A DNA stretch of 62,504 bases, taken from positions 1-62,504 of the forward strand of contig CAJQQZ010000103.1 in NCBI GenBank assembly GCA_905480575.1. The letters run 5' to 3'. Below are positions 1 through 62,504 of the stretch, in pieces. Within the stretch, counting starts at the first letter, position 1, and each line of letters starts with the position of its first letter. Below the pieces are notes generated by a model. It did not search any database. It had not been told where the DNA came from and worked only from the letters and a program-made list of their open reading frames with translations. The position numbers were made by a program, and so were the translations under genes. The stretch comes from an uncultured Alphaproteobacteria bacterium (GTDB taxonomy: Bacteria > Pseudomonadota > Alphaproteobacteria > UBA7985 > CAJQQZ01).

Positions 1-14
1 CGTAGTTTCCTTTG

Positions 15-45
15 TTTGATGTTTTTGGTTTGCACCTACATCAAA
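15..45. repeat. imperfectly spaced inverted repeat
   Basis: TTTGATGT at 15-22 is matched by ACATCAAA at 38-45, leaving a 15-nt loop. It lies in the noncoding left edge of the window, downstream of the TPR gene that ends at 268. A second short hairpin follows at 59-74 (GGCTC/GAGCC, six-base loop). I see no gene in 1-267 and cannot tell what lies to the left. Confidence 0.4.
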
Positions 46-78
46 ACCGGAAACGGCTGGCTCCTTCAAGAGCCGAAC

Positions 79-108
79 GTAGTCCTTCCAGCTAGCTGGA
101 AGGACTAC
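79..108. repeat. 30-nt perfect palindrome
   Basis: Positions 79-108 equal their own reverse complement: GTAGTCCTTCCAGC, a central TA, then GCTGGAAGGACTAC. As RNA it would form a 13-bp stem with a CTAG loop on either strand. No T-run follows on either side, so it is not a classical intrinsic terminator. It could still stop or stabilise transcripts coming from the TPR gene. The stretch 109-267 shows no further structure or gene that I can support. Confidence 0.6.
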
Positions 109-267
109 TATGTCAGATTAAGTCGGAACTAATTCAAATGAGTTACGTTGGTAATAGAGAAATCTCCCTGCCAATTGGTAAACCGATGCCGCAGAAAGCT
201 CTGTCCCTTTGCCTGTCAATGGCTTTGACATACCACTTGGACAAGCATCGCCCTTGACGGTCTTCGT

Positions 268-1923
268 TTACGCGGCGCAGCAACAAGCCGATCTGACTTC
301 GAAGTCTGTAAGTGATTGAGCTTCATCTAGTTGGGGCTTTAGTTCGTTGGCCTCACTGAACTTTCCAAGAGCAATTAAGCAATCATAGGCACCTTTGAGC
401 GCCCAGATGTTTCTGGGGTGATGGCAACAGCGCGGAACAGATGGGTCCAGCCCAAGGTCGGCTTTGTTAACCTGCAATGCTTCCTCGAGTTGACCCTGTT
501 CTTGCAACAACGCCGCTAGGGCATGCCGCGGAGGATGCATCCAGTCCCATGGCTCGGAATAATTAAGCTTATCGCACAGCTGTACAGCGGTCCTCAAATG
601 CTCAAATCCGGTTTCAGTATTGCCCTTGTGATACTCAAATTCGCCAAGCATCATTTCTTTTGCAACCGTCAAGACGTCATCCGCTGTGTTGTTGCCGATG
701 GGGTGATCGGCTTCGAATTGCTCTATCCGGGCGAGGAACTCAGACTTCATGCCTTCGGCTTCTTCAATCCGTTTGAGAGCGGCATAAGAGATTGTTTTGG
801 CATAAACCAACATGGCATTGGTTGCTTTGTAGACGACATCGTCTTGCTCGAGCGGCAGATCAATAATCTCTTGCCACTTGCCAAAGCGAACGTAGCCATG
901 CACGTTCATCGCTCTATAGCTCTCTATCGCGCGTCCGAAGTATGGTTTGTCATCTTTCAGGACGTCAATTGTCAGAATTTCTTCCAATCGGTCTATGGCC
1001 TCTTTGGTGGCTTTCCAGTGTCCCATCAACATAGCCGCTGCCATCTTAATCTGAATGTCGTGGCTGCATGAAATAAGGTAGAACTCGCCATCGGGCGCTT
1101 GACTCAGGTAACGCCGATCCGCTTCAATTGCTGCATTGTTAGAACTGATAGCGGCGGCATAGTCGCCACAGAGCAGATCCAGATGAGAGGGCATATGAAC
1201 CAAATGGCCAGTGTCCGGCGCGTAGGTTCTAAGTTTGTTGGCGGCGGGATAGGCCTTGTGAGGTTCGCTCGACATCTCCATGACGTGAATGTAGAGGTGG
1301 GAGAGACCAGGGTGGCAATCAAGTCCGAGATCATCGACTAGGGTAAGGCCGTTTTCGATTACTTCTACGGCTTCAAGGGTGTCTGCGTTTTCTTTGGGCT
1401 CATTCGTAAAGACATCCCACAGATCCCAGGCGTTTTGGGTCATGAGGGCTTCAGCCGTGAGCGCCTGGACGTCTAGATCGTGGGCATGGACCTGGCCTAC
1501 TTTACGCATCGCTATAGCAAAGTTCTTTGTCCATAAGGCGTATTGATCTTCACTGTCGAAATCGGACTGAGGAAACTTCGCATCCAACGCAGTGACTAAA
1601 TCTTGCTCAACCTTGGTTAAAGATTGGAGCAGGGCTTTAGCGTTCGCAGTTGCTTCAAAGCAGCGTTTAAGAGCGGGACCGCGTTCTTCGTCGGCGTACC
1701 ATTCCCAGGGCTTGTTGTAGTAAGGACCGGTGGCGTAGGCAATTCCCCACCAAGCCATGGCGCATAAAGGATCTGCCTTTAAAGCTCTCTCATGACAGCG
1801 AATTGCTTCTTCATGATGAAAAGCGTAAGTCCAGATAAGGCCGCGGTTGAACCAAAGTGCCGCCTCAGGAGAGGCGGTCGTAACGTCGCGGCGGTAAGGT
1901 CCAAGATCAAAGTAGTCGGGCAT
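268..1923 (-). CDS. tetratricopeptide-repeat protein, 551 aa
   Basis: A predicted soluble protein rich in TPR-like helical pairs, without a signal peptide or membrane segment. A first repeat is clear at about residues 22-52 (NRGLIWTYAFHHEEAIRCHE). Further repeats near the C-terminus include HALAALLQEQGQLEEALQV and a last one ending in GKFSEANEL. TPR arrays are protein-binding scaffolds, so no enzymatic role can be assigned. The ATG is preceded by a GGGGGAA ribosome-binding sequence. The odd point is the C-terminus, which ends SACCCAA with three adjacent cysteines and suggests metal binding or thiol chemistry. The gene is transcribed alone, with a relic gene behind its start. Confidence 0.75.
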   Translation of the reverse strand: MPDYFDLGPYRRDVTTASPEAALWFNRGLIWTYAFHHEEAIRCHERALKADPLCAMAWWGIAYATGPYYNKPWEWYADEERGPALKRCFEATANAKALLQSLTKVEQDLVTALDAKFPQSDFDSEDQYALWTKNFAIAMRKVGQVHAHDLDVQALTAEALMTQNAWDLWDVFTNEPKENADTLEAVEVIENGLTLVDDLGLDCHPGLSHLYIHVMEMSSEPHKAYPAANKLRTYAPDTGHLVHMPSHLDLLCGDYAAAISSNNAAIEADRRYLSQAPDGEFYLISCSHDIQIKMAAAMLMGHWKATKEAIDRLEEILTIDVLKDDKPYFGRAIESYRAMNVHGYVRFGKWQEIIDLPLEQDDVVYKATNAMLVYAKTISYAALKRIEEAEGMKSEFLARIEQFEADHPIGNNTADDVLTVAKEMMLGEFEYHKGNTETGFEHLRTAVQLCDKLNYSEPWDWMHPPRHALAALLQEQGQLEEALQVNKADLGLDPSVPRCCHHPRNIWALKGAYDCLIALGKFSEANELKPQLDEAQSLTDFEVRSACCCAA

Positions 1924-1986
1924 TTTTCCCCCGAATGAAACCCGATCTCCTCTCTACTCCCGAATTTCAATGTTGGAAATGCTCAT

Positions 1987-2371
1987 TTACGCCAAATATG
2001 TGATTACCCCGTCGCATATAGTCAATGCGACCGACATCTGATCAATCTCATGGGGCGGTGTGGCTTCAAGATATCCGGATAACATTATGACGTCGGCAAA
2101 CATACCAGGCTTGAGTTTGCCTTTTTTGTCTTCGGCATATTCGGCGTAAGCTCCATCCGTCGTATAGGCGGCCAAGGTATCGTAGAGGGCTTGTCATTCT
2201 TCATGTGGAGATGAGTTTCAAGCCGAGTCTTTAGGCCGCCATGCTCATTTCTGATCTGGTCCAAAAGATCAAGTTGGTTGCCGGCTATAGCAACCGCCTT
2301 GGCATGCATGGCCTCTGGCTCATCGTCAAAACTTTAGCATTTCGGATGATGATGTCGGCTGTTGGCTGCAT
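1987..2371 (-). pseudogene. relic of a YtcJ-like amidohydrolase
   Basis: Three out-of-frame pieces in the right order look like one decayed amidohydrolase of the YtcJ type (normally over 500 aa). From the ATG at 2371 the frame reads MQPTADIIIRNAKVLT, a typical N-terminus. It shifts to a frame reading DEPEAMHAKAVAIAGNQ and runs on to about 2210. The last piece, ending at 1987, reads AYTTDGAYAEYAEDKKGKL and then KPGMFADVIML, a typical C-terminal fold. The metal-binding core is gone, so about three quarters of the gene has been deleted besides the frameshifts. Assignment rests on motif memory, not a search. Confidence 0.6.
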
Positions 2372-2416
2372 TGCTGGCTCTCTCGTTGAAGGGAGATACA
2401 GCAGGATCGTTAGTGT

Positions 2417-2767
2417 TTAGTCAAAACTGTCTTCCGCCAAGTATTTGCCCGCGACCCAGCCCTTTACGTTCAAATCAGAATCGAAAACCATACACCACCG
2501 TTGCGGTAGGTTGTTACGCTGGTAATCAGATAGGCGTTCCCAAATACCAGCGTTTAGGTAGGGCACACAAGTCAGATTGGTGAGATGTCTAGCGTCGGGG
2601 GGCAATTCGCCAATCTTGGCATACTTCGTTCCAGGCCCCATGCGAACGGAAAGAGTATCCCAGTTGGCTACTCCTGAAACGCGCCAGGCGTCGGGGCCGT
2701 CAGCCTCCGCCATGGCTAGCGTTGGTGACAGGGCAATGATTGCGGTCAAAGCAAATTTCTTAAACAT
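2417..2767 (-). CDS. secreted SH3-domain-like protein, 116 aa
   Basis: Residues 1-20 (MFKKFALTAIIALSPTLAMA) form a Sec signal peptide with an AMA cleavage site. The mature part reads as a bacterial SH3-type module: DTLSVRMGPGTKYAKIGELP near residues 37-56 and WCMVFDSDLNVKGWVAGKYL at the end, the usual pattern of these periplasmic domains. Two cysteines in the mature part could form a disulfide. An AGGAG sequence lies upstream of the ATG. SH3-like domains of this class bind peptidoglycan or protein partners. The neighbours give no functional clue. Confidence 0.7.
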   Translation of the reverse strand: MFKKFALTAIIALSPTLAMAEADGPDAWRVSGVANWDTLSVRMGPGTKYAKIGELPPDARHLTNLTCVPYLNAGIWERLSDYQRNNLPQRWCMVFDSDLNVKGWVAGKYLAEDSFD

Positions 2768-2856
2768 TAGATGATCTCCTCTTCTGAGGGCACTTTATCA
2801 TCGCTTTCTTAATAAAAGCTGAATAAGCGAAAACAACTCAATCTTGGGCGAGTCTT

Positions 2857-3513
2857 TTAAGCTTTCTCGATCATTGAAATCGCCGTTCTTGCGGCAACGA
2901 TAGGAGAGGTAAAAACGGGTAGTTCTTTCTCCATCAAGAGAGGAGCCGCAGCCAACATTGAGGCTTGAGCTAAGACGACAGGACCAGGATTCAGCATCTG
3001 TTCAACGTGATCGCAAACTTTTTCAGTGATTGACTCAGCGAATGCGATGATGTCACCGCTTTCAAAATGCGGCCAGGCTTCGTCGCACAAGAGCATTTCA
3101 AAGAAAGCGGGCTTGCCTTCCGCGGCAAAGGCCTCTTCCATCAGTTGTTCGGTTGCAGCAATCGTACTTTCCAAACAGACGACAACCAGAATTTTCCCCT
3201 GAGATTTGGCGGCTTCTTCCAACATTGGGCGGTCGATGCGAAAGACTTTCTTGTTGTCCTTGGCGACTAAGTCCGCAACAGGCCCGAGTGTAGAACAAGT
3301 ACAAATGACGACGTCATTGTTAGTGCTTGCGGAATTTAACTTTTCTTGGATCTTAGCGTTTAGTTCTTCGCTGATGCCTTTATCGCGAGCTTCGGCAAGC
3401 CACTCCTTTTCAACCATTTGGTCGAGCTTGATAGACGGTGCCATTGCGGTGAAGAGATGCTCAAACGTTTCTCTATGAACTTCAGCAGTGTGTAGCAGTG
3501 CAACAGAAGCCAT
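2857..3513 (-). CDS. Asp/Glu racemase-family protein, 218 aa
   Basis: An Asp/Glu/hydantoin racemase-fold protein that begins MASVALLHTAEVHRETF. The start is chosen because its ATG (3513-3511) overlaps the TGA of the upstream gene as ATGA, the usual sign of translational coupling. An in-frame start 78 nt further upstream would only add residues overlapping that gene. One candidate catalytic cysteine pair is in VVICTCSTLGP. The matching second-half motif reads GPVVLAQASML, with no cysteine, so the two-cysteine racemase mechanism is not obviously intact. It may be an isomerase or lyase of the superfamily, or a partner of its neighbour. The substrate is unknown. Confidence 0.65.
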   Translation of the reverse strand: MASVALLHTAEVHRETFEHLFTAMAPSIKLDQMVEKEWLAEARDKGISEELNAKIQEKLNSASTNNDVVICTCSTLGPVADLVAKDNKKVFRIDRPMLEEAAKSQGKILVVVCLESTIAATEQLMEEAFAAEGKPAFFEMLLCDEAWPHFESGDIIAFAESITEKVCDHVEQMLNPGPVVLAQASMLAAAPLLMEKELPVFTSPIVAARTAISMIEKA

Positions 3514-4310
3514 CAGTTCGCAATACCCAGACTGTAAAGCGATCCAAACGGCCGATGGTCTTCTATCCCTGCCAGACGCAGGCAATGCCAACCCAGGGCA
3601 TGGTTACTGGACGTAACGGGCTTACCCAGTTCCTGCTCGAGCTCTTCTACAACATCCAACAGGCGAACATTAGTGCAGGACACGAAAACGGCGTCGATAT
3701 CGCTTTCCTTGCCCAGATCAATAGCAGCCTGTTTCACTGAATCCAGTGTGATACGGGCGACATTGTTATCATCTTGTTCATTGAAAGAACCGAGAACGGG
3801 AACATTCAGACCGCGGTTTATAACGTAGTCTCTGATGCCCTGATTAACGGTGTCATGGTATGGGGTGAGGATTGCTACGTTCTTAGCACCAAAGGCCTTC
3901 ATGGCTGCTTGCATCGCTGTGATTGGCGTGGTGTAGGCTGCATTCGGTCTTGCTTTGTTAATGAGGCGGCCGACTTCTTCTTCGCCAATCACCATCGAAG
4001 CGGCTGTGCAACCATAGCCGACGACATTTAAGTCAACACCCGGGAGAATGAGGTCTGCCGTGGCCGTGATGCTTTCAGCCATGGCACCCAGAGTTTTTTC
4101 ATCGATATGGGATTCATTGAAAAGCCGTGCGCCATAGTATCCAACGCCCGGGATGTTGAAAGCTCGGCCCAACTCGTATTCAATCGTGTGATCTGTTGCC
4201 AGAGTTACCATGCCAATACGCGCACGACCGCCCACGCCTTCATCCAGTTGATAAGCCATATTCTGTTTGTTGATACGCAGGCCTAAACCGCCGTTTGTTG
4301 CTTGATCCAT
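3513..4310 (-). CDS. maleate isomerase / Asp-Glu racemase-like protein, 265 aa
   Basis: A member of the maleate isomerase / arylmalonate decarboxylase branch of the Asp/Glu racemase superfamily. Both catalytic-type cysteines are in the expected halves: GYGCTAASMVIGE in the first and VFVSCTNVR in the second. The length of 265 aa fits that branch. It is the first gene of a two-gene operon with the paralogue that overlaps its stop codon. Family members isomerise, racemise or decarboxylate small dicarboxylic acids. The substrate here is unknown, and nothing nearby encodes nicotinate degradation, where maleate isomerase usually sits. Confidence 0.75.
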   Translation of the reverse strand: MDQATNGGLGLRINKQNMAYQLDEGVGGRARIGMVTLATDHTIEYELGRAFNIPGVGYYGARLFNESHIDEKTLGAMAESITATADLILPGVDLNVVGYGCTAASMVIGEEEVGRLINKARPNAAYTTPITAMQAAMKAFGAKNVAILTPYHDTVNQGIRDYVINRGLNVPVLGSFNEQDDNNVARITLDSVKQAAIDLGKESDIDAVFVSCTNVRLLDVVEELEQELGKPVTSSNHALGWHCLRLAGIEDHRPFGSLYSLGIAN

Positions 4311-4483
4311 TTTACTCGTCCTTGGGTGGCACTAGAAAATGGAAGAAACAGCACTTTCCAGCCTGGGTCAATAGTTAAGCAATCTGATGCCTCTCTAAGA
4401 TGAATGGGTGCGAAGAATCGGGGAATTCAAAGCCGAAGTCTGTTTGAACTTGCTTTGCTCAAAAAACCAGCTTCATTGGTGCT

Positions 4484-6556
4484 ATGTTAGGTCTTAAGTG
4501 GATTGTTTTGGCGGTTTCTATCGGTATAGGGATGTACTTTTCCTTGCCCTCTGAGCCTTCCTCTTCAGATGTTATTGTCGGTTTGGCGATGGTTGCCATA
4601 ATATTGATCGGTGTGACCGTTGGGATAAAGCGCAAGCAGGCACCCTATCCAATGCTCAGCTACACGGTCAGGATCGCTGTTCAATTGATCCTATGCATAA
4701 CGATTGGTGTGACAGCGGCAAAAATCAGAACAGAGCTTAAAAGTACAGAGTTTTTCGACAGCAAAAGGAGAGCGGTTCTGGTCAGCGGGCAAGTTACCAA
4801 TATAGATCAGCGGAGGGATGGCCCGCGGGTCTTCGTATCTGACGCTCAGGTGTTGAGGGGAGGGCGTGAGAATTCTACCGGATTGATCAGAGTGAAATGG
4901 CGGATTGAACCCGTTCCCCAAATCGGTGATCGTGTTGAATTCAAGGGAGTTCTGAACAAACCTTCTGGTCCCTTGTTGCCAGGCGGGTTTGATTTTCAAC
5001 GCAACGCTTACTTTCAAGGGTTATCCGCATACGGCTACACCGTAGGGAAGACTCAGGAATTAACAGCGTCAGATGACGGACTACAAGAAAGGATCAGATT
5101 GTTCTGGGTCAGGCTTCGCCAGAAAGTCACGCTGGAACTGGATGAAAATCTAACAGGCCAGCCAGCAGCATTAGCGATAGCTCTGATCACCAACCAACGA
5201 CAAAGAATATCTGAGGAAAACCTGGAACTCTTTCGCAAATCAGGCTTGGCCCACCTCCTTGCTATTTCGGGCCTGCATGTTGGCCTGGTTGCAACGATGG
5301 TTTTCTTGGTGATCAGATATGGCCTGGCCCTTGTCCGCCCTGTAGCCTTGAGGTGGAAGACAAAGAAGTTAGCAGCAGCAATTGCAGTGTTCTTCTGCCT
5401 CATTTATGTTTTGCTAACAGGCGGGTCTATCCCAACACAACGGGCATTTATGATGACCTGTCTGGTACTGGGCGCAGTATTCTTAGATCGCAGGGCGCTT
5501 TCGGCGCGAGTTATCATGATAGCAGCCTTGGTTCTGTTACTTTGGTCGCCTGAAGTTCTCATGAGTGCTAGTTTTCAGATGTCGTTCGCAGCGGTAGGTG
5601 GATTGATCGTTGCATACGAACTCTTGGCCAAGTATCGTCAAAGGAACCTCTCTAGAAATGTCGCCAAGAAACGGAACGTTGCATCGGTTCCATTTGCAGC
5701 TCTGGCCAAAGTAGTTTTGTCCTCCATTATTGCGACACTCGCGACGGCACCTTTTGCGGCCTTTCACTTCAACCTGATTTCTTTGGGAGGCATAGTTGCA
5801 AATCTGATTGCTATTCCTGCCGCAGCTTTTGTGGTCATGCCTGCGGGGTTTCTGGGTCTTGTTTTGATGCCTGTTGGGTTAGAGGCGGCACCGCTTTGGG
5901 CTATGGAACAAGGGATGTTGGTAATTCTCGAAACCGCGAGAATGGCCGCGGACTTCCCAACGTTCCATCCCTTTGCTGCCCCAGCATCGACCGTGCTATT
6001 GGCAACTTTTGCCATTTCCTTCTTTCTCCTCCTTACTGCTGGCCGAGTTGTAACGGCTGTAGGTTTTGGAGCATTAGCCACAACAATCTGCGTTGGCGCG
6101 GTAAGTATGGTGCAACGCCCAGATATCCTGATTGGTCCAGATAATGAAGCCGTGGCCCTGTTCGATCGGGCGAGCGGCAATTTCCTCCAGGGGAAACAGC
6201 CAAGTGCATTTCTTAAGAGCTACTGGGAGCAGGCTTATGCCGTTGAGTTTCTAAGCGAGACCGAGGATAGGTTAGACGGTTATAAGTGTGACGCTAACGG
6301 CTGTCTGCTGAAGGAGGAGGATCGGTTGGTTGCTTTTCCCAAAACCTTCGATGCCCTTAGAGCCGATTGCGAAAAGAGTGATCTCATCATCACTACACTC
6401 TTTCTTCCAAAAGATTTTTGCAGGCGCACAGCGGCTCTAATAATTGACCAAAGAACCAGTACTCAATCAGGAGCGATTTCTATTCAATTCGGCGACGGAA
6501 AAATAGAAGTCAAAACAACGTCGCGAGAAAGAGGTGTACGTCCTTGGGTGCAGTGA
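4484..6556 (+). CDS. comEC: ComEC/Rec2 DNA-uptake channel protein, 690 aa
   Basis: A polytopic inner-membrane protein of the ComEC/Rec2 family, the channel thought to pass single-stranded DNA into the cytoplasm during transformation. An N-terminal soluble OB-like part (about residues 80-200) follows the first membrane helices. The competence core carries the hallmark HLLAISGLHVG near residue 255 and GGSIPTQRAFMMT near 315. The C-terminus (about 560-690) is short and lacks the HxHxDH motif of the metallo-beta-lactamase-like domain seen in Bacillus ComEC; short C-termini are common in alphaproteobacteria. The gene is convergent with lexA, the usual arrangement in this class. No clear Shine-Dalgarno precedes the ATG. 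Confidence 0.9.
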   Translation: MLGLKWIVLAVSIGIGMYFSLPSEPSSSDVIVGLAMVAIILIGVTVGIKRKQAPYPMLSYTVRIAVQLILCITIGVTAAKIRTELKSTEFFDSKRRAVLVSGQVTNIDQRRDGPRVFVSDAQVLRGGRENSTGLIRVKWRIEPVPQIGDRVEFKGVLNKPSGPLLPGGFDFQRNAYFQGLSAYGYTVGKTQELTASDDGLQERIRLFWVRLRQKVTLELDENLTGQPAALAIALITNQRQRISEENLELFRKSGLAHLLAISGLHVGLVATMVFLVIRYGLALVRPVALRWKTKKLAAAIAVFFCLIYVLLTGGSIPTQRAFMMTCLVLGAVFLDRRALSARVIMIAALVLLLWSPEVLMSASFQMSFAAVGGLIVAYELLAKYRQRNLSRNVAKKRNVASVPFAALAKVVLSSIIATLATAPFAAFHFNLISLGGIVANLIAIPAAAFVVMPAGFLGLVLMPVGLEAAPLWAMEQGMLVILETARMAADFPTFHPFAAPASTVLLATFAISFFLLLTAGRVVTAVGFGALATTICVGAVSMVQRPDILIGPDNEAVALFDRASGNFLQGKQPSAFLKSYWEQAYAVEFLSETEDRLDGYKCDANGCLLKEEDRLVAFPKTFDALRADCEKSDLIITTLFLPKDFCRRTAALIIDQRTSTQSGAISIQFGDGKIEVKTTSRERGVRPWVQ

Positions 6557-6584
6557 GATTCAATAAAAGAAATTTTGTTTAGGT

Positions 6585-7250
6585 CTAATATTTTCGCAAT
6601 AAACCGCTAAGTTTACCCTGAACCGAAACTCTGTCCGCAGAAAAAACTTTGTCCTCATAGGCAGCATTAGCGGCTTCAAGAGTAACAGAAGGGCCAGACT
6701 GTCTAAGGGTCTTCAATGTGACTTCTTCGTTATCGACAAGGGCAACGACGATTTCGCCGTTTCTTGCGGTGTTAGATCTTTCAATCAACACAGTGTCGCC
6801 ATCCAGAATGCCCGCTTCGATCATTGAGTCACCTTCGACTTCAAGAGCATAGTAGTCGCCCATTCCGAGCATGCCCACAGGTACATCAATAAAAGAACTT
6901 TCATTGGCTAAAGCTTCGATAGGTAAACCCGCTGCAATCTTACCATAAAGGGGCACAGAAGATTGATCATTGGCAGGAGGCTGGGTGGACTTACTGAAAT
7001 CAACAGATACAACATTATTTGCAGTGTCTCCAAATCCCTCAGGCATCTTCAAGATCTCAAGAGCACGGGCACGGTGAGGTAAGCGACGTATGAAACCCCG
7101 TTCTTCCAAACCGGTGATCAATCTGTGAATTCCAGACTTAGATTTCAAACCAAGTGCCTCTTTCATTTCATCAAATGAAGGAGGAATTCCTTGTGAGCCC
7201 AGGTGTTCGTGGATCAAAATGAGCAATTCTTTTTGTTTTCTTGTTAGCAA
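6585..7250 (-). CDS. lexA: LexA SOS repressor, 221 aa
   Basis: Repressor of the DNA-damage regulon. A winged-helix DNA-binding domain occupies residues 1-65 ([26 protein letters not shown]). The S24-type autoprotease domain follows, with the cleavage site AAG at 106-108, the nucleophile Ser142 in EGDSMIEAG and the general base Lys180 in VTLKTLRQ. The start is TTG, supported by a GGAGG sequence just upstream and by the conserved MLTRKQ beginning. A weak SOS-like direct repeat (GTTC, seven bases, GTTT) is at 7418-7432; only seven of its eight conserved bases fit the alphaproteobacterial box. Confidence 0.95.
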
Positions 7251-7493
7251 TGGTGCCTCCTATGCTGCAGTAAACGCTATCGATTACCCAAAGTCATGTT
7301 CTCAGCCAAACCACCTAAAGGCAGTGCTTAGCCACTGGTGGGGGTTTATTCAGAATCACGAAACCTACAATATATAGTAGTTATATTTGTTGGTTTGTTC
7401 TGATTTATTCGTCTTTTGTTCTACGTTAGTTTCTTTTTCTGTCAACTGCTAAATTGTGTAGGGATAGGATGTTGCTTGATCATCAAAGATCGT

Positions 7494-7517
7494 TTGAGAA
7501 TGTCTCAATTTCTGAGA
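7494..7517. promoter_or_regulatory. overlapping inverted repeats, candidate operator
   Basis: TTGAGA-ATG-TCTCAA (7494-7508) is a perfect inverted repeat. Its right arm is reused in TCTCA-ATTTC-TGAGA (7503-7517). The element ends six bases before the -35 box of the uraH operon, so a repressor or activator bound there would control purine-degradation genes. A further palindrome, TTGATCATCAA, lies at 7476-7486. The rest of the 330-bp lexA-uraH gap (7251-7475) is AT-rich and shows only the weak SOS-like repeat noted under lexA. Confidence 0.45.
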
Positions 7518-7523
7518 TATTTT

Positions 7524-7551
7524 TTGAATAACCATTTTCTGTTAGTATAAG
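7524..7551 (+). promoter_or_regulatory. candidate sigma-70 promoter of the uraH-xdh operon
   Basis: TTGAAT at 7524-7529 and TATAAG at 7546-7551 are separated by 16 bp and lie 30 bp before the uraH start codon. The pair directly follows the palindromic candidate operator. Confidence 0.45.
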
Positions 7552-7580
7552 CGGTTAATGTCGAGATTTGGGAGTATTCG

Positions 7581-7922
7581 ATGGGCAGCCTTTCAACTCA
7601 TGTTTTGGACACGGCTTCAGGCCGTCCTGCGCAAGGTCTTCGAATTGAATTGTATAGGAACAATTCTCTTGTGAAAGAAGCAGTCACAAACGCGGATGGT
7701 CGATGTGACGCTCCGCTTTTGAATGAAGGAGAGTTCGAAAGCGGTTCCTATGAGCTTCGGTTCTATGCAGGTGACTATTTGCGTCAATCGGGCACAAAGT
7801 TGATGGAACCTGCTTTCCTTGATGTAATTCCCATAGTCTTTGGCATGGCGGAAGGCCAAGGGCACTATCATGTGCCTTTGCTTCTTTCTCCCTATGGCTA
7901 CTCAACCTACCGAGGCAGCTAG
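7581..7922 (+). CDS. uraH: 5-hydroxyisourate hydrolase, 113 aa
   Basis: Transthyretin-like enzyme that hydrolyses 5-hydroxyisourate, the first product of urate oxidation, to OHCU. The signature parts are present: [13 protein letters not shown] at the N-terminus with His7, the central [12 protein letters not shown], and the C-terminal tetrapeptide YRGS that closes the active site. The length matches the family and there is no signal peptide, so it is cytosolic. GGGAG precedes the ATG by six bases. It is the first gene of an operon, with xdhA starting at the next base after its stop. Confidence 0.95.
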
Positions 7923-9374
7923 ATGACGTCGCGATCAGCAATCCGTTTTTGGTTTAGAGGGGAGCTGCAAGTCATTGAAGACTTTCAGCCCACAGAAACT
8001 GTTTTGGACTTTCTAAGGCTTCGGCAGTCCGCGTGTGGGACAAAAGAAGGCTGTGCAGAAGGGGATTGTGGGGCTTGTACCGTTGCTGTTGTTCGTCCAG
8101 TAGGGGAAGAGCTTCGTATTGAAGCGGTTAATGCTTGTATCCAGTTTCTAGGGACCTTGGACGGTTCCGTTCTCTTCACGGTCGAAGATTTGAAGATGGA
8201 AGGAGATGAATTACACCCTGTCCAGGCGGCGATGGTTAAGCACCACGGATCACAATGCGGGTTTTGTACGCCTGGTATCGTGATGTCACTCTTTGCCCAA
8301 ACGCATCAAAACCGTCCGGCCGACCGGGCGGAACTAGAGGATTGTCTGGCCGGAAATCTGTGCCGCTGTACGGGGTATAAGCCTATTCTTGACGCTGGCA
8401 TTGATGCCACTGCTGTCGCGACTGATACAGCTGAAATTTACCGCGAAACGATCTCAGAGATCCATGATGAAGGGGAATTACTTGCTGGTGATGAGGGTAG
8501 ATTCTTCGCAGCACCGACGTGCAAAAGCTCCTTGCTGAAATTAGTTGCAGAGCATCCTGACGCGACCCTCTTCTCCGGAGCAACCGATGTAGGCCTTTGG
8601 CATACCAAGCTTTTCCGGAAGCTGCCCAAGCTGATTTATTTGGGCAGAGTAAAGGAACTTCTTGCAATCGATGAAAGTGCGCACGAGCTGAGATTAGGAG
8701 GCGCAGTCTCTTATGAGCGAGCGAGAGGCGCTTTCGGCGCGCTCGACAGCGACATTGAAGAACTAATAAGGCGCTTGGGTTCAACCCAAGTCAGAAATGC
8801 TGGCACCATAGGTGGCAATATTGCGAACGGTTCGCCCATTGGAGACACTCCACCCATTCTCATAGCCCTTGGTGCCAGCATCACATTGGAATCAATTCGC
8901 GGTGCTCGCACGTTGCCTTTGGAGGATTTCTTCATTGAATACGGGAAGCAGGACAGGGCCGCTGATGAAGTCCTAACCGAAATCATTGTTCCGAAGTTAA
9001 GTCACTCACAGCGGTTTAGATGCTTCAAATTGGCAAAGCGTTACGATCAAGACATTTCATCTGTAATGACAGGGTTCTGTTTTACGATAGAAGAAGGAAA
9101 AATCGTTGAATCCAAACTGGCCTTTGGTGGAATGGCGGGCACACCTAAAAGAGCCACCAATACAGAGGCAGCCCTTAGAGGTAAGACTCTAGAGGAGGCT
9201 TGCTCTTTGGTAGAAAATTTATCTTCAGACTTTGTGCCAATGGATGATCACCGCGCGTCGGCGGATTATCGAATGATATCCGCGCAAAATTTGCTTAAGA
9301 AAGCTCTGATCGAACTTTCAGAAGAAGAGAAGGTTGCGACTAGGTTGAAGCCAAGGGAGGCGATCCATGCCTGA
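7923..9374 (+). CDS. xdhA: xanthine dehydrogenase small subunit (Fe-S/FAD), 483 aa
   Basis: Electron-transfer subunit of the molybdenum xanthine dehydrogenase that turns hypoxanthine and xanthine into urate. The plant-type [2Fe-2S] domain carries CGTKEGCAEGDCGAC near residues 38-52. The second [2Fe-2S] domain shows CGFCTPGIVMS near 110 and CRCTGYKPI near 145. The FAD domain follows from about 200 with FSGATDVGL and GNIANGSPIGDTPP. It starts immediately after uraH and overlaps xdhB by eight bases, so the three are translated from one message. The length agrees with the XdhA of two-subunit bacterial enzymes. Confidence 0.95.
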   Translation: MTSRSAIRFWFRGELQVIEDFQPTETVLDFLRLRQSACGTKEGCAEGDCGACTVAVVRPVGEELRIEAVNACIQFLGTLDGSVLFTVEDLKMEGDELHPVQAAMVKHHGSQCGFCTPGIVMSLFAQTHQNRPADRAELEDCLAGNLCRCTGYKPILDAGIDATAVATDTAEIYRETISEIHDEGELLAGDEGRFFAAPTCKSSLLKLVAEHPDATLFSGATDVGLWHTKLFRKLPKLIYLGRVKELLAIDESAHELRLGGAVSYERARGAFGALDSDIEELIRRLGSTQVRNAGTIGGNIANGSPIGDTPPILIALGASITLESIRGARTLPLEDFFIEYGKQDRAADEVLTEIIVPKLSHSQRFRCFKLAKRYDQDISSVMTGFCFTIEEGKIVESKLAFGGMAGTPKRATNTEAALRGKTLEEACSLVENLSSDFVPMDDHRASADYRMISAQNLLKKALIELSEEEKVATRLKPREAIHA

Positions 9375-11667
9375 TACTCAGTTGAGAGAGGTACGCCAGC
9401 CTAAAGCCCATGATTCGGCGATAAAGCAGATCACCGGCGAGGCGCGCTACATCGATGATCAACGCGAACCCGCTGGCCTTCTTCATTGCTATCCTGGGAA
9501 AGCATCGATTGCTTCTGGCAAAGTGGTGGCGATGGATCTATCAGCTGTAGCCGCTGCCCCCGGTGTTGTGTCGCTCATCAAAGTCGCCGATATTCCAGGA
9601 AAAAATGACTGTAGCCCGATTTTTGGTGATGACCCGATCATTTCCGAAGGACAGATCACGTTCCATGGTCAGGTGATTTTCGCGGTTCTTGCAGAGACGA
9701 GAGATCAGGCACGTTGGGCCGCTCAACTGGCCAAAGTTGAATATGAGGAGGAAAAGGCCTTTATCTCGGTTGAACAAGCCAATAGCAATGATTCCACTGT
9801 GTTACCCGATTACCAAATGGGTCGAGGGGATGTTGTTGTCGACTTAGCCAAAGCCTCAAATCGTTTGCAAGGTCACTTGGAAATTGGAGGCCAAGATCAC
9901 TTCTATCTCGAAGGCCACGTTTCCATGGTTGAACCTGGTGAAGATGGCGACATGCTTGTCCATTGCTCAACCCAGCACCCAACTGAGGCCCAGCATCAGG
10001 TTGCCGATTGCTTGGGTGTTCCTCATCACGCGGTAGAGGTTCGGATTAGAAGGATGGGTGGCGGTTTCGGTGGTAAGGAATCCCAATCGGGGCAGTGGGC
10101 TTGTTTGGCTGCAATTGGCGCCAAGATGACAGGGCATCCTGTTAAAATTCGCCTCGACCGTGACGATGACATGATCCTGACTGGGAAGCGACATGAATTC
10201 GAGGCTTCTTACGATGTAGGCTTTGATAATCAAGGAAGAATTGAGGCGATTGATCTGACGTTGCTCGGGCGCTGCGGACATTCAGCGGACTTATCTGGTG
10301 CTATCTGCGACCGTGCAATGATGCACTCCGACAATGCCTATTTCCTTCCTTCCGTCGCAATTCATTCGAGACGCCTTAGGACACACACTGTCTCCAATAC
10401 GGCCTTCAGAGGATTTGGAGGACCACAAGGTGTACTCTCAATCGAACGCGTCATGGATCACATCGCAAGCTCTTTGGGGATTGATGCGTTGGAGGTCCGC
10501 AAGGTTAATCTCTATGGAGATGAGGGCCGGAACACAACGCCCTACGAGATGGAAGTCTTCGATAACATCGCGCCAGAGCTCATCGAACAACTTGAAGCAA
10601 GCTCGAATTATCAAAACCGCCGAGCGGAAGTCGTCGAATTCAATCGTAAAAACAAATACCTAAAGAAGGGCTTGTCCCTAACTCCTGTCAAATTCGGTAT
10701 CTCCTTTACGGCAACTCACATGAATCAAGCGGGCGCTTTGGTTCATGTCTATGGTGATGGTTCTATCGGTCTCAATCATGGCGGTACAGAAATGGGCCAA
10801 GGACTTTATGTCAAAGTTGCCCAGGTCGTGGCTGATTCCTTCGGTATTGATCTGGAAAGAGTGAAAATCACATCCACGACGACAGCGAAGGTGCCCAACA
10901 CATCTCCAACAGCAGCGTCATCGGGTGCAGACCTAAACGGTATGGCCGCAAAAATAGCTGCTGACGAAATAAGAGGCAGATTAGCTGAATTTGCTGCCGG
11001 ACTATTCCAGGCCAGCAAAGATGATGTTCGCTTTGAAAACAACGAAGTTGTTGTTGGAACTGAACGATTGGATTTCACAGACTTGGTGAAAAAAGCGATC
11101 TTTGCCCGTGTGTCTCTATCGTCTACTGGCTACTACAAAACACCAGAAATTCAATGGGATGTAGCGACGGGGACTGGTAAACCTTTCTTCTACTTTGCTT
11201 ACGGAGCTGCGGTTTCGGAAGTCACTATTGATTGCTTTACTGGCGAGTACAAAGTTGATCGCGTTGATATTCTCCACGATGTAGGCCATTCCCTTAATCC
11301 CGCGATAGACAAGGGCCAGATAGAGGGCGGCTTTATCCAAGGTATGGGCTGGCTCACGACAGAAGAACTCAAGTGGGATGACAAAGGCAGACTGCGCACC
11401 CATGCGCCCTCGACCTACAAGATTCCTACAGCTACTGACACGCCAGATGTGTTCAATGTTGACCTCTTCAAAGGGGATGGCAATAGAGCCGAGACGATCT
11501 ATCGTTCTAAGGCCGTTGGCGAGCCACCGTTGATGTTGGGGATCGCAGTCTTCTCTGCTTTGACCAATGCCGTCGTCAATGCCACTGGGCGGATGCCGAA
11601 GTTGAATGCTCCTGCAACACCAGAAGCTGTTTTGTTGGCGTTGAGAGACGGTGACTATCTTGTCTAG
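9367..11667 (+). CDS. xdhB: xanthine dehydrogenase molybdopterin subunit, 766 aa
   Basis: Catalytic subunit that binds the molybdenum cofactor and oxidises the purine ring. Visible motifs are GGGFGGKESQ near residue 230, FRGFGGPQG near 345, TEMGQGLYVKVAQV near 478, and GEPPLMLG near 718, which holds the catalytic glutamate. The length is normal for bacterial XdhB. It overlaps xdhA upstream and xdhC downstream by 17 bases. Cofactor supply is plausible from moaC and moeA in this same window. Its uraH, puuD and guaD neighbours favour xanthine over other substrates of this large family. Confidence 0.95.
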   Translation: MPDTQLREVRQPKAHDSAIKQITGEARYIDDQREPAGLLHCYPGKASIASGKVVAMDLSAVAAAPGVVSLIKVADIPGKNDCSPIFGDDPIISEGQITFHGQVIFAVLAETRDQARWAAQLAKVEYEEEKAFISVEQANSNDSTVLPDYQMGRGDVVVDLAKASNRLQGHLEIGGQDHFYLEGHVSMVEPGEDGDMLVHCSTQHPTEAQHQVADCLGVPHHAVEVRIRRMGGGFGGKESQSGQWACLAAIGAKMTGHPVKIRLDRDDDMILTGKRHEFEASYDVGFDNQGRIEAIDLTLLGRCGHSADLSGAICDRAMMHSDNAYFLPSVAIHSRRLRTHTVSNTAFRGFGGPQGVLSIERVMDHIASSLGIDALEVRKVNLYGDEGRNTTPYEMEVFDNIAPELIEQLEASSNYQNRRAEVVEFNRKNKYLKKGLSLTPVKFGISFTATHMNQAGALVHVYGDGSIGLNHGGTEMGQGLYVKVAQVVADSFGIDLERVKITSTTTAKVPNTSPTAASSGADLNGMAAKIAADEIRGRLAEFAAGLFQASKDDVRFENNEVVVGTERLDFTDLVKKAIFARVSLSSTGYYKTPEIQWDVATGTGKPFFYFAYGAAVSEVTIDCFTGEYKVDRVDILHDVGHSLNPAIDKGQIEGGFIQGMGWLTTEELKWDDKGRLRTHAPSTYKIPTATDTPDVFNVDLFKGDGNRAETIYRSKAVGEPPLMLGIAVFSALTNAVVNATGRMPKLNAPATPEAVLLALRDGDYLV

Positions 11668-12631
11668 GCTACTCGAGCATTTGACGGGTGCATTGCGCAA
11701 AGGGCAATCCGCAACACTCGTTACTGTTGTCATGGCCCAGGGTTCAGGGCCTCGCAATCCCGGCGCACATATGCTTGTGTTGTTGGACGGCTCCATCGCT
11801 GGCACGGTCGGCGGTGGGGAATTGGAATGGCAAGCCATTGAAGAGGCCAAGTCATCTCAAGAGGCTGTTTGGCGAAAAGAGTTTGTCTTGGGCCCTGACT
11901 TGGGGCAATGCTGTGGTGGGAGAATGACGCTCCAGTTTGAACGCTGTACACCGGAGCAACTGCCGGCTTGGCAGGCCATGTTGCAAAATCCAGAAGCCTT
12001 TTATTGGTCGGTTTTCGACCCGGATCAGAGTGTGGTTCTCCGTCGGAGTCCTTCGCAAGCAATGTTAGACTCTTTGAAAGAAGAGCTCAGTCTTTTTCAT
12101 ACAATCGACACCCATTCATATCTGGAAAGGTTTGCTGAAAAGCGCTTGCCTTTGTTCCTTTTTGGTGCAGGGCATGTTGGGAAAGCTTTATCAATGGCGC
12201 TGGCAAGCCTTCCGATCAAGGTTACGTGGCTCGATAGTCGCGTAGAGGTTTTCCCATCAGTTGTGCCGAGATCTATCACGACTAGGACCTTTTCAAAGGC
12301 TTCAGCTGAATTGGAATCGTTGCCGCAAAAATCTGTTGTTCTCGTTATGACGCATGATCACAGTCTCGATTTGGATATCTGCAGCTCTGCTCTGGAGTGT
12401 GAGGCTTGCTCTTTCGTTGGCCTGATCGGCAGCGGAACGAAAAAGGCGCGATTTATCAAAAGGTTAACTGACGTTGGGATTTCAAATGATCGCCTTAAAC
12501 GGTTTCATTGTCCCATTGGTATCGAGGGGATTACCAGCAAAGAGCCGGCCGCCATCGCGGCTTCCGTCGCTGCTCAACTTTTACAACTAAGAGAAGTCTT
12601 GTTTGGCAATTCCGCCATTAAGACCGTTTAA
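11651..12631 (+). CDS. xdhC: XdhC molybdenum-cofactor insertion factor, 326 aa
   Basis: Chaperone that binds sulfurated molybdenum cofactor and delivers it to XdhB. The N-terminal XdhC/CoxI domain shows VMAQGSGPRNPGAHML and GTVGGGELEWQAIEEA. The C-terminal Rossmann-type domain shows LFLFGAGHVGKALSMAL near residues 168-184. The GTG start lies inside the end of xdhB, so translation is probably coupled. Members of this family are not part of the mature enzyme. Confidence 0.93.
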   Translation: MTILSRLLEHLTGALRKGQSATLVTVVMAQGSGPRNPGAHMLVLLDGSIAGTVGGGELEWQAIEEAKSSQEAVWRKEFVLGPDLGQCCGGRMTLQFERCTPEQLPAWQAMLQNPEAFYWSVFDPDQSVVLRRSPSQAMLDSLKEELSLFHTIDTHSYLERFAEKRLPLFLFGAGHVGKALSMALASLPIKVTWLDSRVEVFPSVVPRSITTRTFSKASAELESLPQKSVVLVMTHDHSLDLDICSSALECEACSFVGLIGSGTKKARFIKRLTDVGISNDRLKRFHCPIGIEGITSKEPAAIAASVAAQLLQLREVLFGNSAIKTV

Positions 12632-12645
12632 ATGGACTAAACTGA

Positions 12646-13116
12646 ATGTGTAACAAAGATTTTATGCAAAAGGCCGTCAAACTGTCTCGCGATCACATGG
12701 AGGCCAATGACGGCGGTCCATTTGGGGCAATCGTCGTTAAAGACGGCGAGGTAGTTGCAGAAGGTTACAACCGAGTGACCTCAACAAATGATCCAACAGC
12801 CCACGCAGAAGTTGTCGCCATCAGGGACGCCTGCGCGAACCTGAACACCTTTAGCCTCAAAGGGTGTGAACTTTACACTTCTTGCGAGCCCTGTCCCATG
12901 TGCCTTTCCGCGGCTTACTGGTCCGGTGTGGATGTAATCTATTTCTCAAATACTAGGAAAGACGCAGCGGAAATAGGGTTCAGCGATGACTTTCTTTACG
13001 AGCAGGTGAGCCTGCCTCTAGAAGAAAGATCGTTGCCGATTAAGCGGATTGAATTGGCAGAAGCCAATAAGGTGTTCCAAGACTGGATGGTCAAGGAAGA
13101 CAAAGTTCTCTATTAG
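12646..13116 (+). CDS. guaD: guanine deaminase (CDA-fold), 156 aa
   Basis: Zinc enzyme converting guanine to xanthine, feeding the dehydrogenase encoded just upstream. Zinc ligands and the catalytic glutamate are visible as HAE at 53-55 and CEPCPMC ending at Cys86. The sequence from GGPFGAIVVKDGEVVAEG onward follows the 156-aa Bacillus GuaD closely, including the domain-swapped C-terminus. No good ribosome-binding site precedes the ATG at 12646; ATG at 12664 is a possible alternative. A tRNA or cytosine deaminase is less likely because of the context and the C-terminal tail. Confidence 0.9.
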   Translation: MCNKDFMQKAVKLSRDHMEANDGGPFGAIVVKDGEVVAEGYNRVTSTNDPTAHAEVVAIRDACANLNTFSLKGCELYTSCEPCPMCLSAAYWSGVDVIYFSNTRKDAAEIGFSDDFLYEQVSLPLEERSLPIKRIELAEANKVFQDWMVKEDKVLY

Positions 13117-13159
13117 AGTAGTCAAACAAAACGAACAAAGCCGAATGGCTGTTTAAGCA

Positions 13160-13178
13160 GGCCTCAAACAAAGAGGCC
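13160..13178. repeat. hairpin before the ABC transporter genes
   Basis: GGCCTC and GAGGCC pair around a seven-base loop (AAACAAA), 20 bases before the ATPase start codon. No T-run follows, so it is more likely an mRNA processing or stability element than a terminator. Confidence 0.4.
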
Positions 13179-13198
13179 AAAACAAGGGAGGGAGCAGA

Positions 13199-14731
13199 GT
13201 GACCGCTTTGCTTGAAGTTAAATCGATATCGAAAGCCTTTGGTGACTTTTATGCCAACTCTGATATCTCCATGAAGATCATGCCCGGGGAAATTCACGCT
13301 TTATTGGGTGAAAACGGTGCTGGTAAATCGACTCTTGTTAAGATGATGTACGGCGTGCTGCGTCCAACAGCTGGTGAATTCCACTGGAACGGCCAACCAA
13401 TCGTTATGACGGGGCCCGCGTTTGCAAGAGAACTCGGTATTGGAATGGTATTCCAGCACTTCTCATTGTTTGAAGCTCTCACAGTCGGAGAGAATGTTGC
13501 CCTGTCGCTTCCCAAAGATTTGGCGATGAGCGATGTTAATCAAAAGGTGAGGGAAGTCTCAGAAAACTACGGCCTTCCACTTGACCCTGACCGTGCTGTT
13601 CATTCTCTCTCGGTTGGGGAGCGCCAACGTATTGAGATCGTGCGTTGCTTGCTGCAAGATCCCAAATTGTTGATCATGGATGAACCAACGTCGGTTCTGA
13701 CACCCCAGGAAGCTGACCGTTTGTTTGAAACACTAGAGCAGTTGTCTTCAGAAGGTTGCTCAATTCTATATATTTCACATAAGCTTGATGAAGTTAGACG
13801 GCTTTGCAACACAGCGACTATCCTGCGGCACGGCGAGTTAGTAGCCTCCTGCGATCCGTCAAAAGAAACGCCGCGCAGCTTGGCAGAGATGATGGTGGGG
13901 ACCAAAATTTCCTCTGTCAGCAAAGCAGATGAAGTGACCGGCGATGAGAAAGTCAGATTTAGCACAAGCAATTTGACTGTCCCAGCAGAGGATCCCCTTG
14001 GTACTGACTTGAAAGCCATCAACATGAGTGTGCGGTCCGGCGAGATATTGGGCATCGCGGGAGTTGCCGGTAATGGGCAAGATGAATTGTTCAATGCTTT
14101 GAGCGGTGAGGTGTTAGCCAATGGTTCTGATGCGGTGGTTATCGACGGCGTTGCTGTTGGTAAACAAGGCATCAACCAACGTAGAAAATTAAGTGCAGCC
14201 TTTATCCCAGAAGAACGAAACGGGCATGCTGCTGTCGGCGACCTTAGCCTCAGCCGCAATGCTTTGCTGAGCACGCATGCGACTTCGCCAAATCAACGCA
14301 GAGGTTTGATCGATGATGGGGCCTTGCGTGGCTACGTTGACGAGGTCGTGAAGCACTTTGATGTTCGCGCCTCGAAAGATAATGCTAACGCAGCCTCTCT
14401 GTCTGGTGGCAACCTACAGAAGTTCGCCGTTGGTCGAGAGATGCTGCGCGAGCCAGGTGTTCTGATTGTTAGTCAACCAACCTGGGGCGTTGATGCGGGG
14501 GCGGCTGCGGTTATCCGCCAGGCTCTGCTTGATCTCGCAAGTCGCGGAGCAGCGATTGTTATGATTTCTCAGGATCTGGAGGAGATTTTTGAAGTCAGCG
14601 ACTCAATTGCAGTCATCAGCGAGGGGACGTTGTCAGAAGCCCGACCAGCGAAAGATATAACGGTGGAAGAAGTCGGCCTGTTAATGGGTGGAATTACAGG
14701 CGAAGGAGGTGATCATGTTCATGCGGCTTGA
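13199..14731 (+). CDS. purine/nucleoside ABC transporter ATPase, 510 aa
   Basis: Fused tandem ATPase of the BMP-type nucleoside importer family. In the first half Walker A is GENGAGKSTL near residue 38, the signature is LSVGERQRIEI near 138 and Walker B is LLIMDEPTSVL. The second half has GVAGNGQDELF in place of a clean Walker A, but a good signature LSGGNLQKFAVGRE near 400; such degeneracy is normal here. The start is GTG behind a strong GGGAGGGAG. The gene overlaps the first permease. Its place after guaD suggests purine bases or nucleosides as substrates. Confidence 0.92.
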   Translation: MTALLEVKSISKAFGDFYANSDISMKIMPGEIHALLGENGAGKSTLVKMMYGVLRPTAGEFHWNGQPIVMTGPAFARELGIGMVFQHFSLFEALTVGENVALSLPKDLAMSDVNQKVREVSENYGLPLDPDRAVHSLSVGERQRIEIVRCLLQDPKLLIMDEPTSVLTPQEADRLFETLEQLSSEGCSILYISHKLDEVRRLCNTATILRHGELVASCDPSKETPRSLAEMMVGTKISSVSKADEVTGDEKVRFSTSNLTVPAEDPLGTDLKAINMSVRSGEILGIAGVAGNGQDELFNALSGEVLANGSDAVVIDGVAVGKQGINQRRKLSAAFIPEERNGHAAVGDLSLSRNALLSTHATSPNQRRGLIDDGALRGYVDEVVKHFDVRASKDNANAASLSGGNLQKFAVGREMLREPGVLIVSQPTWGVDAGAAAVIRQALLDLASRGAAIVMISQDLEEIFEVSDSIAVISEGTLSEARPAKDITVEEVGLLMGGITGEGGDHVHAA

Positions 14732-15794
14732 AGCGAGGTCTGAACCCTCACCAATCATGACTTACCTGTCGCCCGTCATTGCGGTTTCAGTGACGGTGAT
14801 AATTGTCGGCTTTATATTCGTTGGCATGGGAATAGATCCCTTCGTCGGATTGAAAACTTATTTCATTACGCCTTTGGCCAAGCTGTCATCAATCTACGAA
14901 CTTTTGGCAAAAGCTTCGCCTCTCGTGTTGATTGCAGTTGGTCTCATCTTTTGCTTTAGAGCGAATATCTGGAACATCGGTGCAGAGGGACAATATACAC
15001 TCGGCGCCATATTTGGCGGTTGGGTTGCCGTCAGCTTTCACGAAAGCGAAAGTATGCTGCTGTTACCGGCGGTGCTTTTGGCTGGTGTTGTCGGAGGTAT
15101 GCTTTGGGCAGCTATTCCCGCTTTGTTGAAAATCTATTTCAAAGCCAATGAAATCCTGACATCTCTCATGTTAACTCCCGTAGCCGTGTTGTTGCTCGAC
15201 TATCTAGTGCGAGGTCCTTTGAGAGATCCAGACGGTTATAACATGCCGGAAAGCCGCTTCTTTCCTGACGCTGCAATTCTACCAACCTTGTTCAATAGCT
15301 ATTCTTTCCATATCGGAATCTTCGTATCATTGCTTGTCGCTATTCTGGCGACGGTTCTATTATATAAAGCAATGCTAGGGTACAAAGTTGACGTAAGTGG
15401 TAGCGCTCCAAGAGCTGCTAGGTTCGGCGGATTCTCGTCAATACGCATGACCATTATCGTCTTTTTGATTAGTGGCGCTTGTGCTGGTTTGGCTGGCACG
15501 ATGGAGGTCTCAGCGCGGACCGGCCAACTCATCCCAACCATACCCTTGGGTTATGGATTCACCGCGATCATCGTAGCCTTCTTAGGGAGGCGAAATCCGA
15601 TCGGTGCTGTGTTTGCGGGGCTCCTGCTGGCATTGTCGTATATGGGAGGGGAGGAAGTTCAAGTGAAGTTACAAGTACCCTCTGACCTCACCGGTGTTCT
15701 GCAAGGATTGCTCTTGTTCCTCTTGTTGGGGTGCGACACCCTCATAAATCATCGATTTGTATTCTCACGTAAGGAGATCGCACATGAGTCTTGA
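14715..15794 (+). CDS. purine/nucleoside ABC transporter permease 1, 359 aa
   Basis: Multi-helix inner-membrane permease of the branched-chain/nucleoside type. Recognisable segments are FRANIWNIGAEGQYTLGAIF near residue 87 and the loop GCACAGL-like SGACAGLAGTMEV. ATG 14715 is preferred over an in-frame GTG at 14688 because AAGGAGGTGATC, an almost complete anti-16S match, ends right before it. The frame overlaps the ATPase end by 17 bases and the next permease by 11. It should form a heterodimer with that second permease. Confidence 0.92.
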   Translation: MFMRLEARSEPSPIMTYLSPVIAVSVTVIIVGFIFVGMGIDPFVGLKTYFITPLAKLSSIYELLAKASPLVLIAVGLIFCFRANIWNIGAEGQYTLGAIFGGWVAVSFHESESMLLLPAVLLAGVVGGMLWAAIPALLKIYFKANEILTSLMLTPVAVLLLDYLVRGPLRDPDGYNMPESRFFPDAAILPTLFNSYSFHIGIFVSLLVAILATVLLYKAMLGYKVDVSGSAPRAARFGGFSSIRMTIIVFLISGACAGLAGTMEVSARTGQLIPTIPLGYGFTAIIVAFLGRRNPIGAVFAGLLLALSYMGGEEVQVKLQVPSDLTGVLQGLLLFLLLGCDTLINHRFVFSRKEIAHES

Positions 15795-16719
15795 TATGGT
15801 TGATCTCCTCACCAACGCCATGTTGGGTATCATTGTTGCGGCAACGCCATACATGCTGGCCGCTACCGGAGAGCTCGTGGTCGAACGGTCCGGCGTTCTG
15901 AACCTCGGTGTTGAGGGCATGATGATTGTCGGTGCTGTCACGTCTTATATCGTTGCCTTTTCGACCGGTAGTTTGGTTTTGGGTGTGTTGGTAGGCATTC
16001 TCGCAGGGGCTTTCTTATCACTTTGTTTCGCCTTTTGGACGCAGACTTTGTTGACCAATCAGGTGGCGACAGGATTGGCTGTAACGTTAGCCGGGATAGG
16101 AATAGCTGGTCTAGCAGGCCGAAATTTCGTCGGCACAACGATTTCGCCAATCCCACAATTGTACATCCCATACTTGAGCGATATTCCTCTCATCGGTAAA
16201 GTCCTCTTTGGACTTGACCCAATTGCTTACTTTTCTTTCATCCTGATTTTCTTAGTGATTTGGTTTCTGTGGAAAACAAGGGCGGGGCTCATATTGAGAG
16301 CTGTTGGGGATAGTCATGATTCTGCGCATGCCCTCGGTTATCCCGTCGTAAAAATTCGCTACATGGCAATCCTTTTTGGCGGCGCATGCGCTGGCTTGGC
16401 TGGAACATATCTGACACTCGTCCACACTGCTTTCTGGGCACCGGGTATGACGGCTCAACGAGGATGGACTGCCTTGGCTCTGGTTGTTTTCGCTTCTTGG
16501 TTGCCATGGCGGGTGGTCTTAGGGGCCTATTTGTTTGGAACAGTGGGTTACATGCAGTTGTTCTCTCAAGGCATGGGCGTTCCGATCCCTTCACAGTTCT
16601 TGTCTTCGCTGCCATACCTAATGACCATCGTTGTGTTGGTACTCATTTCGCGGGATCAATTCCGCGCGAAGGCCAACACGCCTGCCAGTTTGGGCAAAGT
16701 GTTCAAACCTGATTTGTAG
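15784..16719 (+). CDS. purine/nucleoside ABC transporter permease 2, 311 aa
   Basis: Second membrane subunit, with the family motif ERSGVLNLGVEGMMIVGAV near residue 37 and a later GGACAGLAGTYLTL. ATG 15784 follows AAGGAG by seven bases; a TTG codon 27 bases further upstream is in frame but lacks such a site. The start overlaps the end of permease 1, which supports a single translated block. The matching solute-binding protein is not adjacent but is encoded at 21670. Confidence 0.92.
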   Translation: MSLDMVDLLTNAMLGIIVAATPYMLAATGELVVERSGVLNLGVEGMMIVGAVTSYIVAFSTGSLVLGVLVGILAGAFLSLCFAFWTQTLLTNQVATGLAVTLAGIGIAGLAGRNFVGTTISPIPQLYIPYLSDIPLIGKVLFGLDPIAYFSFILIFLVIWFLWKTRAGLILRAVGDSHDSAHALGYPVVKIRYMAILFGGACAGLAGTYLTLVHTAFWAPGMTAQRGWTALALVVFASWLPWRVVLGAYLFGTVGYMQLFSQGMGVPIPSQFLSSLPYLMTIVVLVLISRDQFRAKANTPASLGKVFKPDL

Positions 16720-16729
16720 GATTGACCAC

Positions 16730-16754
16730 GGGGCGGCCTGTGATAGGCTGCCCC
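16730..16754 (+). repeat. strong hairpin abutting the next start codon
   Basis: GGGGCGGCCT (16730-16739) pairs with AGGCTGCCCC (16745-16754) around the loop GTGAT, giving ten pairs with one G-T wobble. It ends one base before the ATG at 16756 and takes up the place of a ribosome-binding site. There is no T-run. It may separate expression of the transporter from that of the next three genes. Confidence 0.6.
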
Positions 16755-16755
16755 A

Positions 16756-17718
16756 ATGGTTAAGAAGATCAAAGACTTCATTCCTGATCCGGAACAGATG
16801 GCGCTTTGGCCGGACGTTTCCGGCAACGCTATCAACGGCCTCGGCGAAGAGGCATTCCGACGGCCTGGCTATGTCTATTGGACTGACCCGGCAACAATTC
16901 CACATGGTTCCGTCCAACAATGGTTCTATTCGAAGAACACAGCGCCGGAATTGATCGCAACGCGCGAGGAGCGTGCTGTTGAACAGGCCGTCGCGCTTTC
17001 CGATCTTGCTGAAACACCTCGACAACAATCTGCAGAAGAATGGACAGCCGCGGTTAAAGCGAAGGCTCTACAGCTCGGAGCAGAAGCTGTCGGTGTCGCG
17101 AAGATAAAACAGGAGTGGATCTACGAAGGGCGGACAGTCGAGTTCACGCACGTTGTTATCCTTGCCATTCAAATGGCCTATGAGGAAATGACCGCTGCGC
17201 CCGAACCCACCGCTGGCGCTGAGGTTGTCCGTCAATACACACGTGGCATGAAGACTTCTAAACGATTGGCCTCTTGGTTGCGGGAGCAGGGCTTAGACGC
17301 TAAGCCAGAACATGGTCCGCTAGCAGGAGACATCACGCTTGTCCCGGCGGCTCTTCAAGCCGGAATGGGGGAGCTGGGCAAACATGGCTCAATCATCAAC
17401 CGAGAACTGGGGGCTTGTTTTCGGCTCGCTGCGGTTCTCACGTCTGTACCGTTGATTGAAGACCAACCGGATGATTTCGGTGCTGAAGACTTTTGCGCCT
17501 CATGTCGTGTCTGCTCCAACCACTGTCCACCAGATGCTATTCTGCCGGAAAAACAAACCGTGCGTGGGCAGGAAAAGTGGTACGTCGATTTCGATAAATG
17601 CCTTCCGTTCTTCAACGAAACCGCGGGCTGTGGGATTTGTGTCACCGTATGTCCTTTTTCACGCCCCGGAGTGGGGGCAAACCTTATTGCTAAGTTAGCT
17701 AAAAGGGCAAAAAATTGA
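16756..17718 (+). CDS. reductive-dehalogenase-like / QueG-like Fe-S protein, 320 aa
   Basis: A cytosolic protein resembling the corrinoid and iron-sulfur core of the reductive dehalogenase / epoxyqueuosine reductase superfamily. The core segment LQAGMGELGKHGSIINRELG near residue 200 precedes two [4Fe-4S] motifs: CASCRVCSNHCP near 250 and, after DKCLPFFNETAGC, CGICVTVCPF near 293. There is no Tat signal, so it is not a respiratory membrane-linked dehalogenase. Whether it binds cobalamin is inferred from the fold only. A hairpin sits directly before the ATG. Its end overlaps the next gene by four bases. The substrate is unknown. Confidence 0.75.
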   Translation: MVKKIKDFIPDPEQMALWPDVSGNAINGLGEEAFRRPGYVYWTDPATIPHGSVQQWFYSKNTAPELIATREERAVEQAVALSDLAETPRQQSAEEWTAAVKAKALQLGAEAVGVAKIKQEWIYEGRTVEFTHVVILAIQMAYEEMTAAPEPTAGAEVVRQYTRGMKTSKRLASWLREQGLDAKPEHGPLAGDITLVPAALQAGMGELGKHGSIINRELGACFRLAAVLTSVPLIEDQPDDFGAEDFCASCRVCSNHCPPDAILPEKQTVRGQEKWYVDFDKCLPFFNETAGCGICVTVCPFSRPGVGANLIAKLAKRAKN

Positions 17719-18833
17719 GTCCGCCTCCTTTCCCTCTCTACGATTGGGTGAAAGCCTATTGTGACTTCGGCTGGCACAGAACGGGGACGATGGTTGAGGA
17801 GAATACATTGGTTTGGCTCGGAGACCTCATCACCCAGCTAGGGGGACAGGTCGAGCATCATTCTTACGAATTTCCTTACTATGAGGCCACTGTTGAGACC
17901 GCTATTGAAGCTTCAGGCATTCACCTCGAAGCGCTCTATTATTCGCATATCGGGGAGGGGACAGCGTCGTCTTACCTTGTTGAACGACTGGGCTTTGACG
18001 AACAACACGGCGAGGCTGCTATCGCGCAAGCCATTTCTAAGTTTACGAAGAAGGCAAAGCAACTTGATGCTGATGCGTTAGTACTGGCAACCGGGAATGA
18101 TCATTCCAGTTTAGTGGCAGTCAATCAAGCGCCTACTGACCCTGGTGAGTTTCCTATCTTTCTTGCCGCTGGGAGGGATTTCCAAATGCTGCGAAATGAG
18201 CAGCCACAGATCACATTTTCGGCCTCAGTTAAGGATAAGGGCTCTAGAAACCTGATAGCTTGTTTCGGTGATTTCTCAACTGGAAAACCGCCTTTAATGA
18301 TCACGACGCCGGTCTCGGGTTGGTTCTCTTGTGCCGGTGAACGAGGAACAGGCCTAGCAATCGCTCTTTCTGTCGCGTCAAGAGTTGGGGAAAATCATCC
18401 GGCTATGCTGCTTTGTCCCACGGGGCATGAATTAGGATACTTTGGAGCGGAACGGTTCGCGGAGAATTTCGATTTACCATTGAAAGCAATTCTGCATATC
18501 GGTTCCTGTGTAGCGATCAAGGAAGATCCCAGTGCATTGTTGACAGCACGGTCAAACGCCACATCAGGCATTTTCCAGAACGTAGCTGAAATCACCGACA
18601 AAGCCGGTGTGCAATTGGAGCGACCTGCCGAGCCCTTAAACCGTTACTTTTGGTACGGAGAAGCAGAGTGTTGGGCTTCATCAGGCATTCCTATGGTGTC
18701 CATCGCTGGAGCCTCACATACATTCCACACGATTGACGATCTGCCGGAACAAGCAACCGATCAATCCATCTTGTTGCAAAAGGAAGCCATGTTTTTATCC
18801 ATAGCCAGAGAATTGTTGGAGAACAATCTATGA
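17715..18833 (+). CDS. M28 peptidase-like protein with altered metal site, 372 aa
   Basis: The fold resembles zinc aminopeptidases of family M28: an N-terminal cap (GWHRTGTMVEENTLVWLGDL) and a core from about residue 190. In place of the usual GAHxDS metal motif it reads TPVSGWFSCAGERGTGLAI, and HIGSCVA replaces the usual aspartate loop. GHELGYFGAERFAE and ASHTFHTIDD keep a glutamate and a histidine. A normal two-zinc site is therefore unlikely. The TTG start overlaps the previous stop (TTGA), and the end overlaps the next gene by four bases. It is probably a hydrolase or binding protein in a shared pathway. Confidence 0.6.
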   Translation: MSPPPFPLYDWVKAYCDFGWHRTGTMVEENTLVWLGDLITQLGGQVEHHSYEFPYYEATVETAIEASGIHLEALYYSHIGEGTASSYLVERLGFDEQHGEAAIAQAISKFTKKAKQLDADALVLATGNDHSSLVAVNQAPTDPGEFPIFLAAGRDFQMLRNEQPQITFSASVKDKGSRNLIACFGDFSTGKPPLMITTPVSGWFSCAGERGTGLAIALSVASRVGENHPAMLLCPTGHELGYFGAERFAENFDLPLKAILHIGSCVAIKEDPSALLTARSNATSGIFQNVAEITDKAGVQLERPAEPLNRYFWYGEAECWASSGIPMVSIAGASHTFHTIDDLPEQATDQSILLQKEAMFLSIARELLENNL

Positions 18834-20089
18834 CAGTCTTAATTGCTGGTGGAGGAATAGCTGGATTATCGCTTGCGCTAACCTGTCACCAAATCGGTGT
18901 GCCCTGCAAAGTTATAGAAGCCGCTCGCGAGGTGAAGCCCCTGGGCGTTGGTATCAATCTACAGCCCAACGCTGTGCGTGAGTTAATGGAGCTCGGTCTT
19001 GGTCCTCAATTGGGTCAAATCGGTATCTGCACTAAAGCCTTCGCGCTCTATTCAAAAATGGGCCGCCTCATTTGGGAAGAACCGCGTGGTGAAGCCGCCG
19101 GCTACAACTGGCCGCAATACTCTTTGCATCGCGGTAAACTGCAAATGTTACTCTTTGAAACTGCACTAGAACGACTTGGCGAAAGAGCCATCCTTACGGG
19201 CGCAAATGTCGTTGGATACGCAAATGAGCCCTGTCGTGTCACTGCGAAAATTGAGCATCGTGACGGCCAGATTGAAGAGCTGAGCGGTTCGGTGCTGATT
19301 GGTGCGGATGGTGTGCATTCAAACGTCAGAGCGCAGATGTACCCCGATGAAGGTGATGCTTTATGGTCGGGAAACATCCTATGGAGAGCAACGACCCGTG
19401 CTAAGCCGTTTGGCAATGGGGCGACCATGGCAATGGCTGGCCATGCGACCCACAAGTTTGTGACATATCCAATTTCTGAAATCGACCCAGTCACTGGACT
19501 AGCAGACATCAACTGGATCGCTGAACTTTCAAGGGATAAAGCTGAAGGATTTAGGCGTGAAGACTATTCGAGGGAGGCAGCGTTAGAAGAGTTCCTGCCG
19601 GAATTTGAAGGGTGGCAATTCGATTGGTTGAATGTTCCAAAGATCATTCGTGGAGCCGAACGTGTTTATGAATATCCGATGGTCGACCGCGATCCTTTGC
19701 CAACTTGGCGGGATGGTCGTGTCAGTTTGATGGGGGACGCGGCTCATGTCATGTATCCAACAGGCTCAAACGGTGCCAGCCAAGCGATCATTGACGCCCG
19801 CAAACTTGGGCGAGTATTCAAGGATCGCGGACTGAATGAGAAAGCGCTTTACGCTTACGAAGATGAGATGAGGCCACTGACAGAAAGAACGATTCTCGCC
19901 AATCGAGGCCAAGGGCCGGGTTACATTATGGAGATCGTTGAACAGAAATGCGGTGGAAATTTTGAGAAGATTGAGGATGTCCTGAGCCAGGAAGAAATGG
20001 CCGCGTTTGCTTCGAAGTATAAAGCAACGGCGGGTTTCCCTGTCGATAATTTAAATGCCTCGCCACCGATAATCCCAATTTGTACTTAA
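18830..20089 (+). CDS. FAD-dependent aromatic-ring monooxygenase, 419 aa
   Basis: Class A flavoprotein monooxygenase. The dinucleotide-binding motif is at the very N-terminus (IAGGGIAGLSLAL, residues 5-17), the middle motif VLIGADGVHSNVR is near 155 and the second FAD motif GDAAHVMYPTGSNGASQAI is near 302. It resembles PhzS-like and salicylate-type enzymes more than the shorter urate hydroxylase HpxO. Since PuuD is encoded nearby, urate is not the obvious substrate. It overlaps the M28-like gene by four bases and forms one unit with the Fe-S protein. The products of purine-like or N-heterocyclic imports are plausible substrates. Confidence 0.85.
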   Translation: MTVLIAGGGIAGLSLALTCHQIGVPCKVIEAAREVKPLGVGINLQPNAVRELMELGLGPQLGQIGICTKAFALYSKMGRLIWEEPRGEAAGYNWPQYSLHRGKLQMLLFETALERLGERAILTGANVVGYANEPCRVTAKIEHRDGQIEELSGSVLIGADGVHSNVRAQMYPDEGDALWSGNILWRATTRAKPFGNGATMAMAGHATHKFVTYPISEIDPVTGLADINWIAELSRDKAEGFRREDYSREAALEEFLPEFEGWQFDWLNVPKIIRGAERVYEYPMVDRDPLPTWRDGRVSLMGDAAHVMYPTGSNGASQAIIDARKLGRVFKDRGLNEKALYAYEDEMRPLTERTILANRGQGPGYIMEIVEQKCGGNFEKIEDVLSQEEMAAFASKYKATAGFPVDNLNASPPIIPICT

Positions 20090-20508
20090 TTGAGTTTGTC
20101 GATCTTTTCACAACTCTCGCTATGATTCCAATTGCACGCCTTACGGAAAAGATCAGTGGCTTTGGTTTGCCAGTGTTCGCCGGCGGTCGGCTTGTCTCTA
20201 AGTGCCTGACCTGCAAGGTGACAGTTTTGAGGAGCGGTTTCATTGCAGGCCATTTCGAAATACTGGCTTGCCATACCAAGATGGAAATCTTCACCTGACG
20301 TGAGCGATTCTTTAGCACTCAGTTTGATGTGAAAATTGGCCAGTCTTTCACAGGCTGCTGTTTGAAGTGCGATACACTTGTAGAGGGTTTGTTTACTTTC
20401 CTCGTCCGTCATCAATCTGGTATCGTCTGCTGACGCATTGCCAATCATTAGAAAAATTACCGTAAATGCCAGCGTCTGCGATTTAGGTAGTAGGTGGGTA
20501 ATTTGCAT
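20086..20508 (-). CDS. secreted Sel1-repeat-like small protein, 140 aa
   Basis: A signal peptide (about residues 1-27, ending GNASA) is followed by helical repeats with regularly spaced cysteines: LYKCIALQTAACERLANF, YFEMACNETAPQNCHLAG and LFRKACNWNHSESCEKI. This is the pattern of Sel1/TPR-like periplasmic proteins with a disulfide per repeat. It converges on the monooxygenase gene with a four-base overlap. It stands on the opposite strand inside the purine region and shows no functional link to it. Confidence 0.65.
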   Translation of the reverse strand: MQITHLLPKSQTLAFTVIFLMIGNASADDTRLMTDEESKQTLYKCIALQTAACERLANFHIKLSAKESLTSGEDFHLGMASQYFEMACNETAPQNCHLAGQALRDKPTAGEHWQTKATDLFRKACNWNHSESCEKIDKLN

Positions 20509-20529
20509 GACGATGAGTTACCTTTGTGT

Positions 20530-21489
20530 TTAGGAATGATCGCGTGAAAGTATCGAAGTCAAACAACCGACATTGCCTGCAGCTTTAGAGAGTTCGTCGA
20601 TCTCGGTTGTTTGGATGTCGATGTCAAAACTAGCAAAGAAGTCCTCAAATTGAGGCAACCCTGCAGCGAGTAAGATTTTTCTGGGCCCAAGAGTTACGAA
20701 GTTCATCGCTTTGTACGACGCAGGCTCATCCGCGAGCGGTGGGAATTCAATCTGATAGCCTCGATCTTTCAACGCATTCACGACAGAGACTGGCGTTCGA
20801 CGTGGCCAGCAAAAAGCGAGATCTTTGTCGGCAATCCTCAACATGCCCATAAAATGCATTGTGCCATAGGGTAGGTCGGCCGCGATAACGTCACGTCCGA
20901 TTTCATTCAACGTGGTAGTGATCTGGTCAATCGCGGCTTGGTTGGTCCTATGACCTCGACCAATAATAGCGGTTGATTTGTCCAGCCACATAAGATCAGC
21001 GCCTTCAAAGACCGCCGATCCTGTTAAAGTACGCAGTATAGGAATGCCTAAATCAACAACCCGTCGCGCGACCCATCGTTCTTCACCTGACCGAACTTGT
21101 CCCGCCGGGCGTGCCAAAATAGCGCCTTCTGGCGTCATAGCCAAAAGGTCGGCGCAAAACATGAGGTTTGGATAATTGTGTTGATCGGGTTCAACAAAAT
21201 GAACAACTACATCATTTAACCGGTAGATTTCAGCAATCGTATCATGTTGTTGCTGAGCAAGTTCTAGATCAAGCTTTTCAAGCATCAGTGCTGCTTCGGG
21301 GTCATTTTGAGCACTGATCAGTTCGGGACCGGGGCGATGCAACAAGACTGCTTTTAGGTCAGACCACTCATTTGAGACACGATAGGGAGCCCAGATTGAA
21401 CCAATCTCGTCACGATGCTCAAGTTGGCGTGGAACCCATCCGTCACCGCCGTAAGCTGATTTTCCAAAAGTTGACTTCGAATTGCTCAT
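20530..21489 (-). CDS. amidinotransferase / dimethylargininase-family protein, 319 aa
   Basis: A member of the guanidino-group-modifying superfamily (arginine deiminase, dimethylarginine dimethylaminohydrolase, amidinotransferases). The pattern VLLHRPGPEL opens the fold. FEGADLMWLD near residue 158 holds the guanidinium-binding acids, GTMHFMGMLRI near 212 the catalytic His, and NVGCLTSILSRD at the C-terminus the nucleophilic Cys. It probably releases ornithine or citrulline from a guanidino compound. Its gene runs opposite to the purine genes and diverges from the solute-binding protein gene, sharing a 180-bp intergenic region. Confidence 0.75.
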   Translation of the reverse strand: MSNSKSTFGKSAYGGDGWVPRQLEHRDEIGSIWAPYRVSNEWSDLKAVLLHRPGPELISAQNDPEAALMLEKLDLELAQQQHDTIAEIYRLNDVVVHFVEPDQHNYPNLMFCADLLAMTPEGAILARPAGQVRSGEERWVARRVVDLGIPILRTLTGSAVFEGADLMWLDKSTAIIGRGHRTNQAAIDQITTTLNEIGRDVIAADLPYGTMHFMGMLRIADKDLAFCWPRRTPVSVVNALKDRGYQIEFPPLADEPASYKAMNFVTLGPRKILLAAGLPQFEDFFASFDIDIQTTEIDELSKAAGNVGCLTSILSRDHS

Positions 21490-21669
21490 TGAGAAAGCCT
21501 AGCGAAATGTCACGCGTTCCTCAATGGAGCTTTTCATTATTCGACGATCTTTGATAATGTTTCAGACTGCCAAAATTACGCTTCTGTGGGTAACTCGCTT
21601 TGTCGAATCTCTCAACTCTGTTAGTGTCTTGTCCGAATCGATTACCAGACGTCTTAAAGGGAGAATAAG

Positions 21670-22740
21670 ATGAAAAAGATCCTTATTGGCATGGCCGCTG
21701 CTGCGGCGATGACGCTGACAGCATTTAGTTCATTTGCTGACGACAAACTAAAAGTTGGCTTTATCTACATTGGGCCTCCGGGCGACCATGGTTGGACTTA
21801 CCAGCACGACCAGGGTCGTATTGCTGTTGAAGAAGCCTTGGGTGACCAGGTTGAAACAACATTCGTTGAAAATGTGCCAGAAGGCCCAGACGCAGAGCGT
21901 GTTATTCGCCGCCTTGCAGAAGACGGCCATGGCCTGATCTTCACAACTTCTTTTGGTTACATGAACCCAACTTTGAAAGTTGCTAAGAAGTTCCCAGATG
22001 TTAAGTTTGAGCACGCAACTGGCTACAAGCAAGCTGACAACGTTTCTACTTACTCAGGGCGTTTCTATGAAGGCCGTTATGTGATTGGTAAGATGGCTGG
22101 CCATCTGTCTAAGACAGGTGTCGTTGGTTATGTAGCTTCATTCCCAATTCCTGAAGTTGTTCGTGGCATTAACTCCTTTATCCTCGGCATGCAGACTGTT
22201 AACCCTGACGCTCAAATCAAAGTTGTTTGGGTGAACTCATGGTTTGATCCAGGTAAAGAAGCAGACGCTGCTAAAGCTTTGATCGACCAAGGTGCGGACA
22301 TCATCACACAACACACTGACTCTCCTGCACCAATGCAGGTTGCAGAACAGCGTGGCATCATGGCGTTTGGCCAAGCTTCTGACATGATTCACTTCGGTCC
22401 AAAAGCACAGGCTACGTCAATCATTGATGATTGGGCTCCTTACTACATTGCTCGTACACAAGCAGTATTGGATGGTACTTGGGAATCACAGGATACTTTT
22501 GGTGGTCTAGCTGAAGGTATGGTTCTAATGGCGCCTTACACTAACGTTTCTGACGAAGTGGCTGCTCTTGGTGCTGAAACTGCTGATGCGATTGCTAGCG
22601 GTGCTATGCATCCGTTCCAGGGTCCAATTTACAACCAGGCAGGTGAGCTCAAGGTTGCTGAAGGCGAAATTCTTCCAATCGGTGATTTGCTCGGCATGAA
22701 CTGGTATGTTCAGGGTGTTGACGATCAATTGCCTGAGTAA
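21670..22740 (+). CDS. BMP-family ABC transporter solute-binding protein, 356 aa
   Basis: Periplasmic binding protein of the Med/BMP nucleoside family. The signal peptide (about residues 1-23, ending SSFA) is followed by KVGFIYIGPPGDHGWTYQHD, the typical ligand-site start, and later GFGQASDM-like FGQASDMIHFG. It is the natural partner of the ATPase and permeases encoded at 13199-16719, although five other genes lie between. A GGGAG site, its own upstream region and a strong terminator directly behind it suggest separate, high expression, as is usual for binding proteins. Confidence 0.92.
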   Translation: MKKILIGMAAAAAMTLTAFSSFADDKLKVGFIYIGPPGDHGWTYQHDQGRIAVEEALGDQVETTFVENVPEGPDAERVIRRLAEDGHGLIFTTSFGYMNPTLKVAKKFPDVKFEHATGYKQADNVSTYSGRFYEGRYVIGKMAGHLSKTGVVGYVASFPIPEVVRGINSFILGMQTVNPDAQIKVVWVNSWFDPGKEADAAKALIDQGADIITQHTDSPAPMQVAEQRGIMAFGQASDMIHFGPKAQATSIIDDWAPYYIARTQAVLDGTWESQDTFGGLAEGMVLMAPYTNVSDEVAALGAETADAIASGAMHPFQGPIYNQAGELKVAEGEILPIGDLLGMNWYVQGVDDQLPE

Positions 22741-22781
22741 AGATCTTTGCTAGATTTCTTAGAAATCAAAGCTTAGAGAAG

Positions 22782-22807
22782 GGGTCGCTGGTTCAGCGGC
22801 CCTTTTT
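22782..22807 (+). terminator. intrinsic terminator behind the solute-binding protein gene
   Basis: GGGTCGCTG pairs with CAGCGGCCC (one G-T wobble) around the loop GTT, followed by five Ts. A shorter AT-rich inverted repeat (GATTTCT/AGAAATC, 22754-22768) sits between it and the stop codon. Confidence 0.85.
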
Positions 22808-22826
22808 CGTTAGTAAGTAGAAAACG

Positions 22827-23474
22827 ATGATCAAAATTTCAAAGAAACTCCAAAAACTTGAGAACTTCTTGTTAAGTCCTTCAGTGGACGAAAGTGGCAT
22901 GTTGCTAACTGAGCTCGACGGATTCTTGGCCGGTGTTGCGGTTTGTCCTGACGACATTAAGGAAGCGGAGTGGCTAGAGAAGATTTGGGGTAACAAAGAG
23001 CCCGAATTCCCGTCGGCGGCTCAGCGGACTGAAGTTCTGGCAACCATTTTGGAACGTTCGACTGAGATCTCTGCGACACTCAAGAAGGGCAAATTTGAAC
23101 CAATCTTGGAACCTGACGACGATGGTTCAATTCTTTGGGAAGGCTGGGCCGCTGGTTTCAAAAAAGCCGTCATGTTACGTCCTGCGTCATGGCTGATACA
23201 CGATAAGACCGGCGGGAACGATGGACGACTATCATTCTCCCTGTTGATGCGCCTCGCGGAGCTGGAGGAGGGAGACACAGACCCTCAAGAAGGAGACGAG
23301 GCCTTGGAAAGAGATGCGTTGCTTTTGATCCCCCATTGTGCAGAAAAACTCTTTAAAGCCAAAGAGAAGCTTTTCGAACCGAAGATTGGTACTAGTTCCT
23401 CTGATGTTGTCGGTCGCAATGATCCTTGTCCCTGTGGCTCTGGCAAGAAATTTAAAAAGTGTTGTCTGGACTGA
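22827..23474 (+). CDS. YecA/UPF0149-family protein with SEC-C zinc motif, 215 aa
   Basis: The N-terminal two thirds follow the YecA/YgfB (UPF0149) pattern (ELDGFLAGVAVCPDDIKEAEWL near residues 31-52). The C-terminus is a SEC-C zinc finger, NDPCPCGSGKKFKKCC, like the SecA tail. SEC-C motifs bind zinc and often ribosomes or SecB. The function of the family is poorly known. It ends ten bases before the amidase gene and is probably co-transcribed with it. Confidence 0.85.
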   Translation: MIKISKKLQKLENFLLSPSVDESGMLLTELDGFLAGVAVCPDDIKEAEWLEKIWGNKEPEFPSAAQRTEVLATILERSTEISATLKKGKFEPILEPDDDGSILWEGWAAGFKKAVMLRPASWLIHDKTGGNDGRLSFSLLMRLAELEEGDTDPQEGDEALERDALLLIPHCAEKLFKAKEKLFEPKIGTSSSDVVGRNDPCPCGSGKKFKKCCLD

Positions 23475-23483
23475 GGAGAAGTC

Positions 23484-24941
23484 ATGATTGAAGAACTAGT
23501 TAAAGGTTCAGCCGTTGGGATGGCCAAAGCCATCCGCGAGGGCCAAGTGTCTTGCGCCGATCTTCTGGAAGCTCAGCTGGATCGTGTTGATCGTTACAAT
23601 GAGGGCCTAAACGCCATTATTTGGCAAGACCGTGAAAGTGCGCGGGAACTAGCAATTCAATTGGATGTGGAAGCAAAGAACGGTACTTTTCGCGGATTGC
23701 TCCATGGCGTTCCTGTCACAATAAAAGAAGCTTTTGATCTGAAAGGAGCGCCTAGCACCTGGGGTTCGCCTGCACTCAAAGACAATATTCCTGCGGAGAA
23801 CTCAGCGGTTGCGCAGCACTATATTGATGCCGGTGCGATTATCTTTGGTAAGACAAACGTCCCGCTCAATCTCGCGGACTGGCAGACTTTTAACGACGTC
23901 TACGGCACAACTAACAATCCTTGGGACCTCAACCGTGGCCCCGGTGGCTCGTCGGGTGGCTCTACCGCTGCTCTGGCGGCTGCAATGACTGCGTTAGAGG
24001 CAGGCAGTGATATTGGTTCCTCAATACGCAATCCGGCGCACTATTGCGGAGTTTTCGGACACAAACCCACCTGGGGTATTGTGCCAGGGGCTGGGCACAT
24101 GGTGCCGGGGTATCTCATGGACATTGACATCGGCGTTCAGGGACCGTTGGCAAGGAATGCAGGTGATCTGTCTCTTGGGTTTGATTTGTTGGCACAAACC
24201 GACCGTTTTTGGCGCGGCGCTTGGCGGCCCGATCTTGCAGTTGATGCGCGAGAAAAGCTGAGCGACTTCCGTATTGCGATTAAATTAGGCGATCCTGCTT
24301 GTGCTGTGGATCAGGGCTATCTTGATTCTATTGCAGCCTTTGGTGAGAAATTGGCCGCAACGGGGGCGAAAGTGTCTTTCGAAGAGCAGCCCGAAATCGA
24401 TAGCGAAGCCCATTTCACCAACTATATGACTTTGTTGGGAGCAGCTTTGTCCTTTGGGTTTTCTGAAGAAGACGATGCCAGGGATTTGGCTAAGGTCCAA
24501 AGCCTCAACGATCCCATGGTTTCCAGACTGGTTGAGCCGCGTATCAACGGCAGAAGCTTTACGCATCGGGAGTGGTTCGCTGCCGATAATGAACGCCGAC
24601 AATCACGTCTCAAGTTTGATGATTTCTTTACCAATTGGGATGTTTTGATTGTGCCGGTATGTTCATCAGCGGCTTTCCCTCACAATCAAGAAGGCGTGCG
24701 CTTTGAGCGAAAACTGACCATTAACGGTAAAGAGCAGCCAGAGATGCAACAGCTCTTCTGGTCTGGCTATTCCGGTGTCGTAGGATTACCAAGTACTGTG
24801 GGACCAATGGACTTTGTCGATGGTCTTCCAGTGGGGTATCAAGCAATTACAGGCTACGGGCGCGATCACACTGGGTTGGCGTTTGCCTGCGCTGTAGAAC
24901 GCGAAATCGGCGGTTTCGTTGCGCCGCCAGGATACGACTAA
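23484..24941 (+). CDS. amidase-signature hydrolase, 485 aa
   Basis: Amidase-signature enzyme that hydrolyses a C-N amide bond. The Ser-cisSer-Lys triad is complete: Lys81 in VTIKEAFD, Ser156 in GGSSGGS and Ser180 in DIGSSIR. The length is typical. The substrate cannot be read from the sequence. GatA is unlikely because gatB and gatC are absent. Within the purine block it might act on a ring-opened amide. It follows the SEC-C gene by nine bases with a GAGGAG ribosome-binding site. Confidence 0.88.
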   Translation: MIEELVKGSAVGMAKAIREGQVSCADLLEAQLDRVDRYNEGLNAIIWQDRESARELAIQLDVEAKNGTFRGLLHGVPVTIKEAFDLKGAPSTWGSPALKDNIPAENSAVAQHYIDAGAIIFGKTNVPLNLADWQTFNDVYGTTNNPWDLNRGPGGSSGGSTAALAAAMTALEAGSDIGSSIRNPAHYCGVFGHKPTWGIVPGAGHMVPGYLMDIDIGVQGPLARNAGDLSLGFDLLAQTDRFWRGAWRPDLAVDAREKLSDFRIAIKLGDPACAVDQGYLDSIAAFGEKLAATGAKVSFEEQPEIDSEAHFTNYMTLLGAALSFGFSEEDDARDLAKVQSLNDPMVSRLVEPRINGRSFTHREWFAADNERRQSRLKFDDFFTNWDVLIVPVCSSAAFPHNQEGVRFERKLTINGKEQPEMQQLFWSGYSGVVGLPSTVGPMDFVDGLPVGYQAITGYGRDHTGLAFACAVEREIGGFVAPPGYD

Positions 24942-24976
24942 TTTCTCCTGGGATCAAAACAGATAGCCGTGCCAAC

Positions 24977-25849
24977 ATGATCGGCAGCTGCTGGATGATT
25001 GCGGCCATGGCGGGATTCGCTGTTGAGGATAGCTTCATCAAGTTCTCCTCTTCCTTGCTGCCAATTGGGCAAGTGTTGCTTCTATTTGGCTTGGGTGGTG
25101 GATTGGTGTTCGCGACAGGCGCGATCATGAACGGCGACCAGTTGTTTACTCGGCAAGCTGTTTCTCCAACCATGCGTGTTCGGATGTTGTTTGAAATTGT
25201 CGCTAGACTATTTTTCGTGCTCGCTCTAGCGCTAACCCCCTTGTCCTCCGCTTCCGCGATCCTTCAAGCGACCCCAATCGTTGTTGTCGCGGGCGCGGCG
25301 TTGTTATTTGGTGAACAAGTTGGCTGGCGCAGATGGTTTGCTATCTGTGTCGGTTTTGTCGGGGTGTTGATCATCATTCGCCCCTCGGCAGATGGCTTTA
25401 CTATCCTATCACTGCTTGCGGTCATTGGAATGTTCGGTTTTGCCGGACGTGACTTAGCAAGTAGGGCCGCACCATTGGCGCTCAGTACCTTCGTCTTGGG
25501 CTTCTATGGTTTCATAGCAATCATGATCGCGGGCGCTCTTTACTCTGTATGGAGTGGAGAAGCTCTAGTTTGGCCAAACAGTACAGCTCTGCTTGCATCA
25601 ACAGGTGCAGTTGCCTTTGGTGTTTTCGCCTACATCAGCCTGATGAAAGCCATGCGAACTGGCGAAGTCTCTGCAGTCACGCCATTCCGGTATACGCGAT
25701 TGTTGTTTGGCATCGGACTTGGTGTCCTGTGGTTTGGAGAGAAAATTGAGATTTCTATGATAGTAGGCAGTTCTCTAATCGTTGTTTCCGGGCTATTCAT
25801 CATGGCCCGGAATGACAGCAAGAAACACCAAGTTAACCCAACACTCTAA
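24977..25849 (+). CDS. EamA/DMT-family transporter, 290 aa
   Basis: Ten predicted membrane helices in two EamA repeats. The end of the first repeat reads ILQATPIVVVAGAALLFGE, and that of the second PFRYTRLLFGIGLGVLWFGE. Members export metabolites such as amino acids or purines (for example RhtA and the YdcZ/PbuE-like exporters in a broad sense), but substrate specificity is not visible. It lies 35 bases after the amidase and converges on the LysR gene with a 17-base overlap. Confidence 0.85.
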   Translation: MIGSCWMIAAMAGFAVEDSFIKFSSSLLPIGQVLLLFGLGGGLVFATGAIMNGDQLFTRQAVSPTMRVRMLFEIVARLFFVLALALTPLSSASAILQATPIVVVAGAALLFGEQVGWRRWFAICVGFVGVLIIIRPSADGFTILSLLAVIGMFGFAGRDLASRAAPLALSTFVLGFYGFIAIMIAGALYSVWSGEALVWPNSTALLASTGAVAFGVFAYISLMKAMRTGEVSAVTPFRYTRLLFGIGLGVLWFGEKIEISMIVGSSLIVVSGLFIMARNDSKKHQVNPTL

Positions 25850-26729
25850 ACTTCTGGACTAGGAAGTCGAAGAAAGCTCTCGTGCGTGGCGGCATGTAGA
25901 GCCTCTTAGGATAGAGAGCCGAGATTGCGTATGAAGTTGGCTTCACGTCGGGCAACACAATCTGCAATCTGCCCGCTTCAAGATCCTCTGCGACGTAGCG
26001 GAAATCCTGCATGGTGATGCCCTGATGATCTAATGCCCAGTTGTGCAGGACTTCCATCTGGTCCGCATCCATCGTTCCCGTAAGATTGAGTTTCTTGGAT
26101 CCGCTTTCTGTTTCTACCGTCCATTGATATTGCTTAGAGCCGGGAAAACGCAGCAACAGACAATTGTGATGATTGAGATCTTCTAGGGTTTCCGGTGTTC
26201 CGTGTGTCGCGAGGTAGACGGGTGAAGCGCAGATTACGCGCCTGTTTTCCGCTAGTTTTCGAGCTACGAGAGCTGAATCAGGCAAGTTGGCTATTCTGAT
26301 GGCCAGATCATATTGGTCATCAATCAAATTCATTAGCCGGTCGCTCAAATGCAACTGCACAGAGATGCCAGGGTGGTCTTTGTTGAATGCTGGTACCAAA
26401 GGCGCGATAAAGTCCCTTCCCAGTCGGATCGGTGCCGTCACTGTAATAGGGCCTGGTGTAGGAGTGTGATCTTCTGAAAGCTCCGCCTCAGCACGCTCCA
26501 CGACGTCCAGCAGCTCTTGGCAATGACTCAAAAATCGTTTGCCCTCGTCGGTAAGCTGTAACTTTCTGGTCGTGCGCCAGAACAGTGTGGTGCCTAGGTC
26601 TTTTTCAAGACGAGCAATGCGATGGCTGACGACCGCGACGGACATTCTAAGTTCGCGTCCAGCAGCGGACAGGGAACCACGCTCCGCAATGCGAAAAAAT
26701 ATCCTGACATCTTCCAAATTCTTGAGCAT
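25833..26729 (-). CDS. LysR-family transcriptional regulator, 298 aa
   Basis: The N-terminal winged helix-turn-helix (residues 1-65, including RGSLSAAGRELRMSVAVVSHR) is followed by a periplasmic-binding-like effector domain. ATG 26729 (MLKNLEDVRIFF) is chosen over an in-frame TTG three codons upstream. It diverges from puuD with 108 bp between them, which holds a T-N11-A palindrome. Control of puuD-uraD-puuE-allA is therefore likely; a purine intermediate would be the expected co-inducer. Confidence 0.88.
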   Translation of the reverse strand: MLKNLEDVRIFFRIAERGSLSAAGRELRMSVAVVSHRIARLEKDLGTTLFWRTTRKLQLTDEGKRFLSHCQELLDVVERAEAELSEDHTPTPGPITVTAPIRLGRDFIAPLVPAFNKDHPGISVQLHLSDRLMNLIDDQYDLAIRIANLPDSALVARKLAENRRVICASPVYLATHGTPETLEDLNHHNCLLLRFPGSKQYQWTVETESGSKKLNLTGTMDADQMEVLHNWALDHQGITMQDFRYVAEDLEAGRLQIVLPDVKPTSYAISALYPKRLYMPPRTRAFFDFLVQKFRVLG

Positions 26730-26754
26730 GATTTTCAAACCAAACTTAAAAGTA

Positions 26755-26773
26755 ATTTATACTCTATAGAAAT
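26755..26773. promoter_or_regulatory. candidate LysR binding site between lysR-type gene and puuD
   Basis: ATTT at 26755-26758, eleven bases, AAAT at 26770-26773. The arms ATTTATA and TAGAAAT match as an inverted repeat at six of seven positions. This is the T-N11-A pattern bound by LysR-type regulators, in the divergent promoter region. Confidence 0.45.
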
Positions 26774-26837
26774 ATTTAAAACTCGTACAGAGGCACAGAG
26801 GTTGGTACATTGGCCGACAATAAAACAGGGGTTCGTT

Positions 26838-28016
26838 ATGATTGGGTTTTTGGCCGACTGGGCAACGTTGCTGCTAAGATGGTTTCACATTACATTGGGG
26901 ATCGCCTGGATCGGGGCCTCATTTTTCTTCGTATGGCTTGATATCTCGCTGAAGAAACGGGCGCAGATGAACAAGGGTGTCGCCGGTACTTCGTGGATGG
27001 TCCACGGCGGTGGTTTTTATCATGTTGAGAAGTATCTCGTGGCTCCGGAGAGTCTGCCTGAAGATCTTCACTGGTTCAAATGGGAAGCCTACCTCACATG
27101 GATTTCTGGCTTTGCTCTCCTGATCTCTATCTATTACTTCAATGCCTCTGCCTATTTGATTGATCCCTCTGTTATGGCTCTTGAGCCTTGGCAAGCAATC
27201 GCGATTTCAATTGGATCGCTGTTGGCTGGTTGGTTGATTTATGACGGGCTGTGCCGTTCTCCCATTGGAAGAGAGCAGATCCTTTTGGTGCCAGCCGTGT
27301 TTGTTCTCATATGTGCCGCCGCATATCTATTTACGCTGGTGTTCGGAGGGCGCGGGGCTTTCATTCACGTCGGGGCCTTTGTTGGTACAATCATGGCGGC
27401 AAACGTCTTCGCAGTGATCATCCCTAACCAGGCAAAGATCACGAAGGCTTTGTTGGCGGGAGATCCTCCTGATCCAAAACTAGGCCAGATCGGCAAGCAA
27501 CGCTCGCTGCATAACAATTATCTGACGCTGCCCGTCTTGGTTATGATGGTCTCTAGTCACCACCCGATGCTCTTCAGCCATGAAAAATCATGGTTGATTG
27601 TCGCGCTGATCTTGGTTGTTGGCGCTATGGTCCGTCACTTTATCAATCGCCATGACGCCGGTGTGCCTGCGAAGAAGATCCTCTGGACACTCGGTGTAGC
27701 AGCGTTAGCCTTAATTGGTTTGATCCTAATGACGGCACCCAAGCCCGTTGATGATACCGTTGAAGTCATGCCAGACACCCAGGTTTTCGCGATGGTTAGT
27801 AAACATTGCACTGTCTGTCATTCAGGCAGTCCTCGGCACGATGATTACGACGAAGCGCCGAAAGGGATCAAATTCAACTCTCTCGTCGATGTTCGCACCC
27901 AAAAGAACGCCGTTTTACAGCAGTCGGTAAATTCCAACGCCATGCCCATGGGTAATGAAACCGGAATGACTGCCGAGGAGCGTGCGGCTCTCGGTGCTTG
28001 GTTGAGGGCGCAATAA
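26838..28016 (+). CDS. puuD: membrane urate oxidase PuuD with cytochrome c domain, 392 aa
   Basis: Urate hydroxylase that passes electrons to the respiratory chain, replacing the soluble uricase. The N-terminal multi-helix part carries the family's opening LRWFHITLGIAWIGASFFFV, then YHVEKYLVAPESLP near residue 62 and RHFINRHDAG near 268. The C-terminal monohaem cytochrome c domain has CTVCH at 324-328 and a methionine ligand probably in NAMPMGNETGMT. ATG 26838 is used because it starts the first helix and has AGGGG upstream. It overlaps uraD by one base (TAATG). Confidence 0.95.
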   Translation: MIGFLADWATLLLRWFHITLGIAWIGASFFFVWLDISLKKRAQMNKGVAGTSWMVHGGGFYHVEKYLVAPESLPEDLHWFKWEAYLTWISGFALLISIYYFNASAYLIDPSVMALEPWQAIAISIGSLLAGWLIYDGLCRSPIGREQILLVPAVFVLICAAAYLFTLVFGGRGAFIHVGAFVGTIMAANVFAVIIPNQAKITKALLAGDPPDPKLGQIGKQRSLHNNYLTLPVLVMMVSSHHPMLFSHEKSWLIVALILVVGAMVRHFINRHDAGVPAKKILWTLGVAALALIGLILMTAPKPVDDTVEVMPDTQVFAMVSKHCTVCHSGSPRHDDYDEAPKGIKFNSLVDVRTQKNAVLQQSVNSNAMPMGNETGMTAEERAALGAWLRAQ

Positions 28017-28525
28017 TGAACGTTGCAGAAGTAAATACTCTTAGTCAACAAGCCTATATGGAAGCCTTCGGTCCGATTGCCGAACATTCGCCCTGGGTTG
28101 CGGAGAGTGCGGGCGCTGCGGCTCCATTTGCAGATAGGCAGGCAATGATCGATGCTTTTCAAAAGGCTCTAACCGCCGCCGAGGAAGCGGATCAGCTAGC
28201 GGTGATTCGGGCGCATCCTGACTTGGCGGGCAGGGCAGCTTTGGCCGGAGAACTTGAAGCGCACTCCACATCTGAGCAATCTCGCGCCGGTTTGGATCAG
28301 TTAACCCAAGAAGAACTCGATCACTTCACTGATTTGAATGGTCGCTATCTGGAGAAGTTTGGTTTTCCCTTTATTTTTGCAGTGAAGGGCGCGACCAAAT
28401 ATCAAATCCTTGATGCTTTTGAGGCTCGGATAGGGGCCACAAAAACTGAGGAATTCTTAACGGCAATCACTCAAGTTTGCCGCATCATACGGTTCCGTTT
28501 AGAGGATATGGTCGATGAACTATAA
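28016..28525 (+). CDS. uraD: OHCU decarboxylase, 169 aa
   Basis: Converts OHCU to S-allantoin, the third step of urate opening. The family motif HPDLAGRAALAGELEAHSTS near residues 64-83 includes the catalytic histidine, and GFPFIFAVKG near 119 is also typical. It starts on the last base of the puuD stop (TAATG) and overlaps puuE by 11 bases, so the set is translationally linked. Confidence 0.95.
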   Translation: MNVAEVNTLSQQAYMEAFGPIAEHSPWVAESAGAAAPFADRQAMIDAFQKALTAAEEADQLAVIRAHPDLAGRAALAGELEAHSTSEQSRAGLDQLTQEELDHFTDLNGRYLEKFGFPFIFAVKGATKYQILDAFEARIGATKTEEFLTAITQVCRIIRFRLEDMVDEL

Positions 28526-29444
28526 AGACTTTTTCTCGGTTGAAGATTATCCTCGAGACCTGATTGGCTACGGTCGCAATCCGATTGACCCGAAGTGGCC
28601 GGGTGGTGCGCGCGTTGCGGTACAGTTTGTTGTCAATTACGAGGAAGGTGGTGAAAACGCCGTCCTTCATGGCGACAAGGCTTCCGAGGCCTTTCTTTCG
28701 GAAACTGTCGGAGCACAGCCGCTTGAAGGTGTGCGCAACATGAACATCGAATCAGTCTATGAGTACGGCAGTCGCGCTGGGTTCTGGCGTCTTTGGCGCA
28801 TGTTCACCAAACGCAATATGCCGGTCACCGTTTATGGTGTCACCATGGCTTTGGCGCGTAATCCAGATGCTGTCGCCGCCATGAAGGAAGCGAACTGGGA
28901 AATCGCCTCTCACGGTTTGCGTTGGATCGACTATCAATACATGCCTGAAGCCGAAGAACGGCAACAGATCGCAAATGCCATTCGCCTGCACGAGGAGATC
29001 ACTGGCCAGCGGCCCTTGGGTTGGTACACTGGGCGTATCTCTCCCCAGACACGTGATATCGTTAAGGAAGAGGGCGGTTTTCTCTATGACAGCGATACCT
29101 ACGCGGATGACCTGCCCTATTGGGAGAAGGGACCAAATGGGCCGCATTTGGTCATTCCATACACGCTGGATACTAACGACATGCGGTTCGCAGCGCTGCA
29201 AGGATTCAATGCCGGGGACCAGTTTTTCAACTACCTGAAAGACAGCTTTGACGTGCTTTATGAGGAAGGCGAAGACGCTCCGAAGATGATGTCAATTGGG
29301 CTTCATTGTCGGTTGGTCGGACGTCCTGGTAGAGCGGCAGCACTGATGAAGTTCCTTGATTATGTGCAGTCACATAACAAGGCCTGGGTCTGTCGGCGCA
29401 TCGATATCGCCCGTCATTTTCATGAGAACCTGAGGCCTGAGTGA
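28515..29444 (+). CDS. puuE: polysaccharide-deacetylase-type allantoinase PuuE, 309 aa
   Basis: Metal-independent allantoinase that opens the allantoin ring to allantoate. It has the NodB-like fold (MNIESVYEYGSRAGFWRL near residue 76, SHGLRWIDYQYMPEAEERQQ near 133, GWYTGRISPQTRD near 170, SIGLHCRLVGRPGRAAAL near 257). The length of about 310 aa agrees with the Pseudomonas enzyme. It overlaps uraD at its start. Confidence 0.95.
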   Translation: MNYKDFFSVEDYPRDLIGYGRNPIDPKWPGGARVAVQFVVNYEEGGENAVLHGDKASEAFLSETVGAQPLEGVRNMNIESVYEYGSRAGFWRLWRMFTKRNMPVTVYGVTMALARNPDAVAAMKEANWEIASHGLRWIDYQYMPEAEERQQIANAIRLHEEITGQRPLGWYTGRISPQTRDIVKEEGGFLYDSDTYADDLPYWEKGPNGPHLVIPYTLDTNDMRFAALQGFNAGDQFFNYLKDSFDVLYEEGEDAPKMMSIGLHCRLVGRPGRAAALMKFLDYVQSHNKAWVCRRIDIARHFHENLRPE

Positions 29445-29563
29445 GGTCCGAACTTTATGTCCCCAACAAGTCATCCAGGGCTTGATCCGGGATCTTTTGA
29501 AACGAGCGCACAATTTCTAAAAGGTACTGGCCTTCGCTGGTATGACATGTCAGAGCTGGAGCA

Positions 29564-30076
29564 ATGATTGTGACCAAAACTCTACAACCAAAACCTCTTA
29601 CCCGAGAAGCCTTCTCGCGGTACGGTGATGTTATTGAACTTGATGGGGCGAAGCATTTCACCATCAACCAGGGCATGACTGAACGATATCATGATCTGGC
29701 CAACGTTGATGTTTCGACGGAAGATGGCAAAGCAATCGTCTCCATCTTTCAGGGACAGTCATACGACTTGCCGATCCAAATCAAAATGATGGAGCGCCAC
29801 CCACTGGGGAGCCAGCTGTTCTTTCCGTTAAATGAGCGTCCCTATCTGGTTGTCGTTGGGGAAGGAGAGGATCAACTTGATCCAAGCACCCTAACAGCCT
29901 TTCTGGCGCGCGGTGATCAAGGGGTGAACTATGCCCGCAAAACCTGGCATCATCCTCTGTTGGCGCTGGAGCAGGTTTCGAACTTCATAATCGTTGATCG
30001 CGATGGACCTGGAAACAATCTGGAAGAGGTTTGGTTGGAAGAAAGAGATTGGGCGGAAATCAATTCAATCGAATAA
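29564..30076 (+). CDS. allA: ureidoglycolate lyase, 170 aa
   Basis: Cupin-fold enzyme that splits ureidoglycolate into glyoxylate and urea. Recognisable segments are PLTREAFSRYGDVIE near residue 11, MERHPLGSQLFFPL near 75 and GVNYARKTWHHPLLAL near 119, which contains ligand histidines. It lies 119 bases after puuE and converges on moeA with a 17-base overlap. The spacer before it includes a CCAGGGCTTGATCCGGGATC segment resembling common alphaproteobacterial intergenic repeats. An allantoicase or allantoate amidohydrolase that would supply its substrate is not in the window. Confidence 0.93.
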   Translation: MIVTKTLQPKPLTREAFSRYGDVIELDGAKHFTINQGMTERYHDLANVDVSTEDGKAIVSIFQGQSYDLPIQIKMMERHPLGSQLFFPLNERPYLVVVGEGEDQLDPSTLTAFLARGDQGVNYARKTWHHPLLALEQVSNFIIVDRDGPGNNLEEVWLEERDWAEINSIE

Positions 30077-31256
30077 TCTGCGCAGTGGTCCCAGCCTTCA
30101 ATTCTGGTCCATGAGCAGGGCGCAGGATCAGGCAATCTGCCGCGGCTAGACGCGAGAGCATTGAGCTATCCTGCTTGCTGAACGGTGTTGCAACCAATCG
30201 GCCTTCCGCGTTCCTCGAAAGCTGTGCGCGCATGAACTCAAGGCGTTGATCGTTCGCTGGAATATCTTCGCCTAGGATCGCAGGCTCTAGAGGTAAGGCG
30301 TGATCTTCGATACCCATCATAGCGTTGATCGCAGGGATCATGAACAGCAGGCCGCAGATGTAGGAAGAGACGGGATTACCAGGCAGGCCGAGGATGCCGG
30401 TTTGCTCAACCGCTCCAAAAATCAACGGTTTGCCCGGTCGCATCGCAATTTTCCAGAATCCTAGCTCTAATCCGAAATCTTTCAGCACATCCTGAACCAG
30501 GTCATGCTCTCCAACGGACGCTCCGCCGGTCGTCACAAGCAGATCTGCGTCAAGGCCTCGCCGGAAACATTCTGCCAGGCTTTCACGGTTGTCTTTTGCA
30601 ATGCCTAAGTTAATCGCCTCACCGCCAGCGGCCTCAACCATTGCTGTCAACGTGATGGAATTAGAGCTGACGATTTGATTGCCGTGCATCGGCTCGCCGG
30701 GTTCTACGATCTCGTCGCCGGTGGATAGGATCGCAACACGTGGTTTTCTGTAAACTTCAACGGTTGGGTTGTTGCCTGCCGCAATGACCGCCAGATCTCT
30801 GACCGAGAGCCTGCGTCCCTTTTGGGCGATTACTTTACCCTCTGAGAAATCAAGGCCTGCTTTGCGCACGTAGCGTCCTTGGCTACAGCTCTCGAGCACA
30901 GTGACCCTGTCACCATCGCGTTCTGCGTTCTCCTGGATCAGGATTGTGTCTGTACCATCGGGGAGCGGAGCGCCCGTGAAAATTCTTGCGCATCCGCCGG
31001 GTTGGACAGTGAATTCATTGGTAGTGCCGGCAGCCATTTCGCCTATTACAGTCAGTTGACAAGGCAGGTTTTGGATATCAGCCGCCAGCACAGCATAGCC
31101 GTCCATGGCAGAGACATCCTTGCGAGGCATGGTTAGTTTTGCAGTTGCGCCACGTGCTAACACGCGGCCTAGGGCTTCCCGGATGGGTACCGTTTCCGCG
31201 CTCAAAGGAGAGAAGGCGTCGATAACGCGCTGGCGTGCGTCTTCAAAGGAGAGCAT
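30060..31256 (-). CDS. moeA: molybdopterin molybdenumtransferase MoeA, 398 aa
   Basis: Inserts molybdate into adenylylated molybdopterin, the last general step of molybdenum cofactor synthesis. Seen are the N-terminal linker and domain III, KDVSAMDGYAVLAADI near residue 45, then ILSTGDEIVEPGEPMHGNQI near 182 and TTGGASVGEHDLV near 250, and the C-terminal domain. It belongs to the minus-strand ppiD-trp-moaC-moeA run. In many alphaproteobacteria lexA follows directly; here the purine block stands between. Confidence 0.95.
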   Translation of the reverse strand: MLSFEDARQRVIDAFSPLSAETVPIREALGRVLARGATAKLTMPRKDVSAMDGYAVLAADIQNLPCQLTVIGEMAAGTTNEFTVQPGGCARIFTGAPLPDGTDTILIQENAERDGDRVTVLESCSQGRYVRKAGLDFSEGKVIAQKGRRLSVRDLAVIAAGNNPTVEVYRKPRVAILSTGDEIVEPGEPMHGNQIVSSNSITLTAMVEAAGGEAINLGIAKDNRESLAECFRRGLDADLLVTTGGASVGEHDLVQDVLKDFGLELGFWKIAMRPGKPLIFGAVEQTGILGLPGNPVSSYICGLLFMIPAINAMMGIEDHALPLEPAILGEDIPANDQRLEFMRAQLSRNAEGRLVATPFSKQDSSMLSRLAAADCLILRPAHGPELKAGTTAQIIRLN

Positions 31257-31278
31257 TGGCTTTATCTCTATCTGCCTT

Positions 31279-31308
31279 CCCCGGATGGAACATCGTGGAA
31301 GTCCGGGG
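31279..31308. repeat. GC-rich intergenic hairpin repeat
   Basis: CCCCGGA (31279-31285) and TCCGGGG (31302-31308) bracket a 16-base loop in the moeA-moaC gap. Read on the minus strand its ends (GACCCCGGACTT and CGGGGAAGG) match the element at 41565-41594, so both look like copies of one dispersed repeat. Confidence 0.5.
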
Positions 31309-31395
31309 TCTACGGTGGCTTTGGCTAGATGCTGGAACTACTGCAATAAGAATGAAGCCGTCTTTGCTTAAGCTATGCGTTGCTTCATGAGTAGG

Positions 31396-31414
31396 CCCCG
31401 CAACAAGTGCGGGG
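31396..31414. repeat. short GC hairpin in the moeA-moaC gap
   Basis: CCCCGCA and TGCGGGG pair perfectly around ACAAG. Such CCCCGC-type stems are common in alphaproteobacterial intergenic repeats. It lies just behind moaC's stop on the minus strand but lacks a T-run. Confidence 0.5.
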
Positions 31415-31448
31415 AAGAAAGTCATACTAGGGTTGAAAGGCCTCAATT

Positions 31449-31925
31449 TCACATTGCCTCGAATGTACCGGACTTACCGCCAGATTTATGGATCAGTCGT
31501 ACTGCATCAATCGTCATGCCTTTATCAACGGCCTTGCACATGTCGTATACCGTAAGCGCGGCAACAGAGACAGCGGTCAAAGCTTCCATTTCTACGCCTG
31601 TCTTGCCGGTGATCTTGCACGTTGCATCAATCTCGACCGCACAGTCGTCCTCGTTGACGGACAGATTGACTTTAACGGATGTCAGTGGAAGTGGGTGGCA
31701 AAGGGGAATGAGATCAGGTGTTTTTTTGGCAGCCATAATACCGGCTAAACGAGCTACTGCCAGCACGTCACCTTTCTTAAAGCCGCCCGATTTTATCAAT
31801 TCAAGCGTTTCACCGTTAACATTCACCCGACCCTTAGCTGTGGCTGTCCTGCTGGTGTCTGCCTTTTCGGAGACATCAACCATATGGGCTTTGCCTTGGT
31901 CATCAAAGTGGGTGAAGTCTGCCAT
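31449..31925 (-). CDS. moaC: cyclic pyranopterin monophosphate synthase MoaC, 158 aa
   Basis: Second enzyme of molybdopterin synthesis, forming cyclic pyranopterin monophosphate. The sequence follows the family throughout: [20 protein letters not shown] near residue 4, [14 protein letters not shown] near 74 and [20 protein letters not shown] near 109, including the catalytic Lys/Asp region KSGGKSG at the end. Its ATG touches the trpC stop, so they are probably co-translated. Confidence 0.95.
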
Positions 31926-32731
31926 TATTCTTCACGTCCTAGTATTGCCTGGGTTGCACCCGCAACGTCATCTTGGCGCATCAACGATTCGCCGATAAGG
32001 AAGGATTTAGCACCCGTGGCCCGCATACGCTGCAGGTCTTCGTTTGAGTAAAGTCCAGACTCAGCAATTAGCCAACGGTCAAAAGGGATCATCTGGGAAA
32101 GGCGTTCAGTCGTTGCAATATCAATCTCTAGGGTTTTGAGGTTACGATTGTTCACACCGATCAAAGGTGATTGGAGCTTGAGTGCACGTTCCATCTCTTC
32201 TTCGTCGTGAACTTCAAGGATAGCATCCATGCCTTGGTCGAAGGCAGCTGCCTCTAGGTGTAAGGCCGTTTCGTCGTCCAGTGCAGCCATGATGATTAGT
32301 ACACAGTCTGCGCCGATGGCTCTGCTTTCCGCGATCTGATAAGGATCGATCATAAAATCTTTGCGCAGAACGGGTAGATCAACCGCTGCTCTTACAGCCT
32401 TCAGATAGTCATCATGGCCCTGGAAATAAGGCTCATCCGTCAACACTGAAAGACAGCTAGCGCCACCGGCTTTGTAAGCCTCAGCCAAGCGAGGCGGATC
32501 AAAGTCCGGACGGATAAGGCCCTTACTAGGCGAAGCTTTTTTTATTTCAGCGATCAGGCTGCTGCCATGCTTGCGCGCGTCTCTCGTCAACGCTGCCGCA
32601 AATCCGCGTGGAGCGGGCTGTTGTTCCGCCAACTCCAGCTGTTGCCAGACATCACTCTCTTTCTTTCGGGCCTCGACGAATTCGTGTTTGTCGTTACAGA
32701 TTTTGACTAAGACGTCAGGAATAGTACTCAT
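31925..32731 (-). CDS. trpC: indole-3-glycerol phosphate synthase, 268 aa
   Basis: Closes the indole ring in tryptophan synthesis. TIM-barrel motifs are [15 protein letters not shown] near residue 57, [12 protein letters not shown] near 121, and [14 protein letters not shown] near 190, with the phosphate-binding [12 protein letters not shown] near 220. The gene is monofunctional (no TrpF fusion). It starts right where trpD ends. Confidence 0.96.
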
Positions 32732-33766
32732 TTATGCTGTGTCACCTTCATGGGAAATAGCGATCATTTGATCAAGTCTGGCGAGCGCTGCGCCAGAATC
32801 AATCGACTGTTTAGCAAGTTCGATACCTTCGGCTAGGTCGGATGCCTTGTCGCCGATGACGAGGGCTGCGCCGGTGTTGATAACAACGATATCTCTATAG
32901 GCATTCTTCGCGCCCTCCAACACCGCTCTCAAGGCGGCGGCATTTGTAGCCGCGTCGGCACCTTTTAGGTCCGCTGGATCAGCCAGCGGAATACCGTAGT
33001 CTTCTGGATCTATCACAAAGTCTCGAACAGTACCATTCGCCCATTCTGCGGCTATGGTCGGACCTGTTGTTGTAATCTCATCTAGACCGTCGGAGCCATG
33101 AACAACCCAAGCTTTTGTAGCGCCCAATTCACCGAACACTCTAGCGACTGGGTTAACCCACTTCTCTGCGAAGATACCGACCAACTGGCGCTTCGTACCG
33201 GCTGGATTGGAAAGGGGTCCAAGAAGGTTGAAAATTGTTCGAGTGCCGAGCTCTACGCGTGTCGGCCCAACGTGGCGCATGGCTCCGTGATGGCGCGGGG
33301 CCATCAGGAAACCAACATTAGCCTCATTGATTGATTTTTGAACCAGTTCCCAATCGGCATCAATATTAACCCCAAGCGCATTGAGCACATCGGCTGACCC
33401 AGACTTAGAGGACAGCGCGCGATTGCCGTGTTTTGCAACAGGCAAACCAGCGCCAGCGATGACAATCGCAGCGGCAGTTGAAATATTGTAAGTGCCGGAG
33501 GAATCGCCACCTGTGCCCGCCGTGTCGACAGCACCCTCAGGCGCATTTAACATATGGGCCTTGGCGCGCATGGCTTTTGCGGCCCCGGTGATTTCATCCA
33601 CGGTTTCACCACGCACACGAAGAGCCATCAAAAAACCGCCGATCTGACTAGCAGTAGCTTCACCGGACATCATGATATCAAAGGCCTGTCTGGATTCTTC
33701 CTGACTTAGGGAATGCCCGTCGGCGGCTTTAGCAATTAGAGACTTGAAGTCGGCTTGTGTTGTCAT
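32732..33766 (-). CDS. trpD: anthranilate phosphoribosyltransferase, 344 aa
   Basis: Transfers phosphoribose to anthranilate. The PRPP-binding motif [18 protein letters not shown] is near residue 80, [17 protein letters not shown] near 110 and the anthranilate region [13 protein letters not shown] near 180. The length is typical and the protein is not fused to TrpG. It lies 11 bases behind trpG. Confidence 0.96.
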
Positions 33767-33777
33767 TGTCTTATCTC

Positions 33778-34356
33778 TCAGGCTGCTTTGGCGATATCGA
33801 CAAAGTTCTTCAGCAGAGCTTTGCCTCCTTCACTCGCAATAGATTCTGGATGGAATTGAACGCCGTGAATGGGCAACTCTCTATGTTGAAGGGCCATGAT
33901 CATACCGCTCTCGATCTCTGCGGTTACTTCCAGGCACTCAGGCAAGGTAGAACGCTCAACGAGCAATGAATGGTAACGCGTGACCGTCAGTGGGCTTGGT
34001 AGGCCTGCGAAAAGTCCTTTGTCTTTGTGAACAATGCTTGAGACTTTGCCATGCATCAATTCTTGCGCGCGCACAACTTTGCCGCCTAACGCTTGTCCAA
34101 TAGACTGATGCCCTAAGCAAACGCCGAGCAGAGGCAGATTCTCTTCGGCCGCCACGCTAACCATCTCTAGGCAAATGCCTGCTTCGTTGGGCGTACAAGG
34201 GCCAGGGGAGAGTATGACGCCTTCTGGCTGTTTCGCTAAAACTTCTTCAACGGTGATTTCATCGTTCCGCACGACCTCTAACTCGGCTCCCTGTTCTCCC
34301 AGGAAGTGATAGAGATTGTAAGTGAATGAATCGTAGTTATCGATCAGTAGAAACAC
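33778..34356 (-). CDS. trpG: anthranilate synthase glutamine amidotransferase subunit, 192 aa
   Basis: Supplies ammonia to TrpE. The class I glutaminase triad is visible: Cys in [17 protein letters not shown] near residue 79, and His/Glu in [10 protein letters not shown] near 170. N-terminal [18 protein letters not shown] is characteristic. A PabA role in folate synthesis is possible in addition, as often in bacteria with one such subunit. A 142-base gap with hairpins separates it from trpE. Confidence 0.95.
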
Positions 34357-34376
34357 GGGTGTAATCCTATTTTCAT

Positions 34377-34397
34377 CTGCCCCTATAACAGGGGCAG
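34377..34397. repeat. hairpin between trpE and trpG
   Basis: CTGCCCCT and AGGGGCAG form an eight-base-pair stem around a five-base loop, 20 bases before the trpG start on the minus strand. A second perfect stem, GCAAAGA/TCTTTGC with a CTCG loop, lies at 34421-34438. Neither has a T-run. They may tune trpG expression or protect the mRNA ends. Confidence 0.45.
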
Positions 34398-34498
34398 GTT
34401 TATGGGGAAAGTCTGATGGTGCAAAGACTCGTCTTTGCTTGGATCAGCTTCGCCATCGAAAGGAGGATAGGTGGGAAAAGAGGATATGATTCATCGTC

Positions 34499-36037
34499 TT
34501 ATCCGAGGTTCGAGCGGTTAGCCGCGAAAGCGACTGCTTCTTCAGCAGCACGAACAAGCGCGCGTGCTTTGTTACGGCATTCTTGGTATTCACTTTCGGG
34601 ATCAGAGTCGGCCACAACGCCAGCACCAGCCTGAATATGCATCATGCCGTCTTTAACAATAGCTGTTCTGAGAGCGATACAGTTGTCCATAGAACCGTTA
34701 GCTGAAAAATACCCGATGGCTCCAGCGTAGATGCCACGGCGTTGAGGTTCAAGCTCATCGATGATTTCCATCGCTCTCACCTTCGGCGCTCCTGAAACAG
34801 TTCCGGCGGGAAATCCGCCCTGAATGGCGTCGAGGGCGTCCAATTCAGGCCTGATCTTTCCAGTAACGTTAGAGACAATGTGCATAACATGGCTGTAGAG
34901 TTCGATTATGTTGCGTTCAGTGACAGTAACAGAACCGATCTCAGACACGCGACCGACATCATTGCGACCGAGGTCGAGCAGCATGAGGTGCTCGGCACAT
35001 TCTTTTTCGTCTGCCAGCAATTCCGCCGCCAGAGCCTCGTCTTCTGCTTTGTTTGAACCGCGTTTGCGTGTGCCAGCGATGGGACGAATAGTGACTTCTT
35101 CATCACGCAATCTGACCAGAATTTCGGGACTGGAACCGACAATAGCAAACCCTTCGAAACCTAGGTGGAAGAGGAAAGGCGAAGGGTTCAATCGGCGCAA
35201 GGATCGGTAGAGGGCTGTCGAAGACAGTGTGAAAGGTACAGAAAACCGTTGTGAAAGCACCACTTGGAAAATATCACCAGCGAATATGTACTCTTTGGCT
35301 TTGGCAACCATCTCATGAAATTTTGAACGCTCAACGGTTGATTGCGGCTCGGGCAATTCTGATGGTGGCTCGCTTTCCAACATACGGTGGAAGAGCGGTG
35401 CTTCTAGTGCGTCGAGTGCTCTCGTAATCCGTGATACTGCCAGTTCATAAGCAATCGAGGCGGTGATGCCTTCTTGGCTATAAACCGGGCTGACCAACGT
35501 CGCTGTGTCTTTGAGCTTGTCGAAGATCGCAACCAAAGTTGGTCTTGAGAAAATAGAATCAGGTGTTTCAAGCCCTGGAGGATTGTTGTCTGGTAACCGC
35601 TCCATGTGTCGGACCATATCATAGCCCATGTAACCGAACACACCGGCGGCCATTGGCGGTAGTTCTTCCGGCAGGTCGATCCGAGAGGCATCAATCAAAT
35701 CCCGCAGAGTTTCCAAAGGGTTCTGGTCTGGTTCGCCACAGGGCTCGTAGTGACCTCCGACCGACCCATCAGGATTTAATGCCTGACGATTTATCTCTGT
35801 TTTACCGTCTTTGAACCGCCAGATAAGATCTGGATTATAGCCGATGAAGGAATAGCGACCGCGAACGGCCCCCCCTTCAACGGATTCAAAGAGAAACGAG
35901 TATGGTTTCTCCTTGCACAGTTTCATCATCGCCGAAACAGGCGTCTCCAGATCAGCAACCGTAGTTGCCCAAATGACCTGTGACTCGCCTGCGTCGAACT
36001 TAGCCTTGAATTGATCGAAGTCCGGAAAAATATGCAT
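34499..36037 (-). CDS. trpE: anthranilate synthase component I, 512 aa
   Basis: Converts chorismate to anthranilate with ammonia from TrpG. The chorismate-binding domain shows IAGTRKRGSNKAEDEAL near residue 320, LLDLGRNDVGRVS near 350, and GGFPAGTVSGAPKVRAMEII near 410. The N-terminal half contains the tryptophan-feedback segment near FLFESVEGGAVRGRYSFIG (residue 50). It lies nine bases after ppiD, so no leader-peptide attenuator can precede it; regulation by feedback inhibition is expected. Confidence 0.96.
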   Translation of the reverse strand: MHIFPDFDQFKAKFDAGESQVIWATTVADLETPVSAMMKLCKEKPYSFLFESVEGGAVRGRYSFIGYNPDLIWRFKDGKTEINRQALNPDGSVGGHYEPCGEPDQNPLETLRDLIDASRIDLPEELPPMAAGVFGYMGYDMVRHMERLPDNNPPGLETPDSIFSRPTLVAIFDKLKDTATLVSPVYSQEGITASIAYELAVSRITRALDALEAPLFHRMLESEPPSELPEPQSTVERSKFHEMVAKAKEYIFAGDIFQVVLSQRFSVPFTLSSTALYRSLRRLNPSPFLFHLGFEGFAIVGSSPEILVRLRDEEVTIRPIAGTRKRGSNKAEDEALAAELLADEKECAEHLMLLDLGRNDVGRVSEIGSVTVTERNIIELYSHVMHIVSNVTGKIRPELDALDAIQGGFPAGTVSGAPKVRAMEIIDELEPQRRGIYAGAIGYFSANGSMDNCIALRTAIVKDGMMHIQAGAGVVADSDPESEYQECRNKARALVRAAEEAVAFAANRSNLG

Positions 36038-36046
36038 TTAAACCGA

Positions 36047-38014
36047 CTACTGAGCGTTCACTTCTGGAGTGGTGCTGGTTGTTGTCAGACTAGCGAGCTG
36101 TTGTGCAGCTGCGTCGAAGGCTTCGTCAACGATATCTTGTTCAATGTCGATCGGTGTGCGTTCTTTTAATGCAGCCTGGAACTGAGTAAGAATTTCTCGT
36201 CCAAGAGCCTCTTTGATTTCGCTGCTAACTATCTGATAAGGGCTGTCCTCTGCTTTGATTGTTTCTGCATCCAAGTTCGCAGGGATAACTTCTGTAGCAC
36301 GATAGACGATTGCATCTCTTCCAGCCTCGGCAACAGACCAAGTGTTCGCTGCCACAGTGAAAGCTTCCTGTGGCAGGTGGCGCGCATCTGTTTCCTGTTG
36401 TCTGATAGAAACGGTAGTCGCTGCTGTTGAGGTGACTACTTCAGTCTCGAGGCTTGTTGCGAGTTCTGCCGCTGTTTTACCGCCATCTAACTCAGCAACG
36501 AGCGATTTGGCATTCTCATGCGCTAAATCACGTGCTTTTTGCAGTTGCAAGGCGGACTTGATGCGATCCCGCACTTCTTCAATCGTTTGATCACGAGGCG
36601 GGATGACTTGATTAACACGGGCAACGAAGAATTCGTTGTTTTCAGCTTCAATCAAAAAGCTCTCTTCTTTCAAAGGCAAAGCAGCGACGGTTTGCCAGAA
36701 GAGTTTTGTGTCGCTCGGTAAACCTTCAACCTTTTTATTGTCTTGGTCGCGGCCGTATTGGTTAACAGCGGCGGCTTGGGTGATATCAATACCCAAAGTG
36801 TCTGACGCTTCTTCCAACGTTTGGCCCTCACCAATAGCATTGTCCAATTTCCCTGAAAGAGAAATAGCAACATTAGCGGATTGTTCTTCTTTCAGCGCCG
36901 TGATCAGTTTGTCTTTGCTGTTTTCTAAGGTTGGTACGAATGCTGGAGTGATCTTCTTTACATTGACAATGTGCCAACCGAAATCTGTTTCAAGCGGGGC
37001 GCCGTAGCCTGGCTCTGCAAGTTCAAAGGCCACATCGCCAATCTCGACGTCGATTTGGCGACGTTCGCGATCACCAATCAAAACAGGAGGCCCAGATGTG
37101 AACTCAAGTGATACAGCGTTGAAATCTTCGCCTGCCTGTAAGCGTTCAAAGGCTTTGTCAGCTGTTTCTTTATCTTCAAGTACAAACTGCTCAACTTCAC
37201 GCTTTTCGGCGATGGCCAAATTATCTTTGCGTTCTTCAAAAGCTTTAGCAACGTCTTCGTCAGTCACGGCAATGTCCTCGGCTAGCTTTGCGGGGTTCAC
37301 CGAAATGAAACTGATGTCTCTATACTCGCGTGTGCGGAAACGGTTCTGGTTTTCCTCTAAGAATGTAACCATTTCGTCTTCGCTAACTTCCATTTCCTTA
37401 TAGTCAGGGGCGGGAACCTTGAAGAGTTCAAATACACGTTCTTGATTTCGGATCTTGTAAAGAGGCTCAACCATTGTCTGAGGCACTTTATCTGCACCAC
37501 TGATGGCGCTTCTCAATCTTGATTGAGCAATCCTGCCAGCAAGATCTTCCAAGAATGCCTGTTCAGTCATGCCACGCTCAACAACAATCTTCTGCTGAAA
37601 CAAGACTGGACTAAAAGAGCCATCGGCACCTTTGTAGTCATCGTCAGACTGAATGACTGACTTCAACTCACCGCGAGAAGCGAAGAGATTAAGATTGTCC
37701 AACTCGTGTTCCCAAACGAAGTTGTTCACGAACATGTTGATCACCGTCTGGTCTAGACCTTGATCTTTGATGTCTTGAACCGTTTGAAACTTCTGGTCCA
37801 GTATCTGAGCGAATTGTCTGCCAACAGCAGCTGTCTGTCTCGTCAATTGATCTTGAGAAATTTCATTGCCAGCTACTGTAATCGCAACTGAAGGCTCGTT
37901 GAGGCTATCTTGTAAGAAGCCAGAACCACCCCAACCGATAAAGGTAAGGGCAAGGAGGCCAAGGAAGAGTTTGGCAATCCGGGTCGAAGCGCCAGATTTA
38001 ATTGCAGTCAACAT
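36047..38014 (-). CDS. ppiD: PpiD/SurA-type peptidyl-prolyl isomerase, 655 aa
   Basis: Membrane-anchored periplasmic folding factor. One N-terminal helix (LFLGLLALTFIGWGGSGF, residues 17-34) anchors it. A SurA_N domain follows, then a PPIC-type isomerase domain near residues 240-350 (FNAVSLEFTSGPPV, YGAPLETDFGWHIVNV) and a second, degenerate one. ATG 38014 is used because it begins the standard MLTAIKSGASTRIAK; an in-frame extension to 38086 would precede the anchor. It heads the trp-moaC-moeA run, the usual alphaproteobacterial order. Confidence 0.93.
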   Translation of the reverse strand: MLTAIKSGASTRIAKLFLGLLALTFIGWGGSGFLQDSLNEPSVAITVAGNEISQDQLTRQTAAVGRQFAQILDQKFQTVQDIKDQGLDQTVINMFVNNFVWEHELDNLNLFASRGELKSVIQSDDDYKGADGSFSPVLFQQKIVVERGMTEQAFLEDLAGRIAQSRLRSAISGADKVPQTMVEPLYKIRNQERVFELFKVPAPDYKEMEVSEDEMVTFLEENQNRFRTREYRDISFISVNPAKLAEDIAVTDEDVAKAFEERKDNLAIAEKREVEQFVLEDKETADKAFERLQAGEDFNAVSLEFTSGPPVLIGDRERRQIDVEIGDVAFELAEPGYGAPLETDFGWHIVNVKKITPAFVPTLENSKDKLITALKEEQSANVAISLSGKLDNAIGEGQTLEEASDTLGIDITQAAAVNQYGRDQDNKKVEGLPSDTKLFWQTVAALPLKEESFLIEAENNEFFVARVNQVIPPRDQTIEEVRDRIKSALQLQKARDLAHENAKSLVAELDGGKTAAELATSLETEVVTSTAATTVSIRQQETDARHLPQEAFTVAANTWSVAEAGRDAIVYRATEVIPANLDAETIKAEDSPYQIVSSEIKEALGREILTQFQAALKERTPIDIEQDIVDEAFDAAAQQLASLTTTSTTPEVNAQ

Positions 38015-38216
38015 GGTTGTCGTTGTCCGTCCGTTTGGGTTCAGCAAGGCTGCTGACCGAGAAGTGAAAACAAAGTTGGTTTGCAAATAGCAAGCCTAGG
38101 TACAATTTGAAAGACCTCAGATGCTGGCCAGGAGTCTTTTCCTTTGCTACTAAGTCGATTAATCAGCCTTTGTGACCAAAATTGGTAGGTTCAGGCAAAT
38201 AAAGTGGAGAATTCTA

Positions 38217-38960
38217 GTGCGAAGAGCGCTTATTGCAGGCAATTGGAAAATGAATCTTGGTTTGGAAGAGGGGATGGTGTTGGTCCAATCTTTGTTAAAC
38301 CAATCGTCAGCTGAAGATTTCGCCAATTGCGATGTTCTTGTTTGCCCACAGATGCCATTGATTGCACCGCTAGCGGATATTGCCGGAAATATCAAAATCG
38401 GAGCGCAAGATTGCGGCGCTACAGATTCTGGTGCATTTACTGGTGACACCAGCCCACAGCTGTTGGCTTCTCTGGGCTGTGACTATGTCATTGTTGGACA
38501 TTCGGAACGCAGAGCTGGTCGTTTTGAAGATGATGGCTTGATCCAAGCAAAAGCTGGAGCAGCGCAGAAAGCAGGTCTTACTGCCATAGTTTGCGTCGGT
38601 GAAAGCGAAATGGAACGAGAGCTGGGCAATGCTGAAACCATCGTTGCTTCTCAACTTGCAGGCTCTATCCCCGAAGGATCTAACGCAGAAAACCTAGTGG
38701 TGGCCTATGAACCCGTTTGGGCGATCGGAACTGGTAAGACAGCATCAGAAGCCGACGTACAGGAAATGCATGCCTCGATCCGTGACCAACTCGAAGATTT
38801 GTTGGGGGATGCCTCAAAAATCCGCATTCTTTATGGTGGTTCCGTGAAAGCTGACAATGCAAAGGCGCTGCTGGCTTTAAAGGACGTTGATGGCGCCTTG
38901 GTTGGAGGCGCTAGCCTAAAAGCGGAGTCGTTTATGCCAATCATTAAGGCTACCAAGTAG
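38217..38960 (+). CDS. tpiA: triosephosphate isomerase, 247 aa
   Basis: Interconverts glyceraldehyde 3-phosphate and dihydroxyacetone phosphate. GNWKMN (residues 8-13) holds the catalytic lysine, VGHSERR near 93 the histidine, and AYEPVWAIGTG near 164 the glutamate and loop 6. The start is GTG at 38217, seven bases behind GGAGA and giving the usual RRALIAGNWKMN beginning; an ATG-like start further upstream would add 15 unrelated residues. It diverges from ppiD. Confidence 0.96.
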   Translation: MRRALIAGNWKMNLGLEEGMVLVQSLLNQSSAEDFANCDVLVCPQMPLIAPLADIAGNIKIGAQDCGATDSGAFTGDTSPQLLASLGCDYVIVGHSERRAGRFEDDGLIQAKAGAAQKAGLTAIVCVGESEMERELGNAETIVASQLAGSIPEGSNAENLVVAYEPVWAIGTGKTASEADVQEMHASIRDQLEDLLGDASKIRILYGGSVKADNAKALLALKDVDGALVGGASLKAESFMPIIKATK

Positions 38961-39089
38961 TTAAATAGGAACCAAATCTCTAAACCTCCTAAAAACCGCT
39001 TGCCGGACTTGTAATTTAGGCTGGTCTTTTCCAAATAGAGCGGGTAAAGAACCGCCAATCTCATAGAAATAGACATTGATAGTCGCCAA

Positions 39090-39455
39090 ATGATTCAAAT
39101 TATTGTTGTAATACACCTGATTGTGGCCGTTGGCCTGATCCTGTCCATCTTGGTCCAGCGCTCAGAAGGCGGTATCGGCATGGGGTCCGGCAGTGGCGGT
39201 GGCCTGATGTCCACACGTGGTTCTGCGAACCTGTTAACGCGGATCACGGCTGGCCTAGCGACGATCTTCATTTGTACATCTTTGACATTGGCTTTCTTGG
39301 CTGGTGGCTGGAACAGCAGATCATCGATTGCTGATGAAATTGCGATCACTCAACCAGCACCTGCCGGTTCAGGGGAAGCAACGCCAACAACTGGCAGCAC
39401 GAATGACGCTAACAATCTTTTGAACTCTCTCGATAGCTCTGTTCCTGTCGAGTAA
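39090..39455 (+). CDS. secG: SecG preprotein translocase subunit, 121 aa
   Basis: Small inner-membrane subunit of SecYEG. Two helices flank the conserved cytosolic loop: IIVVIHLIVAVGLILSILVQ then RSEGGIGMGSGSGGGLMSTR then LLTRITAGLATIFICTSLTL. The C-terminal tail is low-complexity (PAPAGSGEATPTTGSTND), usual in the class. It sits between tpiA and pyrG as in many alphaproteobacteria. Confidence 0.95.
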   Translation: MIQIIVVIHLIVAVGLILSILVQRSEGGIGMGSGSGGGLMSTRGSANLLTRITAGLATIFICTSLTLAFLAGGWNSRSSIADEIAITQPAPAGSGEATPTTGSTNDANNLLNSLDSSVPVE

Positions 39456-39476
39456 ATTTATCCACATCCTGTTGAT

Positions 39477-39504
39477 AAAAAGGCTGCTTTTGGCGGCCTT
39501 TTTT
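39477..39504 (+). terminator. intrinsic terminator behind secG
   Basis: AAAAAGGCTGC (39477-39487) pairs with GCGGCCTTTTT (39493-39503, one T-G wobble) around a five-base loop, ending in a run of six Ts. It separates secG from pyrG, which must have its own promoter in 39505-39615. Confidence 0.85.
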
Positions 39505-39615
39505 GATGCCCAAAAGTAACAGTGGTGACCAAAGCCACGCTAGAGTGACACAAATGATAGAATCCGCGATTTTCTGCTTGCGACTCACACGAGAATCGAA
39601 GATGAGGGTCTTCCC

Positions 39616-41247
39616 ATGACACGGTTTATTTTCATCACCGGCGGCGTGGTTTCCTCCCTCGGCAAAGGCATAGCATCAGCGGCTCTGGGCGCGTTGTTAC
39701 AGGCGCGCGGCTATAACGTCCGCTTGCGTAAACTTGACCCCTATCTCAATGTTGATCCAGGGACCATGAGCCCTTATCAACATGGCGAGGTCTTCATTAC
39801 TGATGACGGTGCTGAGACGGATCTCGATCTAGGCCACTACGAGCGGTTCACTGGTGTTCATGCGACCAAAGGCGATTCGGTCTCCACGGGCGGCATTTAT
39901 ACTTCGATCTTGAAAAAAGAACGACGCGGTGAATATCTGGGTGCTACGGTCCAAGTCATTCCACACGTCACTAACGAGATTAAGAACGTTATTACCTCGG
40001 GCGTCACCGAAGAAGATTTTATTATTTCTGAAATTGGTGGCACGGTCGGCGATATCGAGTCGTTGCCTTTCCTGGAAGCGATTCGTCAGCTCGGTTACGA
40101 AGTAGGCCGTGACAGAGCACTTTTCCTCCATCTGACGCTATTACCCTATATTCCAACGGCTGGTGAGCTGAAAACAAAGCCAACACAGCACTCGGTCAAG
40201 GAGCTGCAAGGTCACGGTATACAGCCGGACATTTTGCTGTGTCGGTCTGATCGGGAGATTCCAGCGGGAGAGCGTCGGAAAATCGCATTGTTCTGTAATA
40301 TTCCTGAAGCCAACTGCATCCAGGCACTGGATCTTAACTCGATCTATGAAGTGCCGCTGGCCTATCATCGAGAAGGCCTCGACACACAGGTCTTAAAGCA
40401 CTTCTCAATGGACGACGCCCCAGAACCAGATCTTGAGCCGTGGCGAGAGATTGCCCGACGCGTCATGGAACCAGAGGGCGAAGTTAGAATTGCAGTTGTT
40501 GGCAAATACACGGTTCTCCTAGATGCTTACAAGTCGCTCAGCGAAGCTTTGATCCACGGTGGCATTGCCAACAACGTCAAAGTCAAGATCGATTGGATTG
40601 AATCAGAAGTTTTTGAGAAAGAAGAAGAGGCTATCCAACGCCTTGAGGGGACACATGCGATCCTTGTTCCCGGAGGATTTGGTGAACGCGGTGCCGAAGG
40701 TAAAATAGAAGCAGTACGTTTTGCTCGTGAGCGCAAAATTCCATACTTCGGCATTTGTTTTGGCATGCAAATGGCGGTGCTTGAAGCAGCCCGCAATTTG
40801 GCCGGTATTGAAGACGCCAGTTCCAGCGAGTTTGGCCCGACGAACCACTCGATCGTGGGCTTGATGACCGAATGGGAAAAGGAAGACGGTAAAGAAACCC
40901 GCGCCGCTGACGGCGATCTGGGCGGTACCATGCGCCTGGGTGCTTATCCATGCGTGTTGGAAGAGGGCACATTGGCTCGCGAAGTTTACGGCACGGCAGA
41001 GATCTCTGAACGCCACCGCCATCGCTATGAGGTCAACATGTCTTATCGTGAGCTGTTGGAAGAAAAGGGTCTGAAGTTCTCAGGTGTTTCTCCGGACGGC
41101 TTACTGCCAGAGATCGTAGAATACCCCGATCACCCCTGGTTTATCGGTGTGCAGTTCCATCCAGAACTCAAATCCAAACCTTTCGACCCGCATCCTTTGT
41201 TTAAGTCCTTTGTCGAAGCAGCCTTGACCCAGAGCCGGTTGGTTTAA
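39616..41247 (+). CDS. pyrG: CTP synthase, 543 aa
   Basis: Makes CTP from UTP with glutamine-derived ammonia. The synthetase domain begins [20 protein letters not shown] with its P-loop, followed by [20 protein letters not shown]. The glutaminase domain has [20 protein letters not shown] near residue 352, the nucleophilic cysteine in [15 protein letters not shown] near 380, and the His/Glu pair in [12 protein letters not shown] near 515. The length is typical. Seen immediately downstream is a ferredoxin gene rather than the kdsA-eno pair I would expect in many relatives. Confidence 0.97.
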
Positions 41248-41250
41248 CTA

Positions 41251-41553
41251 TTGGTTAGGCTGGTCGTCATTAGATCAGGTAGCTCTCAAGCAATTGAAGT
41301 CCGATCCGGCATAACAATCATGGATGCCGCGAAGATCCACGAACTAGGACTTGCTTGTGAGTGCGGTGGGGCGGTGATCTGTGCTACTTGCCATGTCGTC
41401 GTGTCACCTGAATGGTTCGATAAGCTTGAGCCTCCGATTGAGGCAGAGCTGGATATGTTGGATGCCCTCGAGGGTAGGGAGGCGACGTCCCGGCTTGGTT
41501 GTCAGCTTGTTATGACTGAGGAGTTGGACGGTCTTGAGGTCAAAGTGCCTTAA
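41251..41553 (+). CDS. adrenodoxin-type [2Fe-2S] ferredoxin, 100 aa
   Basis: Electron carrier. The ligands follow the vertebrate/ISC-type pattern: CGGAVICATCHVVVSPEW (Cys, five residues, Cys, two residues, Cys) near residues 38-55 and a fourth cysteine in SRLGCQLVMT near 83. The probable start is TTG at 41251, three bases after the pyrG stop; no ATG is available before the ligand loop except within ITIMDAA. Partner enzymes (a P450, ISC machinery) are not nearby. Confidence 0.88.
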   Translation: MVRLVVIRSGSSQAIEVRSGITIMDAAKIHELGLACECGGAVICATCHVVVSPEWFDKLEPPIEAELDMLDALEGREATSRLGCQLVMTEELDGLEVKVP

Positions 41554-41564
41554 GTAACGATGGA

Positions 41565-41594
41565 CCCCGGACTTTCGCTTCGCTACATACGGGG
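41565..41594. repeat. GC-rich intergenic hairpin repeat, second copy
   Basis: CCCCG and CGGGG bracket a 20-base loop that itself contains GCTTCGC. The flanks GACCCCGGACTT and CGGGGAAGG equal those of the element at 31279-31308 read in reverse. It fills the 62-base gap between two convergent genes and could act as a bidirectional terminator-like stem. Confidence 0.5.
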
Positions 41595-41615
41595 AAGGGT
41601 GATTTACAACAATGG

Positions 41616-43142
41616 TTACTTCATCTTAATTCGCCCATCGACAGTAGGTGCGATGCTGTCATTCTTGCGAATATAGACCATGACATCGTTGGCAAGCAGC
41701 TTAGCGGATAGCCCTCCAACCAGAACCTTGGCACCCTTAAGCATTGAGTAACCGTCTCCCCCACCAGCGATGTAGTCATTTGCGGCGAGAGTGTAGGTGC
41801 CGTTCATATCTAGGGCGCCGCCGCCTATCATCACGTCACTTACGCGGTTTCCTGTTGGCGCGCTGGCGTCTAAGGTAAAAGTCAAACCAGAAACTTGAGG
41901 GAAGCGACCAGCTGTACTTTCAATTTGGCTGACACCGTTTTCGAGTGCCGCCATGACGGTCTCTCCCGATACTTCCAATAGGATATTCAGGTTACCAAAG
42001 GGAAGTTCGGTTAGGATATCGCGGCGACTTAGTTCTGTGCCTGCTTCGTAGACCTTGTTGCCCCTGATGCCGCCACCGGCCATGATCGCTATGTCCGCCT
42101 TGTGAATTGACCGTTGAGCATCGGCGATCAAATTACCGATGGCCGCTTCGGTGGTGCGAACGGTGGTTTTTCTGGAATCGAGTTCGGTTGTGGTTATTCC
42201 GACTGGCACATCTAGTTCTTTGGACAAGCTGGCCTGGAAACTCTCGACTTTGGCATATGTCTCTGGGTCCGGCTCAACGGTTGCTGAATCTATGATACGG
42301 AAGTTTGGCCACCACTTAACACGGCGCTTGCCACGTTTCTCGCCGACAGAGAAGGTCACATCGACCGCGACCACCAAGTCGCCTTCAGCGCGTGATTCCG
42401 CCATGACTGAGCGCCCATTATAGTTCACTGTTAGATCATGATCGTGGCCGGAGAAAACGAAGTCAAACAAGCCACCAGAATAGAGGCTGCGATCTGTTGC
42501 AATGTCTTCATGAAGTATGGCCACCAATACATCCGCACCGTCAGCTTTCAAGGCTTTGGCTTGAGCGGCAGCCACCTCCATTGAGTCTGAGAACACCAAA
42601 TCGCCAGGGCTAGAAAGTACGGGCGTGTCAGCCAAAGTTAAACCAACGATGCCAACCTTCACGGATTTCATTGGGTCAGAGGCATCGCCGTAAGTCAACA
42701 TTACGCTGTCTTCGAAACCAGCTACTTTGCTGCCATCGGCTTGACGCAGATTAGCGGATAAAAGTGTGGAGTCGAGTTCCGCCATCCGCTTCAGGAAGGT
42801 TTCTTTGCCAAAATCAAACTCATGGTTGCCAGGTACAACGATATCTGGGGGAACTATGTTCGTCAGTTCGACCACATGCTCACCTTTATCAAAGCCGGAA
42901 AGTAGGGAAGGAGAGATGAAATCGCCAGCATGCGCATAAATGAGATTGCCACCTTTGGAACGCTCCGCTCGTGCCAAAGCGTTCACCCGGGCGAAGCCGC
43001 CGCGTTTGGACTTGGGGTTCGCCATTTCATAGATGTCACTGATCAGCAAAAAGGTAAGATCAATATCCTCTGCCGTCGCTCGGTTGGCCAAAGTGCCAAA
43101 CATTAAGACGATTAGACTAAATACAAACGCTATTTGTTTCAT
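41616..43142 (-). CDS. secreted 5'-nucleotidase/UshA-like phosphohydrolase, 508 aa
   Basis: Periplasmic metallophosphoesterase. The signal peptide covers residues 1-24 (ending NRATA). The metal-binding domain shows AGDFISPSLLSG near 71, PGNHEFDFGKE near 100 and SGHDHDLTVNYNG near 231. The C-terminal 5'-nucleotidase domain (from about 310) shows GNLIADAQR, GGGIRGN and NDYIAGGGDGYSML. The first metal motif reads LLISDIYEM, with tyrosine where most relatives have DxH. Nucleotides are the likely substrates, which would suit a purine scavenger, though no operon link exists. Confidence 0.85.
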   Translation of the reverse strand: MKQIAFVFSLIVLMFGTLANRATAEDIDLTFLLISDIYEMANPKSKRGGFARVNALARAERSKGGNLIYAHAGDFISPSLLSGFDKGEHVVELTNIVPPDIVVPGNHEFDFGKETFLKRMAELDSTLLSANLRQADGSKVAGFEDSVMLTYGDASDPMKSVKVGIVGLTLADTPVLSSPGDLVFSDSMEVAAAQAKALKADGADVLVAILHEDIATDRSLYSGGLFDFVFSGHDHDLTVNYNGRSVMAESRAEGDLVVAVDVTFSVGEKRGKRRVKWWPNFRIIDSATVEPDPETYAKVESFQASLSKELDVPVGITTTELDSRKTTVRTTEAAIGNLIADAQRSIHKADIAIMAGGGIRGNKVYEAGTELSRRDILTELPFGNLNILLEVSGETVMAALENGVSQIESTAGRFPQVSGLTFTLDASAPTGNRVSDVMIGGGALDMNGTYTLAANDYIAGGGDGYSMLKGAKVLVGGLSAKLLANDVMVYIRKNDSIAPTVDGRIKMK

Positions 43143-43271
43143 GGGATTTGCCTCTCACTCGTGAACTAGTTGATTCGAGACTAATGCAGTCACAGCCGAG
43201 GTCAAGCCCCTAGCTTTTGCCTGCCAAAGCCCCTATATGCTCGCCAGCACGTTTACTTCGAAGATAAGTCT

Positions 43272-44390
43272 ATGAATTCCCTAGGTATTGATAAAGCCCC
43301 TGAAGACACCCGCGTGGTCGTAGCCATGTCGGGCGGTGTTGATTCGTCCGTGGTGGCTGCCATGTTGAAGGAGCAGGGCTATGATGTGATCGGCATTACG
43401 CTCCAGCTTTATGACCATGGCATGGTTCTGGAGAAAAAGGGCGCTTGTTGCGCTGGCCAGGATATCTATGACGCCAGTCGTGTGGCCACAGATCTCGATT
43501 TTCCTCACTATGTTTTGGACTACGAAAGCCGTTTCCGCGAAGCTGTGATCGACGATTTCGCTGACTCTTACATGCGCGGCGAAACTCCCATTCCTTGTGT
43601 GCGTTGTAATCAAACCGTCAAATTCCGTGATCTTCTTGCCACCGCTAAGGACTTGGATGCAGATGTCTTGGCGACTGGTCACTATGTGCAACGAAAGGTG
43701 AGTCCAGAGGGAAAATCCGAGTTACATCGCGCCTACGACGATACCAAAGACCAAAGCTACTTCTTGTTCGCTACAACGCAGGAGCAGCTGGATATGTTGC
43801 GGTTTCCGCTGGGCGGACAGCCTAAATCTGAGACACGCGCTTTTGCAGAGAAGATAGGCTTGGTTGTTGCCGATAAGCCGGACAGCCAAGACATTTGTTT
43901 TGTCCCTGACGGCAACTATGCGTCGATCGTATCGAAGATGCGTCCTGGGGCGCTTGATCCGGGTGATATCGTTCACATCGATGGTCAGGACGTCGGGCGC
44001 CATGAAGGCATTATCAACTATACCATTGGCCAACGTCGTGGCTTGGGCATTGGTGGCACGGCAGAGCCGCTCTACGTCGTCCGTCTCAATGCCGATGAAA
44101 AGCAGGTTATCGTTGGCCCTAAAGAGGCGCTGGCGCGGAACGTTGTTTATATCAAGGAACTCAACTGGCTTGGTGAAACTTCTAGTGAAACAACGTTTGA
44201 GATCTCCGTCAAACTGCGTTCAGTGATGTCTCCCATCCCCGCTGAACTTAAATTGAATGGCAACGATACAGCGGAGATTTACCTTGCGGAGGCCCATCAC
44301 GGAGTGGCACCCGGTCAGGCTGCTGTCTTCTATCAGGGTGATAGAGTCATGGGTGGCGGCTGGATCGTCGGGGCCGAGCGAGCAGCTTAA
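43272..44390 (+). CDS. mnmA: tRNA 2-thiouridylase MnmA, 372 aa
   Basis: Adds sulfur to U34 of Lys, Glu and Gln tRNAs. The PP-loop [17 protein letters not shown] is at about residues 17-33. The catalytic cysteines are in [13 protein letters not shown] near 113 and [14 protein letters not shown] near 208. The [20 protein letters not shown] segment near 243 is invariant in the family. It is monocistronic here, diverging from the nucleotidase gene. Confidence 0.96.
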
Positions 44391-44495
44391 TTAGCTTGCT
44401 GACGATTTTGACGAACAAATATTTCGTTGAGTTTGTGCTCTTTAATCATTCGTTGCTTTTTTGACGGCCAATAACATTTCCGGTTGCATGGGCGA

Positions 44496-44597
44496 GTTGA
44501 GCTTCCTATAAACCACTCTACCGCAGCAATCGGTTGCGGTGGCTTTAGTGAGTTTCGACCAAAGTTGGGAACCAGTTCCTGGCTTTTGATACTCAAC
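44496..44597. ncRNA. candidate structured RNA element upstream of the rtcB-family gene
   Basis: By eye the stretch folds into a three-way junction. A closing stem GTTGAG/CTCAAC joins 44496-44501 to 44592-44597. A long arm at 44510-44555 has 16 pairs in three helices (AAAC/GTTT, CACT/AGTG, CTACCGCA/TGCGGTGG with one wobble). A short arm at 44561-44586 has AAAG/CTTT and CCAG/CTGG. The pairing works on either strand, so orientation is open. No known RNA family was recognised. The whole gap 44391-44942 also holds the hairpins and micro-ORF listed separately. Confidence 0.35.
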
Positions 44598-44674
44598 CAG
44601 CTAACGTCAGTTTTAACCAGAGGAGTTACGGGCTTTGTCCGTTCTATCAATCATATTTTACCTAACAAGAAAGG

Positions 44675-44699
44675 CTTCGCCTGCGGTCACCGCGCGAAG
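44675..44699. repeat. two-helix hairpin in the mnmA-rtcB gap
   Basis: CTTCGC (44675-44680) pairs with GCGAAG (44694-44699), enclosing GCGG/CCGC around the loop TCA with a two-base bulge. It is followed at about 44729-44758 by a looser CTCTTC/GAAGAG stem. No T-run follows. Confidence 0.45.
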
Positions 44700-44768
44700 A
44701 GATTGCCTCTAGTTAACTAACTGGCTCTCTCTTCCGCGCCAAAGGCCCAGAGAAGAGATGAGCATGCT

Positions 44769-44888
44769 ATGTTCTCCCGCCTACATCAAACTGTGCAGCA
44801 GCTTTCCAGAGCTTCTGCTATTGCTGTTGATTTAGTGGTCTTAGCCACAGCTTTCACGCTGTCATTGGTTATCATCAATTTAATCTAA
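44769..44888 (+). CDS. candidate 39-aa single-helix membrane protein
   Basis: An ATG-started micro-ORF of 39 codons before TAA. The N-terminal part is polar and amphipathic (MFSRLHQTVQQLSRASA); the rest is one hydrophobic stretch (VDLVVLATAFTLSLVIINLI) long enough to cross the membrane. GAAGAGATGAGC upstream gives a modest ribosome-binding site. It ends 54 bases before the RtcB-family gene, with a hairpin between. No family was recognised. It could be chance, as hydrophobic short frames do occur. Confidence 0.4.
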   Translation: MFSRLHQTVQQLSRASAIAVDLVVLATAFTLSLVIINLI

Positions 44889-44908
44889 CTAACCAATCAA
44901 CTTTAGCG

Positions 44909-44927
44909 TGGGGAGAAGGCCTCCCCA
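44909..44927. repeat. hairpin directly before the rtcB-family gene
   Basis: TGGGGAG and CTCCCCA form seven perfect pairs around AAGGC, 15 bases before the ATG at 44943. It can influence ribosome access. It has no T-run and is not a classical terminator. Confidence 0.5.
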
Positions 44928-44942
44928 TGTCTGCCCGAATTA

Positions 44943-46448
44943 ATGAAAGAAAAACAAATGATTAACGGAAAAACCCTCTTGGGATGGGGGTGGGAACCTG
45001 GGCCTAAAATGGGCGAGGCTCTCAAACTGGCCAAACAAATGGAACGCAAAGCTGTCACCTTGGCAGTCATCAAAGAGGAACTTGAGAAACTGAAACCTGC
45101 GCCTATTGTTCGTCTTTCGCGGAAAGAAAAGGGTCTGTTTGCCGAGGCTATTCAAGCTGAAACAGATGAAGAAATCGTCAACCTTGAAGGCGTTCGTCGT
45201 CATATGCATGAGCTGATGAAAACACCAACCTTGTCTGCTGGTGCTGTCATGCCTGACGCTTGTCCTTCCGGGCACGCGCATGGCACAATTCCAGTTGGTG
45301 GTGCGGTGATTTCAAATGCTATTCATCCGGCTTTCCACTCGGCGGATGTTTGTTGCTCCGTGTGGGTTACTTTGTTCGATCATGATCATGATACGACCGA
45401 CTTCATGAACGCGCTCCAGGCTTCAACGCGTTTTGGGCCAGGTGGGCGGAAACGTTCTGGTTGGTTGAACGACCCTGTTTTGGACCCTTTGAACAACACT
45501 ACGAACTACTTCTTACAGGGAATGTATGAGGTTGCTCGTGGACATCTGGCCGACCAAGGCGATGGCAACCACTTCGCTTACGTTGGTGAACTGGAAGCCG
45601 ATGAAACTTTGATCGAAAAGATGAAGGACAATGGTTATGAGAAAACCGCTGGTGTCTTGAAGCGTAAGGGCAAGGTCAAAGCCCTCGTTACACATCATGG
45701 CAGCCGTGGTCTCGGTGTCCGTGTTTACAAACGTGGCATGCATACGGCCAAGATGATGACCCACCGGATCTCACCAGAGACACCGGAACATCAGGCTTGG
45801 ATTCCGTTCGACACTGACGAAGGGCAGGCCTATTGGGTGGCGCTTCAGTACGTGGCGGATTGGACCCGGCGTAACCATCAATTGATCCATGAGCGTACTG
45901 CCGCAAAGTTGCGCGCTCAGATGTTGGATTCATTTGGTAACGAGCATAACTTTGTTTGGAGACGTGGAGAGGACTTCTACCACGGAAAGGGGGCAACCCC
46001 GGCCTGGAGGAAGTCTGATGGCACTAAAACTATTGGTGTCATTCCGCTCAACATGGCACAGCCGATTTTGCTGACTTTTGGCAATGATCAGGAGAAATAT
46101 TGCAGCTTCTCACCTCACGGTGCCGGACGGAACAAAAGCCGGACACAAATGATGAGAGAAGCGGGTGTTTCTCATGAGACCAGTCAAGACAAGCTGGCTG
46201 AACTCTGTGCCAATCAGACAGAAGGTCTTGATATCCGTTTTTACTGCGGAAAGATCGACCTTTCAGAAACACCGATGGCATACAAAGATGCTGAGGCCGT
46301 TCAGCGCCAGATCGACCACTATGATTTGGCCGATGTTGCAGGCCTTATTCGACCGCTTGGTTGCATCATGGCTGGGGACTACGACAAGCCTTGGTTGATT
46401 GCCAAACAAAAGAAGCGTGAAGCGGCCAGATTGGCTGCGACGAGCTGA
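44943..46448 (+). CDS. RtcB-family RNA ligase-like protein, 501 aa
   Basis: A divergent relative of the GTP-dependent RNA ligase RtcB, which joins 3'-phosphate to 5'-OH RNA ends. Matching positions are DVCCSV (metal cysteine loop) near residue 136, GDGNHFAYVG near 203, THHGSRGLG near 242, GNEHNFVW near 334, SPHGAGRNKSRTQ near 391 with the guanylated histidine, and ETPMAYKDAEAV near 443. The usual DVHLGKG loop is replaced by DACPSGHAHG. No rtcA, archease or rtcR gene is nearby. Start codon 44943 or the ATG at 44961 are both possible. A terminator follows. Confidence 0.85.
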   Translation: MKEKQMINGKTLLGWGWEPGPKMGEALKLAKQMERKAVTLAVIKEELEKLKPAPIVRLSRKEKGLFAEAIQAETDEEIVNLEGVRRHMHELMKTPTLSAGAVMPDACPSGHAHGTIPVGGAVISNAIHPAFHSADVCCSVWVTLFDHDHDTTDFMNALQASTRFGPGGRKRSGWLNDPVLDPLNNTTNYFLQGMYEVARGHLADQGDGNHFAYVGELEADETLIEKMKDNGYEKTAGVLKRKGKVKALVTHHGSRGLGVRVYKRGMHTAKMMTHRISPETPEHQAWIPFDTDEGQAYWVALQYVADWTRRNHQLIHERTAAKLRAQMLDSFGNEHNFVWRRGEDFYHGKGATPAWRKSDGTKTIGVIPLNMAQPILLTFGNDQEKYCSFSPHGAGRNKSRTQMMREAGVSHETSQDKLAELCANQTEGLDIRFYCGKIDLSETPMAYKDAEAVQRQIDHYDLADVAGLIRPLGCIMAGDYDKPWLIAKQKKREAARLAATS

Positions 46449-46452
46449 GGAC

Positions 46453-46481
46453 AGGCCGATTTCATCCGAAGTCGGCCTTTT
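46453..46481 (+). terminator. intrinsic terminator behind the rtcB-family gene
   Basis: AGGCCGA (46453-46459) pairs with TCGGCCT (46472-46478), with an inner TTC/GAA helix around ATCC, followed by Ts interrupted by CCC. Confidence 0.75.
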
Positions 46482-46562
46482 CCCTTTTCATTTGTGGAGG
46501 CACCCTTACTTATGTGGGGTAGGTCCTTGACGAACAGCTTTTTTCTCTGCTAGCTTTCATAC

Positions 46563-46631
46563 ATGACTAACTCAATTGCACTTATCGCTCTGAAACAAAA
46601 ACCTCCTTCTTTTGGGGGTGAAGTCGTTTGA
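46563..46631 (+). CDS. candidate leader peptide upstream of dapA, 22 aa
   Basis: ATG at 46563 opens a 22-codon frame reading MTNSIALIALK, then QKPPSFGGEVV, and stops at TGA. Codons 11 and 13 are lysine (AAA, with one CAA between). The frame runs through a hairpin (ACCTCC/GGGGGT, 46601-46619) and ends 33 bases before a perfect terminator stem. No strong ribosome-binding site precedes it, which lowers confidence. It shares MTNS with the start of the downstream protein. Confidence 0.35.
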   Translation: MTNSIALIALKQKPPSFGGEVV

Positions 46632-46664
46632 GCTACAGGCTTTGATTTAGTCGACTATCAGAAA

Positions 46665-46693
46665 CCCCGCCGGTTTATGCGGGGCTTTTTTTT
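46665..46693 (+). terminator. terminator in the dapA leader, possible attenuator
   Basis: CCCCGC (46665-46670) and GCGGGG (46679-46684) pair around CGGTTTAT, followed by C and eight Ts. It lies 30 bases before dapA rather than behind a normal gene. ACCCC at 46664-46668 can instead pair with GGGGT at 46615-46619, which would break the terminator, so a read-through/termination switch is possible. Confidence 0.7.
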
Positions 46694-46722
46694 GTCTTGC
46701 CGCCGGTTAACAGGATGAAAAA

Positions 46723-47619
46723 ATGACAAATTCGGATAGGCCTTTTTCAGGTATTTGGTTGCCTATCATCACACCATTCCAGGATGGTCACGTCGATGAA
46801 AAATCATTCCTAAGCTTGCTACAACACTACAGTGACAGTCCGATCGACGGATATATCATTGGTGCTACAACCGGTGAAGGACTGACTTTGTCAAAAGCAG
46901 AAATTAGCAAACTAATCTATCTTGCCAATTCTGTGCTAAAGTCTGCTGAGGATGGTCCTTCAGTGTTTTTGGGACTATCTGGTAGTCATACTCAGGCTTT
47001 GGTTGACGCTGTTCAACGTTGGAATGACGTCGATCTTGACGGTTACCTTGTAACTTGTCCTTACTATGTCCGTCCTTCACAAGAAGGCATTGGCCTGCAT
47101 TTCAGAACCATTGCTGCAGCTACGACGAGACCAATCATGATCTACAACATCCCATATCGTACCGGGGTGAACATGACGAACGATTGTCTGCTCGAACTTG
47201 TTCAATTGGACAATGTTCTTCTGCTTAAGGACTGTTGTGCTGACCTCATACAATCATCCGAGTTCATTCAACGTAAGCCAAGTCGGTTTTCTGTTCTCAC
47301 AGGTGAGGACAAGCAATTCCTTGAAGCCTTGGAGGCCGGAGCAGATGGTGGAGTGCTTATGTCTGCTCATGTCCAAGCCAAGCAGTTCGCTGAAGTTCTG
47401 CATCAGATACAGTTGGGGAACAGCTCAAATGCACGGTCGCGTTGGCAAGCCATAAGAGGGATACCAGAATTATTGTTCGCAGAACCTAGCCCGGCGCCAG
47501 TCAAATATTGGCTGTGGCGCAAAGGCATGGTCGCCTCTCCAGAAGTCTGCCTGCCTAAGACCGAAATAGGGAACGAGCTGGCGAGGAAGATCGATCAAGC
47601 GATTGCTATGGGTTACTAG
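46723..47619 (+). CDS. dapA: 4-hydroxy-tetrahydrodipicolinate synthase-family protein, 298 aa
   Basis: Class I aldolase of the DapA family, condensing pyruvate with aspartate semialdehyde toward lysine and cell-wall diaminopimelate. Motifs are GATTGEGLTLSKAE near residue 47, PYYVRPSQEG near 112, IYNIPYRTGVNM near 141 and the Schiff-base lysine in LLLKDCCAD near 167. Most DapA proteins have KEA(T/S)GD at that last site, so a related aldolase with another substrate is possible. A leader peptide/terminator arrangement precedes it. No other lysine gene is adjacent. Confidence 0.82.
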   Translation: MTNSDRPFSGIWLPIITPFQDGHVDEKSFLSLLQHYSDSPIDGYIIGATTGEGLTLSKAEISKLIYLANSVLKSAEDGPSVFLGLSGSHTQALVDAVQRWNDVDLDGYLVTCPYYVRPSQEGIGLHFRTIAAATTRPIMIYNIPYRTGVNMTNDCLLELVQLDNVLLLKDCCADLIQSSEFIQRKPSRFSVLTGEDKQFLEALEAGADGGVLMSAHVQAKQFAEVLHQIQLGNSSNARSRWQAIRGIPELLFAEPSPAPVKYWLWRKGMVASPEVCLPKTEIGNELARKIDQAIAMGY

Positions 47620-47818
47620 CGACTAAGCTGGCGCAGAACAAAGACAGCAACGAAGGAGCTGGGTCAGAAAACTGTGACGCGATACGTGCCAGTAAACAGG
47701 GACAACATTAATGGAGGCTCTTCGTGCTTTTGCAATACTTCGCTAGCAGAATTGAAGGAACTTGGTAACGTCGGGTGCACAGTTAGCGTAGGTTGCTTCG
47801 ACTGGATTGAAAGTTAAC

Positions 47819-48826
47819 TCAGTCCTCGATCATTGGCGTCCCACGAGCACCACGCTGCCAGGCCCTGAGACAGAAATACTCCGTCGCAAGGAGGGCGGCG
47901 GCATTTGAGGTGATTTCATTACTGTCGTACATTGGCGCGACCTCGACAATATCTGACCCAACGATGTTGATGTTTTTCAACAGCCTGATCATGGCGAGGG
48001 CTTGGTAAGTTGAAAGGCCACCAGGGACAGGTGTGCCGGTTCCTGGGGCAAAGGCAGGGTCCAAGCAGTCGATATCGAAGGTCATGTAGGTTTTGTGATC
48101 ACCGATGACCTCTTCGATCCTGCTGACGATTTGCTCTGGCGTTGAGGAATGAACTTCATCGGCGCCAATGACTGTCATGCCGAAGGAACGCTCGTCTTCG
48201 AACATGGTTCTGATACCGACCTGAACAGACTTCTTCGGATCGATCACACCGTCTTTGATGGCGCGGTAGAACATTGAGCCGTGGTCAATGCGATTTTCAT
48301 CGTCTTTGTCGACATCTCTGTGTGCATCGAACTGGAGCAGGGCGAGAGGGCCGTGCTTGCGGGCGTGAGCTTTGAGCAAGGGATAGGCGATGAAATGGTC
48401 GCCACCAATCGTATACATTTCAGCACCAGAGTTTAATATCCAATCAGCATGATCTTCGATGGCTTGGATGATGGTGTGGGAATCACCCCAGTCATGAAAG
48501 CAATCACCGGCGTCGACGACGGCCAAGGTGTCGAACGGATCAAAGCGCCATGGCCAGATTGGGCCCCATGCATGTTGGCCAGTAGCCCGACGCACGGCCT
48601 CCGGACCAAACCTCGTGCCGGGGCGGTTGGTAACAGACTGATCGAAGGGAATACCTGATACAACAATGTCAGCGCCAGTCAGGTCTTTCGTGTACTTGCG
48701 GCGCATAAATGAATTAACACCAGCGTAGGAAACACCCTGTGCGGTGCCTAGTAACGATTTACGGGTTATGGCCTGGTCGATTTCAACATCACCGTCGATA
48801 TATGACATTTGCTCGTTTTCGGACAA
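47819..48826 (-). CDS. speB: agmatinase / ureohydrolase-family protein, 335 aa
   Basis: Binuclear manganese ureohydrolase. Metal ligands appear in TIGGDHFIAYPLL near residue 141, FDAHRDVDKDDE near 168 and MTFDIDCLDPAFAPGTGTP near 245. GTRFGPEAVRRAT near 71 is typical of agmatinases. The most likely reaction is agmatine to putrescine plus urea, but guanidinobutyrase or another guanidino hydrolase cannot be excluded. The 199-bp gap to dapA (47620-47818) shows no recognisable feature. It is divergent from the secreted protein at 48956. Confidence 0.85.
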   Translation of the reverse strand: MSENEQMSYIDGDVEIDQAITRKSLLGTAQGVSYAGVNSFMRRKYTKDLTGADIVVSGIPFDQSVTNRPGTRFGPEAVRRATGQHAWGPIWPWRFDPFDTLAVVDAGDCFHDWGDSHTIIQAIEDHADWILNSGAEMYTIGGDHFIAYPLLKAHARKHGPLALLQFDAHRDVDKDDENRIDHGSMFYRAIKDGVIDPKKSVQVGIRTMFEDERSFGMTVIGADEVHSSTPEQIVSRIEEVIGDHKTYMTFDIDCLDPAFAPGTGTPVPGGLSTYQALAMIRLLKNINIVGSDIVEVAPMYDSNEITSNAAALLATEYFCLRAWQRGARGTPMIED

Positions 48827-48955
48827 AGTGCAGCTCCTTGAGTTCCATGATTGACTGACACTCGATCAATGCCAGTAACTGCTCAATTTGACAATATCCG
48901 CAGTGATGTTAGCTTGCTGTGCGACTGTCGAATAGACAACAAAAAGGAAAAAGAA

Positions 48956-49456
48956 GTGAAAGCTTGGTTCAACGGATTGAAGTTTGCCTTGTTTGGGATA
49001 TTCTTGGCCATGTCATTCCAAGCGCAGGCCGCTGACGAACTCAATATTGACCTTGAACTTTTCAATCTTGATGAACTGGAAAAGGTGCCTGACATTGCGC
49101 CCGTGCGCGGTTGTTCCTACGCTCTTATTCAGCATGACAAGGACCGTTGGGATAGTAAGTATCCTTTTGTGTTTTTTCAGCCATTGGTCGACAGCCCTTA
49201 CCCTACAGAGGCTTATATCTCTGTGAGTGGTGAGTTTATTGCACTTGAAGAAATAGCCACTGGCGGCGGCGAAAACGGCGATTTCCCGCCGTACCAGTTC
49301 TTTCACTCATTTGACGACGAGTATTTAGTCTTCTTAGATTTAGTGGTCGGAGAGGCTGTAGCAGATATCATTGAGATTGATAGCGGCCTGGTAACTGTCA
49401 TCGCGACCGGCAAAAAGCCCTTCAGGTCACGCGTATACGGAGCAAAGGGCTGCTAA
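48956..49456 (+). CDS. secreted protein of unknown function, 166 aa
   Basis: GTG at 48956 follows AAGGA by seven bases and starts a clean signal peptide (KFALFGIFLAMSFQAQAADE); the longer frame from 48851 would bury it. The mature part is acidic with a CSYALIQHDKDRWDSKYPFV segment near residue 54 and a second cysteine at the very C-terminus (YGAKGC), so one disulfide is possible. No family was recognised. It stands alone between divergent speB and the hydrolase gene. Confidence 0.65.
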   Translation: MKAWFNGLKFALFGIFLAMSFQAQAADELNIDLELFNLDELEKVPDIAPVRGCSYALIQHDKDRWDSKYPFVFFQPLVDSPYPTEAYISVSGEFIALEEIATGGGENGDFPPYQFFHSFDDEYLVFLDLVVGEAVADIIEIDSGLVTVIATGKKPFRSRVYGAKGC

Positions 49457-49517
49457 TTTTCTTGACCCCTTGGGCTGAAGATTTCACAAGGCCAGATGAG
49501 TAAGACAGGAGTTTAGC

Positions 49518-50291
49518 ATGGCCGCAGTGAATGTTGCTTATTGGGTAGAAGGCGAAGGACCAGCGCTGTACATGGTGCACGGCATCGGTTCGCGCCATGT
49601 AACATGGGATGCTTTTGTTGAAGCGTTCAAAGATTCATTTACTTGTGTGACGATTGATCTTCGCGGGCATGGGGAAAGCCCGGTTCCTCCTGTGCCTTAT
49701 TCTCTCGAAGAATTGGTTGAAGACGTTGAGGCCTTGCGTACTAAATTAGGCCACGAGCAGCTCCACATCATTGGACACTCATTGGGCGGAATGATCGGTC
49801 CGGCTTATGCAAAAGCGCATCCAGAACGGACGCTTTCGGTCGGACTGCTTAGCACGGCAGCTGGACGCACCGAAGAAGACCGAAACAAGTTGCAAGGTGT
49901 TATTACAAGGATGCGCAACGAAGGTGTCGGGCCGGTTCTCAGAACTCTGGTTGAACGCTGGTACACTGATGAATTTATCGCTGCCAATCCTGATGCAATC
50001 GAAGCGAGGATTAAACAAGTTGTGGATACACCTGAGGCGGTGTTTTTGTCCGTGTTTGATGTTTACGCCGGCACAGAGATGGCTCCCTGGCTGAAAGATG
50101 TTCATTGTCCTTGTTTGGTGTTAACCGGCGAGTTGGATGGCGCTTGCAGCCCCAGGCATAACCATTTTATGGCTGATGAGTTGCCAAACTCAGAACTCGT
50201 CATCTTGGACGGCATTAAACACTCGATTTTAATCGAAGGACCGAACCGGGTTATTCCGCCGTTGAAACAATTTCTAATGAAGCATCGATAG
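49518..50291 (+). CDS. alpha/beta-hydrolase, 257 aa
   Basis: Cytosolic alpha/beta-hydrolase fold enzyme. The oxyanion segment VHGIGSRHVTWD is near residue 20, the nucleophile elbow IGHSLGGMIG near 91, the acid probably in LTGELDGACSP near 208, and the histidine in DGIKHSILIEGP near 237. The start has AGGAG upstream. It resembles ring-lactone hydrolases (PcaD-like), but the substrate is unknown. The next gene begins five bases after its stop, so it may act with the aminotransferase. Confidence 0.85.
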   Translation: MAAVNVAYWVEGEGPALYMVHGIGSRHVTWDAFVEAFKDSFTCVTIDLRGHGESPVPPVPYSLEELVEDVEALRTKLGHEQLHIIGHSLGGMIGPAYAKAHPERTLSVGLLSTAAGRTEEDRNKLQGVITRMRNEGVGPVLRTLVERWYTDEFIAANPDAIEARIKQVVDTPEAVFLSVFDVYAGTEMAPWLKDVHCPCLVLTGELDGACSPRHNHFMADELPNSELVILDGIKHSILIEGPNRVIPPLKQFLMKHR

Positions 50292-50295
50292 ATCT

Positions 50296-51495
50296 ATGGC
50301 CAAATTTACAAAAGACCTCGCGCAGCCAGATGCTCTGAATGTTGCCTCTATTGCTGCTGCTAATGACCTGTTCCAAGATGGTAGATTGTTTAGATATGGC
50401 GAAGTCGGCAAAGGCATTCCACAGGCAGGATTGTTCGAGGAAGAGTTCGCACAAATCACTGGACGTCCATATGCTCTAGGTGTGAATTCCGGTGGCTGTT
50501 CCTTGTTCTTGGCCCTTAAAGCTTGTGGCGTTGGGCCAGGTGAGAAAGTTCTGGTCAACGGTTTCACGCTGGCACCTGTTCCTGGCGCTATTGAACATGC
50601 CGGTGGTGAGGCAGTTTTAGTTGAAATCAATGATGACTTGACCATCGACGTAGCTGATCTCGAAGCCAAAGCGGCATCGAGTGGGGCAAAGTTCCTGCTT
50701 CTGTCCTACATGCGCGGACATCTTGCGGACATGGACGGCGTGATGGCTATGGTCGAGAAACACGGACTGACCCTCATTGAAGACTGTGCCCATGCCACAA
50801 AGGCTTTTTGGGGCGATAAGATGATTGGTACTTTTGGTGCGGTCGGTTGCTTCTCAATGCAGACGTTCAAACACCTGAATTCGGGTGAGGGCGGTGTGCT
50901 GGTCTTTGAAGATGAAGACATAGCCGCGAAAGCGACCCTTATGTCGGGCACCTACATGCTGTACGAACAGCATAAGGCTCGCCCTTCAATGGAGGTTTTT
51001 GAACGTCACAAGTATGACATGCCGAATTGTTCTATGCGGATGTCAAACTTGGTCGCGGCGATTCTGCGACCTCAATTGCTAGAGCTCGACGCTAGGATTG
51101 AACACTGGGACAAAATTTATGATTGGATCGGTGCTGGTATTGAAGCAACGATAAATCTGCGTTTGCCGAAGCGTTTGGACAAAGCGAAACCAACACCAAC
51201 GTCCATTCAGTTTGTTGTCGATAATTTACCCTATACCAAAATTGAAGAATTCCTGAGTCACTGCGCCGATCAAGGATTGCACATAAAGTGGTTCGGTGCA
51301 GAAGAGCCCGTTGGTTTCACCAGTCGCCCTAGCCATTGGCACTACGTCGAAGGTGGTAAGGAAATGCAAGCAACGGACGCCATTTTGCGCCGTGTTTGCG
51401 ATATCCGTACGCCTCCGTCACTTCAGAAAGAGGATTGTGATTTGATTGGCGTAATCTTGGGCGAAGCGATGGAAAGGGCCTTGTCTGGCTCGTGA
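50296..51495 (+). CDS. DegT/DnrJ/EryC1-family aminotransferase, 399 aa
   Basis: PLP enzyme of the sugar-aminotransferase type. NSGGCSLFLALKACGVGPGE near residue 55 binds phosphate, LIEDCAHATKAFWGDKMIG near 156 holds the PLP aspartate, and Lys192 in TFKHLNSGEGG is the Schiff-base residue. Most relatives modify nucleotide-linked sugars, but no other sugar genes are present. Operon with the preceding hydrolase (four-base gap) suggests a small-molecule pathway of its own. Confidence 0.85.
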   Translation: MAKFTKDLAQPDALNVASIAAANDLFQDGRLFRYGEVGKGIPQAGLFEEEFAQITGRPYALGVNSGGCSLFLALKACGVGPGEKVLVNGFTLAPVPGAIEHAGGEAVLVEINDDLTIDVADLEAKAASSGAKFLLLSYMRGHLADMDGVMAMVEKHGLTLIEDCAHATKAFWGDKMIGTFGAVGCFSMQTFKHLNSGEGGVLVFEDEDIAAKATLMSGTYMLYEQHKARPSMEVFERHKYDMPNCSMRMSNLVAAILRPQLLELDARIEHWDKIYDWIGAGIEATINLRLPKRLDKAKPTPTSIQFVVDNLPYTKIEEFLSHCADQGLHIKWFGAEEPVGFTSRPSHWHYVEGGKEMQATDAILRRVCDIRTPPSLQKEDCDLIGVILGEAMERALSGS

Positions 51496-51621
51496 CAAAG
51501 GTTGCCTCCAGTCACTTCGATATTCAACGCTGTCGTCGTGGGTAAACGATGATCCAAATCCCTGCCTATTCGATCCTACTACAAATTAAATTACTATTTG
51601 TGTGATCTAACGTACGGAACT

Positions 51622-51650
51622 TTATTCAAATTCTCCTTAACTTTGAATAA
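51622..51650. promoter_or_regulatory. inverted repeat upstream of the secreted lipase-like gene
   Basis: TTATTCAAA and TTTGAATAA are nine-base perfect inverted arms with an 11-base spacer, 87 bases before the ATG at 51738. Spacing fits a dimeric regulator. The rest of the gap 51496-51737 shows nothing else I can support. Confidence 0.4.
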
Positions 51651-51737
51651 TCGACTGGTTCTTCGGAGCCAAAGGGCGATAAATCTGGCACCAGTTTTTC
51701 GGTGTACTTTTAAAACTAGGATCTGAGGAGATTCAGA

Positions 51738-53228
51738 ATGAACTATCAATCCTTTATGGGGCGGTCTTTTTCCGCAATTAAAACAACCTGTTGCAGGTCA
51801 AACAAGGCACTTGCGGCCATTTTTTCTGCTTCGGCGATACTTTTGTCCGCTTCTGCGGCGAACGCTGGCCAAGCGATTACAGAGGCTGAGGCCCTGACTT
51901 TTGCTTACGTCGCTGATTTCAGTTCAGGAATTGATTGTGCTGAAATTGCAACCACTGGTGATGACTGCCGCATCAAAGCAACAACACCTGATTTGGGTAC
52001 AACGGAGATGCAAGCAACGACCTTGGTTAAGGGGCGAATGAAGGCAGGTCTTGCTCAGCGTTCGCTCACTGATTGGGAAATCGTCTGGGGCCCGATCATG
52101 CAATGGGAAAAAGGTACAACGAAAAAGGCAGCAACCGGTGAAAAAGACTGGTTTACAGCAGCCGGTACTATGGTTGTTTTTCAAAAAGGGAGTACTTTTG
52201 TAGTTGGGATTGCAGGTACAAATCCAATCTCCACCTACGGCTGGGACACAGAGGACTTCGATGTCACTCAGCAAGTTCCTTGGCCAGACCCTATCACTGG
52301 CCTTCCAGTTGGAGAAATTGCAGCTGGAACAGCTGAAGGGCTGAATCTGTTGCTGACGATGGGAACCGGACCCTATGCCGATCCGAAACTAAGTTTACTT
52401 GATTACCTCCAGACCCAAACAGCGGCCCGGGATACTATGGATGTTGTTGTTGTTGGGCATTCTTTGGGTGGAACACTCTCACCGGTTCTTGCAACTGCCT
52501 TGATTGCATCGAAACCGATTGGTTTGAGTCTGAAGTGGCATGATCTAAAGAAGGCAACCCCTAGTTCGATCGACCTGACTCTACCTGCATGGGATCCGAA
52601 CAACGTTGCTCGTGTTTCGACTACCTTTTTTGCTGGCGCAACGCCAGGCGACAGTAAATTCGCTAACTATACCCAGGGATTGATGCCGAGCGACCACATC
52701 CAGAGTGTTTACGGCCAATACGACATCGTGCCACGCGGCTGGGACAAGTTGGGAACTAAACCAAGTAGTACAGAGGCTGAAAAAGTCTACAATGCATATG
52801 CTCGAACTTATGACGGCGTCGCGTATTTTTGTCATGCCTCAGGCTTTTCTGGAGCTTGTCCCTATACAAAAACAACACCAGAAACAAGCAGCAGCAACTT
52901 GAGCAATGTTATATGCCCTTGTTTGGACGTGAACGATATACTCCGGGATCTTGTTATGCCTAATGCCAAGAAATTCACGGATGCGACAGCAGTTGGCGAA
53001 ACAAGCGGCCAACGAAAAGAAATTCAAATTCCGATTGGGAATGACAATGACATTAATTTGTGCCCTTCGGCAAAGGGATTGGTTGAGGCAGGTATAAAAG
53101 ACGAATTCATGATTCAAGCGATTTACCAGCACGATTGCTCCTATCCGCTGGTTTATCCGGAGACTGCTAACCTGAGTGAAAACTTCAGTGAGATTAGGAA
53201 ACAATATATGTTCGACACAAACCAATAA
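51738..53228 (+). CDS. secreted lipase-like alpha/beta-hydrolase, 496 aa
   Basis: A long N-terminal export signal (about residues 1-43, hydrophobic core ALAAIFSASAILLSASAANA) precedes a class-3-lipase-like domain. The nucleophile elbow is VVVVGHSLGGTLSPVLATAL near residue 236. An aspartate in YGQYDIVPRGWDK near 331 and a histidine in YFCHASGF near 372 are candidates for the rest of the triad. Many cysteines in the C-terminal part point to disulfides in an extracellular enzyme. Its upstream inverted repeat and downstream hairpin delimit a single-gene unit. Confidence 0.75.
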   Translation: MNYQSFMGRSFSAIKTTCCRSNKALAAIFSASAILLSASAANAGQAITEAEALTFAYVADFSSGIDCAEIATTGDDCRIKATTPDLGTTEMQATTLVKGRMKAGLAQRSLTDWEIVWGPIMQWEKGTTKKAATGEKDWFTAAGTMVVFQKGSTFVVGIAGTNPISTYGWDTEDFDVTQQVPWPDPITGLPVGEIAAGTAEGLNLLLTMGTGPYADPKLSLLDYLQTQTAARDTMDVVVVGHSLGGTLSPVLATALIASKPIGLSLKWHDLKKATPSSIDLTLPAWDPNNVARVSTTFFAGATPGDSKFANYTQGLMPSDHIQSVYGQYDIVPRGWDKLGTKPSSTEAEKVYNAYARTYDGVAYFCHASGFSGACPYTKTTPETSSSNLSNVICPCLDVNDILRDLVMPNAKKFTDATAVGETSGQRKEIQIPIGNDNDINLCPSAKGLVEAGIKDEFMIQAIYQHDCSYPLVYPETANLSENFSEIRKQYMFDTNQ

Positions 53229-53248
53229 TCCCACTGGGATATTTGACT

Positions 53249-53283
53249 AAGCCTATGTGCTCGAATTTTGGGTGCATAGGCTT
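53249..53283 (+). terminator. hairpin behind the lipase-like gene
   Basis: AAGCCTATG (53249-53257) pairs with CATAGGCTT (53275-53283) around a 17-base loop. The following bases are only T-rich (CCTTCTTTG), so termination may be partial. Confidence 0.55.
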
Positions 53284-53398
53284 CCTTCTTTGTACTTTGC
53301 AAAAAACTTGCACAACTCGCCACTCTCTTTGCACGCTTGAAGCATGATCAAGACTTGATTGCGGCCTAAGTTCCTCTCAATCTCAGGAGGAGCACCCT

Positions 53399-55552
53399 AT
53401 GTTTAACACCCTACCTACCAAGTTAATCGGTCTGGCTTTCTTAGTGCTGTGGTCGATGGTTATGATCCAGTTCAGTGAAGCGGCTGAACCCGGGACTTTC
53501 ACAAAAAACGAAGCCTATCAAAAGATCGAGCAGACGGGCAAAGCTCAGCTCTTTCTCGATGGCGGTCAAAATCGTTTTTTTGCAGCGGAAGGCATTGCAG
53601 CTCACGCCGATGTTTCAATCTCTGGCCTGATGTCAGAGGTGACGCTCTATCAGATTTTCCACAATACATCGAACAAGTGGGTAGAAGGTTTCTACGTCTA
53701 CCCCTTGCCAGAGAATTCAGCGGTTGATGCCATGGAAATGATCATCGCAGATCGTGTGATCAAAGGTGAGATTAAGGAAAAAACTGAAGCCAAGAAAATT
53801 TACGAGCAAGCTAAGTCGGACGGTAAAGCCGCCTCGTTGATTTCTTCTAAGCGTCCCAACGTATTTTCAACCTCTGTCGCAAACATCGGTCCGAACCAAC
53901 GAATAGTAGTCAAAATTGGGATGAAGTTTCGCAATCGCTACGACAGTGGGACATGGAGTTTTCGCATGCCACTGGTTGTGGCGCCACGTTACGGTAACGC
54001 CGAGGGAGGCAACCAAAGTCTCAATTTGGCTAGCCCCGAAAACGATAAGGGCGTTAACTCTCCAACCGCTAATCCGGCCAAAGGGCTTGAGTTAAACCCA
54101 TTTTCGCTTTCAATCGACCTAGATGCTGGCCTTCCAATTTCGAAAGTGTCGTCCCTCAGTCATCAAATAAATCTGTCTGGTGAAGAACCTAACTTTAGAC
54201 AGATAGAGTTGTCTCAGGATAGCACGCCAGCAGACAGAGACTTTGTGTTGGAATGGACGACAGAAGAGGCCGCTGGTCCGCAACTGGCTGTTTTTAAAGA
54301 AAAAAGAGGCACTCAAGTTCATGTTTCTGCTCTGGTTGTTCCTCCTTTAGAGCGCCCCAAAAACCTCACTGTCCTGCCTCGAGACTTGATTATCATCTTG
54401 GACACTTCCGGTTCTATGGATGGTCCCTCAATCGAACAAGCAAAACAAGCTCTTCATTTCACGCTTGATCGACTGACAGCACAAGATCGTTTCAACGTTA
54501 TTGCTTTTGATTCAACAACGTCTGCAGCATTCCCAGTGTCGCAATCAGTTGACGAGACTTCAATGGCCATCGCCAAAAACTTTGTTGATATTCAGGTTGC
54601 AGACGGTGGCACCGAAATGATGCCAGCACTGGGTCTGGCCCTCGCAGAACAACCCACCGAAGGTCGGATGAGACAAATCGTGTTCATCACTGATGGCGCG
54701 GTTGGTTATGAGGGGCAGGTGTTGGCTAAACTGTCCAGTCAACTCGGCCGCAACCGTGTCTTTACCGTGGGGATCGGTTCCGCACCCAACACCCACTTTA
54801 TGACCAAATTGGCCGAATTCGGGCGCGGCACCTACAGTTACATTTCTGACGTGAATCAAGTTAAAACTCAGATGGCGACGCTTATGACCAAGCTTGAGAC
54901 CCCTTTGCTCACAGATGTTAAAATAACTTACAGCACTGGGACGGTGGACAGACAATTGTTCCCTAATCCTTTGCCCGATCTCTATTTCGGCGAGCCTGTG
55001 GAATTCAATTTGCGATTTGATTCATTCGAGGCTTTAGAAGACCCGATCACGTTGAAGGGTAATTTCAACGGCGAGACCTGGGCACAACCATTGGATCTAG
55101 CGAATGCCGAGGATCGGGCAGGAGTGGCCGCATTATGGGCGAGAGCGAAAGTCGAGCAACTTGAAGCACAACGCTTGAGTGGTAAAGATCCCGCTGTCAT
55201 CAGAAAGGCAGTGTTGGATGTTGCGTTAAACTACAGTCTTGTGACGGCTTACACCTCTCTTGTTGCCGTTGAACAAGAACGCTCACGGCCAGCGGGCGAA
55301 CCAATAAATTTCGAGCACCTCGCGGCCAACTTGCCAGCCGGATGGTCCTTTGAAAAAGTTTTTGGCGACCCTGTACTCTATGATCAATCCCCAACTCAAC
55401 ACACAGAGGAGACACCAGAGGAGGCGAAGGCCAAGAAGATTGCCCTCCCCAAAGGTGGGCTCGCAACAAATATCTTGATCATACTGGCTTTGTTGTCGCT
55501 GTTGGGTAGCCTGTGGCTCTTCAGGCCAACCGACAAGCTGAAGGCAGTATAA
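53399..55552 (+). CDS. VIT/vWA-domain sortase target protein, 717 aa
   Basis: Exported surface protein of the marine proteobacterial sortase-target type. The signal peptide is residues 1-29 (LVLWSMVMIQFSEA). A VIT domain spans about 45-170 (FYVYPLPENSAVDAMEM). A von Willebrand A domain starts near 328 with the metal-ion site DTSGSM and FITDGAVGYEG later. The C-terminal sorting signal is LPKGG at 683-687, a hydrophobic helix (NILIILALLSLLGSLWLF) and a short positively charged tail. The stop codon overlaps the sortase gene, a dedicated pair. AGGAGGAG precedes the start. Confidence 0.92.
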   Translation: MFNTLPTKLIGLAFLVLWSMVMIQFSEAAEPGTFTKNEAYQKIEQTGKAQLFLDGGQNRFFAAEGIAAHADVSISGLMSEVTLYQIFHNTSNKWVEGFYVYPLPENSAVDAMEMIIADRVIKGEIKEKTEAKKIYEQAKSDGKAASLISSKRPNVFSTSVANIGPNQRIVVKIGMKFRNRYDSGTWSFRMPLVVAPRYGNAEGGNQSLNLASPENDKGVNSPTANPAKGLELNPFSLSIDLDAGLPISKVSSLSHQINLSGEEPNFRQIELSQDSTPADRDFVLEWTTEEAAGPQLAVFKEKRGTQVHVSALVVPPLERPKNLTVLPRDLIIILDTSGSMDGPSIEQAKQALHFTLDRLTAQDRFNVIAFDSTTSAAFPVSQSVDETSMAIAKNFVDIQVADGGTEMMPALGLALAEQPTEGRMRQIVFITDGAVGYEGQVLAKLSSQLGRNRVFTVGIGSAPNTHFMTKLAEFGRGTYSYISDVNQVKTQMATLMTKLETPLLTDVKITYSTGTVDRQLFPNPLPDLYFGEPVEFNLRFDSFEALEDPITLKGNFNGETWAQPLDLANAEDRAGVAALWARAKVEQLEAQRLSGKDPAVIRKAVLDVALNYSLVTAYTSLVAVEQERSRPAGEPINFEHLAANLPAGWSFEKVFGDPVLYDQSPTQHTEETPEEAKAKKIALPKGGLATNILIILALLSLLGSLWLFRPTDKLKAV

Positions 55553-56130
55553 TGTTATCGCGGAACTGGTCGAGGAGAGTAGCTGCGGTTGCTCTCCTTC
55601 TAATCTCGATAGGCCTGGCAGCGAAAGCGAGTTATATCCCGGCTAAGGCCTTGCTGGCCAAAGGGCTGATCGAAAACGCTTGGGATCGTACTCTTGAGGA
55701 TGGCGAAAGGCATACTCCTTGGTCTTGGGCTGACCATTGGCCGGTTGCTCGTTTGACGGTGCCATCCCAGGGCATCGACAAGCTCATCTTGAATGGCGCT
55801 CAAGGGAACTCGCTGGCGTTTGCGCCAGGGGCGATGACGGAGTTTGCTCAACCTGGAACGGTTGGTACAGCCATTGTGGGTGGGCATCGAGACACAGATT
55901 TTTCTTTTCTAAAAGACCTGGTGTTGGGTGATGAACTAAGACTGCAAACGGCAACGGGCGAGTGGCAAAATTATGAAGTCATGGCGTTTGATGTCGTTGA
56001 TGGTCGAAACGCTCATATCGAGACCACTTCGCAAGGACAAAGCCTTTTACTCGTGACCTGCTACCCATTTGATGCTCTTGTGCCTGGTGGACCGCTCCGC
56101 TATGTTGTCTCAACAAGAAGAGTTTTTTAA
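55552..56130 (+). CDS. class GN sortase, 192 aa
   Basis: Membrane-anchored transpeptidase expected to cleave the LPKGG-type signal of the protein encoded just upstream. A single N-terminal helix (VAALLLISIGLAA-like) precedes the sortase barrel. The catalytic His is in IVGGHRDTDFSF near residue 108, the Cys in LLLVTCYPFDAL near 168 and the Arg in GGPLRYVVSTRR near 183. ATG 55552 shares its first base with the target's stop (TAATG), a start preferred over an upstream in-frame one. Confidence 0.93.
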   Translation: MLSRNWSRRVAAVALLLISIGLAAKASYIPAKALLAKGLIENAWDRTLEDGERHTPWSWADHWPVARLTVPSQGIDKLILNGAQGNSLAFAPGAMTEFAQPGTVGTAIVGGHRDTDFSFLKDLVLGDELRLQTATGEWQNYEVMAFDVVDGRNAHIETTSQGQSLLLVTCYPFDALVPGGPLRYVVSTRRVF

Positions 56131-56155
56131 GCCAATTTATATTTAAGTTATTTCT

Positions 56156-57832
56156 ATGAGCAGTAATGCTTACGACTATATCGTCGCTGGTGGTGGTTCC
56201 GCCGGTTGTGTTCTTGCTAATCGTCTTTCCACCGACCCAGATGTTTCGGTCCTCTTGATCGAAGCGGGCGGTGACGGGAAAGCTTTGTCGATCTCGATGC
56301 CTGCTGCTGTTGGTCGATTGATTGGTGACCCTAAGCACGACTGGAGTTATCAATCCGAGCCTCAAACAGGTTTGAACGGACGCACAATCGCCTATCCGAG
56401 AGGAAAGGGGCTTGGGGGCAGTTCGAACATCAATGGTATGCTTTACGCACGAGGAAACCCTCAAGATTTCGATGTCTGGCGTGATCTTGGTTTGAAAGGG
56501 TGGGGCTATGACGATGTTCTGCCCTATTTCATTCGTTCAGAGAAAGCTCTTCAAAGGAAGGACGATCCTCTTCATGGAACGAACGGTGAAATGTTCGTCA
56601 CGCCGACCGCAAACTTCACAGAACTAGACCAAGTCTTCCTGCAAGCTTGCGAGCAAATTGGAATGCCCATTAATCCGGATTTCAACGGATTGTTTCAATC
56701 AGGGGCAGGGCAGTTTGACACGACGATTGGGCGCGGTGTCAGAAGCTCTGCCTCCTCGGCCTTTTTACGCCCTGCTAGGAAACGAAAAAACCTGACAATT
56801 CTTACAGGCGCAAATCTGGACAGAGTGATAATCGATCAAGGACAGGCGACGGGCATTCTTTACAGTAAGAATGGCATTCAACGCACAGTATGGGCTGATA
56901 GAGAAATCATACTGAGCCTTGGTGTTTTCGGCTCTCCTCAAATGTTGATGTTGTCGGGCATTGGCCCGGCGGATCATTTGAAGAGCCTTGGGATCAAGAT
57001 TGTGCAGGATTTGCCAGGGGTTGGTGAAAACCTGCAGGATCATTTGACGATCCCGGTCCAGTTGGAATTGCTAGAACCTGAAATGTCCTTGGCCCGTTAC
57101 ATGCGGCTTGATCGTGCGCTTGGGATTGGCTTGCGTTACCTTCTGACAGGTTCAGGTCCTGCCGCTTCTCCGTTTTGGTCGTCTGGTGGGTTTTGGGGAG
57201 GAGACCCGCAACATGACCTGCCAAAGTTTGAATTCTATATGCTGCCTCTCATATTGGGGCAGTCAAAGAATGGCCTGTTGCATCGGCTAGGGGAGAAGCT
57301 GTTCTCTGGTGGTCGCTCGGTTGCACCGGGAATGCAGATTGAGATGCTGCAGATGCGACCATTCTCAAAAGGGAGCGTAAGGTTGCGATCCAAAGCACCG
57401 GATGAGGCACCGATTATTGACCCTTGTTTCCTATCAGATGAACGAGATTGTTTAGAGCTGGCTGAAGCCGTTCATCTCGCGAGGGAAATTGCAGGTCAAT
57501 CACTGTTCGACCCCTACTTGGGGAGAGAGCTGAGCCCCGGTGCCAGAGCTCAAAGCACTGAGGAAATCGTGGAAGCCATCCGTGGTCTCGCGACGACTGG
57601 GCAGCATCCTGTTGGAACTTGCAAGATGGGTGTGGAGGAGGATCCTTCCGCTGTGGTTAATCAATATTGTGGTGTTTGTGGAATCAAAAATTTACGTGTG
57701 GTCGACGGATCAATTTTCCCTACCCACGTTACGGGCAATCCTTGCGCAGTTACCATTGCTATTGCAGAGAAAGCTGCCGATATGATTTTAGGCGAACCAG
57801 CTTTGCCTCTCGCCCGTTTCTTACGAAGCTAA
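56156..57832 (+). CDS. GMC-family FAD oxidoreductase (choline dehydrogenase-like), 558 aa
   Basis: Glucose-methanol-choline oxidoreductase. The FAD site YIVAGGGSAGCVLANRLS is at residues 8-25, GKGLGGSSNINGMLYARGNP near 84 is GMC signature 1, GVFGSPQMLMLSGIGP near 261 is signature 2, and the catalytic histidine is in GQHPVGTCKMG near 487. Alcohol oxidation is certain in kind, but choline is not established: betB and betI are not adjacent. It starts 25 bases behind the sortase gene, perhaps in the same transcript. Confidence 0.88.
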   Translation: MSSNAYDYIVAGGGSAGCVLANRLSTDPDVSVLLIEAGGDGKALSISMPAAVGRLIGDPKHDWSYQSEPQTGLNGRTIAYPRGKGLGGSSNINGMLYARGNPQDFDVWRDLGLKGWGYDDVLPYFIRSEKALQRKDDPLHGTNGEMFVTPTANFTELDQVFLQACEQIGMPINPDFNGLFQSGAGQFDTTIGRGVRSSASSAFLRPARKRKNLTILTGANLDRVIIDQGQATGILYSKNGIQRTVWADREIILSLGVFGSPQMLMLSGIGPADHLKSLGIKIVQDLPGVGENLQDHLTIPVQLELLEPEMSLARYMRLDRALGIGLRYLLTGSGPAASPFWSSGGFWGGDPQHDLPKFEFYMLPLILGQSKNGLLHRLGEKLFSGGRSVAPGMQIEMLQMRPFSKGSVRLRSKAPDEAPIIDPCFLSDERDCLELAEAVHLAREIAGQSLFDPYLGRELSPGARAQSTEEIVEAIRGLATTGQHPVGTCKMGVEEDPSAVVNQYCGVCGIKNLRVVDGSIFPTHVTGNPCAVTIAIAEKAADMILGEPALPLARFLRS

Positions 57833-57952
57833 GTGACGGAACTATTTGAAACTGAATTCGAATGCTCCAATATCGTGATTGAAAAGGTCATAACATTGTA
57901 AGCTCGAGTCGGCGACAATGTGAAATCAGCATCATTTTTAACCCACTTGAAA

Positions 57953-57978
57953 CCAATTATAAACCAATTCGCCCAATT
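57953..57978. repeat. three CCAATT direct repeats upstream of the ammonium transporter
   Basis: CCAATT occurs at 57953, 57964 and 57973, just before the sigma-54-like site. The inverse, AATTGG or ATTGG, recurs near 58070-58087. The 11- and 9-base spacing resembles a helical phasing of activator half-sites, but no known consensus was matched. Confidence 0.35.
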
Positions 57979-57982
57979 TTGG

Positions 57983-57997
57983 TGGATTTTCCTTTGC
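57983..57997 (+). promoter_or_regulatory. candidate sigma-54 promoter of the ammonium transporter
   Basis: TGGATTTTCCTTTGC keeps the invariant GG, ten bases, GC and the TTGC half of the -24/-12 consensus, but not the CACG part. It lies 165 bases before the start codon in a 329-bp gap (57833-58161). Ammonium transporter genes are often under NtrC and sigma-54, which makes the partial match worth listing. Confidence 0.4.
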
Positions 57998-58161
57998 CTG
58001 TCATCATTTTGATGGCAATTTGTCTCGGCTTGCAAAGGGGGGAACCTTTTGAACGTACATTTGGTCGTGATTGGTGGCTAATTGGTTTCATGGAAATCAA
58101 ATTCAAACCGTTAATCGCTGCCGTTAACAAATAAAACAATATCTAAACACGGAGGATAGTC

Positions 58162-59514
58162 ATGGGCTCAAACATTGATGCTTTGACGACCATTTTTACC
58201 GAATTTTATTATTGGGTGACGGTCGTCTTCATGTTTTTAATTCACGTAGGTTTTTGCTTATACGAAGTAGCTGCTAGTCGGCGCAGAAACCACATGCATA
58301 CACTTATGAAGAATACGATGGTTATTCCATTGGTTACGGTTACCTTCTTCTTTTTTGGTTGGTGGATCTACTTTGCATTCCCCAATGGTCCATTCATAAA
58401 TGGCGGTATAAATTTTGATGCAGCAACAGGTGCTAGACCTTGGGACCCTGCTATGGGTACTAATCTAGGTGACCATATTAATGGTGTTTTTTGGGCGGCG
58501 TTCTTGTTGTTCTCCTGGACTGCGGCTTCAATTGTCTCTGGTTCGGTAATCGAACGAATTCGGTCCGGTGCTTTCTGGATCCTGGCTGTCGTTATCGGTT
58601 CATTCGCTTGGATCATTGACGCTTCTTGGGGTTGGCACTGGGATGGCTGGATGGTTAAGATTCTTGGCTATCATGATGCTTATGCTTCTGGTGTTATCCA
58701 CGCAATAGCAGGAGGATTTGCGCTAGGAGTTCTGATCGTACTGGGGCCTCGTCTTGGCAAATTCAGAAAAGACGGGTCACCACGAGACATTCCACCACAT
58801 AATCCTTGGCTGGTCACTCTGGGCTTGTTTATGATCTATACCGGTTTTTGGGGCTTCTATGCGGCATGTAACGTTCCTCTGATTTCGCCTGAAGTGATAG
58901 ATGGGCAGATTACAGGAGTGACCTGGACAGCAACGAATATTTACCTAGCACCGACAACTCTTTCTGCCATTACCTTCAACTTCCTCATGTCACTCGCTGG
59001 CGGCATGATGATGGCATTCGTAGTGTCAAAAGGTGATGCCTTCTGGACTTACTCCGGCGGCCTTGCAGGTATCATTACTGCCTCTGCCGGTAACGATCTA
59101 TACCATCCTATCCAAGCAATGTTTATTGCTGGAATTGGTGCATGGTGTGCTTACAAACTCCATTATTGGGTTGAACGTAAATTCAAGATTGATGATGCCG
59201 TTGGTGCAGTTGCCGTCCATGGTTATGCCGGTTTCATCGGCTTGGTCATCGCGGGCTTCATGTTGTGGGGCCAACCTTCTTCTCCCTATGATGGCTACGC
59301 TGCAATAAATCCACTGGGTCAACTGGCTGGCGCAGTCATTATGTTTGGAGTCCTTGGCTTCTTGCCTGGTTTCATCGTCGCCAAGATCCTCAATGGGATG
59401 GGCATACTGCGCATTCCTCGTGCAGTCGAGTTGGCTGGTCTGGATTTTGAGGCAAGTGAAGCCTATGAAGCTGCGGTGGCGGAAGTCAACGAAGCTGACA
59501 AGAACATGGTGTAA
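58162..59514 (+). CDS. Amt-family ammonium transporter (divergent), 450 aa
   Basis: Eleven-helix ammonium channel of the Amt/Rh superfamily. The pore twin histidines are in HDAYASGVIHAIAGG near residue 180 (with the aspartate eight residues before the His) and in AVAVHGYAGFIG near 352. It starts without the cleaved signal peptide of many AmtB proteins and has a short cytosolic tail. GGAGGATAGTC precedes the ATG. No glnK is adjacent, unusual for amtB, but a 72-aa membrane protein gene follows at 59536. The sequence departs enough from AmtB that another small substrate remains possible. Confidence 0.8.
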   Translation: MGSNIDALTTIFTEFYYWVTVVFMFLIHVGFCLYEVAASRRRNHMHTLMKNTMVIPLVTVTFFFFGWWIYFAFPNGPFINGGINFDAATGARPWDPAMGTNLGDHINGVFWAAFLLFSWTAASIVSGSVIERIRSGAFWILAVVIGSFAWIIDASWGWHWDGWMVKILGYHDAYASGVIHAIAGGFALGVLIVLGPRLGKFRKDGSPRDIPPHNPWLVTLGLFMIYTGFWGFYAACNVPLISPEVIDGQITGVTWTATNIYLAPTTLSAITFNFLMSLAGGMMMAFVVSKGDAFWTYSGGLAGIITASAGNDLYHPIQAMFIAGIGAWCAYKLHYWVERKFKIDDAVGAVAVHGYAGFIGLVIAGFMLWGQPSSPYDGYAAINPLGQLAGAVIMFGVLGFLPGFIVAKILNGMGILRIPRAVELAGLDFEASEAYEAAVAEVNEADKNMV

Positions 59515-59535
59515 TGAGGTAGAAAGGAGATATCT

Positions 59536-59754
59536 ATGTCTACCAATGGTATTGAAAGTTGGGCTGTCGATTTGGCCAAAACAACAGCAGTCTATCCCTT
59601 CCAGGGAATGGAGTTCATATTGTTTCTGGCTGGTGTTGCCTTTTGGATTTGGTGGCATGTGGTTCAATTCCGACAAGAAAAACGGGAAATCGATCACGTG
59701 ACGGATGCTAGTGACTTGTCTAGTAAATCGAAAGATCTAATAGATAAGTACTAA
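59536..59754 (+). CDS. small single-helix membrane protein, 72 aa
   Basis: One transmembrane helix (FILFLAGVAFWIWWHVVQF, residues 27-45) with a charged cytosolic tail (RQEKREIDHVTDAS). It follows the transporter by 21 bases behind AGAAAGGAGA and lies before a shared terminator, so it is co-transcribed and probably interacts with the transporter. No family was recognised. Confidence 0.75.
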   Translation: MSTNGIESWAVDLAKTTAVYPFQGMEFILFLAGVAFWIWWHVVQFRQEKREIDHVTDASDLSSKSKDLIDKY

Positions 59755-59776
59755 ACTAGCCCAAATCTGTTGAATT

Positions 59777-59810
59777 AGGGGTCTGTGTCGTTAGATGCAG
59801 ACCCCTTTTT
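59777..59810 (+). terminator. intrinsic terminator of the ammonium transporter operon
   Basis: AGGGGTCTG (59777-59785) and CAGACCCCT (59798-59806) form nine perfect pairs with a 12-base loop, followed by Ts to 59810. Confidence 0.9.
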
Positions 59811-59877
59811 GTTTCCTGCTTATTTAGTTTTCTAGGAAGTGTGTTAAAGTTACCCAAACAGGTCACCAAGGTGCGGT

Positions 59878-60726
59878 ATGATGAGCAAGTTTAGGGTTGG
59901 TTTGGTCCAGAATTCAGCTGGCAGTGATATGGCGAAAAATTTGGAACACGCGGCGAAACTAGTTGAAAACGCGGTCAATCAGGGTGCTAACCTTGTTATC
60001 ACACCAGAGTATTTTTCCTGTCTCGCCCTTGAAGGGGAAATTCTTCTTGTTGGCGAAAGATCAGAGGCTGAGCACCCAGCTATTGCTTGGGGGAAAAACC
60101 TCGCTAAAGAGTTGGATATTTGGTTGCTCATGGGGTCACTGGCGATTTCTGCGCCCAACGGTAAAATCTATAACCGAAGCTACCTAATTTCTTCAGACGG
60201 AAATATTGCAAGCCGATATGACAAAATTCATATGTTTGACATTCAGATCGATGAAGACGAATGGTACCGAGAGTCAGCCACAATTGAACCTGGCGATCAG
60301 GCTGTGAACGCTGACCTCCCTTGGGGACAAATGGGGCTGTCAATTTGTTATGACCTCCGGTTTCCCAATCTTTACAATACGCTAGCCGACAATGGTGCGT
60401 TCGCTCTTGCCATTCCTGCTGCCTTTACAGAGACAACAGGTAAGGCCCATTGGCATGCTCTGTGTCGTGCCAGAGCCATTGAAACGGGATCTTATGTTTT
60501 TGCCGCTTGCCAGTGTGGCGGCCATGGTGGAGACAAGCGTTCTTACGGTCATTCCTTGATCATAGACCCCTGGGGAAAAATTCTGGCGGAGGGCAGTGAG
60601 GAACCCACGGTTGTCGTCGCGGACGTGGATGTAAATGCTGCGGCTGAGGCACGTCGGAAAATTCCGGCTCTTGAACACCGTCGTCGTTTTAATCTACCGA
60701 CTCAGAAACCTTTGGCTGCAGAATAG
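59878..60726 (+). CDS. nitrilase-superfamily amidohydrolase (Nit-like), 282 aa
   Basis: Carbon-nitrogen hydrolase with the full catalytic set: Glu in ITPEYFSCL near residue 43, Lys in YDKIHMFDIQI near 117 and Cys in LSICYDLRFPNLY near 159. DIQI in the lysine segment and GGDKRSYGHSLIIDPWG near 223 are typical of Nit1/Nit2 omega-amidases or deaminated-glutathione amidases. Two adjacent ATG codons (59878, 59881) are possible starts. It releases ammonia from an amide, in line with the preceding transporter operon, although a terminator separates them. Confidence 0.88.
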   Translation: MMSKFRVGLVQNSAGSDMAKNLEHAAKLVENAVNQGANLVITPEYFSCLALEGEILLVGERSEAEHPAIAWGKNLAKELDIWLLMGSLAISAPNGKIYNRSYLISSDGNIASRYDKIHMFDIQIDEDEWYRESATIEPGDQAVNADLPWGQMGLSICYDLRFPNLYNTLADNGAFALAIPAAFTETTGKAHWHALCRARAIETGSYVFAACQCGGHGGDKRSYGHSLIIDPWGKILAEGSEEPTVVVADVDVNAAAEARRKIPALEHRRRFNLPTQKPLAAE

Positions 60727-60830
60727 CCCAACACCGTCTTCAATGCCTTTCTGCGAGGTTTCCTTTAACTTTGAATGAGAAATTTCGTGCGCAAACTTGG
60801 CCAGAAAACGGAATTTGAAAGTCTTAATCT

Positions 60831-62003
60831 ATGCTCCTCACTCAACCACCACGCGGCTTTGAATTAACCGAATTCGAAAACCGTACAGCTCGCCTGCAGA
60901 AGTTGATGCATGAGCGAAAGTTGGATGCTGTGCTGTTAACCACAGAACCCAACGTTCGTTACATCACTGGATTTTTTACGCAGTTTTGGCATAGCCCAAC
61001 TCGTCCTTGGTTTTGTCTTGTTCCGGCCGAAGGAAAACCCATTGCCGTGATACCTGGAATCGGCGCGGCTGGAATGGCGGCAACCTGGATAGATGATATT
61101 CGTACTTGGCAGTCACCCTGCCCAGAAGATGACGGGATTTCCTTGCTAACTCAGGCGATTAAAGAACTCCCGTCAAAGTTTGGACGTGTCGGAATGACGC
61201 TTGGACCAGAATCCCATTTGCGAATGCCTGCTAACAATTTCGCTAGATTGAGCAAAGAAATCTCTCCGCTGGAAATGGTCGATTGTGTTCAGATGGTCCA
61301 CTATCTGCGATCTGTGAAATCGGAGGCTGAGATCGCGAAAATTCACTACGCATGTCAGTTGGCATCTGATGCTTATGAAGCCTTGCCTGGTAAGTGTTCG
61401 GTTGGCAATACTGAACGAGAGATCTGCCAAAAACTACGCATGGACATGCTGGCGAGAGGCGCGGACAATTCACCCTTCCTAGTTGGTGGCTCGAATGAGG
61501 GGGGATACGACGACATCATTATGGGACCAAAAGATAAAGCCACAAAAGCCGGTGATGTGATGATCATTGATACCGGCACAGTCTATGATGGTTATTTTTG
61601 TGACTTTGACCGCAATTATGCTTTTGGACACATAAAGGATGATACCAAGCGCGCTCATGAAGTTGTTTGGGAGGCCACTGAAGCAGGATTCAAAGCCGCC
61701 CGTGCAGGTGCCACAACGACGGATCTCTACAATGCGATGTGGTCTGTGATGGAAGCTGGTGGAGCGCTTGGTAATGATGTCGGACGGTTGGGGCATGGCC
61801 TTGGTATTGAGCTCACTGAATGGCCATCAAACACAGACAGCGATATGACCGTTCTTGAACCCGGGATGGTGATGACCCTAGAACCGGGGATGCTCTTTGC
61901 CCCCGGTCGGATGCTGGTGCATGAAGAAAACATTGTCATAAGGGAAGATGGTGCTGAGCTGCTCACGAAACGCGCTCCCAAAGAGATGTGGATGATTAGC
62001 TAA
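60831..62003 (+). CDS. M24-family (creatinase/prolidase-like) hydrolase, 390 aa
   Basis: Pita-bread-fold enzyme. The N-terminal creatinase domain is at about residues 15-155. The catalytic domain carries the five metal ligands: IIDTGTVYDG near 244, CDFDRNYAFG near 257, LGHGLGIELTEW near 323, MTLEPGMLFAPG near 354 and VHEENIVIRE near 368. The set is complete, so it is a metalloenzyme (Xaa-Pro peptidase or similar; ectoine hydrolase DoeA is a relative). It overlaps the convergent regulator gene by eight bases. Confidence 0.85.
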   Translation: MLLTQPPRGFELTEFENRTARLQKLMHERKLDAVLLTTEPNVRYITGFFTQFWHSPTRPWFCLVPAEGKPIAVIPGIGAAGMAATWIDDIRTWQSPCPEDDGISLLTQAIKELPSKFGRVGMTLGPESHLRMPANNFARLSKEISPLEMVDCVQMVHYLRSVKSEAEIAKIHYACQLASDAYEALPGKCSVGNTEREICQKLRMDMLARGADNSPFLVGGSNEGGYDDIIMGPKDKATKAGDVMIIDTGTVYDGYFCDFDRNYAFGHIKDDTKRAHEVVWEATEAGFKAARAGATTTDLYNAMWSVMEAGGALGNDVGRLGHGLGIELTEWPSNTDSDMTVLEPGMVMTLEPGMLFAPGRMLVHEENIVIREDGAELLTKRAPKEMWMIS

Positions 62004-62418
62004 CAAGGCCAGGTGTTGAGGCACTAAACCTTTGTGACAGATCTGAGAGTTTTGCGCGAAGATCGCAGGCGATGGTTTCTTCAAGCCTGTTCCGCAATGT
62101 CGATTGATTAGGCGCGATGTCTCTCAAGGCTTCGACAGCGATCCTGAAACACTGCGTCGGTTGGGACATTTTGACGGTGCCAGTTGCAGGGCTTCCCGTA
62201 AAACATGTGATTTCGCCTAGAAAGGCTCCTTCATTGCGTTCGGCGACGTTGACACCGTTGCAAATGATTTGAGCGCTGCCAGCTCTGACGAAGTAAAGAT
62301 GCGAGACAGGTTCATCCTGGGCGATCACTTGTGCGCCTTCAGGAACATCGATCCATTCACCGGCTTTAAAGCGTTTCTGTTTTAGTTGGAATCGTTTTCT
62401 TGTTTCCTTGTGCCTCAA
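61996..62418 (-). CDS. cyclic-nucleotide-binding-domain protein, 140 aa
   Basis: A stand-alone CRP-type sensor domain: DVPEGAQVIAQDEPVSHLYF and VRAGSAQIIC, then EGAFLGEITCFTGSPATGTV, the phosphate-binding-cassette region. There is no DNA-binding helix-turn-helix; a helical tail follows. The start is TTG with no good ribosome-binding site, and the open frame continues upstream without a stop for a while, so the true start is uncertain or the 5' end was altered next to the possible transposase gene. Confidence 0.7.
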   Translation of the reverse strand: MRHKETRKRFQLKQKRFKAGEWIDVPEGAQVIAQDEPVSHLYFVRAGSAQIICNGVNVAERNEGAFLGEITCFTGSPATGTVKMSQPTQCFRIAVEALRDIAPNQSTLRNRLEETIACDLRAKLSDLSQRFSASTPGLVS

Positions 62419-62450
62419 AGTATGATTCTTTCTGTTTGGGAGGATCTATC

Positions 62451-62504
62451 ATGCCAGCACCATTGCCATCTGCGCTTCGGGCGCGTTTTCAGCAATACAT
62501 TGAA
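62451..62504 (+). CDS. first 18 codons of a probable IS630-type transposase (cut by window edge)
   Basis: ATG 62451 follows GGGAGGATC and reads MPAPLPSALRARFQQYIE, then leaves the window. I recall this opening from IS630-family transposases (MPAPLPxxLRxRF, before the helix-turn-helix). Only 18 residues are visible, so the identity is a guess. It would place a mobile element at the right edge. Confidence 0.45.
   Translation, partial: MPAPLPSALRARFQQYIE

Follow-up and report, generated by a model that had tools for sequence, protein, structure and literature searches.

Short Soluble RdhA-Class Protein in a Genus-Specific, Translationally Coupled Three-Gene Set of an Uncultured Alphaproteobacterium

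Three overlapping genes of an uncultured Alphaproteobacteria bacterium, encoding a reductive dehalogenase-like protein (RDH), an M28-fold hydrolase-like protein (M28L) and a flavoprotein monooxygenase (FMO), are a genus-specific, translationally coupled set within the 62,504-nucleotide stretch of DNA that was analysed (the window). Profile, tree, fold and active-site residues identify RDH as a soluble RdhA-class protein rather than QueG. The set is tentatively proposed to be a peripheral catabolic module whose substrate is a (halo)aromatic or N-heteroaromatic compound, or one substituted in another way.

The gene set and its surroundings

The relevant features of the window are as follows.

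7923 to 13116, + strand: xdhABC and a guanine deaminase-like gene (from ORFs and overlaps), upstream of the importer
13199 to 16719, + strand: BMP/PnrA-type ABC importer (ATPase 13199-14731, permeases 14688-15794 and 15757-16719), context outside the coupled triad
16730 to 16754, + strand: hairpin of 25 nt with an 11-bp stem and a 3-nt loop, ending one base before the RDH ATG
16756 to 17718, + strand: RDH, short soluble RdhA-class protein, predicted corrinoid/2x[4Fe-4S], ATG start, 320 aa
17715 to 18833, + strand: M28L, M28-fold hydrolase-like protein with a remodelled metal site, TTG start, 372 aa
18830 to 20089, + strand: FMO, class A flavoprotein monooxygenase of the PRK07538 family, PhzS-like, ATG start, 419 aa
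21670 to 22740, + strand: PnrA-like (Bmp) substrate-binding protein (PF02608, 2.3e-52)

The ORF coordinates bear out the three ORFs with four-base overlaps that had been described earlier: RDH and M28L share TTGA (17715-17718), and M28L and FMO share ATGA (18830-18833). The same 4-bp overlaps, in the order perm1-perm2-RDH-M28L-FMO, are found on a 4474-bp contig of the sister species (G001), the sole other genome of the genus in our set, so that conservation rests on two species. Protein identity between the two is 91% for perm1, 95% for perm2, 83% for RDH, 61% for M28L and 74% for FMO, the last over the first 133 codons, where the sister contig ends. Synonymous sites are saturated (pS 0.74-0.83), and dN/dS consequently gives no usable ratio. 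Because order and overlaps were kept at saturated silent sites, RDH, M28L and FMO are conserved genes and not chance ORFs, and their arrangement, though seen in two species only, has been kept for long.

The triad is the end of a same-strand run that begins at xdhA and continues through the deaminase-like gene (PF00383, 1.5e-27) and the importer; the assignments of xdhA, xdhB and xdhC are ours, made by reading their sequences. The importer subunits have "putative B6 ABC transporter" subunits as their top NCBIfam models, yet all score below cut-off, and a vitamin B6 importer was rejected. A minus-strand gene at 20530-21489 stands between the triad and the PnrA-like substrate-binding protein.

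The earlier note had described the three genes as one translational unit directly behind the importer. This description holds for RDH-M28L-FMO and not for importer plus triad: from the permease stop codon (16719) to the RDH start (16756) there are 36 bp, which contain a strong, conserved hairpin. Its sequence is GGGGCGGCCTG-TGA-TAGGCTGCCCC in the window and GGCTGAGCCTG-TGG-TAGGCTCAGCC in the sister species, where it occupies the equivalent position; a single base separates it from the RDH ATG in both, and the fold z values are -3.95 and -3.72, respectively. The sister keeps 11 of 11 pairs: three have changed on both sides in a compensatory way, and a fourth is a G-U to A-U switch. Random placement of the seven stem changes kept all pairs in 1166 of 2,000,000 simulations, and the spacer is identical at 31 of 42 bases, against saturated silent sites. 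A shuffle control, which has little power with two sequences, gave 59/500. No Rfam family matched the hairpin, and no Shine-Dalgarno sequence is visible before the RDH start. An intrinsic terminator was rejected as a T tract is absent downstream, and a repeated palindromic element was rejected as a pattern search found the core once per genome at 0 mismatches. A weak promoter-like element, TTGAC-N16-TGATAGGCT, overlaps the hairpin at 16722-16749 and is also conserved in the sister (TTGAC-N16-TGRTAGGCT). We regard the hairpin as a candidate cis-regulatory element with two readings: an RNA structure may gate RDH translation, or a palindrome may overlap a promoter from which a leaderless message would begin at the RDH ATG. 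Under either reading the module would be uncoupled from the importer, which argues against a simple shared transcript.

RDH and the short RDH branch

RDH matched the NCBI reductive dehalogenase model TIGR02486 at 8.9e-33 (114.5 bits, below the curated cut-off of 160) and the QueG model TIGR00276 at 52 bits (below its cut-off of 200), and its best sequence match in the PDB is the catabolic reductive dehalogenase (RDase) NpRdhA (2.6e-32). Structure comparison (VIA; Foldseek was also run) of its AlphaFold model (pLDDT 93.1) gave Z scores of 28.9 to 8q4h, 28.4 to NpRdhA (4ras, 287 residues) and 27.5 to PceA. The matches to RdhAs (Z 27-29) extend over about residues 29-320, whereas that to QueG (Z 15.9) covers residues 92-306 only, and the fold includes the RdhA N-terminal region absent from QueG. 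Residues Y161, R223 and C247/250/253/257/282/292/295/299 are invariant in 24 sequences of the short RDH family. Sequence alignment equates Tyr161 with Tyr426 of NpRdhA and Arg223 with its Lys488; Tyr426 is the proton donor and Lys488 belongs to the catalytic dyad, and the Tyr has the same role in PceA (PMC7565698).

The N-terminus of RDH, MVKKIKDFIPDPEQ, lacks the RR motif of a Tat signal, and RDH should therefore be cytosolic; the gene that follows it encodes M28L and not rdhB, so that neither the twin-arginine signal nor the rdhB anchor gene of respiratory RdhAs is present. RDH also lacks a reductase domain. Profile, fold and residues thus agree with the cytosolic corrinoid/Fe-S reductase-type protein proposed earlier, in which cobalamin binding is predicted from the fold. 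The same note had named grouping with QueG as an outcome that would count against a joint route of the three enzymes, and RDH does not group there by residues, tree or fold. In the tree a very long branch leads to QueG, and the short RDHs stand apart both from the NpRdhA-like fusions and from L004, the second RDase of the host; they are likely monophyletic, forming one side of a weakly supported branch (55/67).

The catabolic RDases NpRdhA and BhbA resemble RDH in being cytosolic and without Tat signal, and in their cobalamin fold, two [4Fe-4S] motifs and catalytic Tyr. They differ in length (about 700 aa against about 320 aa), in a duplicated N-terminal half and in a reductase fusion, both missing from RDH, and NpRdhA further in belonging to a separate clade and in having Lys488 where RDH has Arg. 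Respiratory RDases of the PceA type share the core fold including the N-terminal region (Z 27.5) and the Tyr/Arg pair, whereas RDH, at 320 aa, has neither Tat signal nor membrane anchor. A third comparison is with soluble single-domain catabolic RDases without Tat signal from marine Alphaproteobacteria, namely L004 and its ortholog, the Roseobacter bromophenol debrominase Ros_A3X954, whose Fe-S motifs are CDICTKCADACP and CAICMRVCP (PMC13101508). L004 carries exactly both motifs, offset by seven residues, and falls in a different clade from RDH. As a control it passed the cut-offs of PF13486 and TIGR02486, both of which RDH and its 23 relatives miss: PF13486, searched up to E 1, matched none of the 24 members, and their top TIGR02486 E-value (6.6e-37) implies a score that remains under the cut-off. 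Current annotation therefore hides this branch, and with the Pfam and NCBI models leaving it unnamed, dehalogenation potential in Alphaproteobacteria is probably undercounted.

Members of the short RDH family (about 320-340 aa, alphaproteobacterial) were found, well above other RDH-like matches, in 18 of 289 alphaproteobacterial genomes including that of the window, and in only three of 397 genomes spread over the phylum, all of them Alphaproteobacteria. The gene usually stands alone and its neighbours vary widely; they include folate/pterin genes (L226), genes that we read as preT/preA (L231, L233), acyl-CoA dehydrogenases and transporters. Genome G719 has 13 matches, including two tandem arrays of five, and near one array are genes that we take from their sequences to be of the 2-oxopentenoate hydratase and 4-hydroxy-2-oxovalerate aldolase types, plausibly a meta-cleavage tail. 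The literature searched held no assay of any short RDH; at about 320 aa these proteins would be the smallest RdhA-type catalysts for expression and assay.

M28L and FMO

M28L has no Pfam or NCBIfam match over cut-off (Pfam M28, 12.8 bits against 21.3), and a sequence search of solved structures returned chance lipocalin matches only. Its model (pLDDT 93.0) nevertheless superimposes on the zinc aminopeptidase BSAP with Z 31.4 (rmsd 3.6, 349 residues) and on M28-fold glutaminyl cyclases with Z of about 24, and it shares with both a fold with an inserted PA-like domain and the ligand-type Glu and His. The metal site differs from theirs in all 26 members of the family (Proteobacteria, Actinobacteria and Chloroflexi), in which E209, H238, E239, H261 and H338 are invariant. 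By motif register with canonical M28, which is not a residue-level structural alignment, the His of HxD becomes TP, the bridging Asp becomes Glu209, the catalytic Glu becomes His238 and the ligand Asp becomes His261 (26/26), while the ligands Glu239 and His338 remain in the motifs HELG and FHTxxD. The fold of peptidase M28 is present without its canonical residues (HxD, bridging D, EE, D, H), and the altered M28-like protein anticipated from the sequence is confirmed in fold and changed metal site. Conservation of these residues argues for a working, altered site, one that has been rebuilt naturally throughout an entire clade of the M28 fold; by analogy with glutaminyl cyclases, it perhaps holds one metal. 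The PDB title of 2anp calls a Glu-to-His mutant of an aminopeptidase related to M28L functional. Two relatives of M28L (L092 and L094) have neighbours that we read as genes for ABC transporters, a hydantoin racemase, a hydantoinase and a nitrilase; such neighbours point to amide-type hydrolysis by M28L while leaving its substrate unfixed.

FMO passed the cut-off of NF005720 (PRK07538) with 574.6 bits against 400, and its best PDB match is PhzS (2rgj, 3.6e-87, 296 bits over residues 2-360), in line with the FAD ring monooxygenase expected from the letters. It shares this NCBIfam subfamily with PhzS, a 5-methylphenazine-1-carboxylate monooxygenase, although no phenazine genes lie near the FMO locus. 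An HpxO-type urate hydroxylase was rejected (NF033623, 117.6 bits against a cut-off of 500). Relatives of FMO occur in 35 of 289 genomes in varied contexts; in two genomes of one genus within the same order, the relative follows what we take to be genes for pseudouridine kinase and pseudouridine-5'-phosphate glycosidase (psuK and psuG).

Co-occurrence and possible function

A scan of 84,980 species for the M28L family returned 70 loci, among which only that of the sister species also holds RDH and FMO; outside the genus, none of the 69 other M28L loci has RDH or FMO nearby (flanks of 3-20 kb, several contigs being short). At about 50 RDH loci elsewhere, viewed with flanks of the same range, M28L was found in none and an FMO relative in one (genome G262), where it is convergent to the short RDH. 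At the genome level RDH and FMO occur together in 5 of 17 genomes where 2.0 would be expected (Fisher p 0.037, with no correction for kinship). The triad is a genus-level assembly in two species and not a conserved pathway. Conserved co-occurrence, the check that the earlier note had set, was therefore not found beyond the sister species, and the rarity with which the families meet elsewhere weakens the claim of a joint pathway; that two species of the genus have kept the set despite their considerable divergence still leaves room for one.

The catabolic module, which is our tentative reading, is consistent with the RdhA class of RDH and the catalytic Tyr that it shares with NpRdhA and PceA. 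The host has cobN (1585 bits, cut-off 822) and, on the same contig, cbiC/cobH (222 bits, cut-off 22.5), so that cobalamin biosynthesis is likely, and its second RDase carries the debrominase Fe-S motifs. The tandem arrays of G719, one near the putative meta-cleavage genes, the independent RDH-FMO neighbourhood in G262, and the order and overlaps kept in the sister despite saturated silent sites point the same way. Against it stand the short RDHs that are usually alone among varied neighbours, the restriction of the triad to two species of one genus, and the other company that M28L keeps elsewhere, such as the hydantoinase/racemase/nitrilase clusters. In such a module the core fold of RDH would bind base-off cobalamin, to which a separate ferredoxin or flavodoxin, called for by the missing reductase domain, may deliver electrons through the two [4Fe-4S] clusters. 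Tyr161, beside Arg223, would donate a proton while an aromatic or N-heteroaromatic ring loses a leaving group, most likely halide, in a two-electron step. With NAD(P)H and O2, FMO might hydroxylate this ring or its dehalogenated form, and M28L, with its reduced metal site, might hydrolyse an amide-type bond in a conjugate or in a product of ring opening. A substrate common to the three enzymes, its halogenation, the order of the steps and any link to the importer are inferred.

That the three genes are merely neighbours, gathered behind the importer for expression and unrelated in function, is unlikely but has to be taken seriously, as each family is alone or in varied company elsewhere. This does not sit easily with two 4-bp overlaps that both species kept while their synonymous sites diverged to saturation, nor with the excess, albeit modest, of genomes that hold both RDH and FMO.

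We consider it rather doubtful that the three enzymes extend purine catabolism beside xdhABC, their substrate being a modified purine or N-heterocycle that enters through the adjacent importer. The unbroken same-strand run from xdhA to FMO, the synteny of importer and module in both species, the hydroxylation of a phenazine by PhzS, FMO's nearest PDB relative, and the FMO relatives behind the presumed psuK and psuG would fit it. The conserved hairpin between permease and module speaks against it, as does an ordinary purine route at 26622-30076 (puuD, OHCU decarboxylase, puuE and allA) that is complete without RDH, M28L or FMO. A purine-importer or xdh context is moreover absent outside the genus from about 50 RDH, 70 M28L and 20 FMO loci, and no purine-degradation gene accompanies the module families elsewhere. 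Little thus speaks for the joint purine route that the earlier note had found plausible, as the triad is limited to the genus and its tie to purines is one of position. A fuller version strikes us as improbable: the BMP importer would take up a halogenated compound, purine-like or another N-heteroaromatic, for breakdown by a minimal RdhA not annotated before, FMO and an M28-fold hydrolase with a His base, and a structured RNA element at the RDH start codon would set expression of the module.

The weak TIGR00276 match could suggest a QueG paralogue or tRNA-modification enzyme that merely happens to lie here. This reading is dismissed on profile, tree, fold and residues, since the host has its own QueG (L005) with His and Phe at the dyad positions, a very long branch separates the two, and the RDH model matches RdhA over residues 29-319 but QueG over the shorter segment alone.

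Candidate upstream signals and neighbouring genes

The short RdhA-class gene (RDH) of the triad is preceded by a hairpin ending 1 base upstream of its start, which shows compensatory changes between the window and L007, the locus carried by the sister species.

16722-16754 (L007 counterpart 1969-2001): hairpin with conserved promoter-like motifs
20530-21489 (minus strand): gene for a dimethylargininase-like protein, flanked by the triad on one side and the gene for the PnrA-like binding protein on the other
26622-30076: ordinary urate route genes, comprising PuuD with a cytochrome tail, OHCU decarboxylase, PuuE-like and AllA-like

The TTGAC and TGRTAGGCT motifs at the hairpin are kept in both loci and could constitute a leaderless promoter. 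The urate route is a full set without need of the triad. The dimethylargininase-like protein reached no curated cut-off.

Relatives of the triad genes in other genomes

Outside the genus, a single pairing of a short RDH with a PhzS-like flavin monooxygenase (FMO) was found, in which the two genes are convergent with a gap of about 12 bases.

L184, 1-1649 (genome G262, contig C49): convergent short RDH and PhzS-like FMO

The 2.4-Mb genome G719 contains 13 short-RDH matches, with paralogues arranged as tandem arrays (L203, L205 and L243), one array lying near meta-cleavage-type genes. At L231 and L233, the genes divergent to a short RDH read as preT/preA, which belong to reductive pyrimidine degradation. 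At L173 and L175, the genes immediately ahead of a PhzS-like FMO read as a pseudouridine kinase and a pseudouridine-5'-phosphate glycosidase, and relatives of the M28-fold protein at L088, L092 and L094 are clustered with amino-acid ABC importer, Asp/Glu-hydantoin racemase-like, nitrilase and hydantoinase genes.

A second reductive dehalogenase

The genome from which the window comes encodes a second reductive dehalogenase, sharing both Fe-S motifs with the Roseobacter bromophenol debrominase Ros_A3X954.

L004, 1123-2322 (own-genome contig C84): reductive dehalogenase, 399 aa

Follow-up and report, generated by a model that had tools for sequence, protein, structure and literature searches.

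A genus-restricted structured unit with a micro-gene and a possible translational attenuator between mnmA and an RtcB-like gene in an uncultured alphaproteobacterium

The analysed window is a 62,504-nucleotide stretch of contig CAJQQZ010000103.1 from the source genome (referred to as G000), and it was compared with one other genome of the genus (the sister genome, G001). In the window, mnmA and an RtcB-like gene are separated by a gap of about 550 bp, which an initial annotation had described as highly structured and as the possible source of an RNA substrate or regulator of RtcB. The coordinates of the gap were confirmed; it also holds micro-ORFs, a promoter-like site and alternative pairings, which that annotation had overlooked. 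The features of the locus are the following:

43272-44390, mnmA, the upstream border of the gap
44391-44942, the gap between mnmA and the RtcB-like gene
44484-44512, + strand, putative sigma-70 promoter TTGCAT-17-TATAAA, with the transcript start predicted at ~ 44519
44519-44541, + strand, 5' hairpin of the predicted transcript, which is the first arm of a three-way junction (9 pairs in G000, 7 pairs in G001)
44545-44601 (approximate limits), + strand, stretch of ~ 57 nt found in G000 only, appearing as a gap in the aligned G001 sequence and holding the second arm of the junction
44621-44625, + strand, strong, conserved Shine-Dalgarno (SD) sequence AGGAG, with an anti-SD duplex of -7.9 kcal/mol
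44635-44712, + strand, leader frame ORF1, TTG start, 25 codons, LSVLSIIFYLTRKASPAVTARRDCL, presumably translated
44673-44680, + strand, segment 1, GGCTTCGC, pairs with segment 2 (the hairpin at 44675-44699), identical in G001
44692-44702, + strand, segment 2, GCGCGAAGAGA, partner of segment 1 or 3, identical in G001
44726-44739, + strand, segment 3, TCTCTCTTCCGCGC, partner of segment 2 or 4, identical in G001
44752-44762, + strand, segment 4, GAAGAGATGAG, where ORF A has its ribosome-binding site and its first start codon, identical in G001
44758-44835, + strand, ORF A, a 25-aa micro-protein, MSMLCSPAYIKLCSSFPELLLLLLI, with purifying selection in frame
44769-44888, + strand, ORF B, 39 aa, in a different frame from ORF A, which it overlaps; one segment is hydrophobic and membrane-like
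44909-44927, + strand, hairpin of 7 pairs beside the RtcB start, absent from G001
44943-46448, + strand, RtcB-like gene (PF01139, E 2e-31), start at 44943 or 44958
46453-46478, + strand, intrinsic terminator, the apparent counterpart of the G001 terminator directly after ORF B

The initial annotation had proposed a folding-energy test against shuffled sequence. In this test, the + strand of the gap (-173.5 kcal/mol, z -4.36) was more stable than all 100 shuffles, of which 0/100 folded as well, and the unusual stability claimed for the gap is thus borne out; the z-score of the - strand was -2.73. The individual elements named in the annotation also form when folded in isolation, namely, the three-way junction at 44496-44597 (-36.5 kcal/mol, z -3.7), the two-helix hairpin at 44675-44699 (-12.1 kcal/mol, z -2.9) and the seven-pair hairpin at 44909-44927 (-11.8 kcal/mol, z -2.0). 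Searches of the window with Rfam gave 0 matches above the gathering threshold (the best sub-threshold E was 0.13), and ARAGORN found no tRNA in it.

A DNA search of 60 relatives with the gap returned the sister genome as the sole match, with 83% identity over 281 bases, and the same type of search showed the conserved segment to be single copy in the source genome. The gene order in the sister genome is kept (CTP synthase, ferredoxin-like, 5'-nucleotidase-like, mnmA, conserved segment and dapA), with no rtcB; the segment is followed by a terminator and then by an unrelated 102-aa frame. This frame (L005:673-981) lies between the unit and dapA, at the position occupied by rtcB in the source genome, and has no Pfam or NCBIfam match. 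The sister assembly is 84% complete, and its contig is continuous across the place between mnmA and dapA. Between the two genomes, identity at the four-fold sites of mnmA is 48%, and 49% of the codons for identical residues are identical; synonymous sites between the two are close to saturated. In 25-nt windows, the identity to the sister genome was 68-96% across 44616-44840 and 64-96% across 44616-44890, and it was 48-60% at the mnmA end of the gap and 44-52% at the rtcB end. The stretch at 44608-44642 is nearly invariant.

The folds fared unequally in this comparison. The hairpin at 44675-44699 is conserved in the sister genome. The three-way junction forms in isolation, but its closing helix and second arm are not conserved as a unit: the closing helix sits within the spacer that separates the hexamers of the promoter-like site common to both genomes and is therefore probably not transcribed from that promoter, and the second arm belongs to the ~ 57 nt that the sister genome lacks. 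Only the first arm persists and, by our reading of the alignment, includes one compensatory change affecting both sides. The hairpin at 44909-44927 likewise forms on its own, but its sequence is unconserved, lying in the end of the gap with 44-52% identity. The strong hairpin at 44545-44601, present in the source genome and not in the sister genome, might be a small mobile palindrome.

The class sample was searched with the ORF A and ORF B peptides and with the RNA model R1 (289-385 genomes; G001 was not among the genomes listed, so only more distant genomes were probed), and only chance-level matches were obtained. In four loci of the order (L035, L036, L038 and L039), mnmA is followed by a tRNA, an infA-like gene or an unrelated gene, and the unit is missing; L034 and L037, read in antisense orientation, were excluded from this comparison. 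No copy of the unit was found in the viral contigs and plasmids searched. The unit is genus-restricted. Only these two genomes carry it, which leaves little room for covariation, and the covariance analysis over relatives suggested in the initial annotation yielded 2 double changes among 46 pairs in the two sequences, none of them in the switch helices described below.

A key question is whether such a unit has anything to do with the gene that follows it. The RtcB-like protein matches solved RtcB structures (E 3e-10) and contains the motifs CCSVW, GDGNHF, HHGSRG, YHGKGA and HGAGR, which we take to be those of RtcB ligases; these similarities point to a divergent type of ligase that is probably active. 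RtcB of this type is absent from the ten other genomes of the order that were compared, and only 2 other genomes among 289 in the class gave a strong match to it. A second, distant RtcB-like stretch (L002, G000:C99:26537-27556) with 30% identity is present in the same genome. The possible starts at 44943 and 44958 have poor SDs at normal spacing, and a 12-codon frame at 44927-44965 (MSARINERKTND), with its SD and start within the 44909-44927 hairpin, overlaps the start at 44958, as in translational coupling. Both terminators, the one after rtcB in the source genome and the one after ORF B in the sister genome, consist of a long stem followed by a T-rich tail. Since the counterpart of the sister terminator stands after rtcB, this gene seems to have been inserted inside an existing unit, and its addition between the segment and the terminator is the simplest reading of the two loci. 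Loss of rtcB in the sister genome is possible but less likely because rtcB is absent elsewhere in the order.

The initial annotation started from the idea that Y RNAs can occur at RtcB loci, and for other organisms this is correct: Salmonella and other bacteria have genes for Y RNAs and for Ro60 orthologues together with rtcBA (PMC7790460). Such rsr-yrlBA-rtcBA loci resemble the present one in that a structured RNA precedes a gene of the RtcB type. The nearest relatives of the source RtcB in the class (~ 50% identity) stand behind a Ro60-vWA gene and four or five copies of a GAATGC..GGAACTACAT motif with tRNA-T-arm-like stretches, relatives in G198 and G260 likewise come after Ro60 and repeats of Y-like/tRNA-like motifs, and in the source genome rtcB has the same direction as the gap RNA, with no clear terminator between them. 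Nevertheless, an RtcB-linked RNA in the gap, either a Y-like substrate or a regulator, is extremely improbable and mostly refuted. In contrast to the Salmonella-type loci, the source genome gave no match to a TROVE/Ro60 protein, and scanning of the gap for the Y stem motif or a tRNA-like (T-arm) module using Rfam, ARAGORN and a motif search revealed none; moreover, the conserved segment exists without rtcB in the sister genome, and the folds closest to rtcB are unconserved. Thus, the part of the earlier proposal that stands is a functional structured RNA encoded in the gap, whereas its tie to RtcB does not, and the conserved unit is very probably not RtcB-specific. In two other Alphaproteobacteria, the gaps between Ro60-vWA and RtcB (L043:446-1490 and L042:916-1500) contain 5 and 4 copies, respectively, of this GAATGC..GGAACTACAT motif, interspersed with stretches that resemble a tRNA T arm, and Rfam and ARAGORN detect almost nothing in these gaps; these arrays are possibly undescribed tRNA-mimicking Y RNAs.

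Within the conserved segment, the clearest signal comes from ORF A. Seven of its codons differ between the two genomes; six of the changes are synonymous (one being in the stop codon), and the remaining one is a conservative non-synonymous change. Random placement of the same substitutions gives P = 0.0016 for this pattern, and in the other frames 6/7 are non-synonymous; judging by its codons, ORF A is a real gene. Its SD is weak (-2.9 kcal/mol). ORF B retains its length and stop in the sister genome. The substitutions in its tail are distributed 5/2/9 by codon position (third-position excess 9/16, P 0.05), and 7/7 replacements there are hydrophobic or small (hydropathy 2.5); these signs are no more than suggestive. 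No family match was found for either frame.

Upstream of these frames, the TTGCAT-17-TATAAA site is the only promoter-like site on either strand that is common to both genomes at the same aligned place. Its counterpart in the sister genome is TTGTAA-17-TATAAA, with the hexamers kept and the spacer diverged, and the matches to the consensus are modest (8 and 9 of 12). The AGGAG sequence lies 9 nt before the TTG start of ORF1 (44635), and the start, length and stop position of ORF1 are all kept in the sister genome. Codon-level selection on ORF1 was not detectable between the two genomes (3 synonymous changes, including the stop, and 9 non-synonymous; 5/6/6 substitutions by codon position). Codons 11-14 of ORF1 are ACA AGA AAG GCT, and AGA makes up 9% of the arginine codons of six genes in the window.

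By prediction, the four segments can pair in both species in ways that exclude one another, with the ORF A site either hidden or free; the effect is weaker in the sister genome. The mean unpaired probability of segment 4 is 0.01 in the free RNA, 0.95-0.97 when segment 1 is occupied and 0.01 when segment 2 is occupied. We then computed the unpaired probability of the ORF A site with the 5' RNA blocked up to a moving edge, which mimics a translating ribosome. In the source genome, it was 0.01 in the free RNA, 0.94-0.95 at edge indices 72-76, 0.77 at 80-84 and 0.01 beyond, and the opening window corresponds to a ribosome edge at ~ 44679-44691. In the sister genome, it was 0.35 in the free RNA, 0.89-0.95 in the same interval and 0.01 beyond; as the two genomes are homologous here, this is not an independent test. 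Upstream-shuffled controls matched the switch in 0/150 cases for the source genome and in 8/150 (borderline) for the sister genome, in a test framed after the pairings had been seen. The ground states of the longer predicted RNA differ, being 1:2 with 3:4 in the source genome and 2:3 with a partial 1:4 in the sister genome. Columns paired in the two conformers were conserved no better than the others (7/37 substituted vs 7/60 in the rest, P 0.38). The leading edge of a ribosome lies ~ 15 nt past the P site, so the open window at 44679-44691 would correspond to a pause at approximately codons 11-14 of ORF1.

Since the ORF A site is predicted to open only with the ribosome edge in the middle of ORF1, and to be shut when the RNA is free or the ribosome is beyond, the unit may be a translational attenuator that controls a micro-protein gene and predates rtcB. 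We hold this reading tentatively, at a little short of even, because covariation is scant, the paired columns show no conservation advantage, the ground states differ, ORF1 lacks a codon signal and ORF A has a weak SD. Under this model, the gap would be a separate transcription unit that is older than rtcB in the source genome, and the promoter at 44484-44512 would give a leader RNA with ORF1 and the four segments, with 1:2 and 3:4 as one arrangement and 2:3 as the other. With segment 1 free of ribosomes, or with the ribosome past it, the start of ORF A, which ORF B overlaps, would be hidden; a ribosome slowed at approximately codons 11-14 would cover segment 1, 2:3 would form, and the ORF A/B start would be freed. 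In the sister genome, the unit would end at the terminator right after ORF B, and in the source genome, rtcB would have been inserted before the terminator and would probably be co-transcribed. Conservation, the promoter-like site common to both genomes, selection on ORF A, the occurrence of the unit without rtcB and the predicted switch are the parts that the comparison shows. The translation of ORF1, the stalling signal, the co-transcription of rtcB and the role of the product enter the model as we infer them.

Comparable arrangements are known. In erm-type attenuators, a leader peptide controls a resistance gene. For erm, a leader frame, alternative segments and a downstream ribosome site that is hidden unless the leader ribosome pauses have been described (PMC11264731). 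The present unit resembles these attenuators in its putative leader frame, its alternative pairing and a predicted hidden ribosome site that a paused ribosome would free; it differs in that its product is a 25/39-aa micro-protein instead of a methyltransferase, and its leader peptide is unconserved. In E. coli, the toiL uORF controls topAI-yjhQ, and stalled ribosomes change the pairing around the downstream ribosome-binding site (PMC12121999). The unit is similar in having a putative uORF upstream whose stalled ribosomes would alter pairing near a downstream ribosome-binding site; the product is unrelated, and no relation in sequence would be expected.

Selection on ORF A and occlusion of its SD would hold without ORF1, which itself lacks a codon signal, and both points fit a micro-protein gene (ORF A and/or ORF B) whose inhibitory structured 5' leader responds to no leader peptide: a trans-acting RNA or protein, or temperature, would open it, or it would just keep translation low. 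We consider this rather unlikely, given that the strong SD of ORF1 is invariant, its frame is kept and the open window coincides with the middle of ORF1 in both species. In the hok/mok/sok type I toxin-antitoxin system, a small hydrophobic product is accompanied by an overlapping second frame, and its start is hidden by mRNA folding. A unit of this type, with the translation of hydrophobic ORF B tied to overlapping ORF A, would account for the 39-aa hydrophobic product, the overlapping frames and the predicted SD occlusion. However, selection is stronger on frame A than on frame B, a sigma-70-type scan of the - strand revealed no antisense site common to both genomes, and the unit is single copy and without a family match; this makes a toxin-like unit improbable. 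Similarly improbable is a small regulatory RNA acting in trans, with frames that are incidental or dual-function: the distance from promoter to terminator in the sister genome, only ~ 0.4 kb with no large gene, would suit such an RNA, but the synonymous pattern in ORF A and the lack of an Rfam match argue against it.

A more far-reaching form of the attenuator model, in which a genus-specific attenuator senses translation stress, governs a pair of overlapping micro-proteins active at the membrane and has recently drawn the RNA-repair ligase RtcB into its operon, is very improbable; if true, the cell would produce its RNA repair upon ribosome stalling. If rtcB is co-transcribed, an RNA repair gene would have been placed under a pre-existing translation-sensing leader. 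The locus shows that RNA structure beside a well-known gene may have nothing to do with it, and that blank gaps in an annotation can conceal strongly conserved micro-genes equipped with RNA switches of their own.
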